From positions 62,001 to 126,000 of the forward strand of contig JASEFH010000005.1 in the NCBI GenBank assembly GCA_030019205.1: DNA of 64,000 bases, in the 5' to 3' direction. The notes beneath the pieces are model-generated. The model ran no database searches. It was not told the DNA's origin and saw only the letters and a list, made by a program, of their open reading frames with translations. The stretch's first letter is position 1. Each line of letters starts with the position of its first letter. A program made the position numbers and the translations under genes. The DNA is from Methanomicrobiales archaeon (GTDB lineage Archaea; Halobacteriota; Methanomicrobia; Methanomicrobiales; JACTUA01). This document shows positions 1-64,000 of this stretch, one piece after another.

Positions 1-92
1 GCATCGACCTGCCCGGCGGCGATGCGCTGAAGGGGATCGCCGGGGAACCAGAAGTCATCAGCCGGCAGGCGGCGGTTAGGGGCGGACCTCAT
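1..92 (-). CDS. Possible 5' end of an unknown gene, cut by the window edge
   Basis: An open frame begins at an ATG and runs off the left edge, giving about 30 residues that start MRSAPNRRLPADDFW. An AT-rich CATTAATG lies about 35 nt upstream and could be a TATA element. The fragment is too short to show any domain, and no family is recognised. It could equally be a chance open frame. Confidence 0.2.
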   Translation of the reverse strand, partial: MRSAPNRRLPADDFWFPGDPLQRIAAGQVD

Positions 93-153
93 CGCCCTTC
101 ATGTACCCGGGATAGGTCTGCAAGGCATTAATGCTTTCAGGTGCACCCCCCGT

Positions 154-1350
154 TCATCGGACATCATACGAACGGGAGCGTGCGGCGGCCAGGAGCAGTG
201 TCCCGATAGCAGCGACCGTCGCGGCGAAGAGGAATCCGGCGGTGTATCCGACGAACGTCCAGATAAACCCGATGACAATGCTCGATGCCAGGTCGCCGAT
301 TCCGTTCACGGTGGCGAGTGCCCCGAATCCGGTACCCCGGCGGCGCTCCTCCACGAGTTCGGCCGCGACGGCCCCCTCGAGTGTATCCTCGGCGGCGAGA
401 TAGAGGCCGGCGAGTGCAAAGAGCACTCCGTAGATGAAGAGGCCCGGCGGGACGACGGCGAATCCGATGTACATCACGAAGGCGACGGCATATCCGAAGA
501 TAAGCACCCTCCACCGCCCGAAGCGGTCCCCGAGGACGCCGAACGGGTAGGACCCCGCCGCGTAGACCGCGTTCCGAATGACATAGAGGGCGGCGCCGGC
601 GGCGGTCGCAGCCGTAAACCCGAGCGACGGCGTCAGGGCGACGATGGCAAAGGCGACGAGGAGCGTGTCCGAGAAGTCGGCGATCCCGAAGACGAGGACC
701 GCCCCGAGGAACCGCTTGAACCTCTCCGGGAGATCCCGGAGCGAAGCGACCAGGTTCATCCGGTCGCGGGAGGGCGCCGGATTCTTCTCCCGCACGAGGA
801 GCCAGAAAGATCCGACGGCGAGGAAGCCCGGGATGAGGGTGAGCCAGATGATCTCCCGGATGCCGATCGAGGCGAGCAGGGCCAGGGCGACCAGCGGGCC
901 GGCGATCGCCCCGAGGGTGTCGCCCGCACGGTGGAACCCGAAGGCCTTCCCGAGGTCCTGCGGCGGGACGGACTTGGCGAGGATCGCGTCGCGCGGCGGC
1001 CCCCGCGTCCCGCGGCCCACCCATCCGATGACGCGGCCGAGGAGGACAACGGGCCATGCGGTCGCGACCGCAACAAAGGCGGGGAAGATCGCGGTGGCGA
1101 AGTACCCGGCGAGCGCGAACTCCTTTCTCTTCCCGAGACGGTCCGAGAGGTGGCCGGAGAAGAGCTTGACGAAGCTCGATGCGCCGTCGCTCACCCCCTC
1201 GATCACGCCCAGCGCATACACGGGGGCGCCCAGGACGATCAGGAGCGAGGGGAGCAGCACGGTGACGGCTTCGTGGCCGAGGTCGGAGAGAAAACTCGTC
1301 ACCCCGGCGCCGATCACCGTGCGGTTCAGCCAGCCATCATCGCGGTTCAT
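154..1350 (-). CDS. MFS transporter, 398 aa
   Basis: A polytopic membrane protein of the major facilitator superfamily that probably exports a small molecule; the substrate cannot be read from the sequence. The N-terminal half carries the MFS loop 2-3 signature as GHLSDRLGKRKE, and the C-terminal half repeats it as GVLGDRFGRWR, with about 12 hydrophobic segments in between. The start is an ATG preceded by AGGAGAG at good spacing. Translation can be continued upstream in frame, but that stretch is arginine- and proline-rich and antisense-like, so it was left out. The gene starts 17 nt after the end of the DUF92 gene and is probably cotranscribed with it and enolase. Confidence 0.85.
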   Translation of the reverse strand: MNRDDGWLNRTVIGAGVTSFLSDLGHEAVTVLLPSLLIVLGAPVYALGVIEGVSDGASSFVKLFSGHLSDRLGKRKEFALAGYFATAIFPAFVAVATAWPVVLLGRVIGWVGRGTRGPPRDAILAKSVPPQDLGKAFGFHRAGDTLGAIAGPLVALALLASIGIREIIWLTLIPGFLAVGSFWLLVREKNPAPSRDRMNLVASLRDLPERFKRFLGAVLVFGIADFSDTLLVAFAIVALTPSLGFTAATAAGAALYVIRNAVYAAGSYPFGVLGDRFGRWRVLIFGYAVAFVMYIGFAVVPPGLFIYGVLFALAGLYLAAEDTLEGAVAAELVEERRRGTGFGALATVNGIGDLASSIVIGFIWTFVGYTAGFLFAATVAAIGTLLLAAARSRSYDVR

Positions 1351-1367
1351 AGACTCTCCTGCGTGGA

Positions 1368-3942
<2,575 letters not shown>

Positions 3943-4023
3943 TTACAGGGAACAAGATATGAACTGTTCGTTCCGGGGTGACGGGCAGCCCTTCGGGGGC
4001 CCGCGCTGCAGCCACCCCTTCCT

Positions 4024-5862
4024 TCAGGGCTCCCCGAGGGCCTGCAGCGCGGCATGCACGTCCCGTTCGGCCGACCGAAGCCTCGCGAGCTCCGCTGCCG
4101 TCTCCTCCACGTGCTCCCTCCGCTTCTCGCAGGCGGCCCTGATCGCTCCGTGCGTCGCCTCGATGGTGTCCCGCAGGTCCCGGTCGAGCGCGGTCCCGTA
4201 GTGGAGGAACGAGATGTTCAGGTTCTGCAGGGTTTCCCAGCGGAGATTCTCGACGTTCTGGACCACCAGGTGCTCGATCCGCCGCTGCAGCCGCTCGCGG
4301 ATCCGCCTCTCCCGCATCGGGCGGGGCGTCAGTCGGTCGATGAACTCGTTCGGGATCGGGTTGAACGTGCTGTTCCATGTCTTCTGCGCGACCCAGTACG
4401 GCCGCCGCTGCATCTCGAAGGCCTGCTCGCTCTCGGGGGCGTGGTAGGGGATCTCGAAGAGTTCGGCGGCCGTGACGCGGATGGACTCGATCAGGTCGTC
4501 GGCCCGCCTCTGATGGCTCTTGAGGAGGCGGACGAGCTCCTGGTTCATGGCAGCATCCACCTCGGCGAGCTTCTCCCCGTAGAGCTCGGGGATCGCGGCG
4601 GCGACGGCATCCTGCGCAGCCTGCTCGTCGAGGCTCTTCTGCAGGGCTTTATCGGCGATCTCCAGCAGCTGCTCGCGGGTGGTCGTCCGCAGGGCCGCGG
4701 CGAAGGATTCGAGGTGTTCTGCGATCCGGTTCTGGTCGCCGGCGAGGATGTCCCGCGCGTGGAGCCGCTGGCGCTCCGCCTCCTGGATCTTCTGCTCGAA
4801 GATCGCAAGCCGCTGCTCGACGTCGGCCAGCGGCAGTTCCAGCGAGCGGATGCCGAGCTGGATCTGGAGGCGGGCGTCGTTCAGGATGGCGACGGCTTTC
4901 GAGCGTACGGCCTGCTGGAGGACCGCGCTCTTCTCCCGCGCCAGGAAGTTGACCAGGTGGTCGGAGACTGCCGCGAGACCGCTCGCCTCCCAGAGGGCGG
5001 CATCCCTGCGCTCCCGGGCTGCGAGACCCTGCCGGGCGGAGACCGCGAAGATGATGGGGTCCCGGGCGTCTCCCGCGCCCTGTGCGAGCACCTTCTGCAG
5101 GAAGGCGATCGCGGTCGCCCGTTCTGCATCGTCCAGGTAGTCGACCTTGTTGAGGATGAAGAAGAGGCGGGCGACCCTCTCCCGGACCTGTCGCAGGAAC
5201 TCGACCTCGACCTCGGTGATCGGCGGGTCGGACGAGACCAGAAAAAGGGCGGCATCGCACTGGGAGAGAAAGTTCAACGTCACCTCGGTGTTGTGGCGGT
5301 GCGTGGAGCCGATGCCGGGGGTATCGATCAGGACCACGTCCCGCAGGAGAGGGGCCGGGTGGAAGACGTCGGCCTGGGTGACACCCAGCGTGTTGCGGGG
5401 GTTCCCGTCCTCGGAGACGTATCGCCCGAGGAGGCGGTTGAGCTCGGCGGCGTCGTCGGCCTCGTGGGTCACGTCCGCCCGCCCGTCCTGGAAGTGGATG
5501 ACGACGCGCTTCCGCTCCCCGTACTGGATGAAGGTCGGGATCGCGGTGACGGGGATAACCGAACTGGGCAGCACTGCCTCGCCCAGGAGTGCGTTGAGGA
5601 GCGTGCTCTTCCCCCGCTTGAACTGCCCCAGGACGGCGAGGTGGAACCGCCCCTCCACGAGGCGGTCACGGAGCAGCTGCAGGCGCTCCGCGTGCGGGGA
5701 GTACTCGGGGCCGAGAGCCCGCAGCCCCGCGATGAGGGCCGGAATCACGGTCGTTACGGGGTTCGGTTCAAAAGCCTCGGATCGATGGAGCGAGGGTGCG
5801 GTCGGTCGAGAGTCTGGGTGGGCTTCCGCCGTGAGGATTGTGGGCCGGGACGGGTCGCGCAT
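4024..5862 (-). CDS. Dynamin-like GTPase, 612 aa
   Basis: A large GTPase of the bacterial/archaeal dynamin-like family, presumably acting in membrane remodelling or membrane stress. G1 is GQFKRGKST (residues 79-87), a threonine-rich switch follows as PVTAIPTF, G3 is DTPG (180-183) and G4 is NKVD (238-241). The C-terminal 300 residues are rich in glutamate, arginine and alanine and predicted to be helical and coiled-coil, as in the stalk of dynamins. No clear transmembrane segment is seen, so membrane association would have to use an amphipathic paddle. About 108 nt separate its stop from enolase. Its promoter region is shared with the divergent chemotaxis-fusion gene. Confidence 0.85.
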   Translation of the reverse strand: MRDPSRPTILTAEAHPDSRPTAPSLHRSEAFEPNPVTTVIPALIAGLRALGPEYSPHAERLQLLRDRLVEGRFHLAVLGQFKRGKSTLLNALLGEAVLPSSVIPVTAIPTFIQYGERKRVVIHFQDGRADVTHEADDAAELNRLLGRYVSEDGNPRNTLGVTQADVFHPAPLLRDVVLIDTPGIGSTHRHNTEVTLNFLSQCDAALFLVSSDPPITEVEVEFLRQVRERVARLFFILNKVDYLDDAERATAIAFLQKVLAQGAGDARDPIIFAVSARQGLAARERRDAALWEASGLAAVSDHLVNFLAREKSAVLQQAVRSKAVAILNDARLQIQLGIRSLELPLADVEQRLAIFEQKIQEAERQRLHARDILAGDQNRIAEHLESFAAALRTTTREQLLEIADKALQKSLDEQAAQDAVAAAIPELYGEKLAEVDAAMNQELVRLLKSHQRRADDLIESIRVTAAELFEIPYHAPESEQAFEMQRRPYWVAQKTWNSTFNPIPNEFIDRLTPRPMRERRIRERLQRRIEHLVVQNVENLRWETLQNLNISFLHYGTALDRDLRDTIEATHGAIRAACEKRREHVEETAAELARLRSAERDVHAALQALGEP

Positions 5863-6287
5863 GGGACTCCTCCTGATGCTTCGCGGGATGCGGAGATCCC
5901 GCCGGTGCCATTTTCAGTAGGAGTTATCAGCCGCACGGCGGTTGTCGGTGAACTCCATCACCATCGGCAGGAAAAGGTAGCTCCTCTCGGTTAATGAATC
6001 CATCGGCGGTTCCGCTGACAGGGCGCACTGTCAGCGGCGCAGTCACGCTGCGGGATCCCCGCCATGCGGCCCCACGGGAGGAGCGGGGGGACAATCGCAG
6101 GGGAGATTTCATCATCTCCTGGAACGAGATGTCATGGTGCCGGAGCCTCCCGGAGACGCAGGGGGTGGAGCCGCGGGGGTGTTCGGAGCCGTGCAGAGGT
6201 AGGATCCCGACGAGCCCGACACCTCCCGGAGCCTGAATGCGGAGATGGCGGGGGAGATCCGGGAATGGTGGATGGGCTGCAGAAGGG
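5863..6287. other. Divergent intergenic region with a 10-bp inverted repeat
   Basis: About 425 nt lie between the dynamin-like gene and the CheB-CheR fusion gene, which are transcribed away from each other. No convincing gene is present. At 6012-6037 there is a perfect inverted repeat, CCGCTGACAG then GGCGCA then CTGTCAGCGG. A terminator is not expected between divergent genes, so an operator or a 5'-UTR hairpin is more likely. Confidence 0.5.
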
Positions 6288-9287
6288 ATGACACGTATGA
6301 TGAGAAACGAGAAGCAGGATGGGGAAACGCCGGAACCCGCTGGCGAACCGGAGAGGGACGCGGATCGGTGGGAGCAGCCGGCAGCCGAATCGCCGGCGCT
6401 GCCCCGCGCCATCGTCGGGATCGGGGCATCGGCCGGAGGGCTCGAGGCGCTGGAACAGTTCTTCCGGCACACGCCGACCGATACCGGGCTGGCGTTCGTG
6501 GTGATCCTGCACCAGGACCCCCGGCAGAAGGGGCTGCTCCCGGAGATCCTGGAGCGGTTCACCTCTCTGCCTGTGGTGGAGGCCTCGGATGGGACCCGGG
6601 TCGAGCCCGACACCGTGTACATCAAACCGTCCCACGCCGATCTCGCGATCCTGCAGGGCGTCCTCACGCTCCTGGAGCCGCTGCAGGTCAAGGGGCTGCA
6701 CCTGCCCATCGACACCTTCTTCCGGCACCTGGCCGAGGATCAGGATGGGAAAGCCATCGGCATCGTCCTCTCCGGGACGGGAAGCGACGGAACGCTTGGC
6801 ATCCGGGCCCTCAAGGAGCGCACAGGCATGGCCATGGCCCAGGATCCCGCCACCGCCCAGTTCACCGGCATGCCGCAGAGCGCGATCGCCACGGGGCTCG
6901 TGGACTACGTCGCCCCGCCTGCAGAACTGCCGAAACTGCTCATCCCCTATATCCAGAGCCTCGAACAGATATCCGCCGTCCGGGAGGTCCCGGACAAAGC
7001 CACCGAGGATGGGCTCGCCAAGATCTTCGTCCTGCTCCGCTCTCGCACAGGCCAGGATTTCTCGCAGTACAAGCGGAGCACCATCCAGCGCCGCATCGGG
7101 CGCCGGATGAGCCTGCACCAGCTGACCCGCCTGGAGGACTACATCCGCTTCCTGCAGGAGAACCCGCCCGAGATCGAGGTTCTGGCAAAAGAACTGCTGA
7201 TCGGCGTGACGCGGTTCTTCCGGGATCCGGAGGCCTGGGAGAACCTCAAAGACGTACTCTCCGGCCTGATCCGGCGCGCACCAGAAGGCAGCACGCTGCG
7301 GGTGTGGGTCGCGGGGTGCTCCAGCGGGGAGGAAGCCTATACGATGGCGATCGCGATTCGCGAGGTGCTGGATGCCCTGGACCGGTCCCGGGAGATCCGG
7401 TTCCAGATCTTCGGAACTGACGTGGATGGGGAAGCCATCGAGACGGCGCGCCATGGGGTATACCCGGCCAACATTGCCGTTGACGTCTCACCCGAACGTC
7501 TCGACCGCTTTTTCGTGAAAGAAGATGAGAGATACCGTGTCACCCAGGAGATCCGGGAGACGGTGATCTTCGCCCCGCACAATGTCATCTCCGACCCACC
7601 GTTCACCCACCTGGACGTCCTCTCCTGCCGGAACCTGCTCATCTACCTCACCCCGAGTCTCCAGAAGAAGCTGATCCCCCTCTTCCACTACGCGCTGGAG
7701 CCCGGCGGGATCCTCTTCCTGGGCACTGCAGAGTCCATTGGCAGCTACGGCGACCTCTTCAAGACCGTGGAGAGCCGCTGGAAGATCTTCCAGCGGCGGG
7801 AGGAGACCCCTGCCTATGCGGCTCACCCCGAGCTGCCCCTCCAGATCACCGCTCCGGAGCGTCATGCAGGCCGCGTCCTTGCAAAAAGAGAGGTCTCCGC
7901 TCCCGCACCTGCACAGAAGTGGCTGCTCGAGCGCTTCGTCCCGCCCTCGGTGATCGTCAACGAGAGGGGAGACATCCTCTACTTCCAGGGGAAGACCCGC
8001 AAGTACCTGGAGCCTCCCACGGGGAGGGCGATCCTGAACGTGTTCACGATGGCCCGGGAGGGTCTCTCGTATCCTCTGGCAGCGTCGCTCACCGCCGCCG
8101 TGCGGGAGAAGAAGGAGATTGCCCGCGACGATGTATCCGTTCGGATAAACGGTACGTTCCAGCGGATCCGCCTGACCGTGCAGCCGATCCCCGAAACGGA
8201 CGAGAAGGAGCAGCTCTACCTGGTCTCGTTCGAGGACCGCCCGGAGACCATCGAGCTCCCGGCGCGGGAAACCGCGGGAGAAGGGGAGGAGGCGTGCGGG
8301 CGGTGTGCGGCGCTCGAACAGGAGCTCGTCCACGCGCGGCAGCAGCTCCAGAACTTCGCCGAAGAGATGCAGGCATCCCAGGAGGAGCTGCGGTCCGCGA
8401 ACGAAGAGCTCCAGAGCATGAACGAGGAATTGACCAGTTCCAAGGAGGAGCTTCAGTCCCTCAACGAGGAGCTCTTAACCGTCAACGCGGAGCACCAGAA
8501 GAAGATCGAGGAGCTCTCCCGCAGCAGCGATGACATGCGCAATGCGCTCCGGAGCGCCGAGATCCCCCTCCTCTTCCTGAACAACGAGCTCCGGGTGCGG
8601 CGGTTCACGGAGCCCATCCGCTCCATCATCAACCTGCAGCCCAGCGATATCGGCCGCCCCGTCACCGACTTAAAGGTCAATATCAGGAATGAACGCTTCC
8701 AGGCCGATGTGCGGGAGGTGCTCGATACCCTGCAGATGCGGGCGAAGCAGGTGCAGACGGGGGACGGGCGGTGGTACACCATGCGGATCCTGCCCTATCG
8801 CACGGGAGAGAACCGGATCGAGGGCGTGATAGTCGCTTTCTCGGACATTACCCCGCTCAAGGAGCTGGAGTCCTCCCTCCAGTATTTCCGCACCTACGCG
8901 GAGAACGTCGTCGCCACCGTCTGCGAGCCACTGTTGGTGCTGGACCGCGATCTCCGCGTCGTCGCTGCGAACCGTTCGTTCTACACGACGTTCCGGGTCA
9001 AGCCCGAGGAGACGGTGGGGAAGCTTCTCTACACCCTGGGGAACAACCAGTGGGATATCCCCGAGCTCCGAGAGCTGCTGGAGGAGATCCTTCCGAAGCA
9101 GACGGAGTTCGAGGGCTACGAGGTGGAGCACGACTTCCCCGGCATCGGGCACCGCGTGATGCGGCTCAACGCCCGGAAGGTCCAGTCGGATGCCGGACCC
9201 TCCCTGATCCTCCTCGCCATGGAGGTCGTGAGCGGGCGATCGGGTGCGGAAGGCGGGCACGCCGGTGTGCAGGAGAGATCCGACTGA
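6288..9287 (+). CDS. CheB-CheR-PAS fusion chemoreceptor-modification-type signalling protein, 999 aa
   Basis: A hybrid signalling protein. Residues 41 to about 230 form a CheB methylesterase domain with the catalytic serine in GASAGG, a histidine in LHQDP and an aspartate in SGTGSDGT. Next come a CheR N-terminal domain and an AdoMet-binding methyltransferase domain with WVAGCSSGEEAYT and VLSCRNLLIY. After about residue 660 there is a long glutamate-rich coiled coil with ASQEELRSANEELQS heptads, then two PAS-like domains. No receiver domain precedes CheB. No chemotaxis operon surrounds it, so it probably belongs to the CheB/CheR/PAS family involved in regulation rather than classical chemotaxis. 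The ATG chosen follows CAGAAGG; in-frame codons upstream look non-coding. A degenerate kinase lies directly downstream. Confidence 0.85.
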   Translation: MTRMMRNEKQDGETPEPAGEPERDADRWEQPAAESPALPRAIVGIGASAGGLEALEQFFRHTPTDTGLAFVVILHQDPRQKGLLPEILERFTSLPVVEASDGTRVEPDTVYIKPSHADLAILQGVLTLLEPLQVKGLHLPIDTFFRHLAEDQDGKAIGIVLSGTGSDGTLGIRALKERTGMAMAQDPATAQFTGMPQSAIATGLVDYVAPPAELPKLLIPYIQSLEQISAVREVPDKATEDGLAKIFVLLRSRTGQDFSQYKRSTIQRRIGRRMSLHQLTRLEDYIRFLQENPPEIEVLAKELLIGVTRFFRDPEAWENLKDVLSGLIRRAPEGSTLRVWVAGCSSGEEAYTMAIAIREVLDALDRSREIRFQIFGTDVDGEAIETARHGVYPANIAVDVSPERLDRFFVKEDERYRVTQEIRETVIFAPHNVISDPPFTHLDVLSCRNLLIYLTPSLQKKLIPLFHYALEPGGILFLGTAESIGSYGDLFKTVESRWKIFQRREETPAYAAHPELPLQITAPERHAGRVLAKREVSAPAPAQKWLLERFVPPSVIVNERGDILYFQGKTRKYLEPPTGRAILNVFTMAREGLSYPLAASLTAAVREKKEIARDDVSVRINGTFQRIRLTVQPIPETDEKEQLYLVSFEDRPETIELPARETAGEGEEACGRCAALEQELVHARQQLQNFAEEMQASQEELRSANEELQSMNEELTSSKEELQSLNEELLTVNAEHQKKIEELSRSSDDMRNALRSAEIPLLFLNNELRVRRFTEPIRSIINLQPSDIGRPVTDLKVNIRNERFQADVREVLDTLQMRAKQVQTGDGRWYTMRILPYRTGENRIEGVIVAFSDITPLKELESSLQYFRTYAENVVATVCEPLLVLDRDLRVVAANRSFYTTFRVKPEETVGKLLYTLGNNQWDIPELRELLEEILPKQTEFEGYEVEHDFPGIGHRVMRLNARKVQSDAGPSLILLAMEVVSGRSGAEGGHAGVQERSD

Positions 9288-9564
9288 ATGCCGGCAAGGT
9301 GCAAAACCCCTCCCGCATCCCGTTCGTCCTGCCCGCCTTCCGGGGCGGCTGGGACATCCGAAAAGCCTCCGGGGCTCCGGCCGTCTATCGGTCGGGCAGG
9401 CGAACCAATGGATACGCGGAGAGCAGGCACAAGAATCCCGCCTTTCGACCCTTCCGATGCTCGAGGCGTCCAAACGTACATGAAGTGCCCGGATGCTCCC
9501 CCTGTCTACCCATGAGGACCATTCGATCCTTTGAGAGACATTTTCATCTTTCCGGGTCGTCTCC

Positions 9565-10902
9565 ATGAATCTCTCTGCGGTGCGGCGGAAGAAGGAAGCG
9601 TAGAGGGCGCAGCTGCAGGCGATACTCCAGGAGGTCGATTCTCCGGCACTCCTCTCCGCCGTTGAGTACCTTCCGGACGGGCTGGTGGAGGACTGTTCCC
9701 GGTCCTGCTGCGATCCCGGCGGGGGGGAAGTGATGCACGTCTGAAGCGTGCAGGGGAAGACCGCAACCTGCAGCAGCGCGAATATCAGGAGGCGCTGGCG
9801 CAGGTCCGGACCTATACCGGGGAGCTGGCCGCCGCCAACGAGGAGCTCCGCCGGGCAAACGAAGAGTTGAGCCAGGCCGATGAACGGCTGAACCAGCAGA
9901 ATGCCGAGCTGGCCGCTGCCCGCAAAGCGGCGGACCTGGAGCGCGAGCGCTACCACGACCTCTTCGATACCGCCCTGGAAGGCTACAGCGCGACGGATCG
10001 GAGCGGAACGATTCGGGAAGCCAATCGGGCCGTGGCATCGCTCCTCGCCGTCCACAAGGGGAGTCTGCGGGGCCGGAGCCTCATCCCCTTCGTCGCAGAG
10101 GGGTGCCGGGGGAGTTCCAGGCCCGGCTGGCCCGGGCTGCGAGCGGAAACCCGAGCAGGACTGGGAAGTGCAGCTGCAGCCAGTGGGGGGAGAGAGCGTG
10201 TGGGTGTCCGCGAGCATCGTGTCGGTGCGCTCGGGTGATGCGACAGACCCCTCGCTTCGCTGGATGGTCCGGGGTATCACCGATCGCAAGCGGGCAGAAG
10301 ATGCTCTGAAACAGTCTTCCGAACCCGCGGCAAGCTCGACGCGGAGACCGAGGAGTACCTCGACTTCATCATCGGTGCCGGCAGACGGATGCAGGCGCTC
10401 ATCCAGGATCTCCTGGACTTCTCGCGGGTGAGCAGCCCGGCCCAGAGGTTCGAACGTGTCCAGACCGAGGCGGTTCTTGTACGGGCGCTCCTCCCCTGAA
10501 CGGGCTTGTCGAGGAGAGCGGTGCAGCGATCACCCACGACCCCCCCTGCCGGACGTGCTGGCGGATGAGCGGCAGCTCCAGCAGGTCTTCCAGAATCTCA
10601 TCGGCAATGCCCTCAAGTACCGCAGGGAGGACGAGGCGCCCAGGATCCACATCTCCGCTCGGACCTCGGACGGGTTCTGGCAGTTCTCGGTATCGGACAA
10701 CGGGATCGGGATCGAGCCGCAGTACTTCGACCGTATCTTCGTCATCTTCCAGCGGCTGCACGGACCGGATCAGTACAAAGGAACCGGTATCGGTCTTGCC
10801 GTTGTGAAACGGATCGTGGAGCGGCACGGAGGCCGCATCTGGGTGGAGTCGGAGCCGGGGAAGGGCTCGACGTTCCACTTCACGCTGCCGGCGGTGCGGT
10901 GA
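9565..10902 (+). pseudogene. Decayed PAS-histidine kinase
   Basis: Pieces of one sensor kinase occur in order but in different frames. A start-like segment hits an in-frame TAG at 9601-9603. A coiled coil and PAS domain follow (ERYHDLFDTALEGYSATD). After a frame change comes a PAC-like end with RWMVRGITDRKRAEDALK, then KLDAETEEYLDFIIGAG and LIQDLLDFSRV in a third frame. The end is an intact-looking HATPase with [17 protein letters not shown] and [18 protein letters not shown]. The segment that should carry the phosphoacceptor histidine (ASHDLQEP-type) is missing between the PAC end and KLDAETEE. The gene is therefore broken at several points and cannot encode a working kinase as assembled. 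It probably once partnered the upstream CheB-CheR-PAS protein. Confidence 0.8.
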
Positions 10903-11276
10903 CACCTCGCGGGGGTGGAACGGTTGCCCGGCTGCGGCAGATCCCGATCGTGATGCCAACGGGAAGGGGCAGAACGTGAGCCCAGATCGACACCCCCGCA
11001 CTCCGGCGAGCACTCCACCGCGATCCGGCCGGTCCGGGAGGATCTACCGACGGAGTGAACGGGAAGCGGATAGATCCGGGGGCGGGCGAGATTCCCCAGC
11101 GGCTCCGCTCGCGGCGGAGATTCCCCTGCCTTTCTGTCAGTGCCCCGTATCCCCCCTCGCCCGCGCCACTCGCGCCGCGGATGCCCTTGCGCGCAGGCTG
11201 CCACCGCTCTGCGGACGTGCCCGCGGTCGCTCTTCGTACGCGTTCTATTAATAGTATCAGCGCCCATCCGCAGTTT

Positions 11277-12695
11277 GTGCCCTCTGCAGAGCTCAGGCGA
11301 GCACTGACGTCCTTCGACCTCGTCAACATCGTCGTGGGGTCCATCGTCGGGGCGGACATCTACATCGCCTCGGCAATCACCGCCGGACTCCTCGGCCCCT
11401 TCTCCATCGTGGTCTGGCTCCTCGCCGCCGTCTGCGCCATCGTCATCGCCCTCGTCTTCGCCTACTGCAGTTACTACGTCCCCCGCGTCGGCGGACCCTT
11501 TGCCTATGTATCCGAAGCCTTCGACGACTTCTACGGGTTCCTGACCGGCTGGAGCCTCTGGATCGCCGAACTGCTGGCGCTCCCTGTCTTTGCAATCGCC
11601 TTTGCAAACTACCTCCAGTACCTCGTCCCGCTCTCCGAGGGGGAGCGGATTCTGGTAAAAGCCCTCTTCCTGGGTACCCTCGTGCTGGTGAACATCGTTG
11701 GCGTCAGGGCTGCAGGGCGGGTGAACGATGCCCTCACCCTGATCAAACTCGCCCCGCTCCTCCTCCTGATCGTTGCCGGGTTGGGGGCGTTCCTCCTCGA
11801 GCCCGCACGCCTGCTGGATGCCTATCAGCCTCTCGCCCCCCTCGGCGTCGGGAATACCGGCCCGGCCCTGGTCCTGATCTTCTGGGCCTACGTGGGATTC
11901 GAGATGGCCACGTTCCCGGCGTCCGAAGTGCAGGACCCGGGCAGCACCATCCCGCGGGCGATCGTGACGGGGATGCTCATCGTCACCGTGTTCTACCTCC
12001 TGACCAACTTCGTGGTCTACGGGCTGATCCCCTGGGATACCCTCGCCCGCAGTTCCACACCGCTCATCCTGGCGGGCTCCGCGCTCTTCGGGTCTCTCGG
12101 GGTCCTGATCATGACCATGGGGGCGCTCTTCTCCGTCTCCGGGTCCGACGAGTCGGGGATGCTGGGTATATCCCGCCTCACCTACGCACTCTCTATCGAC
12201 GGCCTCTTCCCCCGCATCTTCTCCCGAGTCCACCCCGTCTACGGTACCCCCTACATGGCCCTCCTCGTCCAGGGGCTCATCGCGTTCGTGCTCTCCGTCT
12301 ACTCGGGTCTCACGCAGCTCATCTCCTTCTCGGTCTTCAACTTCGCCTTCGCCTTCTCCCTCACCTGCCTGGCGCTCGTCGTCCTGAAACGGGAGCAGGA
12401 GACGCGCCTCCCCGGTCAGAACGTCCTCCCGTGGATCGGGCTGTTGATCTGCCTCTACCTCCTCTCCTCCACCACCCTGCTCGACAAACTGGTGGGAACG
12501 CTCCTGATCCTCCTCGGGATCCCCCTCTACGTATACTTCTCCCCGAAGCAGGACATCCGTCACCTGAAAGGGCTGTTCGTCTCGGAACAGGCCATCCTGA
12601 TCCGGGCCCTGGAGAAGAAGGAGCGGTTTTTGGCGCACTTCATCGGCTTCCTCCACCGCATCTGGCGGAGGATCGGGGAGGATGCCGGGGGGTAG
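11277..12695 (+). CDS. APC-superfamily amino acid/polyamine-type permease, 472 aa
   Basis: An integral membrane transporter of the APC superfamily. It shows about 12 hydrophobic segments followed by a charged tail of about 50 residues. The first helix has the family-like sequence NIVVGSIVGADIYIAS, and VGGPFAYVSEAFDDFYGF and FWAYVGFEMATFPASE follow; substrate specificity is not evident. The start is taken as GTG, which gives VPSAELRRALTSFDLVN. A TATA-like CTATTAATAG lies about 25 nt upstream, which fits a leaderless transcript. The frame stays open further upstream, but those codons are arginine-rich and unlike a transporter N terminus. Confidence 0.85.
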   Translation: MPSAELRRALTSFDLVNIVVGSIVGADIYIASAITAGLLGPFSIVVWLLAAVCAIVIALVFAYCSYYVPRVGGPFAYVSEAFDDFYGFLTGWSLWIAELLALPVFAIAFANYLQYLVPLSEGERILVKALFLGTLVLVNIVGVRAAGRVNDALTLIKLAPLLLLIVAGLGAFLLEPARLLDAYQPLAPLGVGNTGPALVLIFWAYVGFEMATFPASEVQDPGSTIPRAIVTGMLIVTVFYLLTNFVVYGLIPWDTLARSSTPLILAGSALFGSLGVLIMTMGALFSVSGSDESGMLGISRLTYALSIDGLFPRIFSRVHPVYGTPYMALLVQGLIAFVLSVYSGLTQLISFSVFNFAFAFSLTCLALVVLKREQETRLPGQNVLPWIGLLICLYLLSSTTLLDKLVGTLLILLGIPLYVYFSPKQDIRHLKGLFVSEQAILIRALEKKERFLAHFIGFLHRIWRRIGEDAGG

Positions 12696-12927
12696 CGCGT
12701 GCCCCTCCCCGCACCACGGGACCGGGCAGCGCCGATGGATGCGGTGCGCCTGTGCGGGTCCGAGGCGACCGGTCGCGCCCGGTGCGAGCGGGGTCGGTCT
12801 CAGCGGGGGCAGTCTCGATGCCCTTATCACCCCCCGTTCCGATAGATCTATGGCGTGTTTCGGGCAGGATCCCGTGTCATGGCAGACTATCTACCGGATC
12901 CTGCCTTTAAACGGCGGAGGCGGTTTC

Positions 12928-13857
12928 TTGATTCGGTACTACGCGAGGCGGGAAGGAAGGCTGGTGGAAGTACCGGAGTTCATCCCGCAGACGCTTCTCG
13001 TCGTGACCGATCCGGAGAGCGGGGAGATCAATCGCCTCTCGGAGATGTTCGGGTTCGACAGGGACTTCATCACCGATGCGCTGGATGTCGAAGAGCGGGC
13101 CCGGTTCGAGAAGGAGGGGGAGAACCTCCTGATCATCCTGAAGGTCCCCCACCACGCGGAAGGATCGAAGGTGAAAATTCCCTACACCACGGTCTCCCTG
13201 GGGATCATCCTGGGGAAGGACTGGACAATCCTCGTCTCCCGGCATCCCATCGACTTCATCGAACGGATGATCGCAAAGAACCTGTTCAGCCCCAAGAAGC
13301 AGACGCAGCTGGTGTTCCGGATCTTCTTCCGGAACGCGGAGATCTTCCTCAAGTCCCTGGAGGAGATCAACACCAACATCAACCAGATCGAGGAGCGGCT
13401 GCACGAATCCCAGCGGAACGTCGAACTCGAGCGGATGATGCAGCTCGAAAAGAGCCTGGTCTACTTCGCCACGTCGCTCCGATCGAACCAGGTGATGACC
13501 GAGCGGCTGCTGCGCTCCCCGATGCTGGTGAAGTACGAGGAGGACAAGGAGCTCCTGGAGGATACGGCCATCGAGAATGCACAGGCGATCGAGATGACAA
13601 CGATCTACAGCAACATCCTCTCCGGCATGATGGATGCGTACGCTTCCGTCATCTCCAACAACCTCAACTTCGTCATGAAGATCCTGACAGTAGTGACCAT
13701 CCTCATGCAGGTGCCCACGATCATCACCAGTTTCTATGGGATGAACGTGCCGCTGCCCTTCCAGGGGGTATGGTTCACCTACCTGATGGTGATCGGCTGG
13801 GTGGTCCTGGCATCCGTGGTGATCGTCTACATCTTCCGCTACCAGCGCTGGGTGTAG
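12928..13857 (+). CDS. corA: CorA-family divalent cation channel, 309 aa
   Basis: A magnesium/cobalt channel of the CorA family. The cytoplasmic N-terminal domain and long stalk helix (about residues 150-240) are followed by two transmembrane helices. The signature GMN occurs as YGMNVPLP at the end of the first helix, and the protein ends in a basic RYQRWV tail. The start is taken as TTG, giving LIRYYARREGRLVEV, with a strong GGAGG eight bases upstream. Longer in-frame starts exist but give a non-homologous-looking leader. Confidence 0.9.
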   Translation: MIRYYARREGRLVEVPEFIPQTLLVVTDPESGEINRLSEMFGFDRDFITDALDVEERARFEKEGENLLIILKVPHHAEGSKVKIPYTTVSLGIILGKDWTILVSRHPIDFIERMIAKNLFSPKKQTQLVFRIFFRNAEIFLKSLEEINTNINQIEERLHESQRNVELERMMQLEKSLVYFATSLRSNQVMTERLLRSPMLVKYEEDKELLEDTAIENAQAIEMTTIYSNILSGMMDAYASVISNNLNFVMKILTVVTILMQVPTIITSFYGMNVPLPFQGVWFTYLMVIGWVVLASVVIVYIFRYQRWV

Positions 13858-13883
13858 ATGCATCCGTGGAGGTGCGGTCGGGT

Positions 13884-14894
13884 GTGGCGCTCCGTGGGAA
13901 CGGGGTCGAACGAATCATTCATACGCCGGCCGGTGAAATAGAAACCATGGTTCTGGGAGAAGAAGTGCTCTTCCACGATGCTGAAGATGCAGACGAATTT
14001 GTGAAATTTGTCAGGAAAAAGAACTTCAATGCAGCGAGGAAAACCCGGAACGTTCTCATTCCCGTGGTAGGCTCCAGCGGCACGATAAAGAATTTCATCG
14101 CCCTGCTCGATGAGGCGATCTCCTCGCCGGAGATCGCGCCTGGAGAGGAGCAGCGTGCCTATTATCTCGAAATCCGGGGCGAAATGGAGGAGCGGAAGAA
14201 AAATCTCACCGAAATATTGAGCACCTATCACCCTGGGGAGATCGTGTCTTCAGAGGCTGAGAAGGGAAGGCTCAAGTCGATGATGGAGAGGCTTCTCGAG
14301 GCGGAGGGAGGCGAAACCATCACGGAGGAGGATCAACATTTCGTCGAAAGTCGGTTACAGTCACTGGCGCTGCTCTGGGACAACCAGCTGGTTGAAATAA
14401 CGCAGGAAGGATTGCGCCTCACCGGCTCGGTCAATCCGGAGGATGCGGTCATCGGGTGTCCTATCGAATATTTCAACGATCTCGACGAATCTCTGCTCTC
14501 AAAGCATGGAATCGGGAAACGGGTTACAGTCGCATCAGAATCTGAGTTCATCGTGACTCTCGGCCCCGAATTCGTATTCATGGAGGATGGAGTGGAGCTC
14601 GACGAGCTCGTCTCGCACCTTGAGGTGGACGAGTTCTCGTACGAGAAGATGCTGATGAATCTTATGATAAAGAGAATCATCGTGGAGAGGATTCTCGATC
14701 TCGTGAAATCGAAGGGGAAGGTATCGAAGGGCGATATCATCGACGAACTGAAGATGTTCCATGCAGATTTCCCGGATATGAATGAGCACATTTCCTTCAT
14801 TCTCCACCAGGATCTCATCGGCGAGGTCGTTGACGATCTGCGCAAACTTGGCGCTCTCCAGGGGAAAGACCACAAGATCAAGTGTGCACTATAA
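13884..14894 (+). CDS. Unknown protein, about 336 aa, with winged-helix-like C terminus
   Basis: No family is recognised. The frame has sensible amino-acid composition from about residue 15 on, for example RIIHTPAGEIETMVLGEE and HDAEDADEFVKFVRKK. A central region is glutamate-rich. The last 80 residues read like a helical or winged-helix domain, with VKSKGKVSKGDIIDELKMF and ISFILHQDLIGEVVDDLRK. The start is uncertain: GTG was chosen because GGAGGT lies about 10 nt upstream, and other GTG codons and a later ATG are possible. It begins 26 nt after corA and may be cotranscribed. Codon GC content falls along the gene compared with its upstream neighbours, which may mean separate ancestry. Confidence 0.6.
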   Translation: MALRGNGVERIIHTPAGEIETMVLGEEVLFHDAEDADEFVKFVRKKNFNAARKTRNVLIPVVGSSGTIKNFIALLDEAISSPEIAPGEEQRAYYLEIRGEMEERKKNLTEILSTYHPGEIVSSEAEKGRLKSMMERLLEAEGGETITEEDQHFVESRLQSLALLWDNQLVEITQEGLRLTGSVNPEDAVIGCPIEYFNDLDESLLSKHGIGKRVTVASESEFIVTLGPEFVFMEDGVELDELVSHLEVDEFSYEKMLMNLMIKRIIVERILDLVKSKGKVSKGDIIDELKMFHADFPDMNEHISFILHQDLIGEVVDDLRKLGALQGKDHKIKCAL

Positions 14895-16517
14895 ATAGCC
14901 CTTGCCGCCTGTGTAGTGGCCGTATTTTCCCCATTCTTGCTTCGATCTGATGAATTTGACTGGTCTTTGGCATGGGCCCTGCCCTCGCTGCAGGATGATT
15001 GGAGTTTGCCCGTTGCGTCAGGAAGGTGCGCAGTTCCGCAGGGACCACTCTATACGGCACCGCTGTGGAAGTGCGTGGGCTTGAGAAGATCGAGCGGTGG
15101 ACGGTGCTACCTCGCCGTTATGAGTCTTCACTTCCCATCCGGACACGGAGCCGCCAATGAAGCGCATCGCCACGCCGGTGTATCTACCATGTGCTTGAAA
15201 GCAGCGGCATCGTGGAGATGGGCAGCGAAAGGTCGGAAGCCAGGGCGCGGTCGGAGAGAATCCTTCACGGAGGTGGTGGATCGATGGAGGCGAGCCTCCC
15301 TCTGAAGCTGGTGTCGGCGGTATCCGATATATTGGGAAGGGCCCGTTTATCCGGAGAAGTTCCCTCGATGGAATCGTGATCGAAGAGCTCGTGGAACGAA
15401 TTCTGCTCGAATGAGGAAGGCTGCTCCCCTCGACCTACTGCATACCCTTCTCGTCCGATCGACAAGCTCCTGCTCGAACAGCACATTGAGGTGATTTCGT
15501 CGGAGTGATGCAAAGGTAGCGGAGATCGACACGGAAGTGATAGCCGGCTCATCGATCAGGGAGAAGACCTTGAGATCTTACCTTGATATCGTGTATAGAT
15601 GTCATCTGGCCACCATTCTCGCCAAGATCGGGAATTATCAGGACTTCTACCCCGCAGAAAAATTCGCAGCCCGATGTGAGATCGGTTTTCCATCTACAAA
15701 TCTGCAGATTCCGTCCGAACCGGGACGATTACGAAGCAGGTTCGCGGCAGCTTCAGTGAATCCCGTGGAAGTTGGGCATGCAGCTCGAAAAACGGAATTC
15801 TAAGTTACATCGGTACTTTACCCGATTATTGAGGAGGATTGGCTATATCAAAGGTGATTGTGTAAGATCCCCCCCCACCGAGGCCTATGGAGGGGATGGC
15901 ATACCTCTTGGTTCCCCTGAGGGGACATGCGGTGTGCAGGCCTGACCATGGCGTTGGCATCCCACCCGGAGCTCGGCGGCGATCTCCGCCTGCACCGGCT
16001 GTTTCTGAAAGGCCTGAGAGAAGGATAAAATCCACAATCCCTCCGGTACTCGTGCATAGAGTTCCGATCAGTCTGCTCCCCTGCCGCGCATACAGCGAGA
16101 GTGTTTGAGACGCTTCTTTTGTGAACTCCCTCGCAGTTCGGGGAGAGAACTCACCCGTTGCCGGCATAAGGGCTGCCCGGTCCCAAATATGGTTAATGTA
16201 TTATTTTTAACATATTTATTTTGACAATGTGTCTGGCGCCATACTCTTACAGTCCTATTTTGTGGTCGAGGTGTCATAAGAAATATTATTCATCAAGAAT
16301 GAAAATTAACTTAAAATCAGGTGTCTCCCTTATCTCTTTTGGTTTTTAATCGAATGAAATCGTTAAAAATCCACAATTATTCCTCCGTTCGTTTGGTTTA
16401 AATATTCTGAAAATTTTATTTCTCTTATACATCTTCGTGATGTTAACAACAATTGATTAACGTCCGCCGGTTGCGGCGGAGGTCCGTGAATGGAGGTATC
16501 TGATTCGAGGTGCGACG
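14895..16517. other. 1.6-kb region without a recognisable gene
   Basis: Short open frames occur on both strands, but none has a recognisable domain, a consistent codon pattern or a good start. A short stretch near 15180-15370 reads YHVLESSGIVEMGSE on the plus strand and may be a remnant of a regulator, with weak support. The last 350 nt turn strongly AT-rich and look like the promoter region of the following surface-protein gene, with TTTAAATA near 16396-16403. A box reading GGCGCCATACTCT lies at 16235-16247. Confidence 0.5.
16463..16480 (+). promoter_or_regulatory. Hairpin in the 5' leader of the giant surface-protein gene
   Basis: A perfect 7-bp stem, TCCGCCG and CGGCGGA, closes a GTTG loop. 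It sits about 37 nt before the ATG of the 1838-residue protein and just upstream of GGAGGTATC and GAGGTGCGACG, which could act as ribosome binding sites. It may influence mRNA stability or translation. Confidence 0.45.
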
Positions 16518-19500
16518 ATGAAAGAAGTGGCAAAGCGCTCACTTTTCATGCTCATTGCAGTTGTTGTAATCACTGCGATGATCGGGGCCGTCTCGGCGGC
16601 CACAACACAGGTTCACGTGGTGAAGTACGCCAATGACGGCACGACCGTGCTCAACGAAACTACGGTCACCTTCCAGTGGATGGAAGCGAACTTACCGATT
16701 CTCGGGGACGGTGTGACCCACTACTACCACCAGGGTCCGGTCTTTCTTGACGATCCTAATGAGACCCACGAAATGGAACTCCGCTGGAATCCCGAAGAAA
16801 CTACCAATGTCATCGAAAAAGACATGGGTGCAGTGAAGGGAACGAACTTAAAAGACCTCTGCGATCTCGTCGGCGGGATGTCACCGGGCGAAGAGGTGAA
16901 GCTCCTCGCTGCTGATGGCTGGAACAAAAAATTTGCCTACAAGAACGTGTACGAGTATTCCAGCCGCGAAGGTCCAATTGGCATCTGCTGGTATAAGAAC
17001 GGCAATTATGTGAATGGGAGCGGGTATTCCGAAGGCATGCGGATGGTCTGGTTTGCAGATGATTCCGTCAATACCCTCGGACCGGGGGGAACCGGTCTTC
17101 ATGCCTTCGGGAACTGGGACTGGCACGAAGCCGCCGATGAGCAGTACTGGTATTACTACATATCGGGTGGCGAGTACTATCCAACCACCACGGGCCTATC
17201 CGGACAGGTCATCAACCGTATTTACATCTACAGTGACGATCCCGTACCGACCGCACCCACCGCTGCTTTTACATCCGATACGCAGTCAGGGGATGCCCCG
17301 CTCACGGTACAATTCACTGACCAGTCCACAGGGACGGCCCCGCTGACGTATGCATGGGACTTCGAGAACGACGGCACGATCGATTCGACCGATCAGAACC
17401 CGAGCCACACCTACGATACCGCCGGCACGTATTCCGTGAACCTCACGGTCACCAATGCCGCGGGCAGTGATTCCGAAGTGAAGCTGGAATACATCACCGT
17501 TGGTGAGTCGACCCCCGCACCGGTCGCTGCATTTACGGCAAAATCAGTTCGTATATTGAACGGAAATTTCGAGACGGGTACACTCGATCCCTGGAGTGCA
17601 AGCGAGCTCGTTCCCTATGGTGACACACCTGGCGTTCAAATCGTCACCACAGGAAGCTACAAGAAAGGTACGACGGGGATTCGGATCTGGCGGACCCCTG
17701 TTGGGGGGAATGCCTGGATCGAGCAGGATGTTGACCTGACAGATGTGGATGAGATCCGATTCTGGAGATTACAGTATGCTGGTACCGATAGAGAACTTCA
17801 GGTACTGGTAGACGGGACCATTGTCGCACGATATAACGAGACCTCTGGTACCATAAATAGGTACGAGACCGTAGATCTCTCCTCCTACGGTTTTACCGGC
17901 ACCCATACGCTCCGGTTCAATTCGTATTGTTATGGCGGAACGGCCTTATTCAGTCTGTATCTGGATGACATCGAGGGCTATGGAACTACCACATCGGGCA
18001 CAGCACCTCTGACGGTCCAGTTCACCGATGCATCGACCGGCGACGGCATCACCGCGTGGGCCTGGGACTTCGAGAACGACGGCACCGTGGATTCGACCGA
18101 TCAGAACCCGAGTCACGTCTACGACACCCCCGGCACGTACACCGTGAAGCTGACCGTGACCAACGCCGGTGGCAGCGACGACGAAGTGAAGACGGATTTC
18201 ATCTCGGTGTCCGCGGCCCCCACGCCCTGGACCGTCGACCTAGTCGGTGCTTCGAGCTACACCATGCCCAACACTGAGTTCGAGGCCCTGGCGGCTGCCC
18301 ACCCCGTCAGCTGGACGGATGGATCGAGCAATGTCTGGAGCGGCGTCGCTCTCTGGAGACTCCTTGCCCTCGTGGACGACGGCGATCCCGCCACGTTCAA
18401 CGATGCCTTTGCCGCCGCCGGATACAGCGTCCAGATCATGGCTTCCGATGGGTTCAGCAGACAGTTCAGCAGTGCCGACATCGCCCGGAACGATGGCCGC
18501 ATCGTTGCGAACAGGATCAATGGTGAGTACCTCTCGGAGGATCGATTTCCCCTCCGGTTCGTGGGTTCGGGTCTGACTGGGGGTCAGATGGTCTCGAAGA
18601 TATCCAGTATCGACCTCTATTTGCCCATCACGGCCAGTGCCGGTACCGGCGGCACCATCGATCCTTCGGGAACTATCACGATACCGTATGACGGCAGCCA
18701 GTCCTTTGCCATCACCCCGGATACCGGCTATCACATCTCCGACGTGCTGGTGGACGGCGTATCGGTAGGAGCGGTCATGAGCTACACCTTCGAGAACGTG
18801 ACGGCTGCCCATACCATCGACGCCAGTTTCGCGGCCGACGGTCCTGCTGCTCCCGTCGCTGATTTCACGGCCGATGTTACATCGGGCACTGCACCCATGA
18901 CAGTCCAGTTCACCGACCAGTCGAGCGGCGTGGGTATTACCTCCTGGGCTTGGGACTTCGAGAACGACGGTACCGTGGATTCCACCGAGCAGAACCCGAG
19001 CCACACCTACGATACCGCCGGAACGTATTCCGTGAACCTCACGGTCACCAATGCCGCGGGCAGTGATTCCGAGGTGAAGGCAGACTACATTGTCATGACA
19101 GGTGGCCCGTCAGCTGACGTTCTCTTCAACGGAGACGTGAACCTGGCACCCGGGACGTTCTCGTTCACCGCCTACAACACCGGCACGGAGTACCAGGTCG
19201 ACAGGCTGACGCCGCACGGGGTCCTGGAAGAGGCCTCCCGCCAGGCCGGGTTCAGCTACGACGCCTCCGATAAGAAGTGGGCCACCATGGGAACGATGCT
19301 CCTCGACAACGTGGGTACCTACCTCTATAACAGCACTGTATCTCCCAAGCTCTGCTGGGCATACCAGGTGAACGGCGTCAAGAAGAACGACTTCTCTTCA
19401 ACAGAAGGCATCAGCGTCTACCGCGTGAACGACGGCGACCTGGTCGAGTTCTACTACGGGCAGGACGGCGGCGCGTTCGAGGATGCCCTGGCCGTCATCC

Positions 19501-22034
19501 GGGGCCGCGTGCACATCCGCGATCAGACCGTCCTCTTCGACGACGATGTGACGCTGCTGCCGGGCACCTTCGACTTCACCGCCTACAACTCCGGCACATC
19601 TTACCAGATCAACACTACGACGCCGCACGGGGCGCTCGACGCGGCCTCGAAGATTGCGGGCTTCACCTACAACGCGACCGACAAGAAGTGGTCGACGCTT
19701 GGCACGATGCTCCTCGATGATGTCGGGGACTACCGCTACAACAGCTCGCCGGATCCAGATCTGGTCTGGGCCTATGCCGTGAACGGCGTCGTAAAGAACG
19801 ACTTCTCCTCCGCCGAGGGCATCAGCAGCTACCAGCTCCAGAACAACGACCGGGTGGAGTTCTTCTACGGCGACAAGGGAGACACTCTCGAGAATGCCAC
19901 GGCGGTCGTCCGGATCCGGGTGCACATCAGCAGCATGGATACCTGGACGCTCACCCTGATTGGCGCCCAGACGACGCCTATCAGCAAGCAGTACTTTGAG
20001 GAGGCGGTCGACTGCATCCACAGCGCGACCTACACCGACGTGGCCGGGACCTGGCAGGGAGTGCCGCTCTGGACGCTCGCCGGTTACGTCGACGATGCGA
20101 ACTTCCACGGGCCGAACGCCTTCAACGATACGCTCGCAGCCACGAACTACACTGTGAAGGTGATCGCGAGCGACGGCTTCAACAAGACCTTCTATAGCAC
20201 GCAGATTGCACGGGACGACGACTATATCGTGGCGAACACCCTCAACGGGCAGCCGCTGCCGGTGCAGTACTGGCCGCTCAAACTCGTCGGTGCGGATGTC
20301 CCGCCCTCCAGCAGCGTGGCCAGGATTACGACGATCGAGGTCTCCGTAGAGCCGATCCAGCCGCCGACCGAGTCCCCCTCGGTGCGGATCATCAAGTATG
20401 CCGCCGATGGCGTCACCGAAGTGGCGAACATCTCGGTGAACGTCACCACGATGGAGCGGAACTTCCCGGTCATCGGCAATGGGACGACGGTCTACAGGTT
20501 CGAAGGGATCAACTTCGTCCCGAACGATATCTGGGACGCGAACGAGACCTACCCCGGCGGGTTCAAGATCGAGAACGCGGTGAAAGGCACACGGATCCGT
20601 GACCTCTGTGAACTTGCCGGGGGCATGGGATCCGCCACGGATATCCGCCTTGTCGCGAAAGACGGGTGGGAGACGGTTCTCCCCTACTCCTCCATATACA
20701 CGAACCCTGCGGTGCAGGCCCGCCAGGGAGACGCGATCCTTGCCTGGTACGCCGACGGCAAGTATGTGCCGGAGTACGTGGACGGGATGCGGCTCTTCTT
20801 CACGCCGGACGACCACATCTACGGCCAGTGGGACATGCACGAAACCCTGCCGTCCAACTACTGGCACTACTACTACCAGGACGGCATCCAGTACCCGTCG
20901 TGCGCCGGACTCTCGGCGAAGTGGATCTCGACGATCAAGATCTACTCCGCGCCCGAGAGCGACTGGAGCCTGGAGCTGGATGGCACCGCGATCGGCGGGA
21001 TCAACTACACCGTGAGCAAGACCTACTTCGAGCAGGCGCTCGCCTGCCAGTTCGGAGCCAACCACGGGGTTGAATACACTGACGCACAGGATAATGTCTG
21101 GTATGGCATGCCGCTCTGGTTCCTTGCGGGCTTCGTGGACGACGCCGACCAGCACTCGGATAACGCCTTCAACGACTCCCTCGCCGCGGCGGGATACGAC
21201 GTGAAGATCACGGCGCTGGACGGTGCGACACTGGTGGTCGACAGCCGGGACATCGTCCGGAACAACAACTACATCGTCGCGAACACCCTGAACGGTTTCC
21301 AGATCCCCGAGGAGAGCAGCAGCTGGCCGCTCCGCCTCGTCGGCCCGAGTGCAACCGGATCCAGTTCTATCAAGGGGATCTCTGCAATCGAGCTGGTGCC
21401 GGCGTCCCAGCCCTCGCAGCGGCTCTACTTCAGTCCTGCGGAGCAGTCTGTATTCCACGGAGGCTCCCGCACGTTCACGCTCGTGCTGAGCGAGGCTCCG
21501 GAAGGGTTATCCGGCTGCAACGTCACGATATCGCTCTCGGACGGCTCGATCGCGACTCTGACCGGTATTACGTACCCCAGCTGGGTTACCATTAACCAGA
21601 GCACGACCCTGCCGGCAGATTCGGTCACGCTGAAGGTGGCGGACCTGACGAAGCAGGTGGAGACGGGAGCCACAGATATCGCGATCGCGACATTCACGGT
21701 CCAGGGCGATGCCCTGGGCAGCACCGATCTGGTGGTGTCCGTGCATGCGATGGACGACGACGACGGAGCGGTTATCACACCAGCGGTCTCGCCCGCGACC
21801 TTCCGCGTGCTCGTTCCCGTACAGCCGATCGACGGCGTAATGCCGACCGATCCGGATGGCGACGGCCTCTACGACGATATGAACGGCAATGGGCGGGCAG
21901 ACTTCAACGATGTGGTGATCTTCTTCAACAACATCGAGTGGATTAGGGACAATGAGCCTGTCCAGTACTTCGACTTCAATGGCAACGGGCGGATCGACTT
22001 CGACGACGTCGTCGAGCTCTTCTGGGGGGTGTAG
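16518..22034 (+). CDS. Giant secreted modular protein with Moco-fold-like repeats, PKD, DUF4430-like, cohesin-like and dockerin-like domains, 1838 aa
   Basis: A signal peptide (residues 1-27) ends at VSAA. In order there follow a domain with HYYHQGP and FGNWDWHE motifs (28-240), PKD (246-330), a jelly-roll-like domain (343-491), PKD (494-565), a sulfite-oxidase/Moco-fold-like domain (570-703), an InlB-type repeat (704-775) and PKD (778-861). Then come two DUF4430/transcobalamin-like repeats (865-998 and 1003-1138), a second Moco-fold-like domain (1141-1280), a second copy of the first domain (1288-1481), a third Moco-fold-like domain (1482-1627), a cohesin-like domain (1634-1768) and a dockerin-like pair of calcium loops (1775-1838, DPDGDGLYDDMNGNGR and DFNGNGRIDFDDVV). 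No C-terminal membrane anchor is seen, so surface retention may depend on the dockerin. Domain names are from pattern recognition, and binding of a metal or cofactor is inference. It probably leads the operon that follows. Confidence 0.85.
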   Translation: MKEVAKRSLFMLIAVVVITAMIGAVSAATTQVHVVKYANDGTTVLNETTVTFQWMEANLPILGDGVTHYYHQGPVFLDDPNETHEMELRWNPEETTNVIEKDMGAVKGTNLKDLCDLVGGMSPGEEVKLLAADGWNKKFAYKNVYEYSSREGPIGICWYKNGNYVNGSGYSEGMRMVWFADDSVNTLGPGGTGLHAFGNWDWHEAADEQYWYYYISGGEYYPTTTGLSGQVINRIYIYSDDPVPTAPTAAFTSDTQSGDAPLTVQFTDQSTGTAPLTYAWDFENDGTIDSTDQNPSHTYDTAGTYSVNLTVTNAAGSDSEVKLEYITVGESTPAPVAAFTAKSVRILNGNFETGTLDPWSASELVPYGDTPGVQIVTTGSYKKGTTGIRIWRTPVGGNAWIEQDVDLTDVDEIRFWRLQYAGTDRELQVLVDGTIVARYNETSGTINRYETVDLSSYGFTGTHTLRFNSYCYGGTALFSLYLDDIEGYGTTTSGTAPLTVQFTDASTGDGITAWAWDFENDGTVDSTDQNPSHVYDTPGTYTVKLTVTNAGGSDDEVKTDFISVSAAPTPWTVDLVGASSYTMPNTEFEALAAAHPVSWTDGSSNVWSGVALWRLLALVDDGDPATFNDAFAAAGYSVQIMASDGFSRQFSSADIARNDGRIVANRINGEYLSEDRFPLRFVGSGLTGGQMVSKISSIDLYLPITASAGTGGTIDPSGTITIPYDGSQSFAITPDTGYHISDVLVDGVSVGAVMSYTFENVTAAHTIDASFAADGPAAPVADFTADVTSGTAPMTVQFTDQSSGVGITSWAWDFENDGTVDSTEQNPSHTYDTAGTYSVNLTVTNAAGSDSEVKADYIVMTGGPSADVLFNGDVNLAPGTFSFTAYNTGTEYQVDRLTPHGVLEEASRQAGFSYDASDKKWATMGTMLLDNVGTYLYNSTVSPKLCWAYQVNGVKKNDFSSTEGISVYRVNDGDLVEFYYGQDGGAFEDALAVIRGRVHIRDQTVLFDDDVTLLPGTFDFTAYNSGTSYQINTTTPHGALDAASKIAGFTYNATDKKWSTLGTMLLDDVGDYRYNSSPDPDLVWAYAVNGVVKNDFSSAEGISSYQLQNNDRVEFFYGDKGDTLENATAVVRIRVHISSMDTWTLTLIGAQTTPISKQYFEEAVDCIHSATYTDVAGTWQGVPLWTLAGYVDDANFHGPNAFNDTLAATNYTVKVIASDGFNKTFYSTQIARDDDYIVANTLNGQPLPVQYWPLKLVGADVPPSSSVARITTIEVSVEPIQPPTESPSVRIIKYAADGVTEVANISVNVTTMERNFPVIGNGTTVYRFEGINFVPNDIWDANETYPGGFKIENAVKGTRIRDLCELAGGMGSATDIRLVAKDGWETVLPYSSIYTNPAVQARQGDAILAWYADGKYVPEYVDGMRLFFTPDDHIYGQWDMHETLPSNYWHYYYQDGIQYPSCAGLSAKWISTIKIYSAPESDWSLELDGTAIGGINYTVSKTYFEQALACQFGANHGVEYTDAQDNVWYGMPLWFLAGFVDDADQHSDNAFNDSLAAAGYDVKITALDGATLVVDSRDIVRNNNYIVANTLNGFQIPEESSSWPLRLVGPSATGSSSIKGISAIELVPASQPSQRLYFSPAEQSVFHGGSRTFTLVLSEAPEGLSGCNVTISLSDGSIATLTGITYPSWVTINQSTTLPADSVTLKVADLTKQVETGATDIAIATFTVQGDALGSTDLVVSVHAMDDDDGAVITPAVSPATFRVLVPVQPIDGVMPTDPDGDGLYDDMNGNGRADFNDVVIFFNNIEWIRDNEPVQYFDFNGNGRIDFDDVVELFWGV

Positions 22035-22040
22035 GATACA

Positions 22041-22844
22041 GTGCCCCGATTCTCCCCCTTTCTTCTGCTGGGGGTGGTCCTGCTGCTCGCCGGCGTCTCC
22101 TGCGCATCCGCCGCAGAGCTGGGTATCGGAGCTGCACAGATCGCCGGCGCAGGAGCAACCGTAACCGTGCCGATCACCCTCGACGAAGCCCCGGAGGGGC
22201 TGTCGGGCTACGTCCTGACGGTTCAGATCGCCAACCCGGCCGTGGCCGGGATCGTCGCCGTCGACTTCCCGCCCTGGGCATCGATCCACGGCACGTCGGA
22301 GCTTCCCGCCGGTCGGGTGTCGATGCGGGCGGCCGATCTCTCGGAGCAGGTGCATCGCGCGGATACCGGCATTCCTCTGGCGACGCTCACCCTGAAGGGG
22401 ATGGCGGCCGGCTCGACGACGCTGGGCATCACGGTGGACCAGGTGGACGATGACGAGGGCAACCTCATGGCACTCGCCTCTCCGGAGGTTCCCCTTATCG
22501 TTGGCTCCAGCGGTAGCGGTGGCGACGACTCCAGCGGCAGCGGGGGAGGCAGCGGCGGTCCCGCCGCTCCCGGCGCGGATTCGGGCGCTCCTGCAGGATC
22601 GCCGGCGTCGTCCGGCGGGTCAGCAGCTCCGATACAGGCGGGAGGACGGGGTGCAGGGGACACGCCTCCCGCCCAGCCCGCTGACGGGCAGCCGGCAGGC
22701 TCCGGGGCATCGGTATCCATATCGCCGTCACCCCTCCCGTCGGGCGGGGCCGATGGCGGGATACCGGGGTATGTCCTGGGTCTCCTGCTGATAGCGGCGA
22801 TCGCGGTAGGGATTGGCGTCTTTATCCGCAGGCGGGCCCGCTGA
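22041..22844 (+). CDS. Membrane-anchored cohesin-like protein, 267 aa
   Basis: A short exported protein. A signal peptide ending in CASAAE is followed by one cohesin-like domain with LDEAPEGLSGYVLTVQIANP and FPPWASIHGTSELPAG. This matches the domain preceding the dockerin of the upstream giant protein. A glycine/serine/proline-rich linker follows from about residue 155, and a single C-terminal helix GYVLGLLLIAAIAVGIG ends in RRRAR, a membrane anchor with cytoplasmic basic stop. The GTG start lies seven bases after the preceding stop. Architecture suggests a surface docking protein for dockerin-bearing partners; this is inference from module type and has no direct support. Confidence 0.75.
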   Translation: MPRFSPFLLLGVVLLLAGVSCASAAELGIGAAQIAGAGATVTVPITLDEAPEGLSGYVLTVQIANPAVAGIVAVDFPPWASIHGTSELPAGRVSMRAADLSEQVHRADTGIPLATLTLKGMAAGSTTLGITVDQVDDDEGNLMALASPEVPLIVGSSGSGGDDSSGSGGGSGGPAAPGADSGAPAGSPASSGGSAAPIQAGGRGAGDTPPAQPADGQPAGSGASVSISPSPLPSGGADGGIPGYVLGLLLIAAIAVGIGVFIRRRAR

Positions 22845-23135
22845 CCAGCGCGACCACCCTCCCGCACGGGCCCGATGGCGGGCCGGAGCGGAAGCGAACA
22901 CTGGAATGCCCGCCCTCGCGGGCAAAGGGATGGCAATCCCCTCTCCGGGCCGATGGGATGCTGAACACGATCGACTCCCGTGATTGGACAGGTGCGACAG
23001 GGGAGTCGCGAACGCCGGTCCGCGGGGCTGCGGACGGCCACCCTCCCGATGCGGATGGGCAGCGCCCGAACGGCGCGGAGCGGATCGGCGCTCACGATGG
23101 TTATGGCAACAGGCAATGCAAGGAACGTGAATCCT

Positions 23136-24551
23136 ATGACACATGTACGGTTACTCAGGTTACTGATTGCAGGACTCTGCCTCCTGCTGGCGGGATCGCA
23201 GGCTGTACTCGCGATCCAGGTGAGCGGCGGCAGTGCGGTGGTGAACTCTCTTGGCGAGACCGCCTCTATGGATATCCGGCTGGACAGCGCCCCGCAGGGT
23301 CTGTCCGGCTACAACATCTCGCTCGCCCTCTCCAATCCGGGTGTGGGAGAGATCGTGGCAGTGAGCTTTCCTTCGTGGGCAGCAATCCACAGCAATACGA
23401 CCCTTCCTGCCGACAGCGTGGCGCTCAAGGCGGTAGACCTATCTGACACGGCGGGAACCTCGGACATCCTCCTGGCGACGGCTGCATTGCGGGGGGTTGC
23501 AGCGGGGTCCACGAACCTCCTGATCACCGTCAACCAGATGGACGACGACAACGGCGACGAGATGATCCCATCGATGCGCCCCGGTCTCTTCACGGTATCG
23601 GTGAACAGCGCCCCGCAGTTGAGCGCGATTGGGGCCAAGAGCGTGGATGAAGGCCAACTGCTCCAGTTCACGATCGCTGCCACCGACCCGAACGTGGGAG
23701 ATACGTTGACCTTCGCCGCGCTGAACCTGCCCGGTGGGGCAACGTTCGATCCGTCCCCCCGCACCTTTTCCTGGACGCCCACCTACACCCAGGCCGGTGC
23801 GTACTCAGTGAACTTCACGGTCACCGATGGGGAGTTCACGGATTTCGAGGAGATCGTAATCACGGTGAACAACGTGGATCGCTCTCCCACTCTCAGTCCA
23901 ATCGGGAATAAATCAGTCGTCGCGGGAGAGAAGCTCAGCTTCGCCATCTCGGCGTCCGATCCGGATGGGGATCCGGTCTCCTACTCGTTCATCGCATCGC
24001 CTCCGATGGACGGGGCAGTCTTAGGCGCCACGAGCGGAGCCTTCTCCTGGACGCCGACATTGGCGGATATGGGAACATATGAAGTGACGTTCACGGCATC
24101 GGCGGGCGGCCGTATGGATTCCGAGATGATCACCCTGACGGTCAGCGATGGGACAACGCCCACCACTATTCCGGCGGCTGTGCGCATCCAGCCCGGATCC
24201 CTGAAACTGGGAGGCAGCAGAGAGGTAAAAGCAACGATCCATCTGCCCGATGGGTATGCCGTCTCCGCGATCGATAAGGATTCGGTCACCTGCAACGGCG
24301 CGGCTGCCATCCATGGAACCGTGAAGAGAGGATCGAACAGTCTGGTCGTGACCTTCAACCAGGCGGATATGGCTGATCTGGAATCTGGAAGGTATGTGAC
24401 GTTCGTGGTCTTGGGCAGGGTCCTCTCCGGCGGAGAGTGGGTGGCCTTCGAGGGGAGCGACACCATCCGGGTGAACCAGCCAAAGAATGCGGGAACATTT
24501 CAGAAGGGTAGGGATATTTTGCACAATTTCTGGGAGGATTTCGAATGGTGA
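23136..24551 (+). CDS. Secreted cohesin-like protein with two cadherin-like/He_PIG-type domains, 471 aa
   Basis: A signal peptide (MTHVRLLRLLIAGLCLLLAG) is followed by a cohesin-like domain with LDSAPQGLSGYNISLALSNP and FPSWAAIHSNTTLPAD. Two immunoglobulin-like putative domains follow, each with the pattern IG.KSV.EG..L.F.I.A.DP (SVDEGQLLQFTIAATDP and SVVAGEKLSFAISASDP) and FSWTPT. The C-terminal region of about 120 residues (VRIQPGSLKLGGSREVKATI) is unassigned, and no C-terminal anchor is seen. The ATG chosen has AGGAACG upstream. About 290 nt separate it from the preceding cohesin-like gene. It ends before a clear promoter region (TATTTATTA near 24610) for the next gene. Confidence 0.75.
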   Translation: MTHVRLLRLLIAGLCLLLAGSQAVLAIQVSGGSAVVNSLGETASMDIRLDSAPQGLSGYNISLALSNPGVGEIVAVSFPSWAAIHSNTTLPADSVALKAVDLSDTAGTSDILLATAALRGVAAGSTNLLITVNQMDDDNGDEMIPSMRPGLFTVSVNSAPQLSAIGAKSVDEGQLLQFTIAATDPNVGDTLTFAALNLPGGATFDPSPRTFSWTPTYTQAGAYSVNFTVTDGEFTDFEEIVITVNNVDRSPTLSPIGNKSVVAGEKLSFAISASDPDGDPVSYSFIASPPMDGAVLGATSGAFSWTPTLADMGTYEVTFTASAGGRMDSEMITLTVSDGTTPTTIPAAVRIQPGSLKLGGSREVKATIHLPDGYAVSAIDKDSVTCNGAAAIHGTVKRGSNSLVVTFNQADMADLESGRYVTFVVLGRVLSGGEWVAFEGSDTIRVNQPKNAGTFQKGRDILHNFWEDFEW

Positions 24552-24746
24552 AGTGGAGCAGATAATGGATAGTACGAGGCGGAGGCGGGCTGCGACCTGC
24601 CTTTTCCTCTATTTATTAGCACTCGCTGAACTCCGGTCCGGGTATCGCTCCACGATACTCTGAACTCTTAGATCGAACGGACGCTTCGGCCCAGCGACTT
24701 CGGGACCGCTACGACGCCGAAGCAGGAATGTGAGAAGAAAAACAAC

Positions 24747-27700
24747 GTGAAAAAAGGAGAGGGGATGATCTCGATAGTAAAAGAACGAATAGCAGGGAAA
24801 TTGGGGCTGCGACCTGCCGCCTGCCTCGCGATCATCCTGATGGCCTTCATGGTTCTGCCTGCCGCGGCGGTGACGGGGGAGATCCAGGTGATCCGGTACG
24901 CAGACGACTCCGGTGTGGATGCAAGTCCTGTAGACGGCATTGGGGATACATCACATGATATCCCCGGCAGCGCAACCGACAAGGACCACCATCCATTGAT
25001 GGCAGGATTTGAGGAATATCTCGGTGGGCCTTCGGCACCTGATGCCCCGACCGCCGACTTCACCGCAGACCCAACCACCGGCACCGCCCCGCTCACGGTC
25101 CAGTTCACAGATCAATCGACCGGCGACGGCATCAATGGGTGGGCATGGGACTTCGAAAACGACGGCACGGTCGACTCCACCGAGCAGAGCCCATCGTTTA
25201 CCTACGACACGGCCGGCACCTATACCGTGAACCTGACGGTGACGAACGCCGGTGGGAGTGACAGCGAGGTGAAAGCGGACTTCATCACGGTGAGCGAGGC
25301 AGCACTCCTCCCGGTCCTCAACACCAACACCGGTCTCCGCTATGCTACCCTCCAGGCAGCGGTAACCGCAGCCACCGCTGGCGATGAGATCGTCGTCGGT
25401 GACGGGACTTACACGGAGAACGTAGACGTGGACCGGCAGCTCGTCATCCGCTCAGAGAACGGCACTGCCTCCGTTACTGTGAATGCCGCATCGCCAAACC
25501 TGCCGGTCTTCGATGTGAACGCGAACGGCGTCGAGATCCGGGGCTTCTCGGTCCGCGGGCCGACGAACGATCACGTCGCCGGCATCGAGATCGTCGGCTT
25601 CAACGACTGCCTGATCGCTGGGAATGACTGCGCCGGGTGCTACAACGGCATCCACATCGGCGGGACGGGCACGAACAACACGATTGAAGGTAACTACTGC
25701 CACGAGAACACGCGGCGGGGGATCAGCGTCCGGGACAGCGCCCACGGTAACTACATCCTGAAGAACATCGTGGCGAGTAACACAGATGCCGGGTTCTGCA
25801 TCAAGGACTCGACGTATGACAACACTCTCTGGCTGAACGACGTCATCGACAACCGCGTCGAGATCCTGACCGCGACTACGGCGCACTCCCCCGAACCGCT
25901 CACCTATACCTACAACGATGGCATCTTCACCAGTTACCTTGGCAACTACTACTCCGCCTATAGCGGCACCGATGCCGACGGGAACGGGATAGGCACACCA
26001 TCTTATGCCTACGGGAGCGGCGGGGACAACTACCCGCTGATGGCCCGGTTCTCGAACTACGCCGAGACCGAGCCGGCCGTCTTCCTCTGGGGGCCCTACC
26101 TTACCGGCAGCTCGACGACCGGGACGACCGTAAACCTGAAGACTGACGTCGCGGCCGCGGCGACCGTTGAGTACGCGACTGACGCTTACTACACGGCGAA
26201 CGGCGGATATAACCAGAGCGCGAGCGACGGCCTGACGGACGCACTCCACCATATCGCCCTGACAGGCCTTGCGCCCGGCACCCTGTATCATTACCGGGTC
26301 GTGAGCGGCGGCGCAACGAGCGGCGACCTCCACTTCCGCACCTTCCCGGAGAGCGGCCCCTTCACCTTCATCGCCTACGGCGACACCCGGGACCAGCTCC
26401 CGATGTATGACCAGTCACAGCGGCACAAGCTGGTCGCGGATCGCATCGCGGAGGAGGCAGACGCCCTCTTTGTGCTGCACACGGGCGACCTGGTGACCAT
26501 CGCGAGCGATCCCGCCGACTGGGACCGCTACTTCGAGGCCGGCCGAACGATGATGGCGAACCTCTCCGTCTTCCCGGCGCTTGGCAACCACGAGGAGAAC
26601 CACACTCTCTACTACGACGCCTACGATGTTGCTCCCTACTACTCCTTCGACTGCGCCGACGCCCACTTCAGCGTACTCGACAGCAACTCCTGGGCCTGGC
26701 CCGGCATGGCGGCGCAGAGCGCCTGGCTGGACGCCGACCTTGCGGGGACGGCGGCGGACTGGAAGTTCGTCTCCTTCCATCACCCGCCCTACACCTCCTC
26801 GTCCAGCCACTTCGGAGGCTGGACCGATATCCGCGAAGAGTGGGAGGACGAATTCATAACTCATGGCGTGGATGCGGTCTGGAACGCCCACGTTCACGCC
26901 TACGAGCGGTTCCTCGTGCATGGCATCCAGTACGTCGTCGTCGCCACAGGCGGAGCACCTTCCTACGCGCTGGCCGAGCCGAAGTACGAGGGCAGCCAGA
27001 ATAGCCTGGAGAACGCCCTCGGCTACGTAAGGGTCACGGTCGACCCCGCGGCCGGCACGGCGACCGCGCAGATGATCCGCGTCGCGGACATTGCCACGGA
27101 CGGTTCCGGAGCGGTCACTGTCTACCCGGCGGGCATGGTCTTCGAGACGTTCGTCCTCTCGCATGCCGAACCGCCCGTCGCCAACTTCACCGCGGACGTG
27201 ACCTCCGGTGCCGCTCCTCTGGCAGTCCAGTTCACCGACGAGTCCTCCAACGCACCCACGTCGTGGGCCTGGGATGTTGACAACGATGGGATAACCGATT
27301 ATACCACGCGGAATGCGACGCACGTCTACGATACTGCCGGAACCTACACGGTGAACCTCACGGTGACGAATGCCGCGGGCAGCGACTCCGAGGTGAAGGC
27401 GGGGTACATCGTCGTCACAGCAGCCCCGACCGCCAGCGTGCTGCGGATCCAGCCCGTCTCCTCATCGGTGATCGTCGGCGAGACCCGCACCGTCGACCTG
27501 GTGGTGGACCAGGCACCTGGAGGTGTTGCCGGCTTCAACATCACCGTCGCGCTCGCCGACGGGGCGAAGGCCGAGATCACGGCTGTCACCTTCCCGTCCT
27601 GGGCAACCCTCCACTCGGAGGGAGCCCTGCCCGCCGATGCGGTCTGGGTGAAGGGCCTGGACATGAACCGCCAGGTCGAGAGCGGGGCGACGGATGTCGT

Positions 27701-28055
27701 CCTTGCGACGCTCACGGTTCGCGGCGACCAGCCCGGCCCAACGGCCATTCAGGCGACCGTGACCGCACTGGACGACGACGATGGCACCCCCATGAACCCG
27801 GACATCCTCCCAGGGACCCTTACGGTGATCCGGGAGGTGCCGGCGCTGCCCGGCCATCCCGTCCCGACCGATCCGAATGGTGACGGCCTCTACGAGGACC
27901 TCAACGGCAACGGACGGATCGACTATAACGACGTGGTGCTCTTCTTTAACCACATGGAGTGGATCGCCGCCCAGCAGGGCTTTGCCTGCTTCGACTTCAA
28001 CGGCAACGGACGGATCGACTTCGACGATGTGGTCGATCTCTTCTGGGGGGTGTGA
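24747..28055 (+). CDS. Secreted beta-helix/purple-acid-phosphatase-like protein with PKD, cohesin-like and dockerin-like modules, 1102 aa
   Basis: A signal peptide (about 1-41) is followed by a short stub GEIQVIRYADDSG matching the start of the family N-terminal domain, which runs straight into GDTSHDIPGS, a typical end of a NosD-like beta-helix. Next are PKD (98-185), a NosD-like right-handed beta-helix (about 188-438), a fibronectin-like domain (445-535) and a calcineurin-type metallophosphatase (about 538-740). Its metal motifs are YGDTR, HTGDL, LGNHE, HHPPY and NAHVHAYER. PKD (808-892), a cohesin-like domain (899-1028) and a dockerin-like calcium-loop pair (1038-1102) complete it. All phosphatase motifs are intact, so it is probably an active extracellular phosphoesterase. 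The stub at the N terminus suggests a past recombination between surface-protein genes. Confidence 0.85.
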   Translation: MKKGEGMISIVKERIAGKLGLRPAACLAIILMAFMVLPAAAVTGEIQVIRYADDSGVDASPVDGIGDTSHDIPGSATDKDHHPLMAGFEEYLGGPSAPDAPTADFTADPTTGTAPLTVQFTDQSTGDGINGWAWDFENDGTVDSTEQSPSFTYDTAGTYTVNLTVTNAGGSDSEVKADFITVSEAALLPVLNTNTGLRYATLQAAVTAATAGDEIVVGDGTYTENVDVDRQLVIRSENGTASVTVNAASPNLPVFDVNANGVEIRGFSVRGPTNDHVAGIEIVGFNDCLIAGNDCAGCYNGIHIGGTGTNNTIEGNYCHENTRRGISVRDSAHGNYILKNIVASNTDAGFCIKDSTYDNTLWLNDVIDNRVEILTATTAHSPEPLTYTYNDGIFTSYLGNYYSAYSGTDADGNGIGTPSYAYGSGGDNYPLMARFSNYAETEPAVFLWGPYLTGSSTTGTTVNLKTDVAAAATVEYATDAYYTANGGYNQSASDGLTDALHHIALTGLAPGTLYHYRVVSGGATSGDLHFRTFPESGPFTFIAYGDTRDQLPMYDQSQRHKLVADRIAEEADALFVLHTGDLVTIASDPADWDRYFEAGRTMMANLSVFPALGNHEENHTLYYDAYDVAPYYSFDCADAHFSVLDSNSWAWPGMAAQSAWLDADLAGTAADWKFVSFHHPPYTSSSSHFGGWTDIREEWEDEFITHGVDAVWNAHVHAYERFLVHGIQYVVVATGGAPSYALAEPKYEGSQNSLENALGYVRVTVDPAAGTATAQMIRVADIATDGSGAVTVYPAGMVFETFVLSHAEPPVANFTADVTSGAAPLAVQFTDESSNAPTSWAWDVDNDGITDYTTRNATHVYDTAGTYTVNLTVTNAAGSDSEVKAGYIVVTAAPTASVLRIQPVSSSVIVGETRTVDLVVDQAPGGVAGFNITVALADGAKAEITAVTFPSWATLHSEGALPADAVWVKGLDMNRQVESGATDVVLATLTVRGDQPGPTAIQATVTALDDDDGTPMNPDILPGTLTVIREVPALPGHPVPTDPNGDGLYEDLNGNGRIDYNDVVLFFNHMEWIAAQQGFACFDFNGNGRIDFDDVVDLFWGV

Positions 28056-28090
28056 GGGTCCGCCACATCCCGTGGAGGAGTGTTAGACAG

Positions 28091-31000
28091 GTGATTCTCG
28101 TGGGATCCTGGAGATTCTGTGTAAAACTGATGGTATTGGCATCTCTCTGTATTGCCATGCTGATCGTGCCAGCCGTGCAGGCGGCCCCCTCGACCAGTGT
28201 TTCGGTGATCCGGTATGCCAACGACTGTGAGACGATATTAAACCAGAAATCGTACACCTACCAGCAGCTGGAGCGGGAGTTCCCCGTGCACGGGGATGGG
28301 ATGACGCACTACTACTTCCAGGGCCCGACCTTCAACGAGTCCGATCCCTGGGATCCCGGGGAATGGCAGAACGTGGACACCCGGGACTTCGGGGCGGTGA
28401 AGGGGACGGATATCAAGGACCTCTGCGAGGCGGTGGGCGGGATGTCGCCCGGCGAGACGGTGCGGTTCAAGGCGACCGACGGCTTCCAACGCGACTTCTC
28501 CTACGAGGCCGTGTACGGCACTGATCCCCGCAAGGGCCCGATGGTCCTCGCCTGGTACAACGGCGAGGAGTCCCAGGGGGGATACGAGCTCCAGGGCGAG
28601 GGGTACCCTGACACCGGATATTACAAGGGCATGCGGCTCTTCTTCTTCGCCGATACCTCCGGCAATACCGAGGGTAAGCATGTCTTCGGGCACTGGGACA
28701 TGCACGAGACCCTGCCCGAGAGCGACTGGTACTATTACAACGGCATCTGGCCCTCTTCCGGGGGTCTCTCCGTCTACAACATCGACCGCATCCTGATCTA
28801 CAGCGACGATGATCCCGTGGGCGGCATCCAGGTGACGTCGGTGCCGGACGGTGCCCGGATCCTGCTGGACGGAGCGGATACGGGCGAGGTGACCAATATC
28901 ACGCTCACGGACATGCCCCCGGGCGAGTATCTCGTCTCGCTCGCTCTGGATGGCTACGAAGAGGCCGAAGAGACGGTGACGGTGGTGGCCGGCCGAACGG
29001 TCCCCGTTCACGTCGATCTGGTCCCGATGGAGGGTATGGGAGACAGCGGAGCGGATGGAGATCCGGACGCCGACTCCGGCTATCGGGGACGGACGCTAAC
29101 CACGCTGACCCAGGGGACGCTGAACGGCAGCCTGGCAGTCTACCGCAGCAGCGAGGCGGCGGCGACCCTCGCCGGGGGAAAGAGCGCCGCCTACACGATA
29201 CCGGCCCCGCTCCCGCCGAACGCGACGGTGCGCCTGGCCCGGCTCTGCCTCTACACCACGGGCGGATGGGACCGGGCCCTCAAGAAGGGTGCAGAGAGCA
29301 GCCTCTCGGTGACGTTCGACGGGCGGAGCCTGTCGCCCGACCGCAAGTACCGGGACGTGAACGCGAGCGATAATGAGGAGGTGCTCGAGACCGTCTGCTA
29401 CGATGTGACCGCGCTCGCCGCGAAGGGCGGCAACCATACCGTCGATGTGCGGAACACCGGGTCGGGAGATACGACTGTCACTCTCTACGGTGCCGTGCTG
29501 ATCGCCGTTAACGAGGATGCATCCCGCCCGGCGATCACCTACTGGATCGCGGAGGGCTGCGACGCGATCCGGGCGGACCCGGACGAGGGCGTGCTCGAGG
29601 ATGCAGCCACGACCGAGGCGGAGTTTGCCGAGGATGTCAGCGGGGACATCGCAGAAGCCCGGCTCACCATCATCGCCACCGCGGCAACGGGGACCGACGA
29701 GCGCGTCAACCGCATCCTCATGAACGAGGGGGAGTGGGACAACCACCTGGATGGCGGAACGGACAGCATCAGCATCGTCGGGATCGACGTGCGGCCATAC
29801 CTGAAACAGAGCGGGAACCATGCGGAGGTTCGGAGCATCCCCGTGCAGGAGACGGGTGATTATCTGGAGGTGCGCCACGCCATCCTGGTGCTCGCAGAGG
29901 GAATGGCGGGTGCGGAGCCGGCGGGCAATGCCACTCCCACCGGAACCCCCACGCCCCCCGCCACCGCGGTCGAGACCACCCTGACACCGGCCGCCAGCCC
30001 CACGGCATCCGGGCTCACGAACACGTCGCAGCCGCAGGGGGGCGGGGGTATCCTGGGCTGGCTCCAGGCGGTCCTCGACGGGATCCTGCAGTTCCTGCTC
30101 TCGCCCTTCTCCGCCGTCGACGTGCAGAATGCATCGACGGGGGCGGAACCGACGCTCTCACCGCTTCCCACCACCGCGGCCACCCCGGCGCCCGGGGAGG
30201 AGACCCGCAACCGCACCGCCAGCCTCTCCGTCGCCACGATCCCCCCGAGCGCGATGGTCTACCTGGATGGGGTCTATACGGGGAGGACGACTCCGGTGCG
30301 GCTGGAGGATCTCCCCTGCGGCAGCCACAGTCTCCGCCTGGAGCTGGAAGGGTTCACCGCGGAGGAGCGGGAGGTCCTCCTGGAGCATGACGCGAACCTC
30401 TCGATCGTGCTCCGCTCGCGGGCAAAGCCGTTCCCGGATACGATCGGCGAGACGGTGGTCGAAAAGGATCGGGAGGCGGTGCATTCCGGCGGGCTCTACA
30501 TCACCTCCTTTCCCAGCGGCGCCCGTGTGACCGTGGACAATCGCAAGCTCGACAAGACCACTCCCTGCATCGTATATGGGTTAAAAGAGGGGCAGCATAC
30601 GGTGCGGCTGACGATCGGGCAGCAGGATGCGGAGAGCGAGACGGCGAGGGTCTGGGTATACCCGCAGACGATCTCGCCCCTTCACGTCGAGATGAACCGG
30701 AACGAATGGATCCGCACGATCACGGTCGAGTCCGAAGCCTACCGGCGGGAGCACTTCACGGTAAACGGCGCCTATCCGCTGAAGAAGGTCCCCGCCACAG
30801 CGGACATCTCGGGGCTGGATGCCTACATCACCTTCCTCCGCGACGGGTCCTACCGCACCTACCGCCTGGACAACCACCTGAACAGCGGCGACGTGTTCGA
30901 TGTGCCCACCGCCGACCTCCGCCTCTTCAGCCTCCGGGTGGAGTCGGAACCGGCGGGAGCGGATATATTCATCGACGGCTACGCGACCGGCTACTCCACG

Positions 31001-31360
31001 CCCTACAGGATAGAGAACATCTCCGAAGGTCCGCACCGCGTGATGCTCTCGAAGCCCGGCTACACCGCGGCGGAGAAGAGCATCCGCCTGGGGTGGACTC
31101 CGGGGGAGCCGGCGAATCAGACTATCCGGCTCCGGCTGGAGGAGTACGTCTGGGGGTTCCTGACGGTGGACAGCACGCCGGCGGGGGCGAAGATCTACAT
31201 CGACGGGCGGGACAGCGGCGAGAAGACCCCGCACACGTTCCCGGCCATGCCCATCGGATCCTACGACGTGAAGGTGGTCGGGGAGACGGCGTCCCGAACC
31301 CGGGAGCGGGTGACGGTGGTTCCCGGGCAGAACACGCGGATCACCGTCGATCTCACCTGA
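28091..31360 (+). CDS. Secreted protein with Moco-fold-like N domain, DUF3344 and PEGA repeats, 1089 aa
   Basis: After a signal peptide (VLASLCIAMLIVPAVQA) comes a domain shared with two neighbours (30-242), recognised by HYYFQGP, KGTDIKDLCEAVGGMSPGE and FGHWDMHE. A PEGA domain follows (246-312), then DUF3344 (331-607) with ITYWIAEGCDAIRA and a threonine/proline linker. At least four more PEGA domains (about 710-774, 800-867, 944-1015, 1020-1089) have the pattern S.P.GA.V.+DG...G.TTP. No dockerin and no C-terminal helix are present. GTG was chosen as start with GGAGGAG ten bases upstream; the longer in-frame option overlaps the previous gene. PEGA domains are usually envelope-associated, and the function is unknown. 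Confidence 0.8.
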   Translation: MILVGSWRFCVKLMVLASLCIAMLIVPAVQAAPSTSVSVIRYANDCETILNQKSYTYQQLEREFPVHGDGMTHYYFQGPTFNESDPWDPGEWQNVDTRDFGAVKGTDIKDLCEAVGGMSPGETVRFKATDGFQRDFSYEAVYGTDPRKGPMVLAWYNGEESQGGYELQGEGYPDTGYYKGMRLFFFADTSGNTEGKHVFGHWDMHETLPESDWYYYNGIWPSSGGLSVYNIDRILIYSDDDPVGGIQVTSVPDGARILLDGADTGEVTNITLTDMPPGEYLVSLALDGYEEAEETVTVVAGRTVPVHVDLVPMEGMGDSGADGDPDADSGYRGRTLTTLTQGTLNGSLAVYRSSEAAATLAGGKSAAYTIPAPLPPNATVRLARLCLYTTGGWDRALKKGAESSLSVTFDGRSLSPDRKYRDVNASDNEEVLETVCYDVTALAAKGGNHTVDVRNTGSGDTTVTLYGAVLIAVNEDASRPAITYWIAEGCDAIRADPDEGVLEDAATTEAEFAEDVSGDIAEARLTIIATAATGTDERVNRILMNEGEWDNHLDGGTDSISIVGIDVRPYLKQSGNHAEVRSIPVQETGDYLEVRHAILVLAEGMAGAEPAGNATPTGTPTPPATAVETTLTPAASPTASGLTNTSQPQGGGGILGWLQAVLDGILQFLLSPFSAVDVQNASTGAEPTLSPLPTTAATPAPGEETRNRTASLSVATIPPSAMVYLDGVYTGRTTPVRLEDLPCGSHSLRLELEGFTAEEREVLLEHDANLSIVLRSRAKPFPDTIGETVVEKDREAVHSGGLYITSFPSGARVTVDNRKLDKTTPCIVYGLKEGQHTVRLTIGQQDAESETARVWVYPQTISPLHVEMNRNEWIRTITVESEAYRREHFTVNGAYPLKKVPATADISGLDAYITFLRDGSYRTYRLDNHLNSGDVFDVPTADLRLFSLRVESEPAGADIFIDGYATGYSTPYRIENISEGPHRVMLSKPGYTAAEKSIRLGWTPGEPANQTIRLRLEEYVWGFLTVDSTPAGAKIYIDGRDSGEKTPHTFPAMPIGSYDVKVVGETASRTRERVTVVPGQNTRITVDLT

Positions 31361-31379
31361 TGCGGGGTCGGTCCCCGCA
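31361..31379 (+). terminator. Stem-loop after the PEGA protein gene
   Basis: A 7-bp stem, TGCGGGG and CCCCGCA with loop TCGGT, starts immediately after the stop codon. It has no strong T-run, so it may be a weak terminator or an mRNA 3'-end structure. Confidence 0.45.
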
Positions 31380-31536
31380 TCGGGAAGCGTGGTTAATCGC
31401 GGGTAATTAACTTCGAGCCAGAATAGGGGGATTTATTGTTATGGCCGTTGAACAATTCGTATTCCCGAATCGGGTGCTCCGTAGCAGGGCGAATCCATCT
31501 CTTCGCCCGGGTGTGCGGATATCGGGAGAGGGATGC

Positions 31537-32373
31537 ATGCGTATCGAGAAGGTGCTGATGGGGGTGCTCCTGCTGGTCTGCCTCGTGGGAGGCATCGTGC
31601 AGGCAGCGCCGACGACGGAAGTGCGGGTGGTCAAGATTGCCGCCGACGGCGAGACCATCCTGAACGAGACCACGGTCAGTTACCCGTGGATGGAGGCGAA
31701 TCTCCCCGTGCAGGGAGATGGGGTAACGCACTACTACCACCAGGGCCCGGTCTTCGAAGAGGATCAGGAGGGCCGCTGGGACCCGAATGAGACGACGAAT
31801 TTCAAGGACCGGGGCGCGGTGAAGGGGACGGATGTCAAGGATCTCGCCGAGCTCGTGGGTGGCATGCAGCCCGGCGACGAGGTGATGATCCACGCCGTCG
31901 ACGGCTACCATGTGGAGTTCCCCTATGAGAACGTCTACGAGCCGCAGCCGCGGCAGGGCCCGATCGTCGTCTGCTGGTACAACGGCGAAGATTCGCCTAT
32001 AGGGGAGCGCGACGGCGTCGGCTATCCGCCGGACTACTTCGCGGGGATGCGGCTCGTCTTCTTCGCGGACACCTCCACCAACGCGGAGGGCAAACATGTC
32101 TTTGGCAACTGGGATATGCACGAGGTGATGCCGGAGGAGGAGATCCACCTCTTCGACGATCTCTACCCATCGACGAACGGCTACACGGTCAAGTGGATCG
32201 ACGAGGTGCGGATCTACAGCGGGGGCTACCACGGCGAGAAGGGCTCCACGGTGAAGTCCCTTTCGGGGGCGGCGGAGACGACCACGCCCGCCGTCCAGAG
32301 TCCGCTCCCGCTCGCGCCCGTCCTGCTCGCTCTCGTGCTGGTTCTCCTCGTGGGGGTCCGGAGGAACCGCTGA
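31537..32373 (+). CDS. Membrane-anchored single-domain protein of the HYYHQGP/NWDMHE family, 278 aa
   Basis: A signal peptide (ending GGIVQAA) precedes one copy of the domain found at the N termini of the 1838- and 1089-residue proteins: EANLPVQGDGVTHYYHQGP, then KGTDVKDLAELVGGMQPGD, then FGNWDMHEVMPEEE. A short threonine/serine linker and a C-terminal helix PLAPVLLALVLVLLVGVRRNR-like anchor end the protein. The middle part resembles the core of the sulfite-oxidase molybdopterin fold (RD-like LVGG..PGD), without an obvious Mo-ligating cysteine at that place. ATG was chosen with GGGAGAGGG upstream. Its stop overlaps the ATG of the next lipoprotein gene (TGATG), tying the surface family to the Mo/W import operon. 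Confidence 0.8.
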   Translation: MRIEKVLMGVLLLVCLVGGIVQAAPTTEVRVVKIAADGETILNETTVSYPWMEANLPVQGDGVTHYYHQGPVFEEDQEGRWDPNETTNFKDRGAVKGTDVKDLAELVGGMQPGDEVMIHAVDGYHVEFPYENVYEPQPRQGPIVVCWYNGEDSPIGERDGVGYPPDYFAGMRLVFFADTSTNAEGKHVFGNWDMHEVMPEEEIHLFDDLYPSTNGYTVKWIDEVRIYSGGYHGEKGSTVKSLSGAAETTTPAVQSPLPLAPVLLALVLVLLVGVRRNR

Positions 32374-32939
32374 TGCCTGCGAGGACAGTCGGGCTGGCGA
32401 TCCTTCCCCTCCTCCTGGCATGTGCGCTCTCCAGCGGCTGCACGGCCTCTGTCGCCCCGCTCCCGCCCGAGGCGGAGGGCTGGACGCTCACGCTGAACGG
32501 CACGACCGAGAAGGTGCTGGACTACGACGCGCTCCGTGAGCTACCGTCCGTCACGGGGCACGGGTTTGCCGTCTCGACGGTGGGGATCAAGTACGGGCCT
32601 TATGTCTGCAGAGGCGTGGACCTGCGGGACCTGGCCGCGCTGGTAGGAGGGGTGGAGCCCGGGGATCAGGTCTGGGTCTCCGCTCCGGACGGCTACCTCT
32701 GGGTCTTCGACTACGACCAGCTGCAGGGGGAGGGATTCATCACCCTGGATCCGGATCTGAAGGAGATCCCAGCACCGCCGCTCCGGGTGATCCTGATGTA
32801 CGAGCAGGATGGCAAGCCGCTCAGCTACGATGACGGAGGCCCGGCCCGGATCGCGATCGTCTCCGGGGAGGCAGGGGTCGTGACGGAGGGGAGCGCCTGG
32901 GTGAAGTGGGTGGACCGGATCGAGATCCGCAGAACGTAA
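32373..32939 (+). CDS. Lipoprotein with sulfite-oxidase-like molybdopterin-binding fold, 188 aa
   Basis: The N terminus carries a lipobox, LSSGC, so the protein is probably lipid-anchored outside the cell. The rest reads as a minimal Oxidored_molyb-like domain: WTLTLNGTTEKVLDYDALRE, YVCRGVDLRDLAALVGGVEPGD, SAPDGYLWVFDYDQL, MYEQDGKPLSYDDGGPARI and SAWVKWVDRIEI. The cysteine in YVCRG is near, but not clearly at, the position of the Mo ligand in true sulfite oxidases, so catalysis is doubtful. The gene overlaps the upstream anchored protein and sits 17 nt before wtpA. A role in presenting molybdate, tungstate or cofactor to the importer is an inference from that position. Confidence 0.75.
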   Translation: MPARTVGLAILPLLLACALSSGCTASVAPLPPEAEGWTLTLNGTTEKVLDYDALRELPSVTGHGFAVSTVGIKYGPYVCRGVDLRDLAALVGGVEPGDQVWVSAPDGYLWVFDYDQLQGEGFITLDPDLKEIPAPPLRVILMYEQDGKPLSYDDGGPARIAIVSGEAGVVTEGSAWVKWVDRIEIRRT

Positions 32940-32956
32940 CCGAGGGGAGAAGGGCG

Positions 32957-33970
32957 ATGCGGAGTGCCTGTCTTCTGGTGATGGCGGCCCTCATCGTGGG
33001 TGCCGTGGGCACTGCCGGGTGCAGCGGCGATGAGCCGGAGGAGACGGTCCTCCGGGTGCTGCCCGCCGGAAGCCTGCTCCTGCCCTTCGAGGAGATCGAG
33101 AGGGAGTTCGAGGCCCGGCACCCCGGCGTGGACGTGCAGATCGAGGGGCACGGCAGCATCCAGGTCATCCGCCAGGTGACCGACCTCCGCCGCGAGATTG
33201 ACGTGGTGGCGGTCGCCGACGAGTCGCTGATACCGGATTTGATGTACATCCCCATGGACGGGAGCGGGAAGAACTACACCGACTGGTACGTCCCGTTCGC
33301 CGCCAACGAGATGGTGATCGCCTACACCGATCGCAGCCGGTATGCCGATGCGATCACGCCGACGAACTGGGCGGAGATCCTCTCCCGTCCGGACGTGCGG
33401 GTCGGGTTCTCCAACCCGATGCTGGATGCGGCCGGCTATCGCACGCTGATGGTGGTCCAGCTGGCGGAGGGCTATTACGGGGGCCCGGCCCTGTTCGAGC
33501 AGGTCATCGGCAGCCATTTCAATCCGCCGCTCTCCGTGAGCGAGGAGGGAGGCGTGTCCACGATTGCGCTCCCGGAGATCCTGAAGCCCTCGGACGGCAA
33601 GGTGGCCATCCGGGACGGCAGCATCTACCTCCTCTCCCTCCTGGACGCCGGCGGCATCGACTATGCCTTCGAGTACCGCAGCGTCGCCGAGGCGCACGGG
33701 CTCCGCTGGCTGGACTTGCCGGCGGAGATCGACCTGGGCTCTCCGGAACGGGATCCCCTCTACCGAACGGTAAAAGTGCAGCTCGGGTTCCAGCGGTTCC
33801 GCTCGATCGGGAGCGAGCGGACGGGGCGGCATATTGTGTATGCAATCACCATCCCGGAGAACGCACCGCAGCGGGAGCTGGCAGAAGCGTTCGTGCAGCG
33901 GGTCGTCGAGGAGTTTGCAGAGGCGAAGCCGGGCTGGCCGGCACCGCTCGCCGCGGCGCAGGAGGAGTGA
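32957..33970 (+). CDS. wtpA: Tungstate/molybdate ABC transporter substrate-binding lipoprotein WtpA, 337 aa
   Basis: The extracellular oxyanion receptor of an archaeal WtpABC/ModABC importer. A lipobox-like TAGC is followed by RVLPAGSLLLPFEEIEREFE and HPGVDVQIEGHGS, typical of the WtpA/ModA group. Family features continue with YVPFAANEMVIAYTDRS and ILSRPDVRVGFSNPMLDAAGYR. The length fits the family. The ATG is preceded by GGGGAGAAGGG. It is the first gene of the importer proper, with a TrmO-like gene inserted before the permease. Confidence 0.9.
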   Translation: MRSACLLVMAALIVGAVGTAGCSGDEPEETVLRVLPAGSLLLPFEEIEREFEARHPGVDVQIEGHGSIQVIRQVTDLRREIDVVAVADESLIPDLMYIPMDGSGKNYTDWYVPFAANEMVIAYTDRSRYADAITPTNWAEILSRPDVRVGFSNPMLDAAGYRTLMVVQLAEGYYGGPALFEQVIGSHFNPPLSVSEEGGVSTIALPEILKPSDGKVAIRDGSIYLLSLLDAGGIDYAFEYRSVAEAHGLRWLDLPAEIDLGSPERDPLYRTVKVQLGFQRFRSIGSERTGRHIVYAITIPENAPQRELAEAFVQRVVEEFAEAKPGWPAPLAAAQEE

Positions 33971-33973
33971 TGA

Positions 33974-34498
33974 ATGGAGCAGATCTGTTATACCCCCATC
34001 GGCATCCTCCGCACACCGTTCCAGAAGGGGAGCGAAACCCCCATCCAGGCGGCATTCAGCGATGTGCCGGGGCGGGCGGAGATATTCCCCGAGTACGTGG
34101 AGGGGCTGGAGGATCTCGAAGGATTCTCCCACATCATCCTCATCTACCACTTCCACCGGGCGCATGGCTTCAGCCTGCGGGAGCGGCCGTTTCTGGACGG
34201 ATCGAAGAGTCGGGGCATCTTCGCCGTCCGATACTACCGTCGGCCGAACCCCATTGGCATCTCCACGGTGCGGCTGGTGGAGATCCAGAACGGCGTCATC
34301 GAGTTCAGGGGGGCAGACATGCTCGATTCCACCCCGCTCCTGGACATCAAGCCCTTCGTGAAGGCGTTCGACAACCGCGCGTCCACCCGGGACGGCTGGG
34401 TGGATGCACAGCGGCTGGATGGGCTGTCCGCCGGAGCGGCGACGCCGCAGAGGCTGGGGGGGAGGGATGCAGGAAGAGCGCCGCCGGAAAGGGAGTAG
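33974..34498 (+). CDS. TrmO/TsaA-like AdoMet-dependent methyltransferase, 174 aa
   Basis: A protein of the TsaA/TrmO (VirR) family, whose studied members methylate N6-threonylcarbamoyladenosine at position 37 of tRNA. Family motifs are YTPIGILRTPFQKGSETPIQ near the N terminus, then YVEGLEDLEGFSHIILIYHF, YYRRPNPIGISTVRL and PLLDIKPFVKAFD. It starts 3 nt after wtpA and overlaps the start of wtpB by 32 nt, so it is embedded in the transporter operon. Whether it modifies tRNA or has a role tied to oxyanion uptake cannot be told from sequence. Confidence 0.85.
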   Translation: MEQICYTPIGILRTPFQKGSETPIQAAFSDVPGRAEIFPEYVEGLEDLEGFSHIILIYHFHRAHGFSLRERPFLDGSKSRGIFAVRYYRRPNPIGISTVRLVEIQNGVIEFRGADMLDSTPLLDIKPFVKAFDNRASTRDGWVDAQRLDGLSAGAATPQRLGGRDAGRAPPERE

Positions 34499-35360
34499 CT
34501 TCGGGGATCTGCGGGGTCCGTTGCGGTGGCGGGCGGTCGGCGAGCCGCTCTTCCGCCGGACGGGGCGGATCGACCGCTGCACCCTGGCGTTCTCGATCGT
34601 CGGCGGGCTGCTCGTCGCGATCACGGTCCTGGCCCTGGCCGCGATCGCGCTGCCGGAGCTTCAGGACATCCGCCACCTGACGGAGGTGGCAGCGGACAGC
34701 GGCGTCCTGGACTCGATCCTGATCACGTTCGCCGCGGGGTTCTGCGCCGTCGCCGTCCTGATCGTCCTCGGGACCCCGCTCGCCTACCTCCTCGCCCGCG
34801 GGCAGAGCGGCTGGAAGGGGATCCTGGAGAGCATCGTGGACATGCCCCTCATCCTCCCCCACACCGTGGCGGGGCTCATGGTCTACATCCTCTTCATGTC
34901 CCGGGGCTGGTTGGGGGCGCCGCTCCAGGAGGTGGGGCTGGCCTTCGAGGATGCCTTCCCGGGGATCGTGGCGGCGATGCTCTTCGTCGCCTCCCCCTAC
35001 TACGTCAACACCGCGCGGGAGGGGTTCGAGAAGGTCCCCCTCCACCTGGAGAACGTCGCGAGGACGCTCGGGGCCACGCGCTTCGGAGCGTTCCTGCACG
35101 TGACCCTCCCCCTGACCCTGCGGCACATCTACAGCGGTTCCGCGCTCGCCTGGGGGCGTGCGGCCGGGGAGTTCGCCGCCGTCGTCATGATCGCATACTA
35201 CCCCCTGGTCGTCTCCACGCTCATCTACTACCGTTTCACCACCGGCGGGCTCGCCGAGAGCCGGAGCATCGCTTTTATGGTGATCGTGGTCTCGCTCTGC
35301 ATCTTCTTCCTTCTCCGGCACATGACGCGCTACATCGGGCGGTACCATGATCGAGTTTGA
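34467..35360 (+). CDS. wtpB: Tungstate/molybdate ABC transporter permease WtpB, 297 aa
   Basis: An inner-membrane permease of the CysTW/ModB type with about six helices. The cytoplasmic EAA loop that contacts the ATPase reads ENVARTLGATRFGAFLHVTLP. Helices such as IVDMPLILPHTVAGLMVYILF and the ending SIAFMVIVVSLCIFFLLRHM are typical. The ATG has GGGGGGAGGG just upstream. It overlaps the TrmO-like gene before it and wtpC after it by 14 nt, consistent with a tightly coupled operon. The cytoplasmic N-terminal extension of about 40 arginine-rich residues is longer than usual, so the start could be further downstream. Confidence 0.9.
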   Translation: MQEERRRKGSSFGDLRGPLRWRAVGEPLFRRTGRIDRCTLAFSIVGGLLVAITVLALAAIALPELQDIRHLTEVAADSGVLDSILITFAAGFCAVAVLIVLGTPLAYLLARGQSGWKGILESIVDMPLILPHTVAGLMVYILFMSRGWLGAPLQEVGLAFEDAFPGIVAAMLFVASPYYVNTAREGFEKVPLHLENVARTLGATRFGAFLHVTLPLTLRHIYSGSALAWGRAAGEFAAVVMIAYYPLVVSTLIYYRFTTGGLAESRSIAFMVIVVSLCIFFLLRHMTRYIGRYHDRV

Positions 35361-36402
35361 GGGCTTCTCTCTAGATCTGGTGGGGTTCGAGTTGAAAGAA
35401 GTGAACCTACGCATGGGGCGCGGGGAGTACTGGGCGATCCTGGGCCCCTCGGGTGCTGGCAAGACGGTTCTCCTCGAGTGCATCGCCGGCCTTCACACCC
35501 CGGCGCGGGGAAGGATCCGCGTGCGGGACCGGGACGTGACTCACCTCCCGCCGGAGAAACGCCGCATCGCGCTCGTCTACCAGGACTACTCCCTCTTCCC
35601 CCACATGACGGTGGAGAGGAACATCGCCTTCGGGCTGCGGATGCAGAACCTTCCTGCAGAGGAGATCCGGCAGCGGGTGCAGGGGCTCATCGATCAGTTC
35701 GGGCTGGCGGCGTTTCGGGAGCGATACCCCGCCTCCCTCTCCGGCGGGGAGCAGCAGCGGGTGGCGATCGCCCGGGCGCTCGCCGTCGATCCCGAGATCC
35801 TGCTCCTCGACGAGCCTCTCGCCGCCCTGGATCCCCCCACGCGGGAGCGGCTCATGTCGGACCTGCGGGCGCTCCACCGCGATCGGGGGCTCACCATCGT
35901 CCACGTCACCCATTCCCGCGAGGAGGCCCTCGCTCTGGCAGACCGGGCCGCGATCGTGATGGACGGGCGGGTGGTCCAGTCGGGCGCGGTCGCCGACGTC
36001 TTCGGCTGGCCCGGGAACCCGGCGGTGGCCCGGTTCCTGGGCTACGAGAATATTTTGATATCAACGGTGCTTGCCTGTAGCGGGGGGGAGTGCAGCGTAG
36101 ATGTGGACGGCATCGAGGTGCGGGGGATCGCGCGGGAGACCTCTCCCGGAGACGCCGCCGCCGTCTGCATCCGAGCGGCGGACGTCCGGCTGTCCGCATC
36201 GGGCAGTAATGGTATATCGAACACTCTGGAAGGTGTGATTCGCGAGATCGTCCCCCTGGGCTCCCGAACGCGGGTGCGGCTGGACTGCGGGTTCCCCCTC
36301 GCCGCCGAGGTGCCGGCGGCGGAGTCCACCCTCTCTCCTGGGGCGGGCGTCACGGCATCCTTCAGCCCGCGTGCAGCCCGGGTGATCCCCTGGCTCGAGT
36401 AG
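35347..36402 (+). CDS. wtpC: Tungstate/molybdate ABC transporter ATP-binding protein WtpC, 351 aa
   Basis: The ATPase of the WtpABC importer. Walker A is GPSGAGKT, the Q-loop is YQDYSLFPHMTV, the signature is SLSGGEQQR, Walker B is ILLLDEPLAALD and the switch histidine lies in IVHVTHSREEA. The C-terminal part from about residue 235 (ILISTVLACSGGE and following) is a TOBE/MOP-like regulatory domain that in homologues binds the transported oxyanion and inhibits transport. This offers feedback control without a separate regulator. Confidence 0.93.
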   Translation: MIEFEGFSLDLVGFELKEVNLRMGRGEYWAILGPSGAGKTVLLECIAGLHTPARGRIRVRDRDVTHLPPEKRRIALVYQDYSLFPHMTVERNIAFGLRMQNLPAEEIRQRVQGLIDQFGLAAFRERYPASLSGGEQQRVAIARALAVDPEILLLDEPLAALDPPTRERLMSDLRALHRDRGLTIVHVTHSREEALALADRAAIVMDGRVVQSGAVADVFGWPGNPAVARFLGYENILISTVLACSGGECSVDVDGIEVRGIARETSPGDAAAVCIRAADVRLSASGSNGISNTLEGVIREIVPLGSRTRVRLDCGFPLAAEVPAAESTLSPGAGVTASFSPRAARVIPWLE

Positions 36403-36459
36403 CGGGAGGTATAGGAGCCCTGCGGGAATGCAGGCCTCGGGTATCCCGACAGAACGGGG

Positions 36460-37161
36460 TTAGCCCACGACGAGGTCGCGGTATCCCCCGTTCCAGGGCT
36501 CGACGTAGAGCACCGCCTGACCGTCCACGAGGGCCGGCTTGGGAAACTTCTTCAGGTGAACGGCCCCCTCCGAGATCCGCTCCCCGGCCTGGGTCATGAC
36601 CCGGTCGACCCCGCCCTCCAGGAGGGCCGCAACGGTCTGGGTTCCCTGCAGGTCTCGGGTCCGTTGCCGGACAATGAACCGCCCGTCGTTCCGGGATGCA
36701 GCCAGCCCGATCCCGGCCAGTGCCCCGATGACGCCGTCCCGGCTGCCGGCGAGTCCTTCGAGGAGAACGCCGCATGCATCCGCGAGCTCGAGGGCGGACT
36801 TCTGCGTCAGAACCTGCGTCTTGGCCGCCCGCCCGAAGGCCAGAACTTCCGGGGGTAGAGCGTCGGCCCGCGCGACCGCAAGCCCGGGATCGCTCCCCTC
36901 GATGTATTCGGCCAGCAGCAGTTCCCGGGCCTGCTGAAAGATCCCTTCGCAGGAATCATCTGCCAAATCTCCGCCCAAGTGCAGTACGGCGGAGCTATTG
37001 TGTGAGGTATAGGGTATCGAGGGGTGGACGTAGAGCTGGTGCCGGGTCACACCAAGAATTGTGTAGTCTCTGGAGAGCGTAGCTGCGATCTGGCGTGCGA
37101 GGCGGCCGGTGCCCCGTGACGAAGGAATGTCGGTATCATCGATGCCGAGGTATACAGTCAT
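36460..37161 (-). CDS. TiaS-like stand-alone protein (N-terminal region of the agmatidine-synthase family), 233 aa
   Basis: The start MTVYLGIDDTDIPSSRGTGR matches the hallmark IDDTD and GTGR motifs of tRNA(Ile2) agmatinylcytidine synthase and related proteins. The later part has ADALPPEVLAFGRAAKTQVL and LEGLAGSRDGVIGALAGIGL, as in that family's N-terminal region. True TiaS is about 400 residues and carries OB-fold and zinc-ribbon domains, which are absent here. A different substrate or a partial, paralogous function is likely. A TATA-like CTATACAAAG lies about 30 nt upstream and AAGGAG precedes the ATG. It is convergent with wtpC. Confidence 0.7.
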   Translation of the reverse strand: MTVYLGIDDTDIPSSRGTGRLARQIAATLSRDYTILGVTRHQLYVHPSIPYTSHNSSAVLHLGGDLADDSCEGIFQQARELLLAEYIEGSDPGLAVARADALPPEVLAFGRAAKTQVLTQKSALELADACGVLLEGLAGSRDGVIGALAGIGLAASRNDGRFIVRQRTRDLQGTQTVAALLEGGVDRVMTQAGERISEGAVHLKKFPKPALVDGQAVLYVEPWNGGYRDLVVG

Positions 37162-37366
37162 GTGCGGTAACTCCTTGATGAGGAGGGCTTTGTATAGCGT
37201 ATGCAGCGGGTGCAGATAGCAGTTCCTGCTGGGGTTAAAGTGAATACATTAACATTCCGGCTGGAAATCCCTCCACATGCATTCCGGGCGCCAGAGCGAT
37301 ATCCGATTGGCGGTGATACTGTGAAATTCTGTATCGGCTTCGCCAGATTGCAGGTCGCATCGGTTG

Positions 37367-37380
37367 TTAATATATTATAC
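37367..37380 (+). promoter_or_regulatory. TATA-box-like element of a possible RNA gene
   Basis: TTAATATATTATAC stands out in this GC-rich DNA. It lies about 25-30 nt before the AT-to-GC boundary where a series of predicted hairpins begins. There is no convincing plus-strand protein gene directly downstream. Confidence 0.45.
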
Positions 37381-37402
37381 TTTACCAATACGAAAAGTTA
37401 AA

Positions 37403-37568
37403 TTAATATTGGCGCCTATACTCTGATGGTTGCTCGCCATGCAACCATACAGGAGGCGGGCCGTACCTCCCTATCCTCCATGGATAAACCTCATGGATTG
37501 CGGTCATGAAGACCTCGGACAGACAGGTGGAAGGGTATCAGGGGGATCCCCCCATCTTCCTCAATTTT
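37403..37568 (+). ncRNA. Possible structured non-coding RNA, unknown class
   Basis: Five consecutive hairpins follow a TATA-like element in a gap between two minus-strand genes. The first (37423-37452) pairs CTGATGGTTGC with GCAACCATACAG through 11 base pairs with one bulged A around a TCGCCAT loop. The second pairs GGAGG (37452-37456) with CCTCC (37466-37470). The third pairs TCCATG with CATGGA (37477-37497), and the fourth pairs GGTC with GACC (37502-37514). The last (37529-37560) nests GGGGG/CCCCC inside GGAAG/CTTCC and is followed by TTTT, like a terminator. No known RNA family was recognised. The start and end are estimates. Confidence 0.4.
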
Positions 37569-37584
37569 AATCGAATTAAAGAGC

Positions 37585-37601
37585 CCTGTCCTCATGACAG
37601 G
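37585..37601 (-). terminator. Terminator of the molybdenum-storage-like gene
   Basis: Directly after the minus-strand stop codon, CCTGTC pairs with GACAGG around ATGAG. CTCTTTAATT follows on that strand, a plausible intrinsic-type terminator. Confidence 0.55.
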
Positions 37602-37603
37602 TG

Positions 37604-38410
37604 TCAGGCCCGGATAATCGTGCCCACCCGTTCGCCTTCGACCGCCTTTGTGATGTTTCCCGGCACGTGGCCGTTCACCACCTTGATCTCCTTCACGTGC
37701 TTGGTGGAGAGGAGGAGTTCGATCGCTTTCTGCTCGAGCACGACGTCCTCCGGGTTCCTCTGCAGCAGCTCCTCGGCCCGGATCTCGGGGATGAACTCGG
37801 CGTCCGGGTTCACGCGGGGATCCTCTGTATAGAGGCCGTCCACGTTCTTGGCGAGGATGCAGTTCTTCGCCCCGAGCACCTCGGCGATCAGGACGGCACC
37901 GGTATCGGTGCGGTGCGGCGGGATCGACCCCACCCGCGCCGGCTGCTCGTAGAGGCCGTAGGGCGGAGTACCATGGATGACGGGCAGCATCCCGAGCGAG
38001 AGGAGCATGGGCAGCTCCAGAAGATCCGAGGTATGGATGCGGACCCCGTTGTACTTCGAGAGCAGGATCTGCATCATGATAGCGTTCTGCTCGCTGATCT
38101 TGGATGCCAGCTCGGCGAGCACCCCGGTGGGCATGCCGAGATCGATCCCGATGTCCATGATATGCCGTACCCGCCCGCCGCCGCCGGTCACTACCAGGAT
38201 CTTGTGGCGCTTGGAGAGCTCCCCGAACTCCTCGACAAGGGGAAAGATCACCTCTTTCCCGTAATCCATCATCCCGTATCCCCCGATCTTGATAACGTTG
38301 AGATCCGGGATTAGCCGTATCTGGGGAATTCCAGCGGTTCGCCGCATCAGCCCCTTCCGCACCAGGGTCTCGCCGCGGAGTTTTGATTCGATTTCATGCC
38401 GTTCAGCCAT
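37604..38410 (-). CDS. Molybdenum storage protein homologue (amino acid kinase fold), 268 aa
   Basis: The protein has the amino acid kinase fold and strongly resembles MosA/MosB of the Azotobacter Mo/W storage protein, which packs polyoxomolybdate clusters inside an ATP-dependent hexameric cage. Conserved-looking stretches are VVTGGGGRVRHIMDIGIDLG, MPTGVLAELASKISEQNA, IPPHRTDTGAVLIAEVLGAK, DGLYTEDPRVNPDAEFIPEI and HVKEIKVVNGHVPGNITKA. It could also be annotated as a UMP-kinase-like protein, but the IPPHRTD segment and the neighbours favour storage. The ATG chosen lies about 40 nt after a TATA box; an upstream in-frame ATG would overlap the promoter. Only one subunit gene is present, so a homo-oligomer is inferred. 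Confidence 0.8.
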   Translation of the reverse strand: MAERHEIESKLRGETLVRKGLMRRTAGIPQIRLIPDLNVIKIGGYGMMDYGKEVIFPLVEEFGELSKRHKILVVTGGGGRVRHIMDIGIDLGMPTGVLAELASKISEQNAIMMQILLSKYNGVRIHTSDLLELPMLLSLGMLPVIHGTPPYGLYEQPARVGSIPPHRTDTGAVLIAEVLGAKNCILAKNVDGLYTEDPRVNPDAEFIPEIRAEELLQRNPEDVVLEQKAIELLLSTKHVKEIKVVNGHVPGNITKAVEGERVGTIIRA

Positions 38411-38446
38411 GGCCAAATCAACTCTGGATAATTCTTCAGGATAAAC

Positions 38447-38456
38447 GTATATATAT
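38447..38456. promoter_or_regulatory. Symmetrical TATA element between divergent genes
   Basis: CGTATATATATG reads as a TATA box on either strand. It is about 40 nt from the ATG of the storage-protein gene on the minus strand and about 45 nt from the ATG of the small plus-strand gene. Both may use overlapping promoters. Confidence 0.5.
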
Positions 38457-38499
38457 GTCTGGGTGTATTGTGTGCTATCGTGCAATGGATGTGAGACCG

Positions 38500-38730
38500 A
38501 TGAAGATCTATGCGCGAGAGAGGATTAAGATCGGAACCGGCGTCAAGGAGCCCCGCTTCCGCGTGGTCGCGGTGACGAGCGAAGAAGGTGCCCGCGAATC
38601 GCACTTGAAGATTGAGGCAGCGCACTTCCGAAAGACCGAACTCGAGAATATCGCCAAGGACGTGGGGGCGGAGATCGTCTACCTGGAGCCGATACCGGAG
38701 GAAGAGCGGGGCAAGATGAAGGAAGCGTAA
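38500..38730 (+). CDS. Small unknown protein, 76 aa
   Basis: A short basic/acidic protein starting MKIYARERIKIGTGVKEP and ending LEPIPEEERGKMKEA. It is predicted to be soluble, with a beta-rich first half and the helical segment RKTELENIAKDVGAEIVYLE. No family is recognised. It is divergent from the molybdenum-storage-like gene, sharing the promoter region, and lies upstream of the MOT1-type transporter gene, so a role in Mo/W metabolism is possible. An in-frame ATG five codons upstream is an alternative start. Confidence 0.6.
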   Translation: MKIYARERIKIGTGVKEPRFRVVAVTSEEGARESHLKIEAAHFRKTELENIAKDVGAEIVYLEPIPEEERGKMKEA

Positions 38731-38905
38731 TCCCCGCTCTTTTTCTTATCGATGCAGAGATGCAGGATCGCCGCTGCACGTTCTTTGGCAGGATTCAAAG
38801 TGAGAACCTACCATCCGCCACGGATGGCATACGGTTAAGGCAGCCTGTTTTACTTCGGCTCGATGTAAGAAGAGGTATATAGGTTTAAAGAGAGCAGACT
38901 AGTGC

Positions 38906-40036
38906 GTGGGAGACCGCGTGCGTTCCAAGGACCCCGATGGGGACGATCTACCGATCCGCTTCAACCTGAGCGAGCTGGCAGGCTCGGTCGGCGACTTCGG
39001 CACGATCCTCCCCATCGTCTTCGGGGTGGCGGCGGTCACGGACATCCCGCTTGCACCCGTATTCCTCTTCTTCGGCATCTGGTTCATCCTTACCGGCTGG
39101 TACTACCGCCTGCCCATCCCGATCGAGCCGATGAAGGCGATCGGGGTGGTCGTGATCGCCGAGGGGGTCGGCGCCAGAGTCGTGGCCGCATCCGGCATCC
39201 TGCTCGGGGTCCTCTTCTATGCGCTGGGATACTTCCGGGTAATGGGGGCGCTCCGTGAATTAATCCCCGATGCGGTCGTCCGCGGGATCCAGCTCGGACT
39301 CGCCCTGCTGCTGCTTCGCACCTCTCTGGGATTCATCGGGGCAGATCCCCTCTTCTTCCTGATCGCGCTCGGGATCGTTGCCACATTCTTCCTGCTGTCC
39401 CGCCGCACGGGAGTGCCCGACGTCTCGGCGCTGATCGTCGTTCTCCTCGGGGTGGCGGCGGGGATCTACATCCACGGGCTGCCGGAGTTCCGGTTCGACC
39501 TCTTCCCGGGGCTTGTCCTCCCGACCCTGGCGGATCTCACGAGCGGCCTGTGGGATCTCGCGGTCCCCCAGATCCCCCTTACCATCGTGAATTCAATCCT
39601 GGCCACCGCCCTCCTGGCGAGCGATCTCTTTCGCCGCAATGTGGAGCCGGATCGCCTCTCGAGGACGATCGGCCTGATGAACATCGTCTCTGCGCCACTG
39701 GGCGGATTCCCGATGTGCCACGGGGCCGGAGGTCTCGCCGCCCAGTACCGCTTCGGTGCACGTACGGGGGGCGCCAACATCTATGCGGGGCTGATCCTCC
39801 TCTTCGCCCTCCTCTTCTCAAGTCCGGAAGCAGTGGCGATCATCCCCGTTGGGGTATTCGGCGCCCTGCTCATCTTCGTCGCCCTGGAGCTCGGTCGGCA
39901 CGGCCGGAAGACGGAGTCGCTTCTCGTCACCGTGACCATCGCGGTGCTCGCACTGATCCTGGGGATCACCGTGGCGTTCATCGCCGGGCTGATCCTGGCC
40001 TATGGAATCACGTACATAACGAAGAAACGGCAATAA
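38906..40036 (+). CDS. MOT1-family molybdate (sulfate-permease-like) transporter, 376 aa
   Basis: A polytopic membrane protein of the MFS_MOT1/SulP-related group, whose plant and algal members take up molybdate with high affinity. The signature regions appear as ELAGSVGDFGTILPIVFGV near the N terminus, YRLPIPIEPMKAIGVVVIAE, and PLGGFPMCHGAGGLAAQYRF in the second half, with about ten helices. The start is a GTG; a TATA box (GGTATATAGG) about 25 nt upstream fits a leaderless mRNA. It lies between the storage-protein homologue and the TupABC operon. Confidence 0.85.
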   Translation: MGDRVRSKDPDGDDLPIRFNLSELAGSVGDFGTILPIVFGVAAVTDIPLAPVFLFFGIWFILTGWYYRLPIPIEPMKAIGVVVIAEGVGARVVAASGILLGVLFYALGYFRVMGALRELIPDAVVRGIQLGLALLLLRTSLGFIGADPLFFLIALGIVATFFLLSRRTGVPDVSALIVVLLGVAAGIYIHGLPEFRFDLFPGLVLPTLADLTSGLWDLAVPQIPLTIVNSILATALLASDLFRRNVEPDRLSRTIGLMNIVSAPLGGFPMCHGAGGLAAQYRFGARTGGANIYAGLILLFALLFSSPEAVAIIPVGVFGALLIFVALELGRHGRKTESLLVTVTIAVLALILGITVAFIAGLILAYGITYITKKRQ

Positions 40037-40355
40037 GGACCCCCTGCTCGATCGCCATCAGGACCGGTGGGAGATAGCAGCTCGATACCTGTCCACGACC
40101 TCGCACGGGCGGGTGCTGCCGACATCTTTTAAACCTCCATGGAGCTGATCCGCAACGCTCAGACCCGTTTGGACATGGCGTTGACGGATCAGGGCCGGAT
40201 GGAGAGAATTGACGTAAAATTCCCGATAGGTGCGGGATATCTTTCTATCCGAATTAGACCACGTAAATGCAGGAATTCCGTGTTTGTTAAAGAAATCTGG
40301 TTGACGTGCTGGAGGAAACGTATTAATAGAATCGCGATTCTCTCGATGAATCGTT
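40037..40355. other. Intergenic region upstream of tupA with long inverted repeat
   Basis: The 319 nt hold a TATA-like CTTTTAAACC near 40126-40135 and, at 40145-40192, a 14-bp stem with one bulged base: CTGATCCGCAACGC against GCGTTGACGGATCAG. A second TATA-like CGTATTAATAGA lies about 26 nt before the tupA ATG. A short open frame starting MELIRNAQTRLDMAL overlaps the repeat but shows no family. Confidence 0.5.
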
Positions 40356-41306
40356 ATGAGACACAGAAACCTGATTTCAACTGCCGGGATCGCTCTGATA
40401 GCGGTCCTCCTCGCCTTCAGTGCGGGCTGCACCGTTGAAGATCTCACGAACGTCGATAACGCAACCCCGACGCCGACGGCCGGCCCCGGGGGCGTCCTGC
40501 GGATCGCGACCACGACGAGCCTGGATGCCACAGGTCTCCTCGCCGAGATTGAGGAAACCTACGAGGGCATGACGGGTGTCGACATGCAGATCATCGCCCA
40601 GGGCACGGGCCAGTCCCTGGAGACCGCCCGGCGCTGCGACGTCGACCTGGTGCTCGTGCACGCGCCGTCGCTGGAGGAGCAGTTCATCGCCGATGGCTTC
40701 GGCATCAACCACCGCTGCTTCGCCTACAACTACTTCATCATCGTCGGGCCCGAGAACGATCCGGCGGGGATCAACGGGACGGAGCCGGTAGAGGCGTTCC
40801 AGGCGATCTTCGAGGCGGGCGAGAACGGAACTCCGGGCGTCGCCTTCGTCTCCCGCGGTGACAACTCCGGCACGCATACGGCCGAGCGACTGCTCTGGGA
40901 AGCGGCCGGCTACAACTACGCCACCGATATCCAGGGATCGAACTGGTACTTCGAGACCGGCCAGGGCATGGGCGAGACACTGGTCCAGGCCAACGAGCGG
41001 AACGGCTACACGCTCTCGGACGAGGGGACGTATCTCTCGCTCCAGCGGAATCTGGATCTGGTGACGCTCGTGGGACAGGGGCCGGAGCTCCTGAACCGCT
41101 ACAGCGTGATGGCGGTCAACCCGGAGCAGTGCCCGGATGCGAACGTCGAGGCAGCGAACGGCTTCATCAACTGGCTCATCTCGGACGAGGGCAAGCAGCT
41201 GGTCGGCGAATTCGGCCAGGCGGAGTTCAACCAGTCGTTATTCACGCCACTCTACGAGCCGGAGTGCCAGCAGTTCAACTGCACCTGCTCCGGGTCGGTC
41301 TCCTGA
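40356..41306 (+). CDS. tupA: Tungstate ABC transporter substrate-binding lipoprotein TupA, 316 aa
   Basis: The extracellular tungstate receptor. A lipobox-like SAGC gives a lipid anchor, and a short threonine/proline linker follows. The ligand-binding start LRIATTTSLDATGLLAEIEE is diagnostic of the TupA family, with later segments DVDLVLVHAPSLEEQFIADG, GVAFVSRGDNSGTHTAE and EGTYLSLQRNLDLVTLV. The ATG is about 26 nt from a TATA box, so the transcript may be nearly leaderless. It begins the tupABC operon. A second oxyanion importer in the same window suggests separation of tungstate from molybdate supply. Confidence 0.92.
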   Translation: MRHRNLISTAGIALIAVLLAFSAGCTVEDLTNVDNATPTPTAGPGGVLRIATTTSLDATGLLAEIEETYEGMTGVDMQIIAQGTGQSLETARRCDVDLVLVHAPSLEEQFIADGFGINHRCFAYNYFIIVGPENDPAGINGTEPVEAFQAIFEAGENGTPGVAFVSRGDNSGTHTAERLLWEAAGYNYATDIQGSNWYFETGQGMGETLVQANERNGYTLSDEGTYLSLQRNLDLVTLVGQGPELLNRYSVMAVNPEQCPDANVEAANGFINWLISDEGKQLVGEFGQAEFNQSLFTPLYEPECQQFNCTCSGSVS

Positions 41307-41360
41307 TCGCGTGTACGGGTGGGATGGGGAGGGATAGGCTGTGTGCGGGGGGAGCGGGTG

Positions 41361-42065
41361 ATGCTGCTGCAGGTCACCGAGAACGAGATCATTGAGGGGA
41401 TCGTCGAAGCCATCCGGCTGATCGTGACCCTCGATCCGACGGTGATCGAGATCACGATCCGGTCGCTCTACGTCTCCCTCACCGCCACCTTCTTTGCTTC
41501 CTTAATCGCCCTCCCGCTCGGGGCGCTCATCTACTTCCGTGAGTTCCGGGGAAAAAGGGCCGTGATCAACACTCTCCAGACATTGTATGCGATGCCCACG
41601 GTGATCATCGGACTCGTCGCCTTCCTCCTCCTCTCGAGAACCGGTCCGTTCGGTTTCCTGGGTCTCCTCTTCACGCCCGGTGGAATGATCGTGGCCCAGA
41701 CGCTCCTGATAATTCCCCTGATCACCGGCCTCACCGTCGCTGCCATGAGCAATATCGAGCGGGAAATGCGCTACACCATCATCTCCATGGGAGCAAGCCT
41801 GTACCAATCAATCCTCACGATTTTGCGTGAGGCTCGGTTTGCAATCTTCACCGCCGTCCTGATCGGGTTTGGGCGGGCCATCGCGGAAGTGGGGACCGTG
41901 CTGCTGGTCGGCGGCAACATCCGCGGGTTCACCCGCGTGCTCACCACGGCGATCGCCCTCAATACCTCGATGGGGAACTTCACCCTGTCGATCGCGCTCG
42001 GGATCATCCTCCTGGGCGTGGCCCTGATCGTGAACCTGGTCCTGAACCTGGTGCAACAGCGATGA
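41361..42065 (+). CDS. tupB: Tungstate ABC transporter permease TupB, 234 aa
   Basis: A permease with about five or six helices. It has PTVIEITIRSLYVSLTATFF near the N terminus, FRGKRAVINTLQTLYAMPTV and the ATPase-contact loop IISMGASLYQSILTILREAR. The ATG follows a GGGGGGAGCGGGTG stretch; an earlier in-frame ATG gives a glycine-rich leader that is unlikely. It overlaps tupC by an ATGA. Confidence 0.9.
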   Translation: MLLQVTENEIIEGIVEAIRLIVTLDPTVIEITIRSLYVSLTATFFASLIALPLGALIYFREFRGKRAVINTLQTLYAMPTVIIGLVAFLLLSRTGPFGFLGLLFTPGGMIVAQTLLIIPLITGLTVAAMSNIEREMRYTIISMGASLYQSILTILREARFAIFTAVLIGFGRAIAEVGTVLLVGGNIRGFTRVLTTAIALNTSMGNFTLSIALGIILLGVALIVNLVLNLVQQR

Positions 42066-43168
42066 ACGAACTGATCACCGCACGGGAGATCTCCAAGGTC
42101 TACGGCGAACAAAATATACTGAAGGGCGTCAACCTCACCGTTCGGAAGGGAGAGATTCTCGGGATCATCGGCCCGAGCGGATCGGGGAAGAGCACCCTCC
42201 TGCGCATCCTCGACCTGATCGAGCCCCCGACCTCCGGGGATCTCAGGGTGTTCGGGGTGAATACTCGGGAGGAAGAGCATCGCTGGCTGGAGCTGCGCCG
42301 GCGGATGGGCATGCTCTTCCAGAAGCCGATCGTGTTCAACACGAACGTCTACCAGAACATTGCCCTGGGCCTGCAGTACCGCAGGCTGAACAGGGCGGAG
42401 ATCGAACGGAGGGTGAAGGCGGCGCTGGATTCTGTCGGACTTTCGCAGTACATCAAGAGCCGGGCCCGGGATCTATCCGGGGGCGAGCAGCAGCGGGTGG
42501 CGTTATCAAGGGTTCTCGTCACCCAACCGGAGATCCTCTTCCTGGATGAACCCACGGCCAACCTCGACCCGACCTCCACGGCCACTATCGAGAAGATCGT
42601 GCGCCGCCTGAACCGGGAGGACGGGATGACGGTGGTGATGAACACTCACGACATGCTCCAGGGGCAGCGCCTGTCCAACCGAATCGGCGTGATGATCGGC
42701 GGAACTCTCGTACAGACCGGCTCCCCCCAGGAGATCTTCCAGACACCGAAGTCCCGTGCGATTGCCAGATTCGTGGGGATAGAAAACATCCTCTCCGGCC
42801 CCATTCTTTCGAGGGACGGGAGTCACACCGTGGTGGAGGTGGAAGGGCAGAGGATCCTATCCACATCGACTCTGCCTGCCGGGGCAACGGAGGTCGATAT
42901 CCTCATACGGGGCGAGGACATCGATGTCCGGCGTCAGGAGCCAGCTGGCGGTTCTGATATGAACGTCTTCTCCTGCACCATCACCCGCATTGAATCGATC
43001 GCCCCTTACGTTCGCGTGGAGGTGAATTGCGGGGGATTTCCCCTCACCGTGCTGCTGACCGCCCGCTCGGCGGCGGCGCGTGAACTCGACACGGACATGG
43101 AGGCCTGGGTATCCTTCCGGGCAGATATTGTCCACATGCTGCCCCGAGAGAGCGGCGCTCCTGGGTGA
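42062..43168 (+). CDS. tupC: Tungstate ABC transporter ATP-binding protein TupC, 368 aa
   Basis: The ATPase of the tungstate importer. Walker A is GPSGSGKST, the Q-loop is MLFQKPIVFNTNVYQN (as in TupC), the signature is LSGGEQQR, Walker B is ILFLDEPTANLD and the H-loop is VVMNTHDM. It has a C-terminal extension of about 125 residues with TOBE-like features (VDILIRGEDIDV and following), longer than the minimal TupC. As in WtpC, this could allow feedback by bound oxyanion. The ATG overlaps the tupB stop. Confidence 0.9.
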   Translation: MNELITAREISKVYGEQNILKGVNLTVRKGEILGIIGPSGSGKSTLLRILDLIEPPTSGDLRVFGVNTREEEHRWLELRRRMGMLFQKPIVFNTNVYQNIALGLQYRRLNRAEIERRVKAALDSVGLSQYIKSRARDLSGGEQQRVALSRVLVTQPEILFLDEPTANLDPTSTATIEKIVRRLNREDGMTVVMNTHDMLQGQRLSNRIGVMIGGTLVQTGSPQEIFQTPKSRAIARFVGIENILSGPILSRDGSHTVVEVEGQRILSTSTLPAGATEVDILIRGEDIDVRRQEPAGGSDMNVFSCTITRIESIAPYVRVEVNCGGFPLTVLLTARSAAARELDTDMEAWVSFRADIVHMLPRESGAPG

Positions 43169-43222
43169 AGGTTACGGGGACGCCTCGTCGCGAAGCTGGA
43201 GAAATTTCACGCCCTCTGGTGT

Positions 43223-44653
43223 TTACCAGTCGACGAAGACGCTCTTTGTGCGCGTCCAGTTGAAATAGGCCTGGATGCCGTTCTCCCGCCCGGTGCCGCT
43301 CTCCTTCACGCCGCCAAACGGGACTTCGGGCAGCACGGTCAGGTGGCGGTTCACCCAGACGATGCCGGCCTGCACCTGCGAGAAGAACTCCCGGGCCACA
43401 TGCAGGTCCCGCGTCCAGACCGACGCCCCGAGGCCGTAGCGGGTGCCGTTCGCCTGCTCGAGCGCGTCGTCTAGGTCCGCCACCGCCATGACGGGCAGGA
43501 CGGGCCCGAAGATCTCGTCCTCCAGCACGGCGGAGCCGGGCGGGGGGTCCCGGATGAGGGTCGGCAGGTAGAAGGAGCCGGCGTCGTACTCCGCCCCGGG
43601 CGGCGCCCGCCCGCCGGCGAGGATCGCGCCCTTCCTGCTCTCCCGCACCTCCTCCACGGCCCGGCTCACCCGCTCCCGCTGCGCCATGCTGACGAGCGGG
43701 CCCATGTCGACGGAGGGGTCGAGCCCGCTGCCCACCGTCAGCCCCTCCACACGCGCCTGCAGCTTCTTCACGAACGCACCGGCGATCTCTTCGTGGAGGT
43801 AGAGGCGCTTCACCGCGGTGCAGGTCTGCCCGGCGTTGTAGAAGCGGCCGCGGACGGCGCCGGCCACGGCGGCGTCCAGGTCGGCGTCCCGCCAGACAAC
43901 CATCGGGTCGGAGCCGCCGAGCTCCAGGGAGACCTCCTTCAGGCTCGATGCGGCGAGCTCGCGGATGCGGTGTCCCGTGGCGGTATCCCCGGTGAACGAG
44001 ATGCGGCGGATCGCGGGGTGGCGGACGATCGCCTCCCCGACCACGCCGCCCCTCCCCGTCACGACGTTCAGCACGCCGGGGGGGAGACCGCCCCGCTCCA
44101 GGATCGCCGCCAGACGGAGCACGGTGAGCGGCGCCTCGGAGGCGGGCTTGAAGATCATCGCGTTCCCGGCGAGGAGCGCCGGCGCGACCTTCCAGCCCAT
44201 GATGATCGCGGGCATGTTCCAGGGGATGATCGCCCCGCAGATCCCGATCGGCTCGTGAATCACCACCGCGTCGCTCGATCCCCCGAGATGCAGCAGGTCG
44301 CCGTGCACGGCTGCGGAGATGCCGCCGTAGAACTCCAGGATGTTGGCCAGGCCGCGTAGCTCGTCGACGGATTCGCCGATCGGTTTCCCCTGCTCGCGGG
44401 TGAGCAGGCGGGCGAGGTCTTTGTGCTCTTCCCGGATCATCGCAGCCGCCCGCAGGAGCACCTTCCCCCGCTCGCGGACGGTCCGCGCGGACCAGCCCGG
44501 AAATGCCTCTTCCGCGGCGTCCACCGCGGCATCCACGTCCTCTTCCGTCCCCTGGGGCACCCGGTCCACCGCTTCGCCGGTTGCGGGATTGACGACCGGG
44601 ATCCAGGCCCCGCTGGATGAGGCCAGCTCCTGGCCTCCGATCCGCATCTGCAT
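43223..44653 (-). CDS. NAD(P)-dependent aldehyde dehydrogenase, 476 aa
   Basis: A complete aldehyde dehydrogenase of the succinate-semialdehyde/lactaldehyde type, oxidising an aldehyde to a carboxylic acid in the cytoplasm. The general-base glutamate lies in SLELGGSDPMVV, the nucleophilic cysteine in FYNAGQTCTAVKR, and the cofactor region in ISFTGDTATG. The C-terminal end PFGGVKESGTGRENG is typical. In methanogens, close relatives act in the F420 side-chain (lactaldehyde) pathway, but the substrate cannot be assigned from sequence. It is convergent with tupC and divergent from the following ATPase gene. No molybdopterin or tungstopterin motif is present. Confidence 0.92.
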   Translation of the reverse strand: MQMRIGGQELASSSGAWIPVVNPATGEAVDRVPQGTEEDVDAAVDAAEEAFPGWSARTVRERGKVLLRAAAMIREEHKDLARLLTREQGKPIGESVDELRGLANILEFYGGISAAVHGDLLHLGGSSDAVVIHEPIGICGAIIPWNMPAIIMGWKVAPALLAGNAMIFKPASEAPLTVLRLAAILERGGLPPGVLNVVTGRGGVVGEAIVRHPAIRRISFTGDTATGHRIRELAASSLKEVSLELGGSDPMVVWRDADLDAAVAGAVRGRFYNAGQTCTAVKRLYLHEEIAGAFVKKLQARVEGLTVGSGLDPSVDMGPLVSMAQRERVSRAVEEVRESRKGAILAGGRAPPGAEYDAGSFYLPTLIRDPPPGSAVLEDEIFGPVLPVMAVADLDDALEQANGTRYGLGASVWTRDLHVAREFFSQVQAGIVWVNRHLTVLPEVPFGGVKESGTGRENGIQAYFNWTRTKSVFVDW

Positions 44654-44791
44654 GCAGGTACCCTCAGCGGGAACCTATAAGAATCCCTGCCCGAAGGGGA
44701 GAGAATACCCCCGCCCAGGTACGCGGGCTTCCTTCCCATGGGGACCGGGCGGCGGGATGGAAGGTCGTGGACGAGAACGGATCCCTGTTTT

Positions 44792-44807
44792 ATACACCTT
44801 GGTGTAT
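44792..44807. promoter_or_regulatory. Palindrome between divergent genes
   Basis: ATACACC, a TT spacer and GGTGTAT form a perfect inverted repeat overlapping a TATA-like TTTTATAC. It lies 33 nt upstream of the ATPase start and about 140 nt from the aldehyde dehydrogenase start, which suits an operator. Confidence 0.4.
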
Positions 44808-44839
44808 GATTTCTATCTGTAACCTGTGGACTAGACCGT

Positions 44840-46223
44840 ATGATACGTCCCGGGTATCTCGAGATCGTCGGTCCGTACAATCTATGGAGAGGGGACGTGG
44901 CAACGGGCATCCCCCGTGACGCCTACGTAGACACGATCCGTGGGACACTCGCCGTGCCTGGCATCATCACATGCGTCACCGGGGGTCCGGCGAGCCGGAA
45001 AGACCTTCATCTGCCGGCAACTTCTCTCGGCATTGGTGGCTTCGGGATCGTCGCGGGAGCAGACGCTCTACGTCAACCTCGAGGAGCCGTTCCTGCAGCC
45101 TGCCCTCTCCGTTCGGCTCCTGGACGATCTTTATGAGACGTACCGTCACTACCTCAACCCGGGGGACCCCTGCTACATCGTCCTGGATGAGGTCCAGAAC
45201 ATCCCTGGCTGGGAGAAGTGGGTGCGAATGATGCTCGAGCGATCGGAGCCTGCGAAGATCGTGGTCACGGGATCGTCGTCCAGGATCGTGCAGCAGGAGC
45301 TGGCCACCGTGCTGACCGGGCGGTACATCGAGGTGAGGGTCTATCCACTCAGTTTCCGGGAGTTCCTGACGTTCAGACAGGTCAGGATCGAGAACCTCGA
45401 CATCCGGGAGAAGGAACTGACGCAGCGCTTCTCCGAGTACCTGGAATTCGGGGGATTCCCGACGGCGGTCTGTACGGATCGGCTGCAGATGCGCAGGGAG
45501 TTCTTAAAAGACCTCTTCGATTCCATCGTAACGAGGGATATTGGCGCCCGGTACGGGCTGCGGCGCATCCAGGCGCTGAAAGCCGCGGCAGTCCTCCAAT
45601 TCCAGAGCATCCCCGCACCGGTAAGCGTGCAGGAGCTCTCCCGGGCCCTCAGGGCCGCCGGCACGGCGCTCTCTCCCACGACTGTGAACGGATTTCTGGC
45701 ATACTTCCCGGAGAGCCTCCTCTTCGTGTTCGTGCCCATCTTCTCGTACAAGGCAAAGGAACGGATGCAGTATCCGAGAAAGGCGTACTGTGTCGATACG
45801 GGCCTTGCCAACGCCGCCGCCCTGCGTTTCTCGGAGAATGCGGGGAGGATGGCGGAGAATGCCGTTGCCATGGAGCTCTTCCGAAGGTACGGTCCTGAAA
45901 ATGTGTTCTACTGGAAGGGCGAGGGAAAAGAAGTCGATTTCGCCGTCGTCAGCGATGCGAGGCCCCGACTGCTCGTCCAGGTGGCGTGGACGCTGGATGC
46001 CGTGAAGACGAAAGAGAGAGAGATACAGGGGCTTGCCGCTGCGATGAAAGAGTTCGGGAAAATTGACGCTCTCATTCTCACCGCCTCCGGAGGCGTGGGG
46101 GCGGCCCCGATACCGGGCATCCGGCACCAGAGCACCTGGCGCTGGCTTCTTGGAGAATCCGACGCCTCGAACAGCGATCTCCCTGATGATCCGGATTTAT
46201 CAGGCGAATGTGCTGCGCGTTGA
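44840..46223 (+). pseudogene. AAA-family ATPase with DUF4143, frameshifted in the Walker A
   Basis: An ATPase of the AAA_14/DUF4143 group, often with unknown cellular roles. The start MIRPGYLEIVGPYNLWRGD runs in one frame to ITCVTG, and the rest is in the next frame from VRRAGKTFICRQ. The break falls in a run of five G at 44981-44985, exactly inside GVRRAGKT. Removing one G restores a continuous protein of about 460 residues. Walker B CYIVLDEVQN, sensor GSSSRI and the C-terminal nuclease-like DUF4143 segment YWKGEGKEVDFAVV are intact. A homopolymer sequencing error is as likely as real inactivation. Confidence 0.8.
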
Positions 46224-46803
46224 ATTCCCCTTTGAAAATCGCTCCTCATGGCGATCGGTTCGATCCGGGCCGCTATCGTTGGACTGCGCTGGAATCGGGC
46301 TCACGGAATCCAGGGCCGTGCCGATAATTTTTTCTTCAAAAGTAAAGGCTGGACGCTCGATGGAGAAACCGCCCCTCCTATTGACAGAAGATGAAGGAAA
46401 GGACACCTCTTGGTCCACCTTATCCGCGAGCATCCCTATCCATACCTGTAATGTGCACGTGCCCGATAGAGGGTGGATAATCTGGCTCTGTCGAGATCCT
46501 GATCGAGGTTGACGGCTTTCTGGCGTTCTCAGGGGAGGGGGCGAGACCCCTCTCACACTTTCGTACGATAGAGAGGCTTCCATCGGTATTCGCAATCCCA
46601 CACAGGCCTATCGCACTATTCCCCTCCCCCCTCGGGGAGGGGAGGGGGAGGCCCGGAACGGGCCACGGGGAGGGGAGAACCGGATCATCGATAGAATATC
46701 TGTGGAACGGGTATAAATGCGCCGGAGGGCTTTTCTTCAGAGCGGATAGTTTGGCTACATTTAAGCCTCGCACGCCTCGTACAAGCTACGGAGTTGTTCT
46801 GCC
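46224..46803. other. 580-nt region without a gene, containing a GC-rich inverted-repeat element
   Basis: No recognisable protein is encoded on either strand. Between about 46619 and 46678 the sequence alternates CCCCTCCCCC-like and GGGGAGGGG-like tracts that can fold on themselves (CCCTCGGGGAGGG and GGCCCGGAACGGGCC), resembling a dispersed intergenic repeat. TATA-like sequences (GGTATAAATG, ACATTTAAGCC) lie 40-90 nt before the amidotransferase gene. Confidence 0.4.
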
Positions 46804-47493
46804 ATGCACGTCGCCATCTTCCAGCATGCAGAGAACGAGCCGGGCGGCATCTTCGATGCACTGCTCCAGGAGAAGGGGGTCCCCTTTGAGTACATCCGGC
46901 TCTACGAGAGCGGAGAGGTGCCCCCGCTCGACGCCACGCACCTCCTCTTCATGGGCGGCCCGATGAGCGTGAACGACGAGCGGGAGTACCCGTACCTCGC
47001 AGAGGAGAAGGCATGCATCCGTAGTGCCATTGCGAAAGGGAGTCCGGTGCTCGGAATCTGCCTCGGGGCCCAGCTCATCGCCTCGGCGCTGGGCGGCCGG
47101 GTCTTCGGGTGCAGGGAGGAGATCGGATGGCGCACGGTGAGGAAGGCGAGCGAGGGGGCATTCCCGGGCTTTCCCGGGAAATTCAAGGTATTCCAGCTGC
47201 ACGGAGAGACGTTCGAGGTGCCGCCCGGCGGCACCCTCCTCTGCAGCGGCGAACAGGTGCAGAACCAGGCGTTCTCCATCGGGAGCGCGATCGGTCTGCA
47301 GTTTCACCTGGAACTGACGGAAGCTCTCATCGAGGACTGGGTGCGGGATCTCCCGGGCATCGAGCGGGAGCGCATCATGGCGGATACGGATCTGCATCTT
47401 GCCAGGAGCAATCATCTCTGCCGGCTGCTTGCCGGCACGTTTCTGAATGGGCACAGCGGGGCTGGACAGGTGCGCATGCATCCCGGGATTTAA
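46804..47493 (+). CDS. Class I glutamine amidotransferase (GMP-synthase-like), 229 aa
   Basis: A stand-alone glutamine amidotransferase domain. The catalytic triad is visible as Cys86 in GICLGAQ and His168 and Glu170 in LQFHLEL. Other motifs are FMGGPMSVNDE and KVFQLHGETFEVPPG, typical of the GMP-synthase-like group that also includes gamma-glutamyl hydrolase-type enzymes. There is no partner synthetase gene nearby, so it may hydrolyse a gamma-glutamyl compound or serve a distant partner. Length is normal. Confidence 0.88.
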   Translation: MHVAIFQHAENEPGGIFDALLQEKGVPFEYIRLYESGEVPPLDATHLLFMGGPMSVNDEREYPYLAEEKACIRSAIAKGSPVLGICLGAQLIASALGGRVFGCREEIGWRTVRKASEGAFPGFPGKFKVFQLHGETFEVPPGGTLLCSGEQVQNQAFSIGSAIGLQFHLELTEALIEDWVRDLPGIERERIMADTDLHLARSNHLCRLLAGTFLNGHSGAGQVRMHPGI

Positions 47494-47754
47494 ACAGTCA
47501 GGATGGCAAAGGAGAGGATTCGGACTTGGGTGTCCCTCGCAGCAGCCGCTGCCATGCACGCAAGGGGACGGTCATGCCGTCCTTCCCGCACTGGCTGGCA
47601 TGGGCACATACCGAACGCCTTCTGCGCTGGCGCCCGTCCTGCCGGCACCCGGACTCGCCCTCCGAACGGCCGCTTCGAGGACGAGACTCCGTGGAATGCG
47701 GTTGCTGCAAGGCTTATACGCGGGAGGCGATATACTGTCTGCCGGAGTTGATGC

Positions 47755-48342
47755 ATGGCTGACCGCGCTCTTCAGGCCGTTTACCTGATCGGCCTGATCG
47801 CGGGATCCGCGATCCGGATCTACTACACGCGGCGGGCCAGAAAGAGGCGCATCGCCGTCCGCCGCGAGACCCGGCTGGACAGAGCCCTCCTGAACCTCCC
47901 GCTGCTCGGCATGGTCCTCATCCCGCTCCTCTACATCCTCACGCCCTGGCTGGATTTTGCGGATTACTCCCTGCCCGGCTGGAGCGGGGGGACGGGCGCG
48001 GCAATCTTTGCCGCCGCCCTGATCCTCCTGTGGAGGTCGCATGCCGATCTCGGGGCCTGCTGGACGCCGGTCCTCCTCCTTGTAGAACACCACAGACTTG
48101 TCACCCGGGGTGTCTACCGGTACATCCGCCACCCCATGTACGCCGCCCACTGGCTGTGGGCGATAGCCCAGCCCCTCCTCCTCCAGAACTGGATCGCAGG
48201 ACCTGCCATGTTCCTGACGTTCCTCCCCCTCTACCTGGTGCGGGTCGGGCGCGAGGAGGAGATGCTGCTCGAGGAGTTCGGCGAGGACTACCGCGTCTAC
48301 ATGCACCACACAGGAAGGCTCCTCCCCCGCCTCTGGAGATAG
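47755..48342 (+). CDS. Isoprenylcysteine carboxyl methyltransferase-like membrane protein, 195 aa
   Basis: A small membrane protein of the ICMT/PEMT family. The AdoMet-binding C-terminal signature is present: VTRGVYRYIRHPMYAAHWLW followed by REEEMLLEEFGEDYRVYMHH. Four or five helices precede it. Methylated substrates in archaea are unknown and could be lipids or small lipophilic compounds. It is convergent with the radical SAM gene downstream. About 260 nt upstream of it hold no recognisable gene. Confidence 0.8.
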   Translation: MADRALQAVYLIGLIAGSAIRIYYTRRARKRRIAVRRETRLDRALLNLPLLGMVLIPLLYILTPWLDFADYSLPGWSGGTGAAIFAAALILLWRSHADLGACWTPVLLLVEHHRLVTRGVYRYIRHPMYAAHWLWAIAQPLLLQNWIAGPAMFLTFLPLYLVRVGREEEMLLEEFGEDYRVYMHHTGRLLPRLWR

Positions 48343-48554
48343 AGGTCATCTGGCATCCATTGGGGGACTGGAGAACAGGCCGTCCGGGCGTCCCGAGGTC
48401 CAAGGTGATGGATCGGGTCATGGCGGAGGGGATCCTGGCGATCGGGAAGGCGTATCGCCTGCCCGCATCTCCTTTTCGAGAAGAGAGAAGGCTGCCGGGG
48501 TCGACCCCTCGCCCTGCGATCCCGCTCTCACCCTCTCCGGCAGGGCGGGGATTC

Positions 48555-49802
48555 TCAGCCCCGGGGCACCCCGCCGCGGATGAAGCAGGAAGGGTCTTCG
48601 GCCAGGTAGTCCCCCGTGAGCGCGTGCACTCTCCCGCGGCACCCGCCGCAGAGCGTGCGGTAGCGGCACTCCCCGCAGCGCCCGGAAAGCAGCGTCTCGC
48701 GTTCGCGGAGGTCACGGAAGACGGGAGCGTCCGCCCAGATCTCGGGGAACGGGGTCGTGCGCACGTTGCCGCAGCTCGCCTCCAGGAAGGGGCAGGGCCA
48801 GACCTCGCCGTCCGGCTTGATGTAGACGAACCCCCGCCCCGCCGAGCAGCCGTGGAAGACCGTCTCGGCGAACCGCAGGGGGAGTCCGCCGCGGATCCCG
48901 CCCCGCTCCAGCAGGAAGGGCCAGTACTGGGGGCCGGCGACCGGTTCCAGGATCGCCCCCGAAGACGCCTGCGCCCGGGCCATGCAGCGGATCAGCCGTT
49001 CGTTGGCGCCGAGGTCGAGCGCAGCGCTGCGGATCTCCTGCCCCCTTCCCACGGGGACCAGCTGGTACATCAGCAGGATCGCCGCCCCCAGTTCGTCGAC
49101 GAGCGCCATCAGGCGGTCCATCTGCCCCATGTTGTACTCCATCGCCGTGATGTTGATGTGCAGCAGGATCCCCGCCTCCCGCAGCGCCCGCATGCCCCGC
49201 ACGGCGGCCTCGAAGGAGCCGGGCACCCCCCGCACGCGGTCGTGGGTCGCCGCGTCGGGCCCGTCCAGGCTCACCGCCGCGATCGCCACGCCGTTCCGCC
49301 GCAGGCGGCGGGCGACGGCGTCGTCCACCAGGGTGGCGTTGGTCGCCAGGGTGTTCGCGAACCCGAGGGCCCGGGCATAGGCCAGGAGCTCGAAGAGGTC
49401 GGGGCGGAGCAGCGGCTCCCCGCCCGTGAAGGCCATCATGCGGAACTCCGGCACCCCGGCCAGGTCGCGGAGGAGGCGTTTTCCCTCGTCCGTCGTCAGC
49501 TCGCCGCCCGCCCGCCTTCCCGCCGAGAGGTGGCAGTGGACGCAGCGGAGGTTGCAGGCGGCGGTCATCTCCCAGACCGGGTGGGAGGGAAACCCGATGC
49601 AGCCCATGCCCCGGGAGCCGGCGGCCCCGGGGAGGCACCGCAGCCCGTAACACGCCATCCAGTGCGGCAGCCTCCTCCAGCGGGCGAGCGCGCCCGCCAG
49701 CAGCGCGGCTCCCACCTGCCGCAGGATCAGCCCCGGCGGCCACCAGAGGGGCAGCACCTGCCGCCGGGGACGCTCCCCCCACTCCGCCCTCCACTCATCC
49801 AT
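48555..49802 (-). CDS. Radical SAM/SPASM domain protein, 415 aa
   Basis: The radical SAM core has its 4Fe-4S cluster site as CNLRCVHC near residue 85, preceded by PVWEMTAA. AdoMet-binding features are MAFTGGEPLLRPDLFELL and VSLDGPDAATHDRVRG. The C-terminal SPASM region carries further cysteines in CSAGRG, WPCPF, CGNV and CGECRYRTLCGGC. Such enzymes include heme-, pyrroloquinoline- and peptide-modifying types, and the substrate is not evident. The ATG overlaps the end of the UbiA-type gene by 8 nt, so the two enzymes are probably made together. Confidence 0.85.
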   Translation of the reverse strand: MDEWRAEWGERPRRQVLPLWWPPGLILRQVGAALLAGALARWRRLPHWMACYGLRCLPGAAGSRGMGCIGFPSHPVWEMTAACNLRCVHCHLSAGRRAGGELTTDEGKRLLRDLAGVPEFRMMAFTGGEPLLRPDLFELLAYARALGFANTLATNATLVDDAVARRLRRNGVAIAAVSLDGPDAATHDRVRGVPGSFEAAVRGMRALREAGILLHINITAMEYNMGQMDRLMALVDELGAAILLMYQLVPVGRGQEIRSAALDLGANERLIRCMARAQASSGAILEPVAGPQYWPFLLERGGIRGGLPLRFAETVFHGCSAGRGFVYIKPDGEVWPCPFLEASCGNVRTTPFPEIWADAPVFRDLRERETLLSGRCGECRYRTLCGGCRGRVHALTGDYLAEDPSCFIRGGVPRG

Positions 49803-50730
49803 GCAGGCCCACCGCCCAGAATCCCAGGATGTAGGCTGCGGTCGTGCCCAGGTTCACCGCGATGGTCCCGGCGCAGAGGCGGTCGAGAGCCGCCCGCTCC
49901 TGCCAGCGCCCCCGCAGCACCTGCACGGCCAGGATCAGCGAGAGGAGGAGGACGGGGAGGTGGATGTACAGCGCCTCGCGGGGCGCTCCCTGGCGGATGG
50001 AGAGGAGCACCGCCATCACGCCCGACAGACTGACGAGCCCGTAGAGGCGCGACGCCCTCTTCCGCCCCATCCGCACCGCCAGGTTTGCCTTCCCCGCCGC
50101 CCGGTCGGCCGGATAGTCCGGGAACTCGTTGAGCAGGATCACGTTGAAGATGGTCAGCCCGATGGGGACCGTCATCCAGCCGACGAACGGCGGCATGGCC
50201 CCGCCCTGGAGGTAATATCCGAAGGCCACGGTCAGCCAGCCGTAGCAGAGGGCGATCCAGACCTCCCCCCAGCCCCGCGCGATCCAGCGCAGCGGCGGGG
50301 CGGAGTAGAAGAAACCCCCGACGAGACCGAGGATGGCGAAGGGGACGGTCCAGGAGCCGGTGCGGCAGCCGAACGCCAGGATCAGGCTCACCCCCAGGGC
50401 GAGCAGCACGCTGGCCAGGGCGGCGGCGAGCGGCGCGCGGCGGGGAAGGAGGCCGCGCTGCACGACCTGGGAGCCCCCGGAGAACGGGCGGGCCCCGTCC
50501 CGAGCGGAGAGGGCGTCCTCCGCGACGTCCCAGTACTCGCCGGCGTAGTAGGCGGCGAGCATCACGAGCACGACGGCGAGCGTGCCCATCGCGAACGTGT
50601 CGGGGCGGAAGACCCCCGCGATCTCCCGGGCCGCGACCGCCCCGAGCACGTAGGGGAGCACGCCCACCGCGTGGAACGGGGGGCGGGAGAGGGCGAACCA
50701 GGCGCGAAGGGTCCGGGCGGTGGCAGACAC
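49795..50730 (-). CDS. UbiA-family prenyltransferase, 311 aa
   Basis: A polytopic prenyltransferase of the UbiA/MenA family, transferring a prenyl chain from a diphosphate to an aromatic or lipid acceptor at the membrane. About eight helices are present. The first aspartate-rich region reads YYAGEYWDVAEDAL, and the second NEFPDYPADRAAGKANLAVR. The first motif is less canonical than NDxxDxxxD. A GTG start is used, and the short plus-strand membrane gene is divergent. Translational overlap with the radical SAM gene suggests a two-step pathway to a prenylated compound. Confidence 0.85.
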   Translation of the reverse strand: MSATARTLRAWFALSRPPFHAVGVLPYVLGAVAAREIAGVFRPDTFAMGTLAVVLVMLAAYYAGEYWDVAEDALSARDGARPFSGGSQVVQRGLLPRRAPLAAALASVLLALGVSLILAFGCRTGSWTVPFAILGLVGGFFYSAPPLRWIARGWGEVWIALCYGWLTVAFGYYLQGGAMPPFVGWMTVPIGLTIFNVILLNEFPDYPADRAAGKANLAVRMGRKRASRLYGLVSLSGVMAVLLSIRQGAPREALYIHLPVLLLSLILAVQVLRGRWQERAALDRLCAGTIAVNLGTTAAYILGFWAVGLHG

Positions 50731-50812
50731 GGCACACTTCCTGATCGCTCACTGTGCGGTCGATGGTAAAGTTGTTGTGGTTTCGCGGCGAACGGTGCCG
50801 GGGATACCTGCC

Positions 50813-51178
50813 ATGGGGTACACCGCCCGCCCGGGACGCGAGCTCGGCAGAGCCTTCGCCGCGTTCTCCCTGCTCGCTGCCAGTATCGTGCTCTTCTGGA
50901 GGGACAACGCCATCCTTCTCGCGCTCTCGCTGCTGCTCGGGGCCGCCGCCCTCGCCCTCTGGCACGACCGGTACGACCTCTCCGTATTCGCGATCGTCGC
51001 AGTGCTGGGAACGGCGGCCGAACTCGTCTTCGTCTCCGCCGGGGTGTGGCGATATGCCAATCCCAGCCTGTTCGGCATCCCGCTCTGGTTTCCGCCGGCG
51101 TTCGGGACCGCGGCGCTCTGCGGCGAGCGGGTGGTGCGGGGCGCGGTGGGGCTCTGGAACCCGGCGAGGGCTTCGTAG
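50813..51178 (+). CDS. Small membrane protein, unknown, 121 aa
   Basis: About four hydrophobic segments are seen: FAAFSLLAASIVLF, AILLALSLLLGAAALAL, VFAIVAVLGTAAELVFV and PLWFPPAFGTAALCG. The sequence GVWRYANPSLFGIPLWFP resembles archaeal membrane proteins of unknown function. ATG was chosen because an upstream in-frame ATG would overlap the divergent prenyltransferase start and give a non-hydrophobic leader. No functional assignment is made. Confidence 0.6.
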   Translation: MGYTARPGRELGRAFAAFSLLAASIVLFWRDNAILLALSLLLGAAALALWHDRYDLSVFAIVAVLGTAAELVFVSAGVWRYANPSLFGIPLWFPPAFGTAALCGERVVRGAVGLWNPARAS

Positions 51179-51984
51179 CCCGGCAGCGGCGCGACTCTGC
51201 AGCTTCTGCAAACCTCCTGCGATGGAGGCGCGGGGATACGCGGACGGCCCCCACCGCGAATCCGGACACGGGGCGCCGGGGCGGGATCGACGGGATACTT
51301 CGAGCGGGATATCGCGGCAACGGCGGGTGGGAGTTGCCCGTACTGCGGATGGCGGACGGATAGAATGGCGCAATTTCGACCTGTATACCGAAAATGGGTC
51401 AGAATACGGCCCCGATTTCGGAGCCCCGCTGCCGCGATCTCAGGGCCGATCCGGAGCGGGGATGGTCCATCGTCCCATGCTGTTTGAGGGGCTGCAATGC
51501 CCTTTTATAGCCCTCGCAATACGTTCGGAAATTCGTCATTTTTTGTATCTGGGCCCGGATCGGCAGAAGAGCCGATGTGAGGGCTGTTTGCAGGGGCCCC
51601 CGGGGGTGCCACCAGGACCCTCATCGGGGCATTTTCTTGAGCGGTCCGGGAGGCGGGACAGGACTGGAGATGCCTGCATGGAGAACTGCCGAGCCATCTT
51701 CGGGCTCCTTCCGGGATCTCCCGAAAACCCCCGCATCTCTCGGGATCCCCTGCCGGAGAGCGGCGAGCGGATCGAGAGGGCGACCGGTTCTTCCGGTGCG
51801 GGGAGAGGAATCGGATACCTATCGTGCGGGGTGGCCTGGCGAGCTCTCCCGGGGATCCGGCGGCATCGCTCGTCGAGAGGCGGAAGACGGGAACAGATAA
51901 GGACGATGAACCGCTTCACGGGGGATCGTCCCGAACGGCTCCCGATACGCTTATCCTCCTGCTTCTGGATAGAGAGATCGAGGA
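51179..51984. other. 800-nt region without a recognisable gene
   Basis: Short open frames occur but are arginine- or serine-rich, and none has a known motif or good start. A TATA-like CCTTTTATAGCCC lies at about 51500. No mobile-element ends were recognised. Confidence 0.4.
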
Positions 51985-52173
51985 ATGCGTGTGAAGAACA
52001 TCGAGATGCGCGTGGACGGGAACATCCTGACGATCACCGTGGACCTGACGAAGGAGTTCGGACCGTCGTCGACGGGAAAGACCATCATCATCGCCTCCAC
52101 CGAAGGGAACCAGGCAGTGCCGACGCGGGAAGAGATCAAGGTCGGCGTGAACGTCTACAAGAAGAAACCGTAG
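51985..52173 (+). CDS. Small unknown protein, 62 aa
   Basis: The product begins MRVKNIEMRVDGNILTITVD and continues DLTKEFGPSSTGKTIIIAST. It alternates hydrophobic and charged residues like a small beta-barrel or beta-sandwich, ending with VGVNVYKKKP. Similar small proteins seem common in archaea, but no named family could be fixed. The ATG is preceded by a GAGATCGAGG stretch. It is the last apparently intact gene before a cluster of broken ones. Confidence 0.6.
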   Translation: MRVKNIEMRVDGNILTITVDLTKEFGPSSTGKTIIIASTEGNQAVPTREEIKVGVNVYKKKP

Positions 52174-52581
52174 GGGGAAGAGGCGGGCCCGGCTCCCCCG
52201 GCGCAGGACACGTTCAGCATACGCAGCGTGGATGCCCGAAGTCCGTTTAAGGCGCTTTATCGGCCGGCTATTCCCCTGCCGCGATTGCTGTACTCCGAGG
52301 GGGAGTCCAGCGACAAGTCGTCCGGGGCATCTCCGCGCCGGATCGAACAGGATCCCCTGACGGGCGGATGCCGGGTACCGGGCGAATCCGCGTACGATCC
52401 GATTCTGCCGCCCGGAATCGAGGTGGTCGATGCCCGCGGTGACTTGGAGATGATGGCATCCCGGTCATCCCGGCGGTTCCTGTCCGCCTCATCGATGGGA
52501 ATGACCTCTCCCGATGGATCGCGGGTGACGCCTGGCAGCTGAACGATAAGGCATTAATACCCCCGTGCCGGCATTCCCGGT
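52174..52581. other. 400-nt region without a recognisable gene
   Basis: No protein family is seen on either strand. The segment ends with a TATA-like GCATTAATA about 25 nt before the MNT start, which fits a leaderless promoter for that gene. Confidence 0.4.
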
Positions 52582-52874
52582 ATGCATTCGCGGGAGGACG
52601 TGCTCGGCATCCTGCGAGGGCTCAAAGGCGAATTGCGCACGCGGTGTCACGGGAGACGGATCGGGATTTTCGGATCCGTCTCCCGCGGAGAACAGAAAGA
52701 GACCAGCGACATCGATGTCCTCGTCGAGTTCTCCCGCCCGGTGGGATTCTTCCCTTCATGGAACGGGAAGGCTTCCTCTCCGACCACCCGGGAACCTCCG
52801 TCGACCCGGTCACACCCGACACCCTCAATCCCCTCCTGCGCGAGAGTGTGATCCGCGAGGTCTCGTGTGCCTGA
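52582..52874 (+). pseudogene. MNT-type nucleotidyltransferase (HEPN partner), frameshifted
   Basis: A minimal nucleotidyltransferase of the MNT/HEPN toxin-antitoxin type. The catalytic motif is intact: FGSVSRGEQ followed by DIDVLVEF. After RPVGFFP the reading frame changes near 52752; the next frame continues FMEREGFLSDHPGTSVD and VTPDTLNPLLRESVIREV, as expected for the family. One missing base in CCCTTC explains the break. As assembled, the protein loses its C-terminal third. Confidence 0.75.
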
Positions 52875-53199
52875 ACGGTCCGACATCCGGCTGCGACGAT
52901 ATCGCCGAGTCGATCGACCGCATTCTCTCCCGTACGGCGGGCATGACCTGCGAAGAGTTCGTCGCCCAAAGACCCGGGATGCCGTCATCCGGAACCTCAA
53001 GATCCTGGGTGAAGCGGCAAAAAATCTTCCGGATGCGTTCAAGGAGCAGTATCCCGATGTGCCCTGGCGGCTGATCAGCCGGATGCGGGCTCGGCTCATC
53101 CACCGCTGCTTCGGCGCGAGTCTGGAGATCGCATGGGAGAGCGTACGGGCCGATATTCCTGCCCTCAGGGAACACATTCGTCCAATTCGGGCCCCATGA
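52867..53199 (+). pseudogene. HEPN (DUF86) toxin-like protein, two frame changes
   Basis: The partner of the MNT protein. It starts PERSDIRL in one frame, continues CDDIAESIDRILSRTAGMTC in a second, and returns to the first frame with TRDAVIRNLKILGEAAKNLP. The last part carries the HEPN active-site pattern as RARLIH within RMRARLIHRCFGASLEIAWE. The start overlaps the end of the MNT gene. The domain is recognisable over its full length, so decay is recent or the breaks are sequencing errors. Confidence 0.75.
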
Positions 53200-53386
53200 A
53201 CCGTTAGCGATGACACCCTAATCCTCGGGATCGTGGTCAGGGAGCCGCTGGCATGCCCCGGGCAGCCCAGACGCCGCACACGGGACATCCCGATGCTGTC
53301 GAACAGCAGCCCGTGATCCCCGGCCCGATAGCGATTCAGATTCCAGGGTTATCCCTGTTCACACTCCTGCCCTCCCCATGCAGGGT

Positions 53387-53635
53387 TCAGCTGGCCGCGC
53401 CGTTCACCAGTCGTCCGTCCTTCAGGCGCACCACGCGATCGAAGTAGGCGGTGTGACAGTCCTCGTGCGAGACCATCACGATGGTCTGCTCCCGCTCGCG
53501 GTTGATCTTTCGGAGGAGGTCCAGGACCATTCGCGAGTTCTCCGTATCCAGGTTCGCGCAGGGCTCGTCGGCGAAGAGGATGTCGGGAATGTTCACGATC
53601 GCCCGCGCGATGGCGAGTCGCTGCCACCCAGCCAT
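53387..53635 (-). pseudogene. C-terminal fragment of an ABC transporter ATPase (MacB/LolD type)
   Basis: The fragment begins at a degraded signature AGWQRLAIARAIV, where SGGQQQR would be expected. It continues with Walker B ILFADEPCANLD and the switch region TIVMVSHED, ending KDGRLVNGAAS. The whole N-terminal half with Walker A and the Q-loop is absent, and the upstream bases show no ATPase homology. No matching permease gene lies in the window. It is a remnant. Confidence 0.75.
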
Positions 53636-53723
53636 GATCGGAACGGCGAGAACTGCTCCGTATGGATAAACTTCGAGGATATCATTCTGCGGGAAGGGCT
53701 CAATAAATATCCCCAAAAAAGGA

Positions 53724-53917
53724 TCAGGTTCGCTGTAAAATATCCCTGAACTCTTCCCTGGTTATCCTTGCATCTTTCATTATAGCCCGCAGGATTCCAC
53801 GTCCCAGCTCTTCATCGCCGTGAACGGGGATGACAGCGAGGCGCCCATATGATTCAGGATGACATGGCTCCCCTTCTGTCGGACAACCACAAACCCCGGC
53901 ATCTCAAGCGCTTTCAT
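53724..53917 (-). pseudogene. hicA: HicA-type mRNA interferase, single-base frameshift
   Basis: The start MKALEMPGFVVVRQKGSHVI is a normal HicA N terminus with the active-site histidine in GSHV. After ILNH the frame shifts near 53847 and the expected remainder follows in the next frame: GRLAVIPVHGDEELGRG, then ILRAIMKDARITREEF and DILQRT. Adding one base gives a normal 64-residue toxin. GGGGAG sits just before the ATG. As assembled, the toxin is inactive. Confidence 0.75.
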
Positions 53918-53930
53918 TACTCTCCCCGGT

Positions 53931-54149
53931 TTAACCGCTCTCGAGCTCAATAACCTGCACCCCGACGAAGCGACCCGGTTCCGGGAGATCGATATCGACA
54001 TCCAGATAGAGTTCGATCGCCTCGCGGATCCGGATCAGCAGTTCATCAAGGCTTTTTGCCTGTGTATGGCAGCCGGGGAGTGCAGGAACCGCCGCAACGC
54101 AAAAATCGTCCTCATCTTTCTCGATGATGACAGTGAACCGATTCGGCAT
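53931..54149 (-). CDS. hicB: HicB-type antitoxin, 72 aa
   Basis: A partial RNase-H-like fold antitoxin with the family core FTVIIEKDEDDFCVAAVPAL, then PGCHTQAKSLDELLIRIREA and IELYLDVDID. No extra DNA-binding domain is fused at the C terminus. ATG was chosen at PNRFTV because it matches the usual HicB N terminus; another ATG 12 codons upstream is possible. It lies 13 nt before hicA in the order hicB-hicA. The antitoxin frame is intact although the toxin is broken. Confidence 0.85.
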   Translation of the reverse strand: MPNRFTVIIEKDEDDFCVAAVPALPGCHTQAKSLDELLIRIREAIELYLDVDIDLPEPGRFVGVQVIELESG

Positions 54150-54185
54150 ATATGTATCTGCATGCTCTTCCCACGTAATAACCAT

Positions 54186-54843
54186 GGATTACCCCATGCG
54201 GAAGCGTTCCCTCATTCCTGACAGTTACTGCACATTCCGCCGCTCTCCGGGGGTATGAACGAATGCGAGCACCACCGAACGGGATTTTTGGGGGGGGTGG
54301 TTCGATGCTGCAGTGTACTCGATACGGGTATCCCGTGTCGCCTGGGCGGCAAACCGTACGGCTGCAGGACCGTATGCAACAGACATGGGGAGAAGGGACG
54401 TGAAGTCCCGGGGTCGGTCGGGCAGTGCGGGACCGTTGCCCACGTTGCCCACTGTTGGGGTCGGTGGGCAAGCGTCGCGGGCAAGAGACGATGCGGCTGC
54501 TGGCGAGCCCAATCCCGATTTTGTGAATGGTGCAACGAGTTCCGGGGGGGTCGGATCGACTCTTGCCCGGATTTCCCGGACCATAAGGGGGGAGAAGAGG
54601 AGAATGGTGGTGCTGCAGCGTCTTACGATTCTGAAAATGTGGGCAAGCGTGATCTGAAGTTGGTGATACATGAAGGAATTGCAAAACCTGACATAGAACG
54701 GGCTCCGCTCTCTTGCCCGCCGTCTGGGCAAACCATGGGATCCCATGGGCACGTGGGCAAGCGTGGTGCCATTCGGGAGCAGAGGTACATCGCTCAGTAG
54801 CGTGAAATAAATTCATCCAGTGTTCAAGATGGCGTTGTCATTC
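54186..54843. other. 650-nt region without a gene, with repeated GTGGGCAAGCGT motif
   Basis: No protein family is seen. The 12-mer GTGGGCAAGCGT occurs three times (54464, 54639 and 54753), and its inverted core TTGCCCAC occurs at 54436 and 54445. The meaning is unknown; this could be a decayed repeat or a protein-binding cluster. Confidence 0.4.
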
Positions 54844-55089
54844 CTATGTTGAGGGTGCCATCACCTCTATCGTGCGGGATGCCGTATCCATTCCGCCTCC
54901 GCTCCCGCTGACGGTGAGCATGGTTGTATAGGGTCCATTCGATCCACAAGTATGCCCGGGATGCTGGTCCGGTGAAGCATTGCCATCGCCGAAGTCCCAG
55001 GCCCACGAGATCGGGTTGCCCGTGGACGTATCCGTGAACCGGACGGTGAGCGGTGCCGTAATCGGCGATGCCCCCAGGATAGTGCGGAA
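54844..55089 (-). pseudogene. Orphan PKD-domain fragment
   Basis: The minus strand encodes one PKD domain with TAPLTVRFTDTSTGNPISWA and WDFGDGNASPDQHPGHT, and a degraded end. There is no signal peptide, no start and no other domain. The intact PKD proteins in the window lie about 30 kb away, so this is a remnant of a lost surface-protein gene. Confidence 0.65.
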
Positions 55090-55144
55090 TCCCTGGATGA
55101 AACAGGGTCGGAATGGGCGCTCTTGACCGCATGACGAGTTCGGG

Positions 55145-55420
55145 TTATTCGTCTGCAGCGAGAGCGACGTCCACCACCTGTCCGACGGTCCACGCATCAC
55201 AATGACTGACCACCACAACAGCCCCCAATCGGGGATCATATACCGCTATCGCCCCCGCCGGAGAACCATGCAGTTTGTGCAGGGCCATCCCGTACCGCCA
55301 TATGGGGGCGCGCCCTGTGAGGATGACCAGGGCTCCGCGAGGGATCTTCGGTCGGGGAGGCAATGGTTCATCGGGTTTGATAATCTCTCTGACGCCAATA
55401 TCATAGATGACATGGTTCAC
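55145..55420 (-). CDS. csx3: Csx3-type ring nuclease (Crn3), 91 aa
   Basis: A small protein matching the Csx3 family, which degrades cyclic tetra-adenylate made by type III Cas10 and so ends the antiviral signal. Family-like sequence is GALVILTGRAPIWRYGMALH and AIAVYDPRLGAVVVVSH. It starts with GTG in a GTGA overlap with the Card1 stop, so the signal eraser is translated from the same mRNA as the signal-dependent nuclease. It is the last gene of the operon. Length is typical of the single-domain form. Confidence 0.8.
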   Translation of the reverse strand: MNHVIYDIGVREIIKPDEPLPPRPKIPRGALVILTGRAPIWRYGMALHKLHGSPAGAIAVYDPRLGAVVVVSHCDAWTVGQVVDVALAADE

Positions 55421-56613
55421 GAACCATTGCCTCCGCGGATTCTGAACGTCTCCCGAATGGACCTGTCCAGCTTCTCAGCATCTCTCTGGAGGCAACAGGT
55501 CGCCCATTCCATGATCGCGTTCCTGGGCACGATATCACACTTATAGAGTTCGGCTCGTCTCTTGATATGTTTCCTGATTGCAGATTCTGTCTCCAGAATA
55601 TTGTTTGACGTTGTACAGAGGAAAGTAGATACCCGGATCGCACTCAGTTGGGACTTCGTAGCCTCGATCTTGTAGAGCGTATCATTCCCTTTGGGGTCAT
55701 GCTCCTGCTCTCCCGTCTTGCACTCGACGATACAGAGCATCTGGTCTCGCATGAACGTCACGTCCCATTCGTTTATGCTATTCGGTGTATCCCCTCCTTC
55801 TTTCAAATGCATCCGGAAGTTGAGATCCCAGATGCCCTTCCCTTCGTATGCCTTCAGAAGCTGAAACACGAAGTATTCGAGCCAGCCACCGGTGAGAAAC
55901 TCCACATCCTTATTCGACAGCTTTCCACCGACTCTCGTTCCCTTCCTCTCCACGTTGGACATCACCTCCATTCTTGTTCGCAGGTCGCCGGGGACATCCA
56001 GATCTTTCGAGAGTTGGTCGAGTTCGATAGGTTTTTTATCATTCTTCAACTTCTGCAACGTAGAGAGCACATTCTGTACGGAGGGGTTATGGCAGTTACT
56101 GGCCAGGTAAAGTGCCAGATCCCACTTCTCCGGCGTTTCCTTCACACCTCCGTTCGTTATATCGAATCCGTAGCCCTGGAGGAATTCCCTGGCACTCATG
56201 CGATGATCCAGAGACAGAGTCGACTCTGACAGGAGATCGAGCGCCATCGTCTGGTCCCATTCGGACACATACCATGCCCTCAAGCCGTGATTCCTCGCAA
56301 ATTCGTAGGCGCCTATGCTCATCGGCTTGGTGCCCCCGCTGATGTGCACGATCCACTCTTCGTTCGGCTTCGACTGATAGAGCCTTTCGAGACCTTCACG
56401 GACCTCCCGGGCATTGTTCTCTCTCTCGATCACTAGTTGTTTGTGCCGTTTCTTATAATCCAGCCCACCGGTCTCTAGAGCATTGAGGAGATAGTCCATA
56501 TTCTTCTCCTTCGCTTTCGTCGTGACCAGTACGAGCCGGTCCGGCTTGATTGCATGCACCACAAGGAGGTTCGGTACATGCTGCTGACTGATGAGGTTGA
56601 CAAGGATCTTCAT
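55417..56613 (-). CDS. card1: Card1/Can2-type CARF nuclease, 398 aa
   Basis: A cyclic-oligoadenylate-activated nuclease. The N-terminal CARF domain begins MKILVNLISQQHVPNLLVVH and has the ligand motif SGGTKP (92-97). The C-terminal PD-(D/E)XK nuclease has catalytic-type residues Glu246, Asp284 in NEWDV, and Glu297 and Lys299 in IVECKTG. These match the DUF1887/Card1 group, whose members cut single-stranded DNA or RNA when bound by cA4. The ATG overlaps the cmr6 stop (ATGA). The intact motifs suggest an active effector. Confidence 0.88.
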   Translation of the reverse strand: MKILVNLISQQHVPNLLVVHAIKPDRLVLVTTKAKEKNMDYLLNALETGGLDYKKRHKQLVIERENNAREVREGLERLYQSKPNEEWIVHISGGTKPMSIGAYEFARNHGLRAWYVSEWDQTMALDLLSESTLSLDHRMSAREFLQGYGFDITNGGVKETPEKWDLALYLASNCHNPSVQNVLSTLQKLKNDKKPIELDQLSKDLDVPGDLRTRMEVMSNVERKGTRVGGKLSNKDVEFLTGGWLEYFVFQLLKAYEGKGIWDLNFRMHLKEGGDTPNSINEWDVTFMRDQMLCIVECKTGEQEHDPKGNDTLYKIEATKSQLSAIRVSTFLCTTSNNILETESAIRKHIKRRAELYKCDIVPRNAIMEWATCCLQRDAEKLDRSIRETFRIRGGNGS

Positions 56614-57641
56614 CTCGGCACCCACTCTCTGTATTCCTGAACGACCTTTCTCTGTGTTTTTGTGGGTGGATTGTCCCATATACCGAGGTCTTCATAGATC
56701 CGCTTTATCTCTGCATGCACGGCAATCTTCAGCTCATTGTCCCCGATGGCGGTCCAGCTATCGAAGAGGTAGTTCGGACTGTTTTTAACCAGTTCCTCAG
56801 GAGTGGTCGCCTGCTTCTGCGAGAGGGATTCCAGCCATTCCCTCCCCTTCGTAGACGGGGTTTTGGGATGGAACCGCCCATATCCTACGGCGGTCTTCGC
56901 GCCTGCACCGATATCCTTCAGCGCATGCGTCAAATATTCCGCCATCTTCCGGCAATCATCCCTGCTCTCGCCCCTCGGAAGAAGCCCGAAGAGGAACTCC
57001 TGCCCTTCTTTCACTGCCAGGAAGGGGATGGGTACGGGGCTGTGCCAATCTGCAGGAGGTTCATCCCTCGTATAATACTCCCTGTAGTGAGGAGTCATCA
57101 CCTCCAGCTGCAGTTTCACGCGTCGTGTCGGGAGCGCATCGAGCACGATCACCGAACCCGCATTCCTGCTATCTTTGGGGCCGAAGAGGCGGTCGATCTC
57201 ATCGCGGCTCATGTTCTGCCATTCTTCCGCCCACGCCCGGATCATCCCCTTGATCGAAGAACCGGGGAGATAGGGAACCCCCAGGGTTGCATGCCAGGCA
57301 AATCCGATCCCATCCTGGGATCCCCGCCCGATTCCCGTGATAAAGGGCCCCTTTGTCTGGAAGAGGATCTTCAATCCACCGAAGCATTCGATCAGCTTTT
57401 CCCGGCGTTCCTTAGCCTCTTCCAGCAGATCCGCATCTCCTGTTTTGATCTTAGCGAACTGTTCGAACCATTCCTTCCTTTTCTTGGCATTGATCTCCCA
57501 TTTACCCCATCTCTTGCCCGAGAGATCGCAGTCCCAGATATTGCAGAACTTCTCGAACCTCAGTCCGGTATTCCCTCTCGGATCCGCTATCACGGATGGG
57601 TCTCTCTGCGTTTTATATAGGGGAATGGTCACGAGCATCAT
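56610..57641 (-). CDS. cmr6: Cmr6 RAMP protein, 343 aa
   Basis: A RAMP-fold subunit of the type III-B effector, capping the Cmr4 filament. The core has KGPFITGIGRGSQDGIGFAW, GVPYLPGSSIKGMIRAWAEE and a C-terminal glycine-rich loop IGAGAKTAVGYGRF. About 90 N-terminal residues precede the RAMP core. Two adjacent ATG codons overlap the cmr5 stop and either could start translation. Confidence 0.88.
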   Translation of the reverse strand: MMLVTIPLYKTQRDPSVIADPRGNTGLRFEKFCNIWDCDLSGKRWGKWEINAKKRKEWFEQFAKIKTGDADLLEEAKERREKLIECFGGLKILFQTKGPFITGIGRGSQDGIGFAWHATLGVPYLPGSSIKGMIRAWAEEWQNMSRDEIDRLFGPKDSRNAGSVIVLDALPTRRVKLQLEVMTPHYREYYTRDEPPADWHSPVPIPFLAVKEGQEFLFGLLPRGESRDDCRKMAEYLTHALKDIGAGAKTAVGYGRFHPKTPSTKGREWLESLSQKQATTPEELVKNSPNYLFDSWTAIGDNELKIAVHAEIKRIYEDLGIWDNPPTKTQRKVVQEYREWVPR

Positions 57642-58063
57642 TCCTCCTTCTTTTTCAGGAACGCCCTGGCAAACTTCTTCAGCCATTCCAGATAGGCCAG
57701 GGCCTCTGCCTGAGCGAGGATGTATTGCTCCTGCGTGCCGTTCACGATCCCCTTCATCAGACCCTCCTCACTCCTGTATATCCCGCGTTTCTCAACGATC
57801 CACTTCTCGAGCGCAGTATACAGTCGTCGATGCGCCTCCCTGTCTCTTCTCTCCTTTTCGCTTTTCTTATCAGCTCCAGCCTTTTCGGCGGTTGCAAACT
57901 CGGCGGCTGCAAGCTCGGCGGCGAGTGCCTGGCCCAATCCGTTCACGAGGATGGAAGCAGGCAATCGCTCCACGTAGCTCCGGAAATGCCCTGTGTCCGA
58001 CTTCCGGATCTCGTTGACCACCTCCCATGCATGCTTTGCCCTCTCCTGCTCCAGAGTTCGCAT
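57638..58063 (-). CDS. cmr5: Cmr5 small subunit, 141 aa
   Basis: A small helical subunit of the Cmr complex, forming the second, inner filament. It starts MRTLEQERAKHAWEVVNEIR and contains YVERLPASILVNGLGQALA, as in the family. The final helix reads LEWLKKFARAFLKKKEE. Length is normal. It begins 5 nt after cmr4. Confidence 0.88.
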   Translation of the reverse strand: MRTLEQERAKHAWEVVNEIRKSDTGHFRSYVERLPASILVNGLGQALAAELAAAEFATAEKAGADKKSEKERRDREAHRRLYTALEKWIVEKRGIYRSEEGLMKGIVNGTQEQYILAQAEALAYLEWLKKFARAFLKKKEE

Positions 58064-58068
58064 GCCCC

Positions 58069-58890
58069 TCACTCCACGAGGCGGATCGCACACCAGCCCA
58101 TCCCCACGGTCTCGTCCCCTCCCACCTGGAGATAGGGGCGGCGCTCAAAGACCTTCTTCACCGAACCGAAAAGTTCCCCCTCCCCTTTCTCGAAGAGCAA
58201 CGCATAGAGGAGCGTATCGGGGGGGATCGTCTCCTCGTACCAGAGATTCATGCTCTTCTTGTTCTTGTCCAGGACGTTCCGTGCGTTCACCGGCAGACCG
58301 TATCGTGCGAACCACTGGAAGTCATCGTCATGCAGGAGGACGATACCCTCCTTCAACCGCGCCTTTGTCCGTTCGTGAAGGATCAGGGGCTCGATGGTGC
58401 GAATGAATTCTTCCGGTACCGCACCTATGCGCTTAAACTCTCTCTCCTCAAGAAAAATCGTCTTATCTTCGCTGTTTCCGCCCAAAACTTCGCCACGTTT
58501 GGGACTGATGGTAGAGAGCCTACTCTCCAGCTCCCCGCTCTCCCTCCCGCAGATCCTCATGTCCCGAAGCCATCGCTCCAGGATATGCGGGCAGGTTGCC
58601 CATTTGAACTGGGTTGTAAGGCTTCTCACCGGCAGGAGAAGCAGTCTTCCGTCCGAGATCAGCAATTCTCCTGCACTGTCGGGTGCGCCAAACAATCTTT
58701 TCGCTTCCTGTTTCAGTTCCGCCTGGGATTCGACCCTCTCTCTTAGCGAACCCTTCAGGCTGGTGCCCGCGATGACAGGGTAATTCGTCACTGCCTCTCT
58801 GGCGACCGGGAGATCGACGAATCCCTCCGTCCTTCCCGCCCCTGGATGCAGGGGCGTCTCTGCCAGCATGCCCATGATCATGCCCTTCAT
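58069..58890 (-). CDS. cmr4: Cmr4 backbone RAMP with RNA-cleaving aspartate, 273 aa
   Basis: The repeated backbone subunit that cleaves target RNA at 6-nt intervals. The N-terminal loop HPGAGRTEGFVDLPVARE places Asp26 at the position of the catalytic aspartate. The typical PVIAGTSLKGSLRERVE and LISDGRLLLLPVRSLT follow, and the C terminus has LQVGGDETVGMGWCAIRL. The start ATG overlaps the cmr3 stop and has GGAGG eight bases upstream. Longer in-frame starts run antisense to cmr3 and were rejected. Confidence 0.9.
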   Translation of the reverse strand: MKGMIMGMLAETPLHPGAGRTEGFVDLPVAREAVTNYPVIAGTSLKGSLRERVESQAELKQEAKRLFGAPDSAGELLISDGRLLLLPVRSLTTQFKWATCPHILERWLRDMRICGRESGELESRLSTISPKRGEVLGGNSEDKTIFLEEREFKRIGAVPEEFIRTIEPLILHERTKARLKEGIVLLHDDDFQWFARYGLPVNARNVLDKNKKSMNLWYEETIPPDTLLYALLFEKGEGELFGSVKKVFERRPYLQVGGDETVGMGWCAIRLVE

Positions 58891-59975
58891 GATGACCATC
58901 CTCCTATCACAACCTCTCCAAATCCAAACGCTGTGTATTCTCCTATCTTTCCATGATGCATACGTTCCACGGCTGCCCGGTCGTTCTCTTCTGCCTCGAG
59001 GAACCATGTCGTGCCAGGCCTGACGAATGGCTTCGTCTCGACAGGGCATCCCCTGACCGAATCCCACCGCCCGACCCGAATCGGGCGGTTCATGCATGCG
59101 GAGACGACTCTCCCCGGCACACCCGGAATCCTGCCGCCCGGCCCTGGTAGATCCCTGAAATGCGCCGGGGTGAGATGGATCAACGTGAACCGTATGCACC
59201 CATCCTCCGAAGGGATATGCACCGATGGCACACGCATGCGGAGATCAGTCTCGTTACACACCTCCGCGATTGCCATCCTGGATTCTCCACCCAGCAGAAA
59301 AGCGAACCGGTCGTCAAATTCCTTTATCGCCCCTTCCACTTCGGCAAGGAGGCATACATTCTTAGGCAACCGGATCTTCTGGATGCTGTAGAGATGTCGA
59401 TCCTTCGCGGTGCGGGTTCCTCTCTCGAGCTCGATTCCTATGCTGTGCTCCGTTTCCCGTAGAACGCCGGGAGGGACGAGTGTCAGACCCTCCGTCCGAC
59501 GCTGCAGTACCTTCGAGATGTCCTCCGGGGTCAGGTACCAGTCGGTGAGCGCCTTTTTCCCTCTCGATCCTGCAGCAGCCGGATATCGCACCTTTCCCAG
59601 ATCGGAACTCCTCTCCTCTCCTGGTTCCAGGATGAGGAACTCGCTCCAACCGTCTTTCTGCCAGGTTCCGAGCAGGTGGGCGGGTGCGGGATAGATGGCG
59701 GAAATTGCATTTCCCTCCCCTTTTCCAAGGAACGGACCACGGAATCGTAGTGCACCGAGGTCCTCTCCATCGCCGAGCACTCTAACGATCTCCGGAGGCC
59801 ATGCACCCTCCTTCCAGCCCATCCTCCGTGCGAGGTGAGCGCGGATCGCCCCCACGAGGGTGAACGCACTCGGAGGGAAGAGGCTTTCCACGTCCCGATG
59901 GGTCTCTCCCCGATAGAACGGTCGGCTGTCCCGGAAGAACCAGGCATCCAGGGGTGTGATCTTCAATAGCGTCAT
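58887..59975 (-). CDS. cmr3: Cmr3 RAMP protein, 362 aa
   Basis: The Cas5-like subunit that holds the 5' handle of the crRNA next to Cas10. The start LLKITPLDAWFFRDSRPFYR and FPPSAFTLVGAIRAHLARRM are diagnostic, and the C-terminal glycine loop is EYTAFGFGEVVIGG. It overlaps cas10 by an ATGA. Confidence 0.9.
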   Translation of the reverse strand: MTLLKITPLDAWFFRDSRPFYRGETHRDVESLFPPSAFTLVGAIRAHLARRMGWKEGAWPPEIVRVLGDGEDLGALRFRGPFLGKGEGNAISAIYPAPAHLLGTWQKDGWSEFLILEPGEERSSDLGKVRYPAAAGSRGKKALTDWYLTPEDISKVLQRRTEGLTLVPPGVLRETEHSIGIELERGTRTAKDRHLYSIQKIRLPKNVCLLAEVEGAIKEFDDRFAFLLGGESRMAIAEVCNETDLRMRVPSVHIPSEDGCIRFTLIHLTPAHFRDLPGPGGRIPGVPGRVVSACMNRPIRVGRWDSVRGCPVETKPFVRPGTTWFLEAEENDRAAVERMHHGKIGEYTAFGFGEVVIGGWSS

Positions 59976-61930
59976 TCACGCACCCCCTCCGTGGAGAGAA
60001 ACTTTACCAGAAGGAGACCATCCATCGAGAGTGTCGTAGTCTCCGGTGCTTCGCCATTCCGATGCCTCCTGCTCACAGCGAGCAATCGCTCCATCTGCCT
60101 GCTAGCCCTCATCAGGAGCTCATCGTGCTTCTGAGTGTCATTTTCGCGGCGGTGCTCCCCTGCATCGATGTACTCGGAGACGATGAGGTCTTTCAGTTCC
60201 TTCCCTGAAATGGACTCCCATAATGGCAGAATCTGGCCGGGGCTCCATCGTGCATCGGTCACGAGCGACACGATCAAATCCCGCATCCGGAAGAAGAAGG
60301 AGGCGGAGAGTTCGTTCCTCTGTCTGAAATCGTCTGCGAGACTTTCGAGCAGGATCTCGTCTCGGATCCCGTTTTTTTTCGCCACTCCGTCCCAGACCTG
60401 GACCCACTCACAGTACTTGCCGCTGTTCTTCACTACACTGATCGCCAGGCTGTTCCGCCCGTTCCTCTCCTTGGCCACCCCATCGAGAAGTTCACGAACT
60501 TCTTCCAACACCGAGCTGAGAGGGACCTGGTAGTGTGCAAATACGAGGGCGGCGGACACGGTGGCCTCTCCGATCTGTACCTTCTCGAAACACTGGGAGA
60601 ACCGGGTGTGGAGGTGACAGGCGCATTGCAGGGCATCCCTCAGGGGGAGCATCGCGAGGAGATCGTCCCCTCCCGCATAGACGAGTGCGCCACTGTATGA
60701 ACGAACAATCTCTCCGACCTCGCTCGAGAACTCAGTGGTTGCCCTGCTGGTCCTATCGGTATGCCTCTCGATGAGTTCACCAATGCGATCCCCGTCCATG
60801 GCGAGCATGGCATAGAACGGGGAAGGGCCTGTTCCGAGCGCTTCGCAGATGCGTGCCAGTTGTCCCAGCAGGTCTTTGCGCTCCCTTTTAACGGTTTCTG
60901 GCTCCTCCCCTTCTCGTGAAGTTCCTTCCAGCGGAGTCCTCCTAGGGAGAGAGAGAGTCTCCTTGTAGTAGTAGTTCGCGTCCAGATTCAGGAACAGATG
61001 TTCCTTGGCGGCCTTTTCGAAGAACTGTTCCGCCAGCCCCTCGCGTTCGGCTCGCTGCCCTTTCAGGAGAGCGTTCTCTGCGAATGCCTTAGCCAGATCC
61101 GCACACTCCTGCACCCCCCTCTTCAGCCACGGGATGGCGGCCATATACGTGGTAGAGGGCCATCGTTCGGCATTCACATCCCAACCGATCGCCTCCTTTG
61201 AGACCTCGGGGAAGAGGCGTTTGATGAACGCAATCGCGCACAATCGCTCGTCCTCTCGGAGGACCATCCCCGGAATATTCTCCCGCACTCGTTTCCAGAA
61301 CCGATCCTGTTTCTGTCTCTCCCATGCGCGCATGAAACCAGAGAGCTCCTGCCACTCGCTCATGATGGTGCAGTGATCCCCCCCTTCGATTGTCGGGGTG
61401 TACCGCTCCCTGTTCCTGTAGATCCGCCAGTTCTTCCGCGCCTCCATGTCGCCGGAATCCCCTGCAATCCAGGAGATCTCCCAGAAATTCCTCACCTGGC
61501 GGTTCCAGATCTCTTCGGTCCCCTTCCCGCACTCTTCCGCGATCCTCCCGAGATACCGGTCCCAGACTGTCAGGGCGATCCTGTTCCAGGCGGTGTTGAT
61601 GCCGTCAACTGCCATCTTCGCAGCATCCTCTACCGATACCGTATCGGGGATCTCCGCCTCGAACTTGTTGGGCAGGGTGCCGATCCGAGGGGGCTCCCCC
61701 GGTCCATCGCCCCCGGCTGCAATCCACTGGAGAAGAAGATCTTTTCTGAGATCTTTTCTGACATCCGGCACAGAGATCCTGCCACCACCCCTTCGCACTC
61801 CGGCCATCGCACAGCCGGAGAGGTAGGATAGCAGATACGAACCGCTCCACAGATCCCGGGTCCTCCGTCCCTGGGCTATGAATCCCTGCACGGGACCGAG
61901 AGAGAACTGGAGTCTCTTTGCATCGGTCAT
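59972..61930 (-). CDS. cas10: Cas10 (Cmr2) with GGDD cyclase, no HD domain, 652 aa
   Basis: The large subunit of the type III-B complex. Its palm domain carries the cyclase motif in YAGGDDLLAML (GGDD at about residues 419-422), so cyclic oligoadenylate synthesis is expected on target RNA binding. The protein starts directly with KRLQFSLGPVQGFIAQGRRT and lacks the N-terminal HD nuclease domain found in longer Cmr2 proteins. Single-stranded DNA cleavage by Cas10 is therefore not expected. Zinc-finger-type cysteines are not obvious. The ATG overlaps the cmr1 stop by one base. Confidence 0.9.
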   Translation of the reverse strand: MTDAKRLQFSLGPVQGFIAQGRRTRDLWSGSYLLSYLSGCAMAGVRRGGGRISVPDVRKDLRKDLLLQWIAAGGDGPGEPPRIGTLPNKFEAEIPDTVSVEDAAKMAVDGINTAWNRIALTVWDRYLGRIAEECGKGTEEIWNRQVRNFWEISWIAGDSGDMEARKNWRIYRNRERYTPTIEGGDHCTIMSEWQELSGFMRAWERQKQDRFWKRVRENIPGMVLREDERLCAIAFIKRLFPEVSKEAIGWDVNAERWPSTTYMAAIPWLKRGVQECADLAKAFAENALLKGQRAEREGLAEQFFEKAAKEHLFLNLDANYYYKETLSLPRRTPLEGTSREGEEPETVKRERKDLLGQLARICEALGTGPSPFYAMLAMDGDRIGELIERHTDRTSRATTEFSSEVGEIVRSYSGALVYAGGDDLLAMLPLRDALQCACHLHTRFSQCFEKVQIGEATVSAALVFAHYQVPLSSVLEEVRELLDGVAKERNGRNSLAISVVKNSGKYCEWVQVWDGVAKKNGIRDEILLESLADDFRQRNELSASFFFRMRDLIVSLVTDARWSPGQILPLWESISGKELKDLIVSEYIDAGEHRRENDTQKHDELLMRASRQMERLLAVSRRHRNGEAPETTTLSMDGLLLVKFLSTEGVRE

Positions 61931-63117
61931 CACGATCCCCCAGGAGGAAAGATGCAACTTTTTTTGTAGTCCTCTAAAAACTCATGAATCACTCGGAAAT
62001 TACCGTCACTGAAAGGGACAACCAGATCATTTCGCTCTTCGCTCCCGTCCCCTTCTTCCTTCATTATCCGTGCTATACGGATTTTTCCCTCATCTGGGAG
62101 GAATTTGGCCGGGATTAGAGAGGCTACTGCGATGTACTTTGCCCGGGTGAGTTCATGGATGTGAATGAACAGCGGGCTTGCACGTCGTTCATGATTCTCC
62201 GGGCTGACTCGCAACTCAATTTTGTCTTTTTTAAAGTAATAATTATGCGGAAGGCCAAAAGTGGCACGCTCAGGATGGTTCTGCTTCGGATTGTTCTGAA
62301 GTCGTTCAATATCGGATTCTTTGATCACTCTGGTGGCGATGCTTTTCATGAGGGATGTATCTCTGGAAAATCTTCTATTCTCTCCTCTCCTCCTGTTACC
62401 GCCACGATATTCGACCATATTTTCTCCAACCCGATTCAGGACGCCTAGGGCCTGATTTCCCTCATCCAGAGAAAATATCCTTGTACATTGGCTGAATGCT
62501 GTATAGGGAGGGAGCTCATCAGAAAGCTTCTCGAAAGGAATGGATTCTTGGATGCATCTCTTGAAGGTGTCGAGATCTTCAGGCGGAGAAAACAGGTTTG
62601 TACCGTTCTCGATCAGCCCCGTCAGTGTCAGCGAACCCCATCCACGACGGGAACGTGCTCCAATGCCTCCGAGAAGACCCATCACCTTCAGTGCCCTAAT
62701 CAGTTGCTCCCGAACATACTCGGCATCAAGGTCCCGGCATTTACCCTGGCGGATGTTGAACAGGACCGAAAAATCCGAAACAGGACTGGGGATTCGTTCG
62801 CGATTCTCCTTCTGCTCGAACAATCCGTAGCCCAGATATCTCAAACCCGGTCCTTGAATCTCCGGATTCTTCTCATTCTTATTCACAATCAGCCGCATGA
62901 TCGCACATGACTGGCCCTTCTCTGCGCTCCCGAAGATCTCGCCCTCTTCCTCTCGAATCCGTTTGAGAGAACCTTCATGTTCGCACCACGCCAGTGCCCG
63001 CCACCAGAACCGCAGCACACCTTTTATTCCCGATAATCTCAACTCAGTCCTCATCGGATCCGCGCCGCCCATGAACAGCGGCGTCACGACCCTGAATCTC
63101 GCCTCCAGTTCGATCAT
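61930..63117 (-). CDS. cmr1: Cmr1 RAMP protein, 395 aa
   Basis: The RAMP subunit at the far end of the Cmr complex. The first RAMP starts MIELEARFRVVTPLFMGGAD, followed by IKGVLRFWWRALAW and EIFGSAEKGQ, all typical of Cmr1. The glycine loop GGIGARSRRGWGSLTL is intact. Length fits the two-RAMP form. The ATG has AAAGGAG upstream. About 170 nt separate it from cas6. Confidence 0.88.
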   Translation of the reverse strand: MIELEARFRVVTPLFMGGADPMRTELRLSGIKGVLRFWWRALAWCEHEGSLKRIREEEGEIFGSAEKGQSCAIMRLIVNKNEKNPEIQGPGLRYLGYGLFEQKENRERIPSPVSDFSVLFNIRQGKCRDLDAEYVREQLIRALKVMGLLGGIGARSRRGWGSLTLTGLIENGTNLFSPPEDLDTFKRCIQESIPFEKLSDELPPYTAFSQCTRIFSLDEGNQALGVLNRVGENMVEYRGGNRRRGENRRFSRDTSLMKSIATRVIKESDIERLQNNPKQNHPERATFGLPHNYYFKKDKIELRVSPENHERRASPLFIHIHELTRAKYIAVASLIPAKFLPDEGKIRIARIMKEEGDGSEERNDLVVPFSDGNFRVIHEFLEDYKKSCIFPPGGS

Positions 63118-63199
63118 TCCATCATCTCCTTTCTCTCCCGACAGTTCGATCTCCCCAATCATTCTGATTCAATCCAGAATTGGAAGATCGTGATGCAAA

Positions 63200-63218
63200 A
63201 TCCACATTTTTCGTGGAT
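63200..63218 (-). terminator. Stem-loop between cas6 and cmr1
   Basis: On the minus strand ATCCAC pairs with GTGGAT around a GAAAAAT loop, followed by TTTTGC. This could end or attenuate the cas6 transcript before cmr1. Confidence 0.45.
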
Positions 63219-63290
63219 CAGATGAAAACGAGCGAAATGCCAATACCAATGGATCCGCGCGCCGGTTCACCGTGCGCCCGATCCCACCCA

Positions 63291-64000
63291 TTACCCTCTC
63301 ATTAGGGAGACCTCCCGAGGAGACTTTCGCACGGGTGCATCCGTTGCCGTCGCAGATGCCGCCTCCGTGACCTCGGACTCCTCCTTTACCGTCTGCGGCG
63401 AGCCGATCTGGAGATGTCCGCACCCGAAGGATGCCTTCGGTCCCGCCCCGATGATCGATCCGACAGCGAAGAGCCATTCCGCCTCTCCGTCACCGTTATC
63501 GATGGCATAGTCAACCACTCCCGTGAACCCGTAGAATGAGCCCATTCCGGTCCGTGAGGATGCCCGTACCAGGCGGTGAAAATGCTTTGTTGTCGATAGG
63601 ATCGATCCAGACACCGAAAAGTCGGGGAGTTCGCCACCATCCCCGTATTCGTTCACGTTATAGATGATCCGCTGCCGGATATGCCAGAGCAGCCGATCCG
63701 GCGCGGGAGGGAACTCCCCCGTCTTTGCAATGAATGGCGTCCTGAATCCCACCCTGACGGGAGAACCGACGGGCGCATGCGGGATCTGCCGGATGTCGCA
63801 GGTCTGGAGAGCCTTCATGTCGAGGCTTCCATCCTTAAAGATCTCTCGGGCGGAGAAGTTGCAGGTGATCCCGTCTATGCGGAACCTCCCGTTTCCGTAA
63901 TGGCGCGTGCTCCCGATGCCCGACTGCCCCAGCAGCCGCAATCCCAGCACCACGTGCGGAAGATACCGCAGAAATTTGCCCAGGAGGAGAATGTTCAGAT
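63291..64000 (-). CDS. cas6: Cas6-family crRNA endonuclease, N terminus beyond the window
   Basis: The C-terminal 236 residues of a Cas6-like protein (CRISPR_Cas6, PF10040-type), which would process the precursor crRNA. The frame is open to the window edge, starting with LNILLLGKFLRYLPHVVLGL. The RAMP glycine-rich loop is IIGAGPKASFGCGHLQIG near the C terminus. A low-complexity tail of about 35 residues follows. The catalytic residues usually lie in the missing part or cannot be placed. It is the first gene of the operon in the window; arrays may lie to the right. Confidence 0.7.
   Translation of the reverse strand, partial: LNILLLGKFLRYLPHVVLGLRLLGQSGIGSTRHYGNGRFRIDGITCNFSAREIFKDGSLDMKALQTCDIRQIPHAPVGSPVRVGFRTPFIAKTGEFPPAPDRLLWHIRQRIIYNVNEYGDGGELPDFSVSGSILSTTKHFHRLVRASSRTGMGSFYGFTGVVDYAIDNGDGEAEWLFAVGSIIGAGPKASFGCGHLQIGSPQTVKEESEVTEAASATATDAPVRKSPREVSLMRG

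Follow-up and report, generated by a model that had tools for sequence, protein, structure and literature searches.

A conserved triad of two sulfite-oxidase-fold surface proteins and a WtpA-type binding protein suggests a surface step in tungstate and molybdate gathering by Methanomicrobiales

The window analysed here, meaning the whole stretch of 64,000 nucleotides from a Methanomicrobiales archaeon, carries on its forward strand three adjoining genes that we term the triad. The first (31537..32373) encodes HYY-1, a surface protein with a signal peptide, a predicted sulfite-oxidase-fold domain bearing HYYHQGP and NWDMHE motifs, and a C-terminal transmembrane anchor. It is followed by a gene (32373..32939) for a lipoprotein of predicted sulfite-oxidase/PruR fold that has a lipobox Cys, lacks the Mo-ligating Cys and matches PF00174 (E 3.6e-10), and by wtpA2 (32957..33970), encoding a triad-specific WtpA substrate-binding lipoprotein. 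A preliminary description of this DNA had the surface gene, the lipoprotein gene and wtpA overlapping; the HYY-1 and lipoprotein genes do share one base (TGATG), but wtpA2 starts behind a gap of 17 bases, with a Shine-Dalgarno-like GAGGGGA. On the same strand lie a TrmO-like gene between wtpA2 and wtpB (33974..34498; PF01980, E 2.3e-35), the permease gene wtpB (about 34464..35360) and wtpC, encoding an ATPase with a TOBE domain (35347..36402; PF00005 and TOBE_2). Two genes on the reverse strand encode a TiaS-like small protein (36460..37161; partial match to PF22641, E 6e-6) and a homologue of the molybdenum/tungsten storage protein MoSto with an amino-acid-kinase fold (37604..38485, the start being probably 38410 rather than 38485). 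The forward strand then continues with genes for an 80-aa conserved protein (38488..38730) and a MOT1-type molybdate transporter (38906..40036; PF16983, E 3.8e-53), and with tupA, for a substrate-binding lipoprotein (40356..41306), tupB, for a permease (41361..42065; NF038017 above cut-off), and tupC, for an ATPase with a TOBE domain (42062..43168; PF00005 and PF03459). WtpABC, the MoSto homologue, MOT1, TupABC and the two surface genes had all been named beforehand and are present where they were placed; the TrmO-like, TiaS-like and 80-aa genes had been missed.

The surface-protein cluster also extends upstream of HYY-1 (genes within 16518-31360), an extension absent from the preliminary description. 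It comprises, on the forward strand, genes for an 1838-aa surface protein that combines HYY domains with a Cys-free PF00174 domain (16518..22034), a secreted metallophosphatase with beta-helix, PKD, calcineurin-like phosphoesterase and dockerin-like parts (24747..28055; PF00149, E 8.6e-12), and a PEGA/DUF3344 surface protein (28046..31360, true start uncertain; five PF08308 and one PF11824 match) whose N-terminal HYY domain (HYYFQGP) is 55% identical to HYY-1. A terminator-like inverted repeat where the PEGA gene ends (31356..31384, unstranded) separates this gene from the HYY-1 operon. An RNA element or riboswitch at the locus was rejected, no Rfam match being found within 27000-45000.

The molybdenum storage protein is an alpha3beta3 cage filled with Mo or W. 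The homologue in the window resembles MosAB, matching MosB (2ogx) over nearly its full length with an E of 5.8e-66, MosA with 5.6e-53 and uridylate kinase with 8e-13, and is nearer to MosA/MosB than to other amino-acid kinases (226 vs 52 bits for the best uridylate kinase); it differs in being a single gene in this region. MOT1 clears the PF16983 cut-off (179 vs 30 bits). TupA and TupB fall below their equivalog cut-offs (204.7 vs 400 and 169 vs 320 bits, respectively), yet TupA is the only NCBIfam family that the former matches. The smaller genes recur as well: TiaS-like homologues, 47-61% identical, lie beside the Mo/W island in several genomes, the TrmO-like gene returns in the islands of other genomes, and the 80-aa protein, which matches no Pfam or NCBIfam family, has homologues in 79 of 120 genomes and adjoins MoSto in several. 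Two importers, a transporter and a storage cage side by side had been considered unusual; the island is in fact common in Methanomicrobiales and recurs in genomes of the Methanoculleus type and, in part, in the family to which the window belongs. As HYY is absent from ten other genomes of that family, contamination of the contig was suspected. This was not supported, since the TiaS-like gene is present in the relatives G026, G038 and G044, and in G026 it shares one contig with MoSto, MOT1, tupBC and the 80-aa gene.

HYY-1, the lipoprotein gene and wtpA2 follow one another on a single strand in 38 of the 39 Methanomicrobiales loci fetched, and also in eight loci from two families outside Methanomicrobiales, in two of which (L233 and L234) HYY-1 is truncated by contig ends. 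Genes 3' of the triad differ between loci: wtpB is absent from the vicinity of about two thirds of the triads, and wtpB and wtpC directly follow it in L228 and L233, both outside Methanomicrobiales. Because order and strand are kept while the downstream genes vary, the association is not due to chance, and the triad is a real unit. Among the 199 genomes surveyed, counted without correction for relatedness, the lipoprotein is present in all 68 that bear HYY-1, and is found without it only in 3 MAGs of 59-82% completeness. Since the triad lies apart from the Mo/W island in most Methanomicrobiales genomes, the unit consists of HYY-1, the lipoprotein and WtpA2 and not of the whole 12 kb. The earlier proposal that the surface genes belong with the transporter is thereby supported: they adjoin wtpA2 across Methanomicrobiales, so that the lack of conservation which was to refute it is not observed, the gene order is kept beyond, and the genes occur together in one genome after another. 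Searches of the open literature found no account of the triad. Viral carriage of its proteins was rejected, as the 52 pattern matches in viral contigs included no gene for a relative. One locus labelled 'Clostridiaceae' (L104) probably comes from a Methanomicrobiales contig that was misbinned.

The lipoprotein exceeds the PF00174 (Oxidored_molyb) cut-off (40.1 vs 24 bits) and matches PruR by profile (E 5e-7); its predicted structure (pLDDT 94.7) retrieves 2xts (E 6.7e-7) and PruR 7kom (E 1.2e-6) with Foldseek. HYY-1 matches no Pfam or NCBIfam family, PF00174 included, and a search of its sequence against the PDB returned nothing significant, so that a fold comparison was needed: the best PDB fold matches of its AlphaFold model (pLDDT 91.5) are PruR and sulfite oxidases. 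Both proteins are thus predicted to share a sulfite-oxidase fold close to PruR, which bears out, for the two of them, the fold proposed at the outset for the lipoprotein. The accompanying link to Moco fares less well, and Moco-binding is not a fitting label for either. The lipobox Cys is the only conserved Cys of the lipoprotein family, which has V-S-T-V-G around the Mo-ligand site, and with the Mo-binding cysteine missing the two proteins are probably not Moco enzymes, an identity that we rejected for the pair. They share the fold and the GGPxR and KW motifs with the sulfite oxidase family (PF00174: SoxC, SorT, YedY), but have neither a Cys at the Mo position nor a dimerisation domain, and Moco catalysis is therefore not to be expected. 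Where a pterin pocket is presumed, the pair appears from the alignments to retain one Tyr and one Lys-Trp. Tyr85, Lys155 and Trp156 of the lipoprotein are invariant in 49 sequences, and in HYY-1 the corresponding residues are Tyr104 (40/40), Lys199 (39/40) and Trp200 (40/40); these are mostly lost in other HYY domains, which keep the equivalents in 5, 21 and 4 of 43, respectively.

PruR binds pterins and signals without a Mo cysteine (PMC13259868). Like the triad pair, it is a secreted protein (PDB 7kom, 7kos, 7kp2, 7rkb) with a single sulfite-oxidase-fold domain, no Mo-ligating Cys and the pocket Tyr: the residue aligned with Tyr104 of A. tumefaciens PruR is invariant in the lipoproteins. C-terminal Trp residues of the lipoprotein are likewise invariant in Methanomicrobiales, their register against A. 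tumefaciens PruR Trp160 being unsure. The pair differs in being archaeal, lipoprotein or membrane-anchored, and linked to a tungstate-binding protein. Moreover, PruR is encoded in a two-gene operon with a DcpA or DTB regulator, whereas the triad neighbours surface proteins and wtpA2, and no adjoining GGDEF/EAL protein or sensor kinase was recognised at the loci examined.

WtpA2 exceeds the NCBIfam TIGR03730 cut-off (346.6 vs 242.75 bits) and forms a single clade opposite canonical WtpA (support 100/100). WtpB and WtpC are the best NCBIfam matches of their respective genes and yet remain below the equivalog cut-offs (242 vs 340 and 332 vs 440 bits), so we limit the claim to a variant that works like WtpABC. 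As in P. furiosus and A. fulgidus WtpABC, a WtpA above cut-off is combined with a permease and a TOBE ATPase nearest to WtpB and WtpC, and the Asp of W selectivity (PMC10221389) is retained, this column being D in all aligned WtpA2. Differences are the separate clade, the two extra outward-facing proteins encoded alongside, and the apparent absence of the Glu of solved WtpAs, in which two carboxylates, Asp160 and Glu218, coordinate the metal (PMC10221389). When the two Methanomicrobiales clades were aligned without P. furiosus WtpA, both showed Ser in place of this Glu; at a neighbouring position canonical WtpA has Glu, where WtpA2 has Tyr, Phe or His. The idea that WtpA2 alone had lost the metal-coordinating Glu was dropped, since the Ser is shared with the canonical WtpA of Methanomicrobiales. 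Of 37 triad-bearing genomes, 12 have wtpB but lack canonical WtpA, against 0 of 11 triad-free genomes with wtpB (p 0.044, kinship ignored), all 11 of which have it, and no WtpA match above cut-off at WtpA2 length was found in 40 triad-free genomes. As those 12 genomes have no WtpA but WtpA2, and every triad-free genome with wtpB has the canonical form, WtpBC is most likely the partner of the triad. Island wtpBC lacks an adjoining wtpA in G004, G010, G022 and G099, and several genomes have WtpA2 near MoSto, MOT1 or Tup genes. Canonical WtpA and WtpA2 coexist in many genomes, and WtpA2 could therefore serve a different ligand or partner.

We favour, with moderate confidence, a reading in which a tungstate/molybdate importer of the WtpABC type carries two additional extracytoplasmic capture proteins, the triad as a whole being its outer part, which captures the substrate. 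WtpA2, a lipoprotein outside the membrane, would hand the oxyanion over to WtpBC, whose genes follow shortly downstream in the window and lie elsewhere in other genomes. HYY-1, anchored in the membrane or envelope, and the lipoprotein would act as binding proteins and not as enzymes, touching WtpA2 and holding the substrate or a helper ligand for it at the surface. By analogy with PruR their likeliest ligand would be a pterin, a tentative assignment to which we give well under an even chance. A bolder version, in which both proteins bind extracellular molybdopterin or tungstopterin or breakdown products with help from the neighbouring phosphatase, and the freed oxyanion passes to WtpA2, so that W or Mo is recovered from the enzyme cofactor of dead cells, we regard as improbable.

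The closeness to PruR, which by fold and profile is the nearest single-domain relative of solved structure, also invites the view that the lipoprotein and HYY-1 are surface pterin sensors with a co-opted WtpA2, reporting pterin or W/Mo status and transporting no metal. PruR signals without a Mo cysteine and WtpA2 often has no wtpBC nearby; this view is nevertheless unlikely, given the missing regulator partner, the position of wtpBC in L228 and L233 and the 12 genomes in which WtpA2 is the sole WtpA for wtpB. Location within an array of surface genes, together with up to 15 HYY domains in a genome, many of them within proteins 1000-2200 aa long, could instead place the HYY proteins and the lipoprotein, along with PEGA, PKD and dockerin proteins, in a cell-surface matrix, wtpA2 being a bystander. 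Against this, wtpA2 adjoins in 38 of 39 loci as well as in each of the eight distant ones and is absent where the triad is, and HYY-1 keeps pocket residues that are missing from most other HYY domains; we rate this explanation as quite improbable. Finally, in 25 of the 39 triad loci a phosphoesterase gene lies on the same strand no more than 6.5 kb away, as expected if a secreted metallophosphatase freed phosphate and WtpA2 and its partners imported phosphate or sulfate; with WtpA2 above the tungstate WtpA cut-off, its selectivity Asp kept and MoSto, MOT1 or Tup genes alongside in several genomes, we give this very little credence.

The formylmethanofuran dehydrogenase of hydrogenotrophic methanogens requires W or Mo, metals that are often in very short supply. 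The triad suggests a previously undescribed surface step in the gathering of these metals and, if the importer reading is true, a conserved step ahead of the ABC importer would alter the view of how methanogens compete for them and provide the first proposed function for the unclassified HYY domain. Such a step would also indicate that certain archaeal proteins annotated as molybdopterin oxidoreductases probably serve in binding and are to be left out of counts of molybdoenzymes. As giant surface proteins commonly carry HYY domains too, the association may in part be with the envelope.

ORF calls and family matches placed the named genes where the preliminary description had them. HYY-1 (31537-32373), encoding an anchored surface protein with HYYHQGP/NWDMHE motifs, does share one base with the gene of its lipoprotein partner (32373-32939), but the overlap described between the lipoprotein gene and wtpA is in fact a gap, wtpA (32957-33970; hereafter wtpA2) starting 17 bases past the lipoprotein gene with a good ribosome site. 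A gene for a TrmO-like tRNA methyltransferase (trmO, 33974-34498) lies between wtpA2 and wtpB (ending at 35360), wtpC follows (35347-36402), and all six genes form a single plus-strand set, which an inverted repeat (31356-31384) sets apart from the upstream PEGA surface-protein gene. After wtpC come a homologue of the molybdenum/tungsten storage protein MoSto, whose top PDB match is MosB (E 5.8e-66), a gene of 80 aa, MOT1 and tupABC. Wtp and Tup genes are named by best match, the equivalog cut-off being passed by WtpA only.

The combination of importers, transporter and storage protein, initially thought unusual, is typical: MoSto, 80-aa, TiaS-like, MOT1, tupABC and wtpBC genes recur together as a Mo/W island in several genomes of the order, joined by TrmO in some, and the island is partly present in G026, a relative from the window's family. 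The unusual part of the locus is the triad of HYY-1, lipoprotein and wtpA2, which lies inside the island in the window and outside it in most other genomes. We searched 199 genomes of the order for HYY-1 and fetched forty neighbourhoods of about 20 kb each, and the gene-order comparison that had been proposed came out clearly, the three genes keeping the same order and strand in 38 of the 39 loci having a lipoprotein. By profile search, the lipoprotein was found in all 68 genomes with full HYY-1, and without HYY-1 in three genomes of 59-82% completeness. Since the genes downstream of the triad vary from lineage to lineage, its order is more than unrearranged background, and we conclude that HYY-1, lipoprotein and wtpA are one unit. 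Of the 56 loci that turned up in a scan of public genomes, 55 carry labels of Methanomicrobiales-type archaea (in one case just 'Euryarchaeota'), and the last belongs to a 'Clostridiaceae' MAG that looks misbinned.

Among 295 genomes of the phylum, the lipoprotein occurred in nine, from two further families, and the triad was intact in six of the eight loci fetched from outside Methanomicrobiales; L233 retains just the final part of HYY-1, a gene that in L234 would fall past the contig start. The triad is directly followed by wtpB and wtpC in L228 and L233, and by the 80-aa gene, a winged-helix-like ORF and MoSto in L227; a phosphoesterase gene lies upstream of it in L228-L231. Outside the order, the lipoprotein carries an N-terminal anchor helix in place of the lipobox, and most HYY-1 proteins end in a C-terminal PGF-TM-Arg tail resembling archaeosortase substrates.

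In a tree, WtpA2 formed a separate clade with 100/100 support, the canonical and PDB WtpAs lying on the other side; the sole canonical-labelled row inside it comes from a locus where the contig start removes most of the lipoprotein. Many genomes possess both forms. Canonical WtpA was absent from 12 of 37 triad-bearing genomes, a count leaving out three further genomes with only a fused form of about 650 aa, and wtpB was present in all 37. Triad-free genomes with wtpB had canonical WtpA in 11/11 cases (Fisher p 0.044 for its absence; neither this test nor any count given here is corrected for relatedness), and no over-cut-off WtpA match of WtpA2 length was detected in triad-free genomes. The island wtpBC has no adjoining wtpA in genomes G004, G010, G022 and G099; in triad-free G016, canonical wtpA stands at that position. 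The 12/37 versus 0/11 pattern and the island wtpBC without wtpA fit a putative role of WtpA2 as binding protein for WtpBC. In Pyrococcus furiosus WtpA, mutating an Asp abolishes W selectivity (PMC10221389); in an alignment made without the P. furiosus sequence, this Asp is present in all WtpA2, and the column likely to hold the metal-coordinating Glu is Ser in Methanomicrobiales WtpAs of both clades. In G041, G072, G169, G068 and G011, the open frames that contain WtpA matches span about 640-660 aa. At locus L058 (6072-7751), a TupA match immediately precedes the WtpA match, which suggests a TupA-WtpA fused binding protein.

AlphaFold models of HYY-1 and the lipoprotein reached mean pLDDT values of 91.5 and 94.7. 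Foldseek matched the lipoprotein to SoxC (E 6.7e-7), PruR (1.2e-6) and sulfite oxidases, and HYY-1, more weakly, to PruR (3.7e-4) and the same enzymes; the two families are mutually related (profile E 7e-12), as are the lipoprotein and PruR (5e-7). PruR is a secreted, pterin-binding protein of sulfite-oxidase fold without the Mo cysteine (PMC13259868). The lipoprotein family alignment likewise contains no conserved cysteine apart from that of the lipobox, its invariant Tyr aligns with the PruR pocket Tyr, and its KW motif is also invariant. The Lys of this motif touches the pterin cofactor in sulfite oxidase. Tyr104, Lys199 and Trp200 are kept in HYY-1 with hardly an exception and mostly lost in other HYY domains; because HYY-1 membership was assigned from similarity to the protein of the window, this reflects constraint in one group, not independent gain. 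HYY domains also occur in an 1838-aa surface protein (16518-22034), which has PKD repeats, ends in a dockerin-like region and matches PF00174 (E 6e-17) over a domain that contains no cysteine.

Family knowledge and the genome pattern suggest that WtpA2 would capture an oxyanion outside the membrane for import by WtpBC; from their constant linkage and fold, HYY-1 and the lipoprotein would hold a ligand for WtpA2. Pterin, the most specific ligand that the sequences allow, would be our guess, although the two proteins may instead bind the oxyanion directly, or may only dock.

The 80-aa protein (38488-38730) belongs to no family. Of 120 genomes of the order, 79 encode it, its gene repeatedly adjoining MoSto or the TiaS-like gene; it is possibly a new Mo/W homeostasis protein. 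In several genomes its gene has as neighbour that of a roughly 122-aa winged-helix-like protein (L217 5951-6334; L218 12266-12634; L220 12738-13106; L221 12156-12527; L227 11265-11630), a candidate island regulator that is missing at the equivalent spot of the window. The TiaS-like protein (36460-37161), encoded in the island of many genomes, matches the TiaS TCKD domain (PF22641) over just a part of its length. The Mo/W transport genes of L220, L221 and L231 likewise have a TrmO-like gene close by. L221 (8982-12186) and L231 (979-4260) each probably encode one more oxyanion importer with TrmO inside: the gene for an additional ModA/WtpA-like binding protein precedes those of TrmO, a permease sharing 34% identity with WtpB, and a second WtpC-like ATPase. 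Elsewhere, the window encodes a CheB-CheR-PAS fusion protein (6237-9287) and a type III CRISPR Cmr2/Cas10 gene (59972-61957, minus strand).
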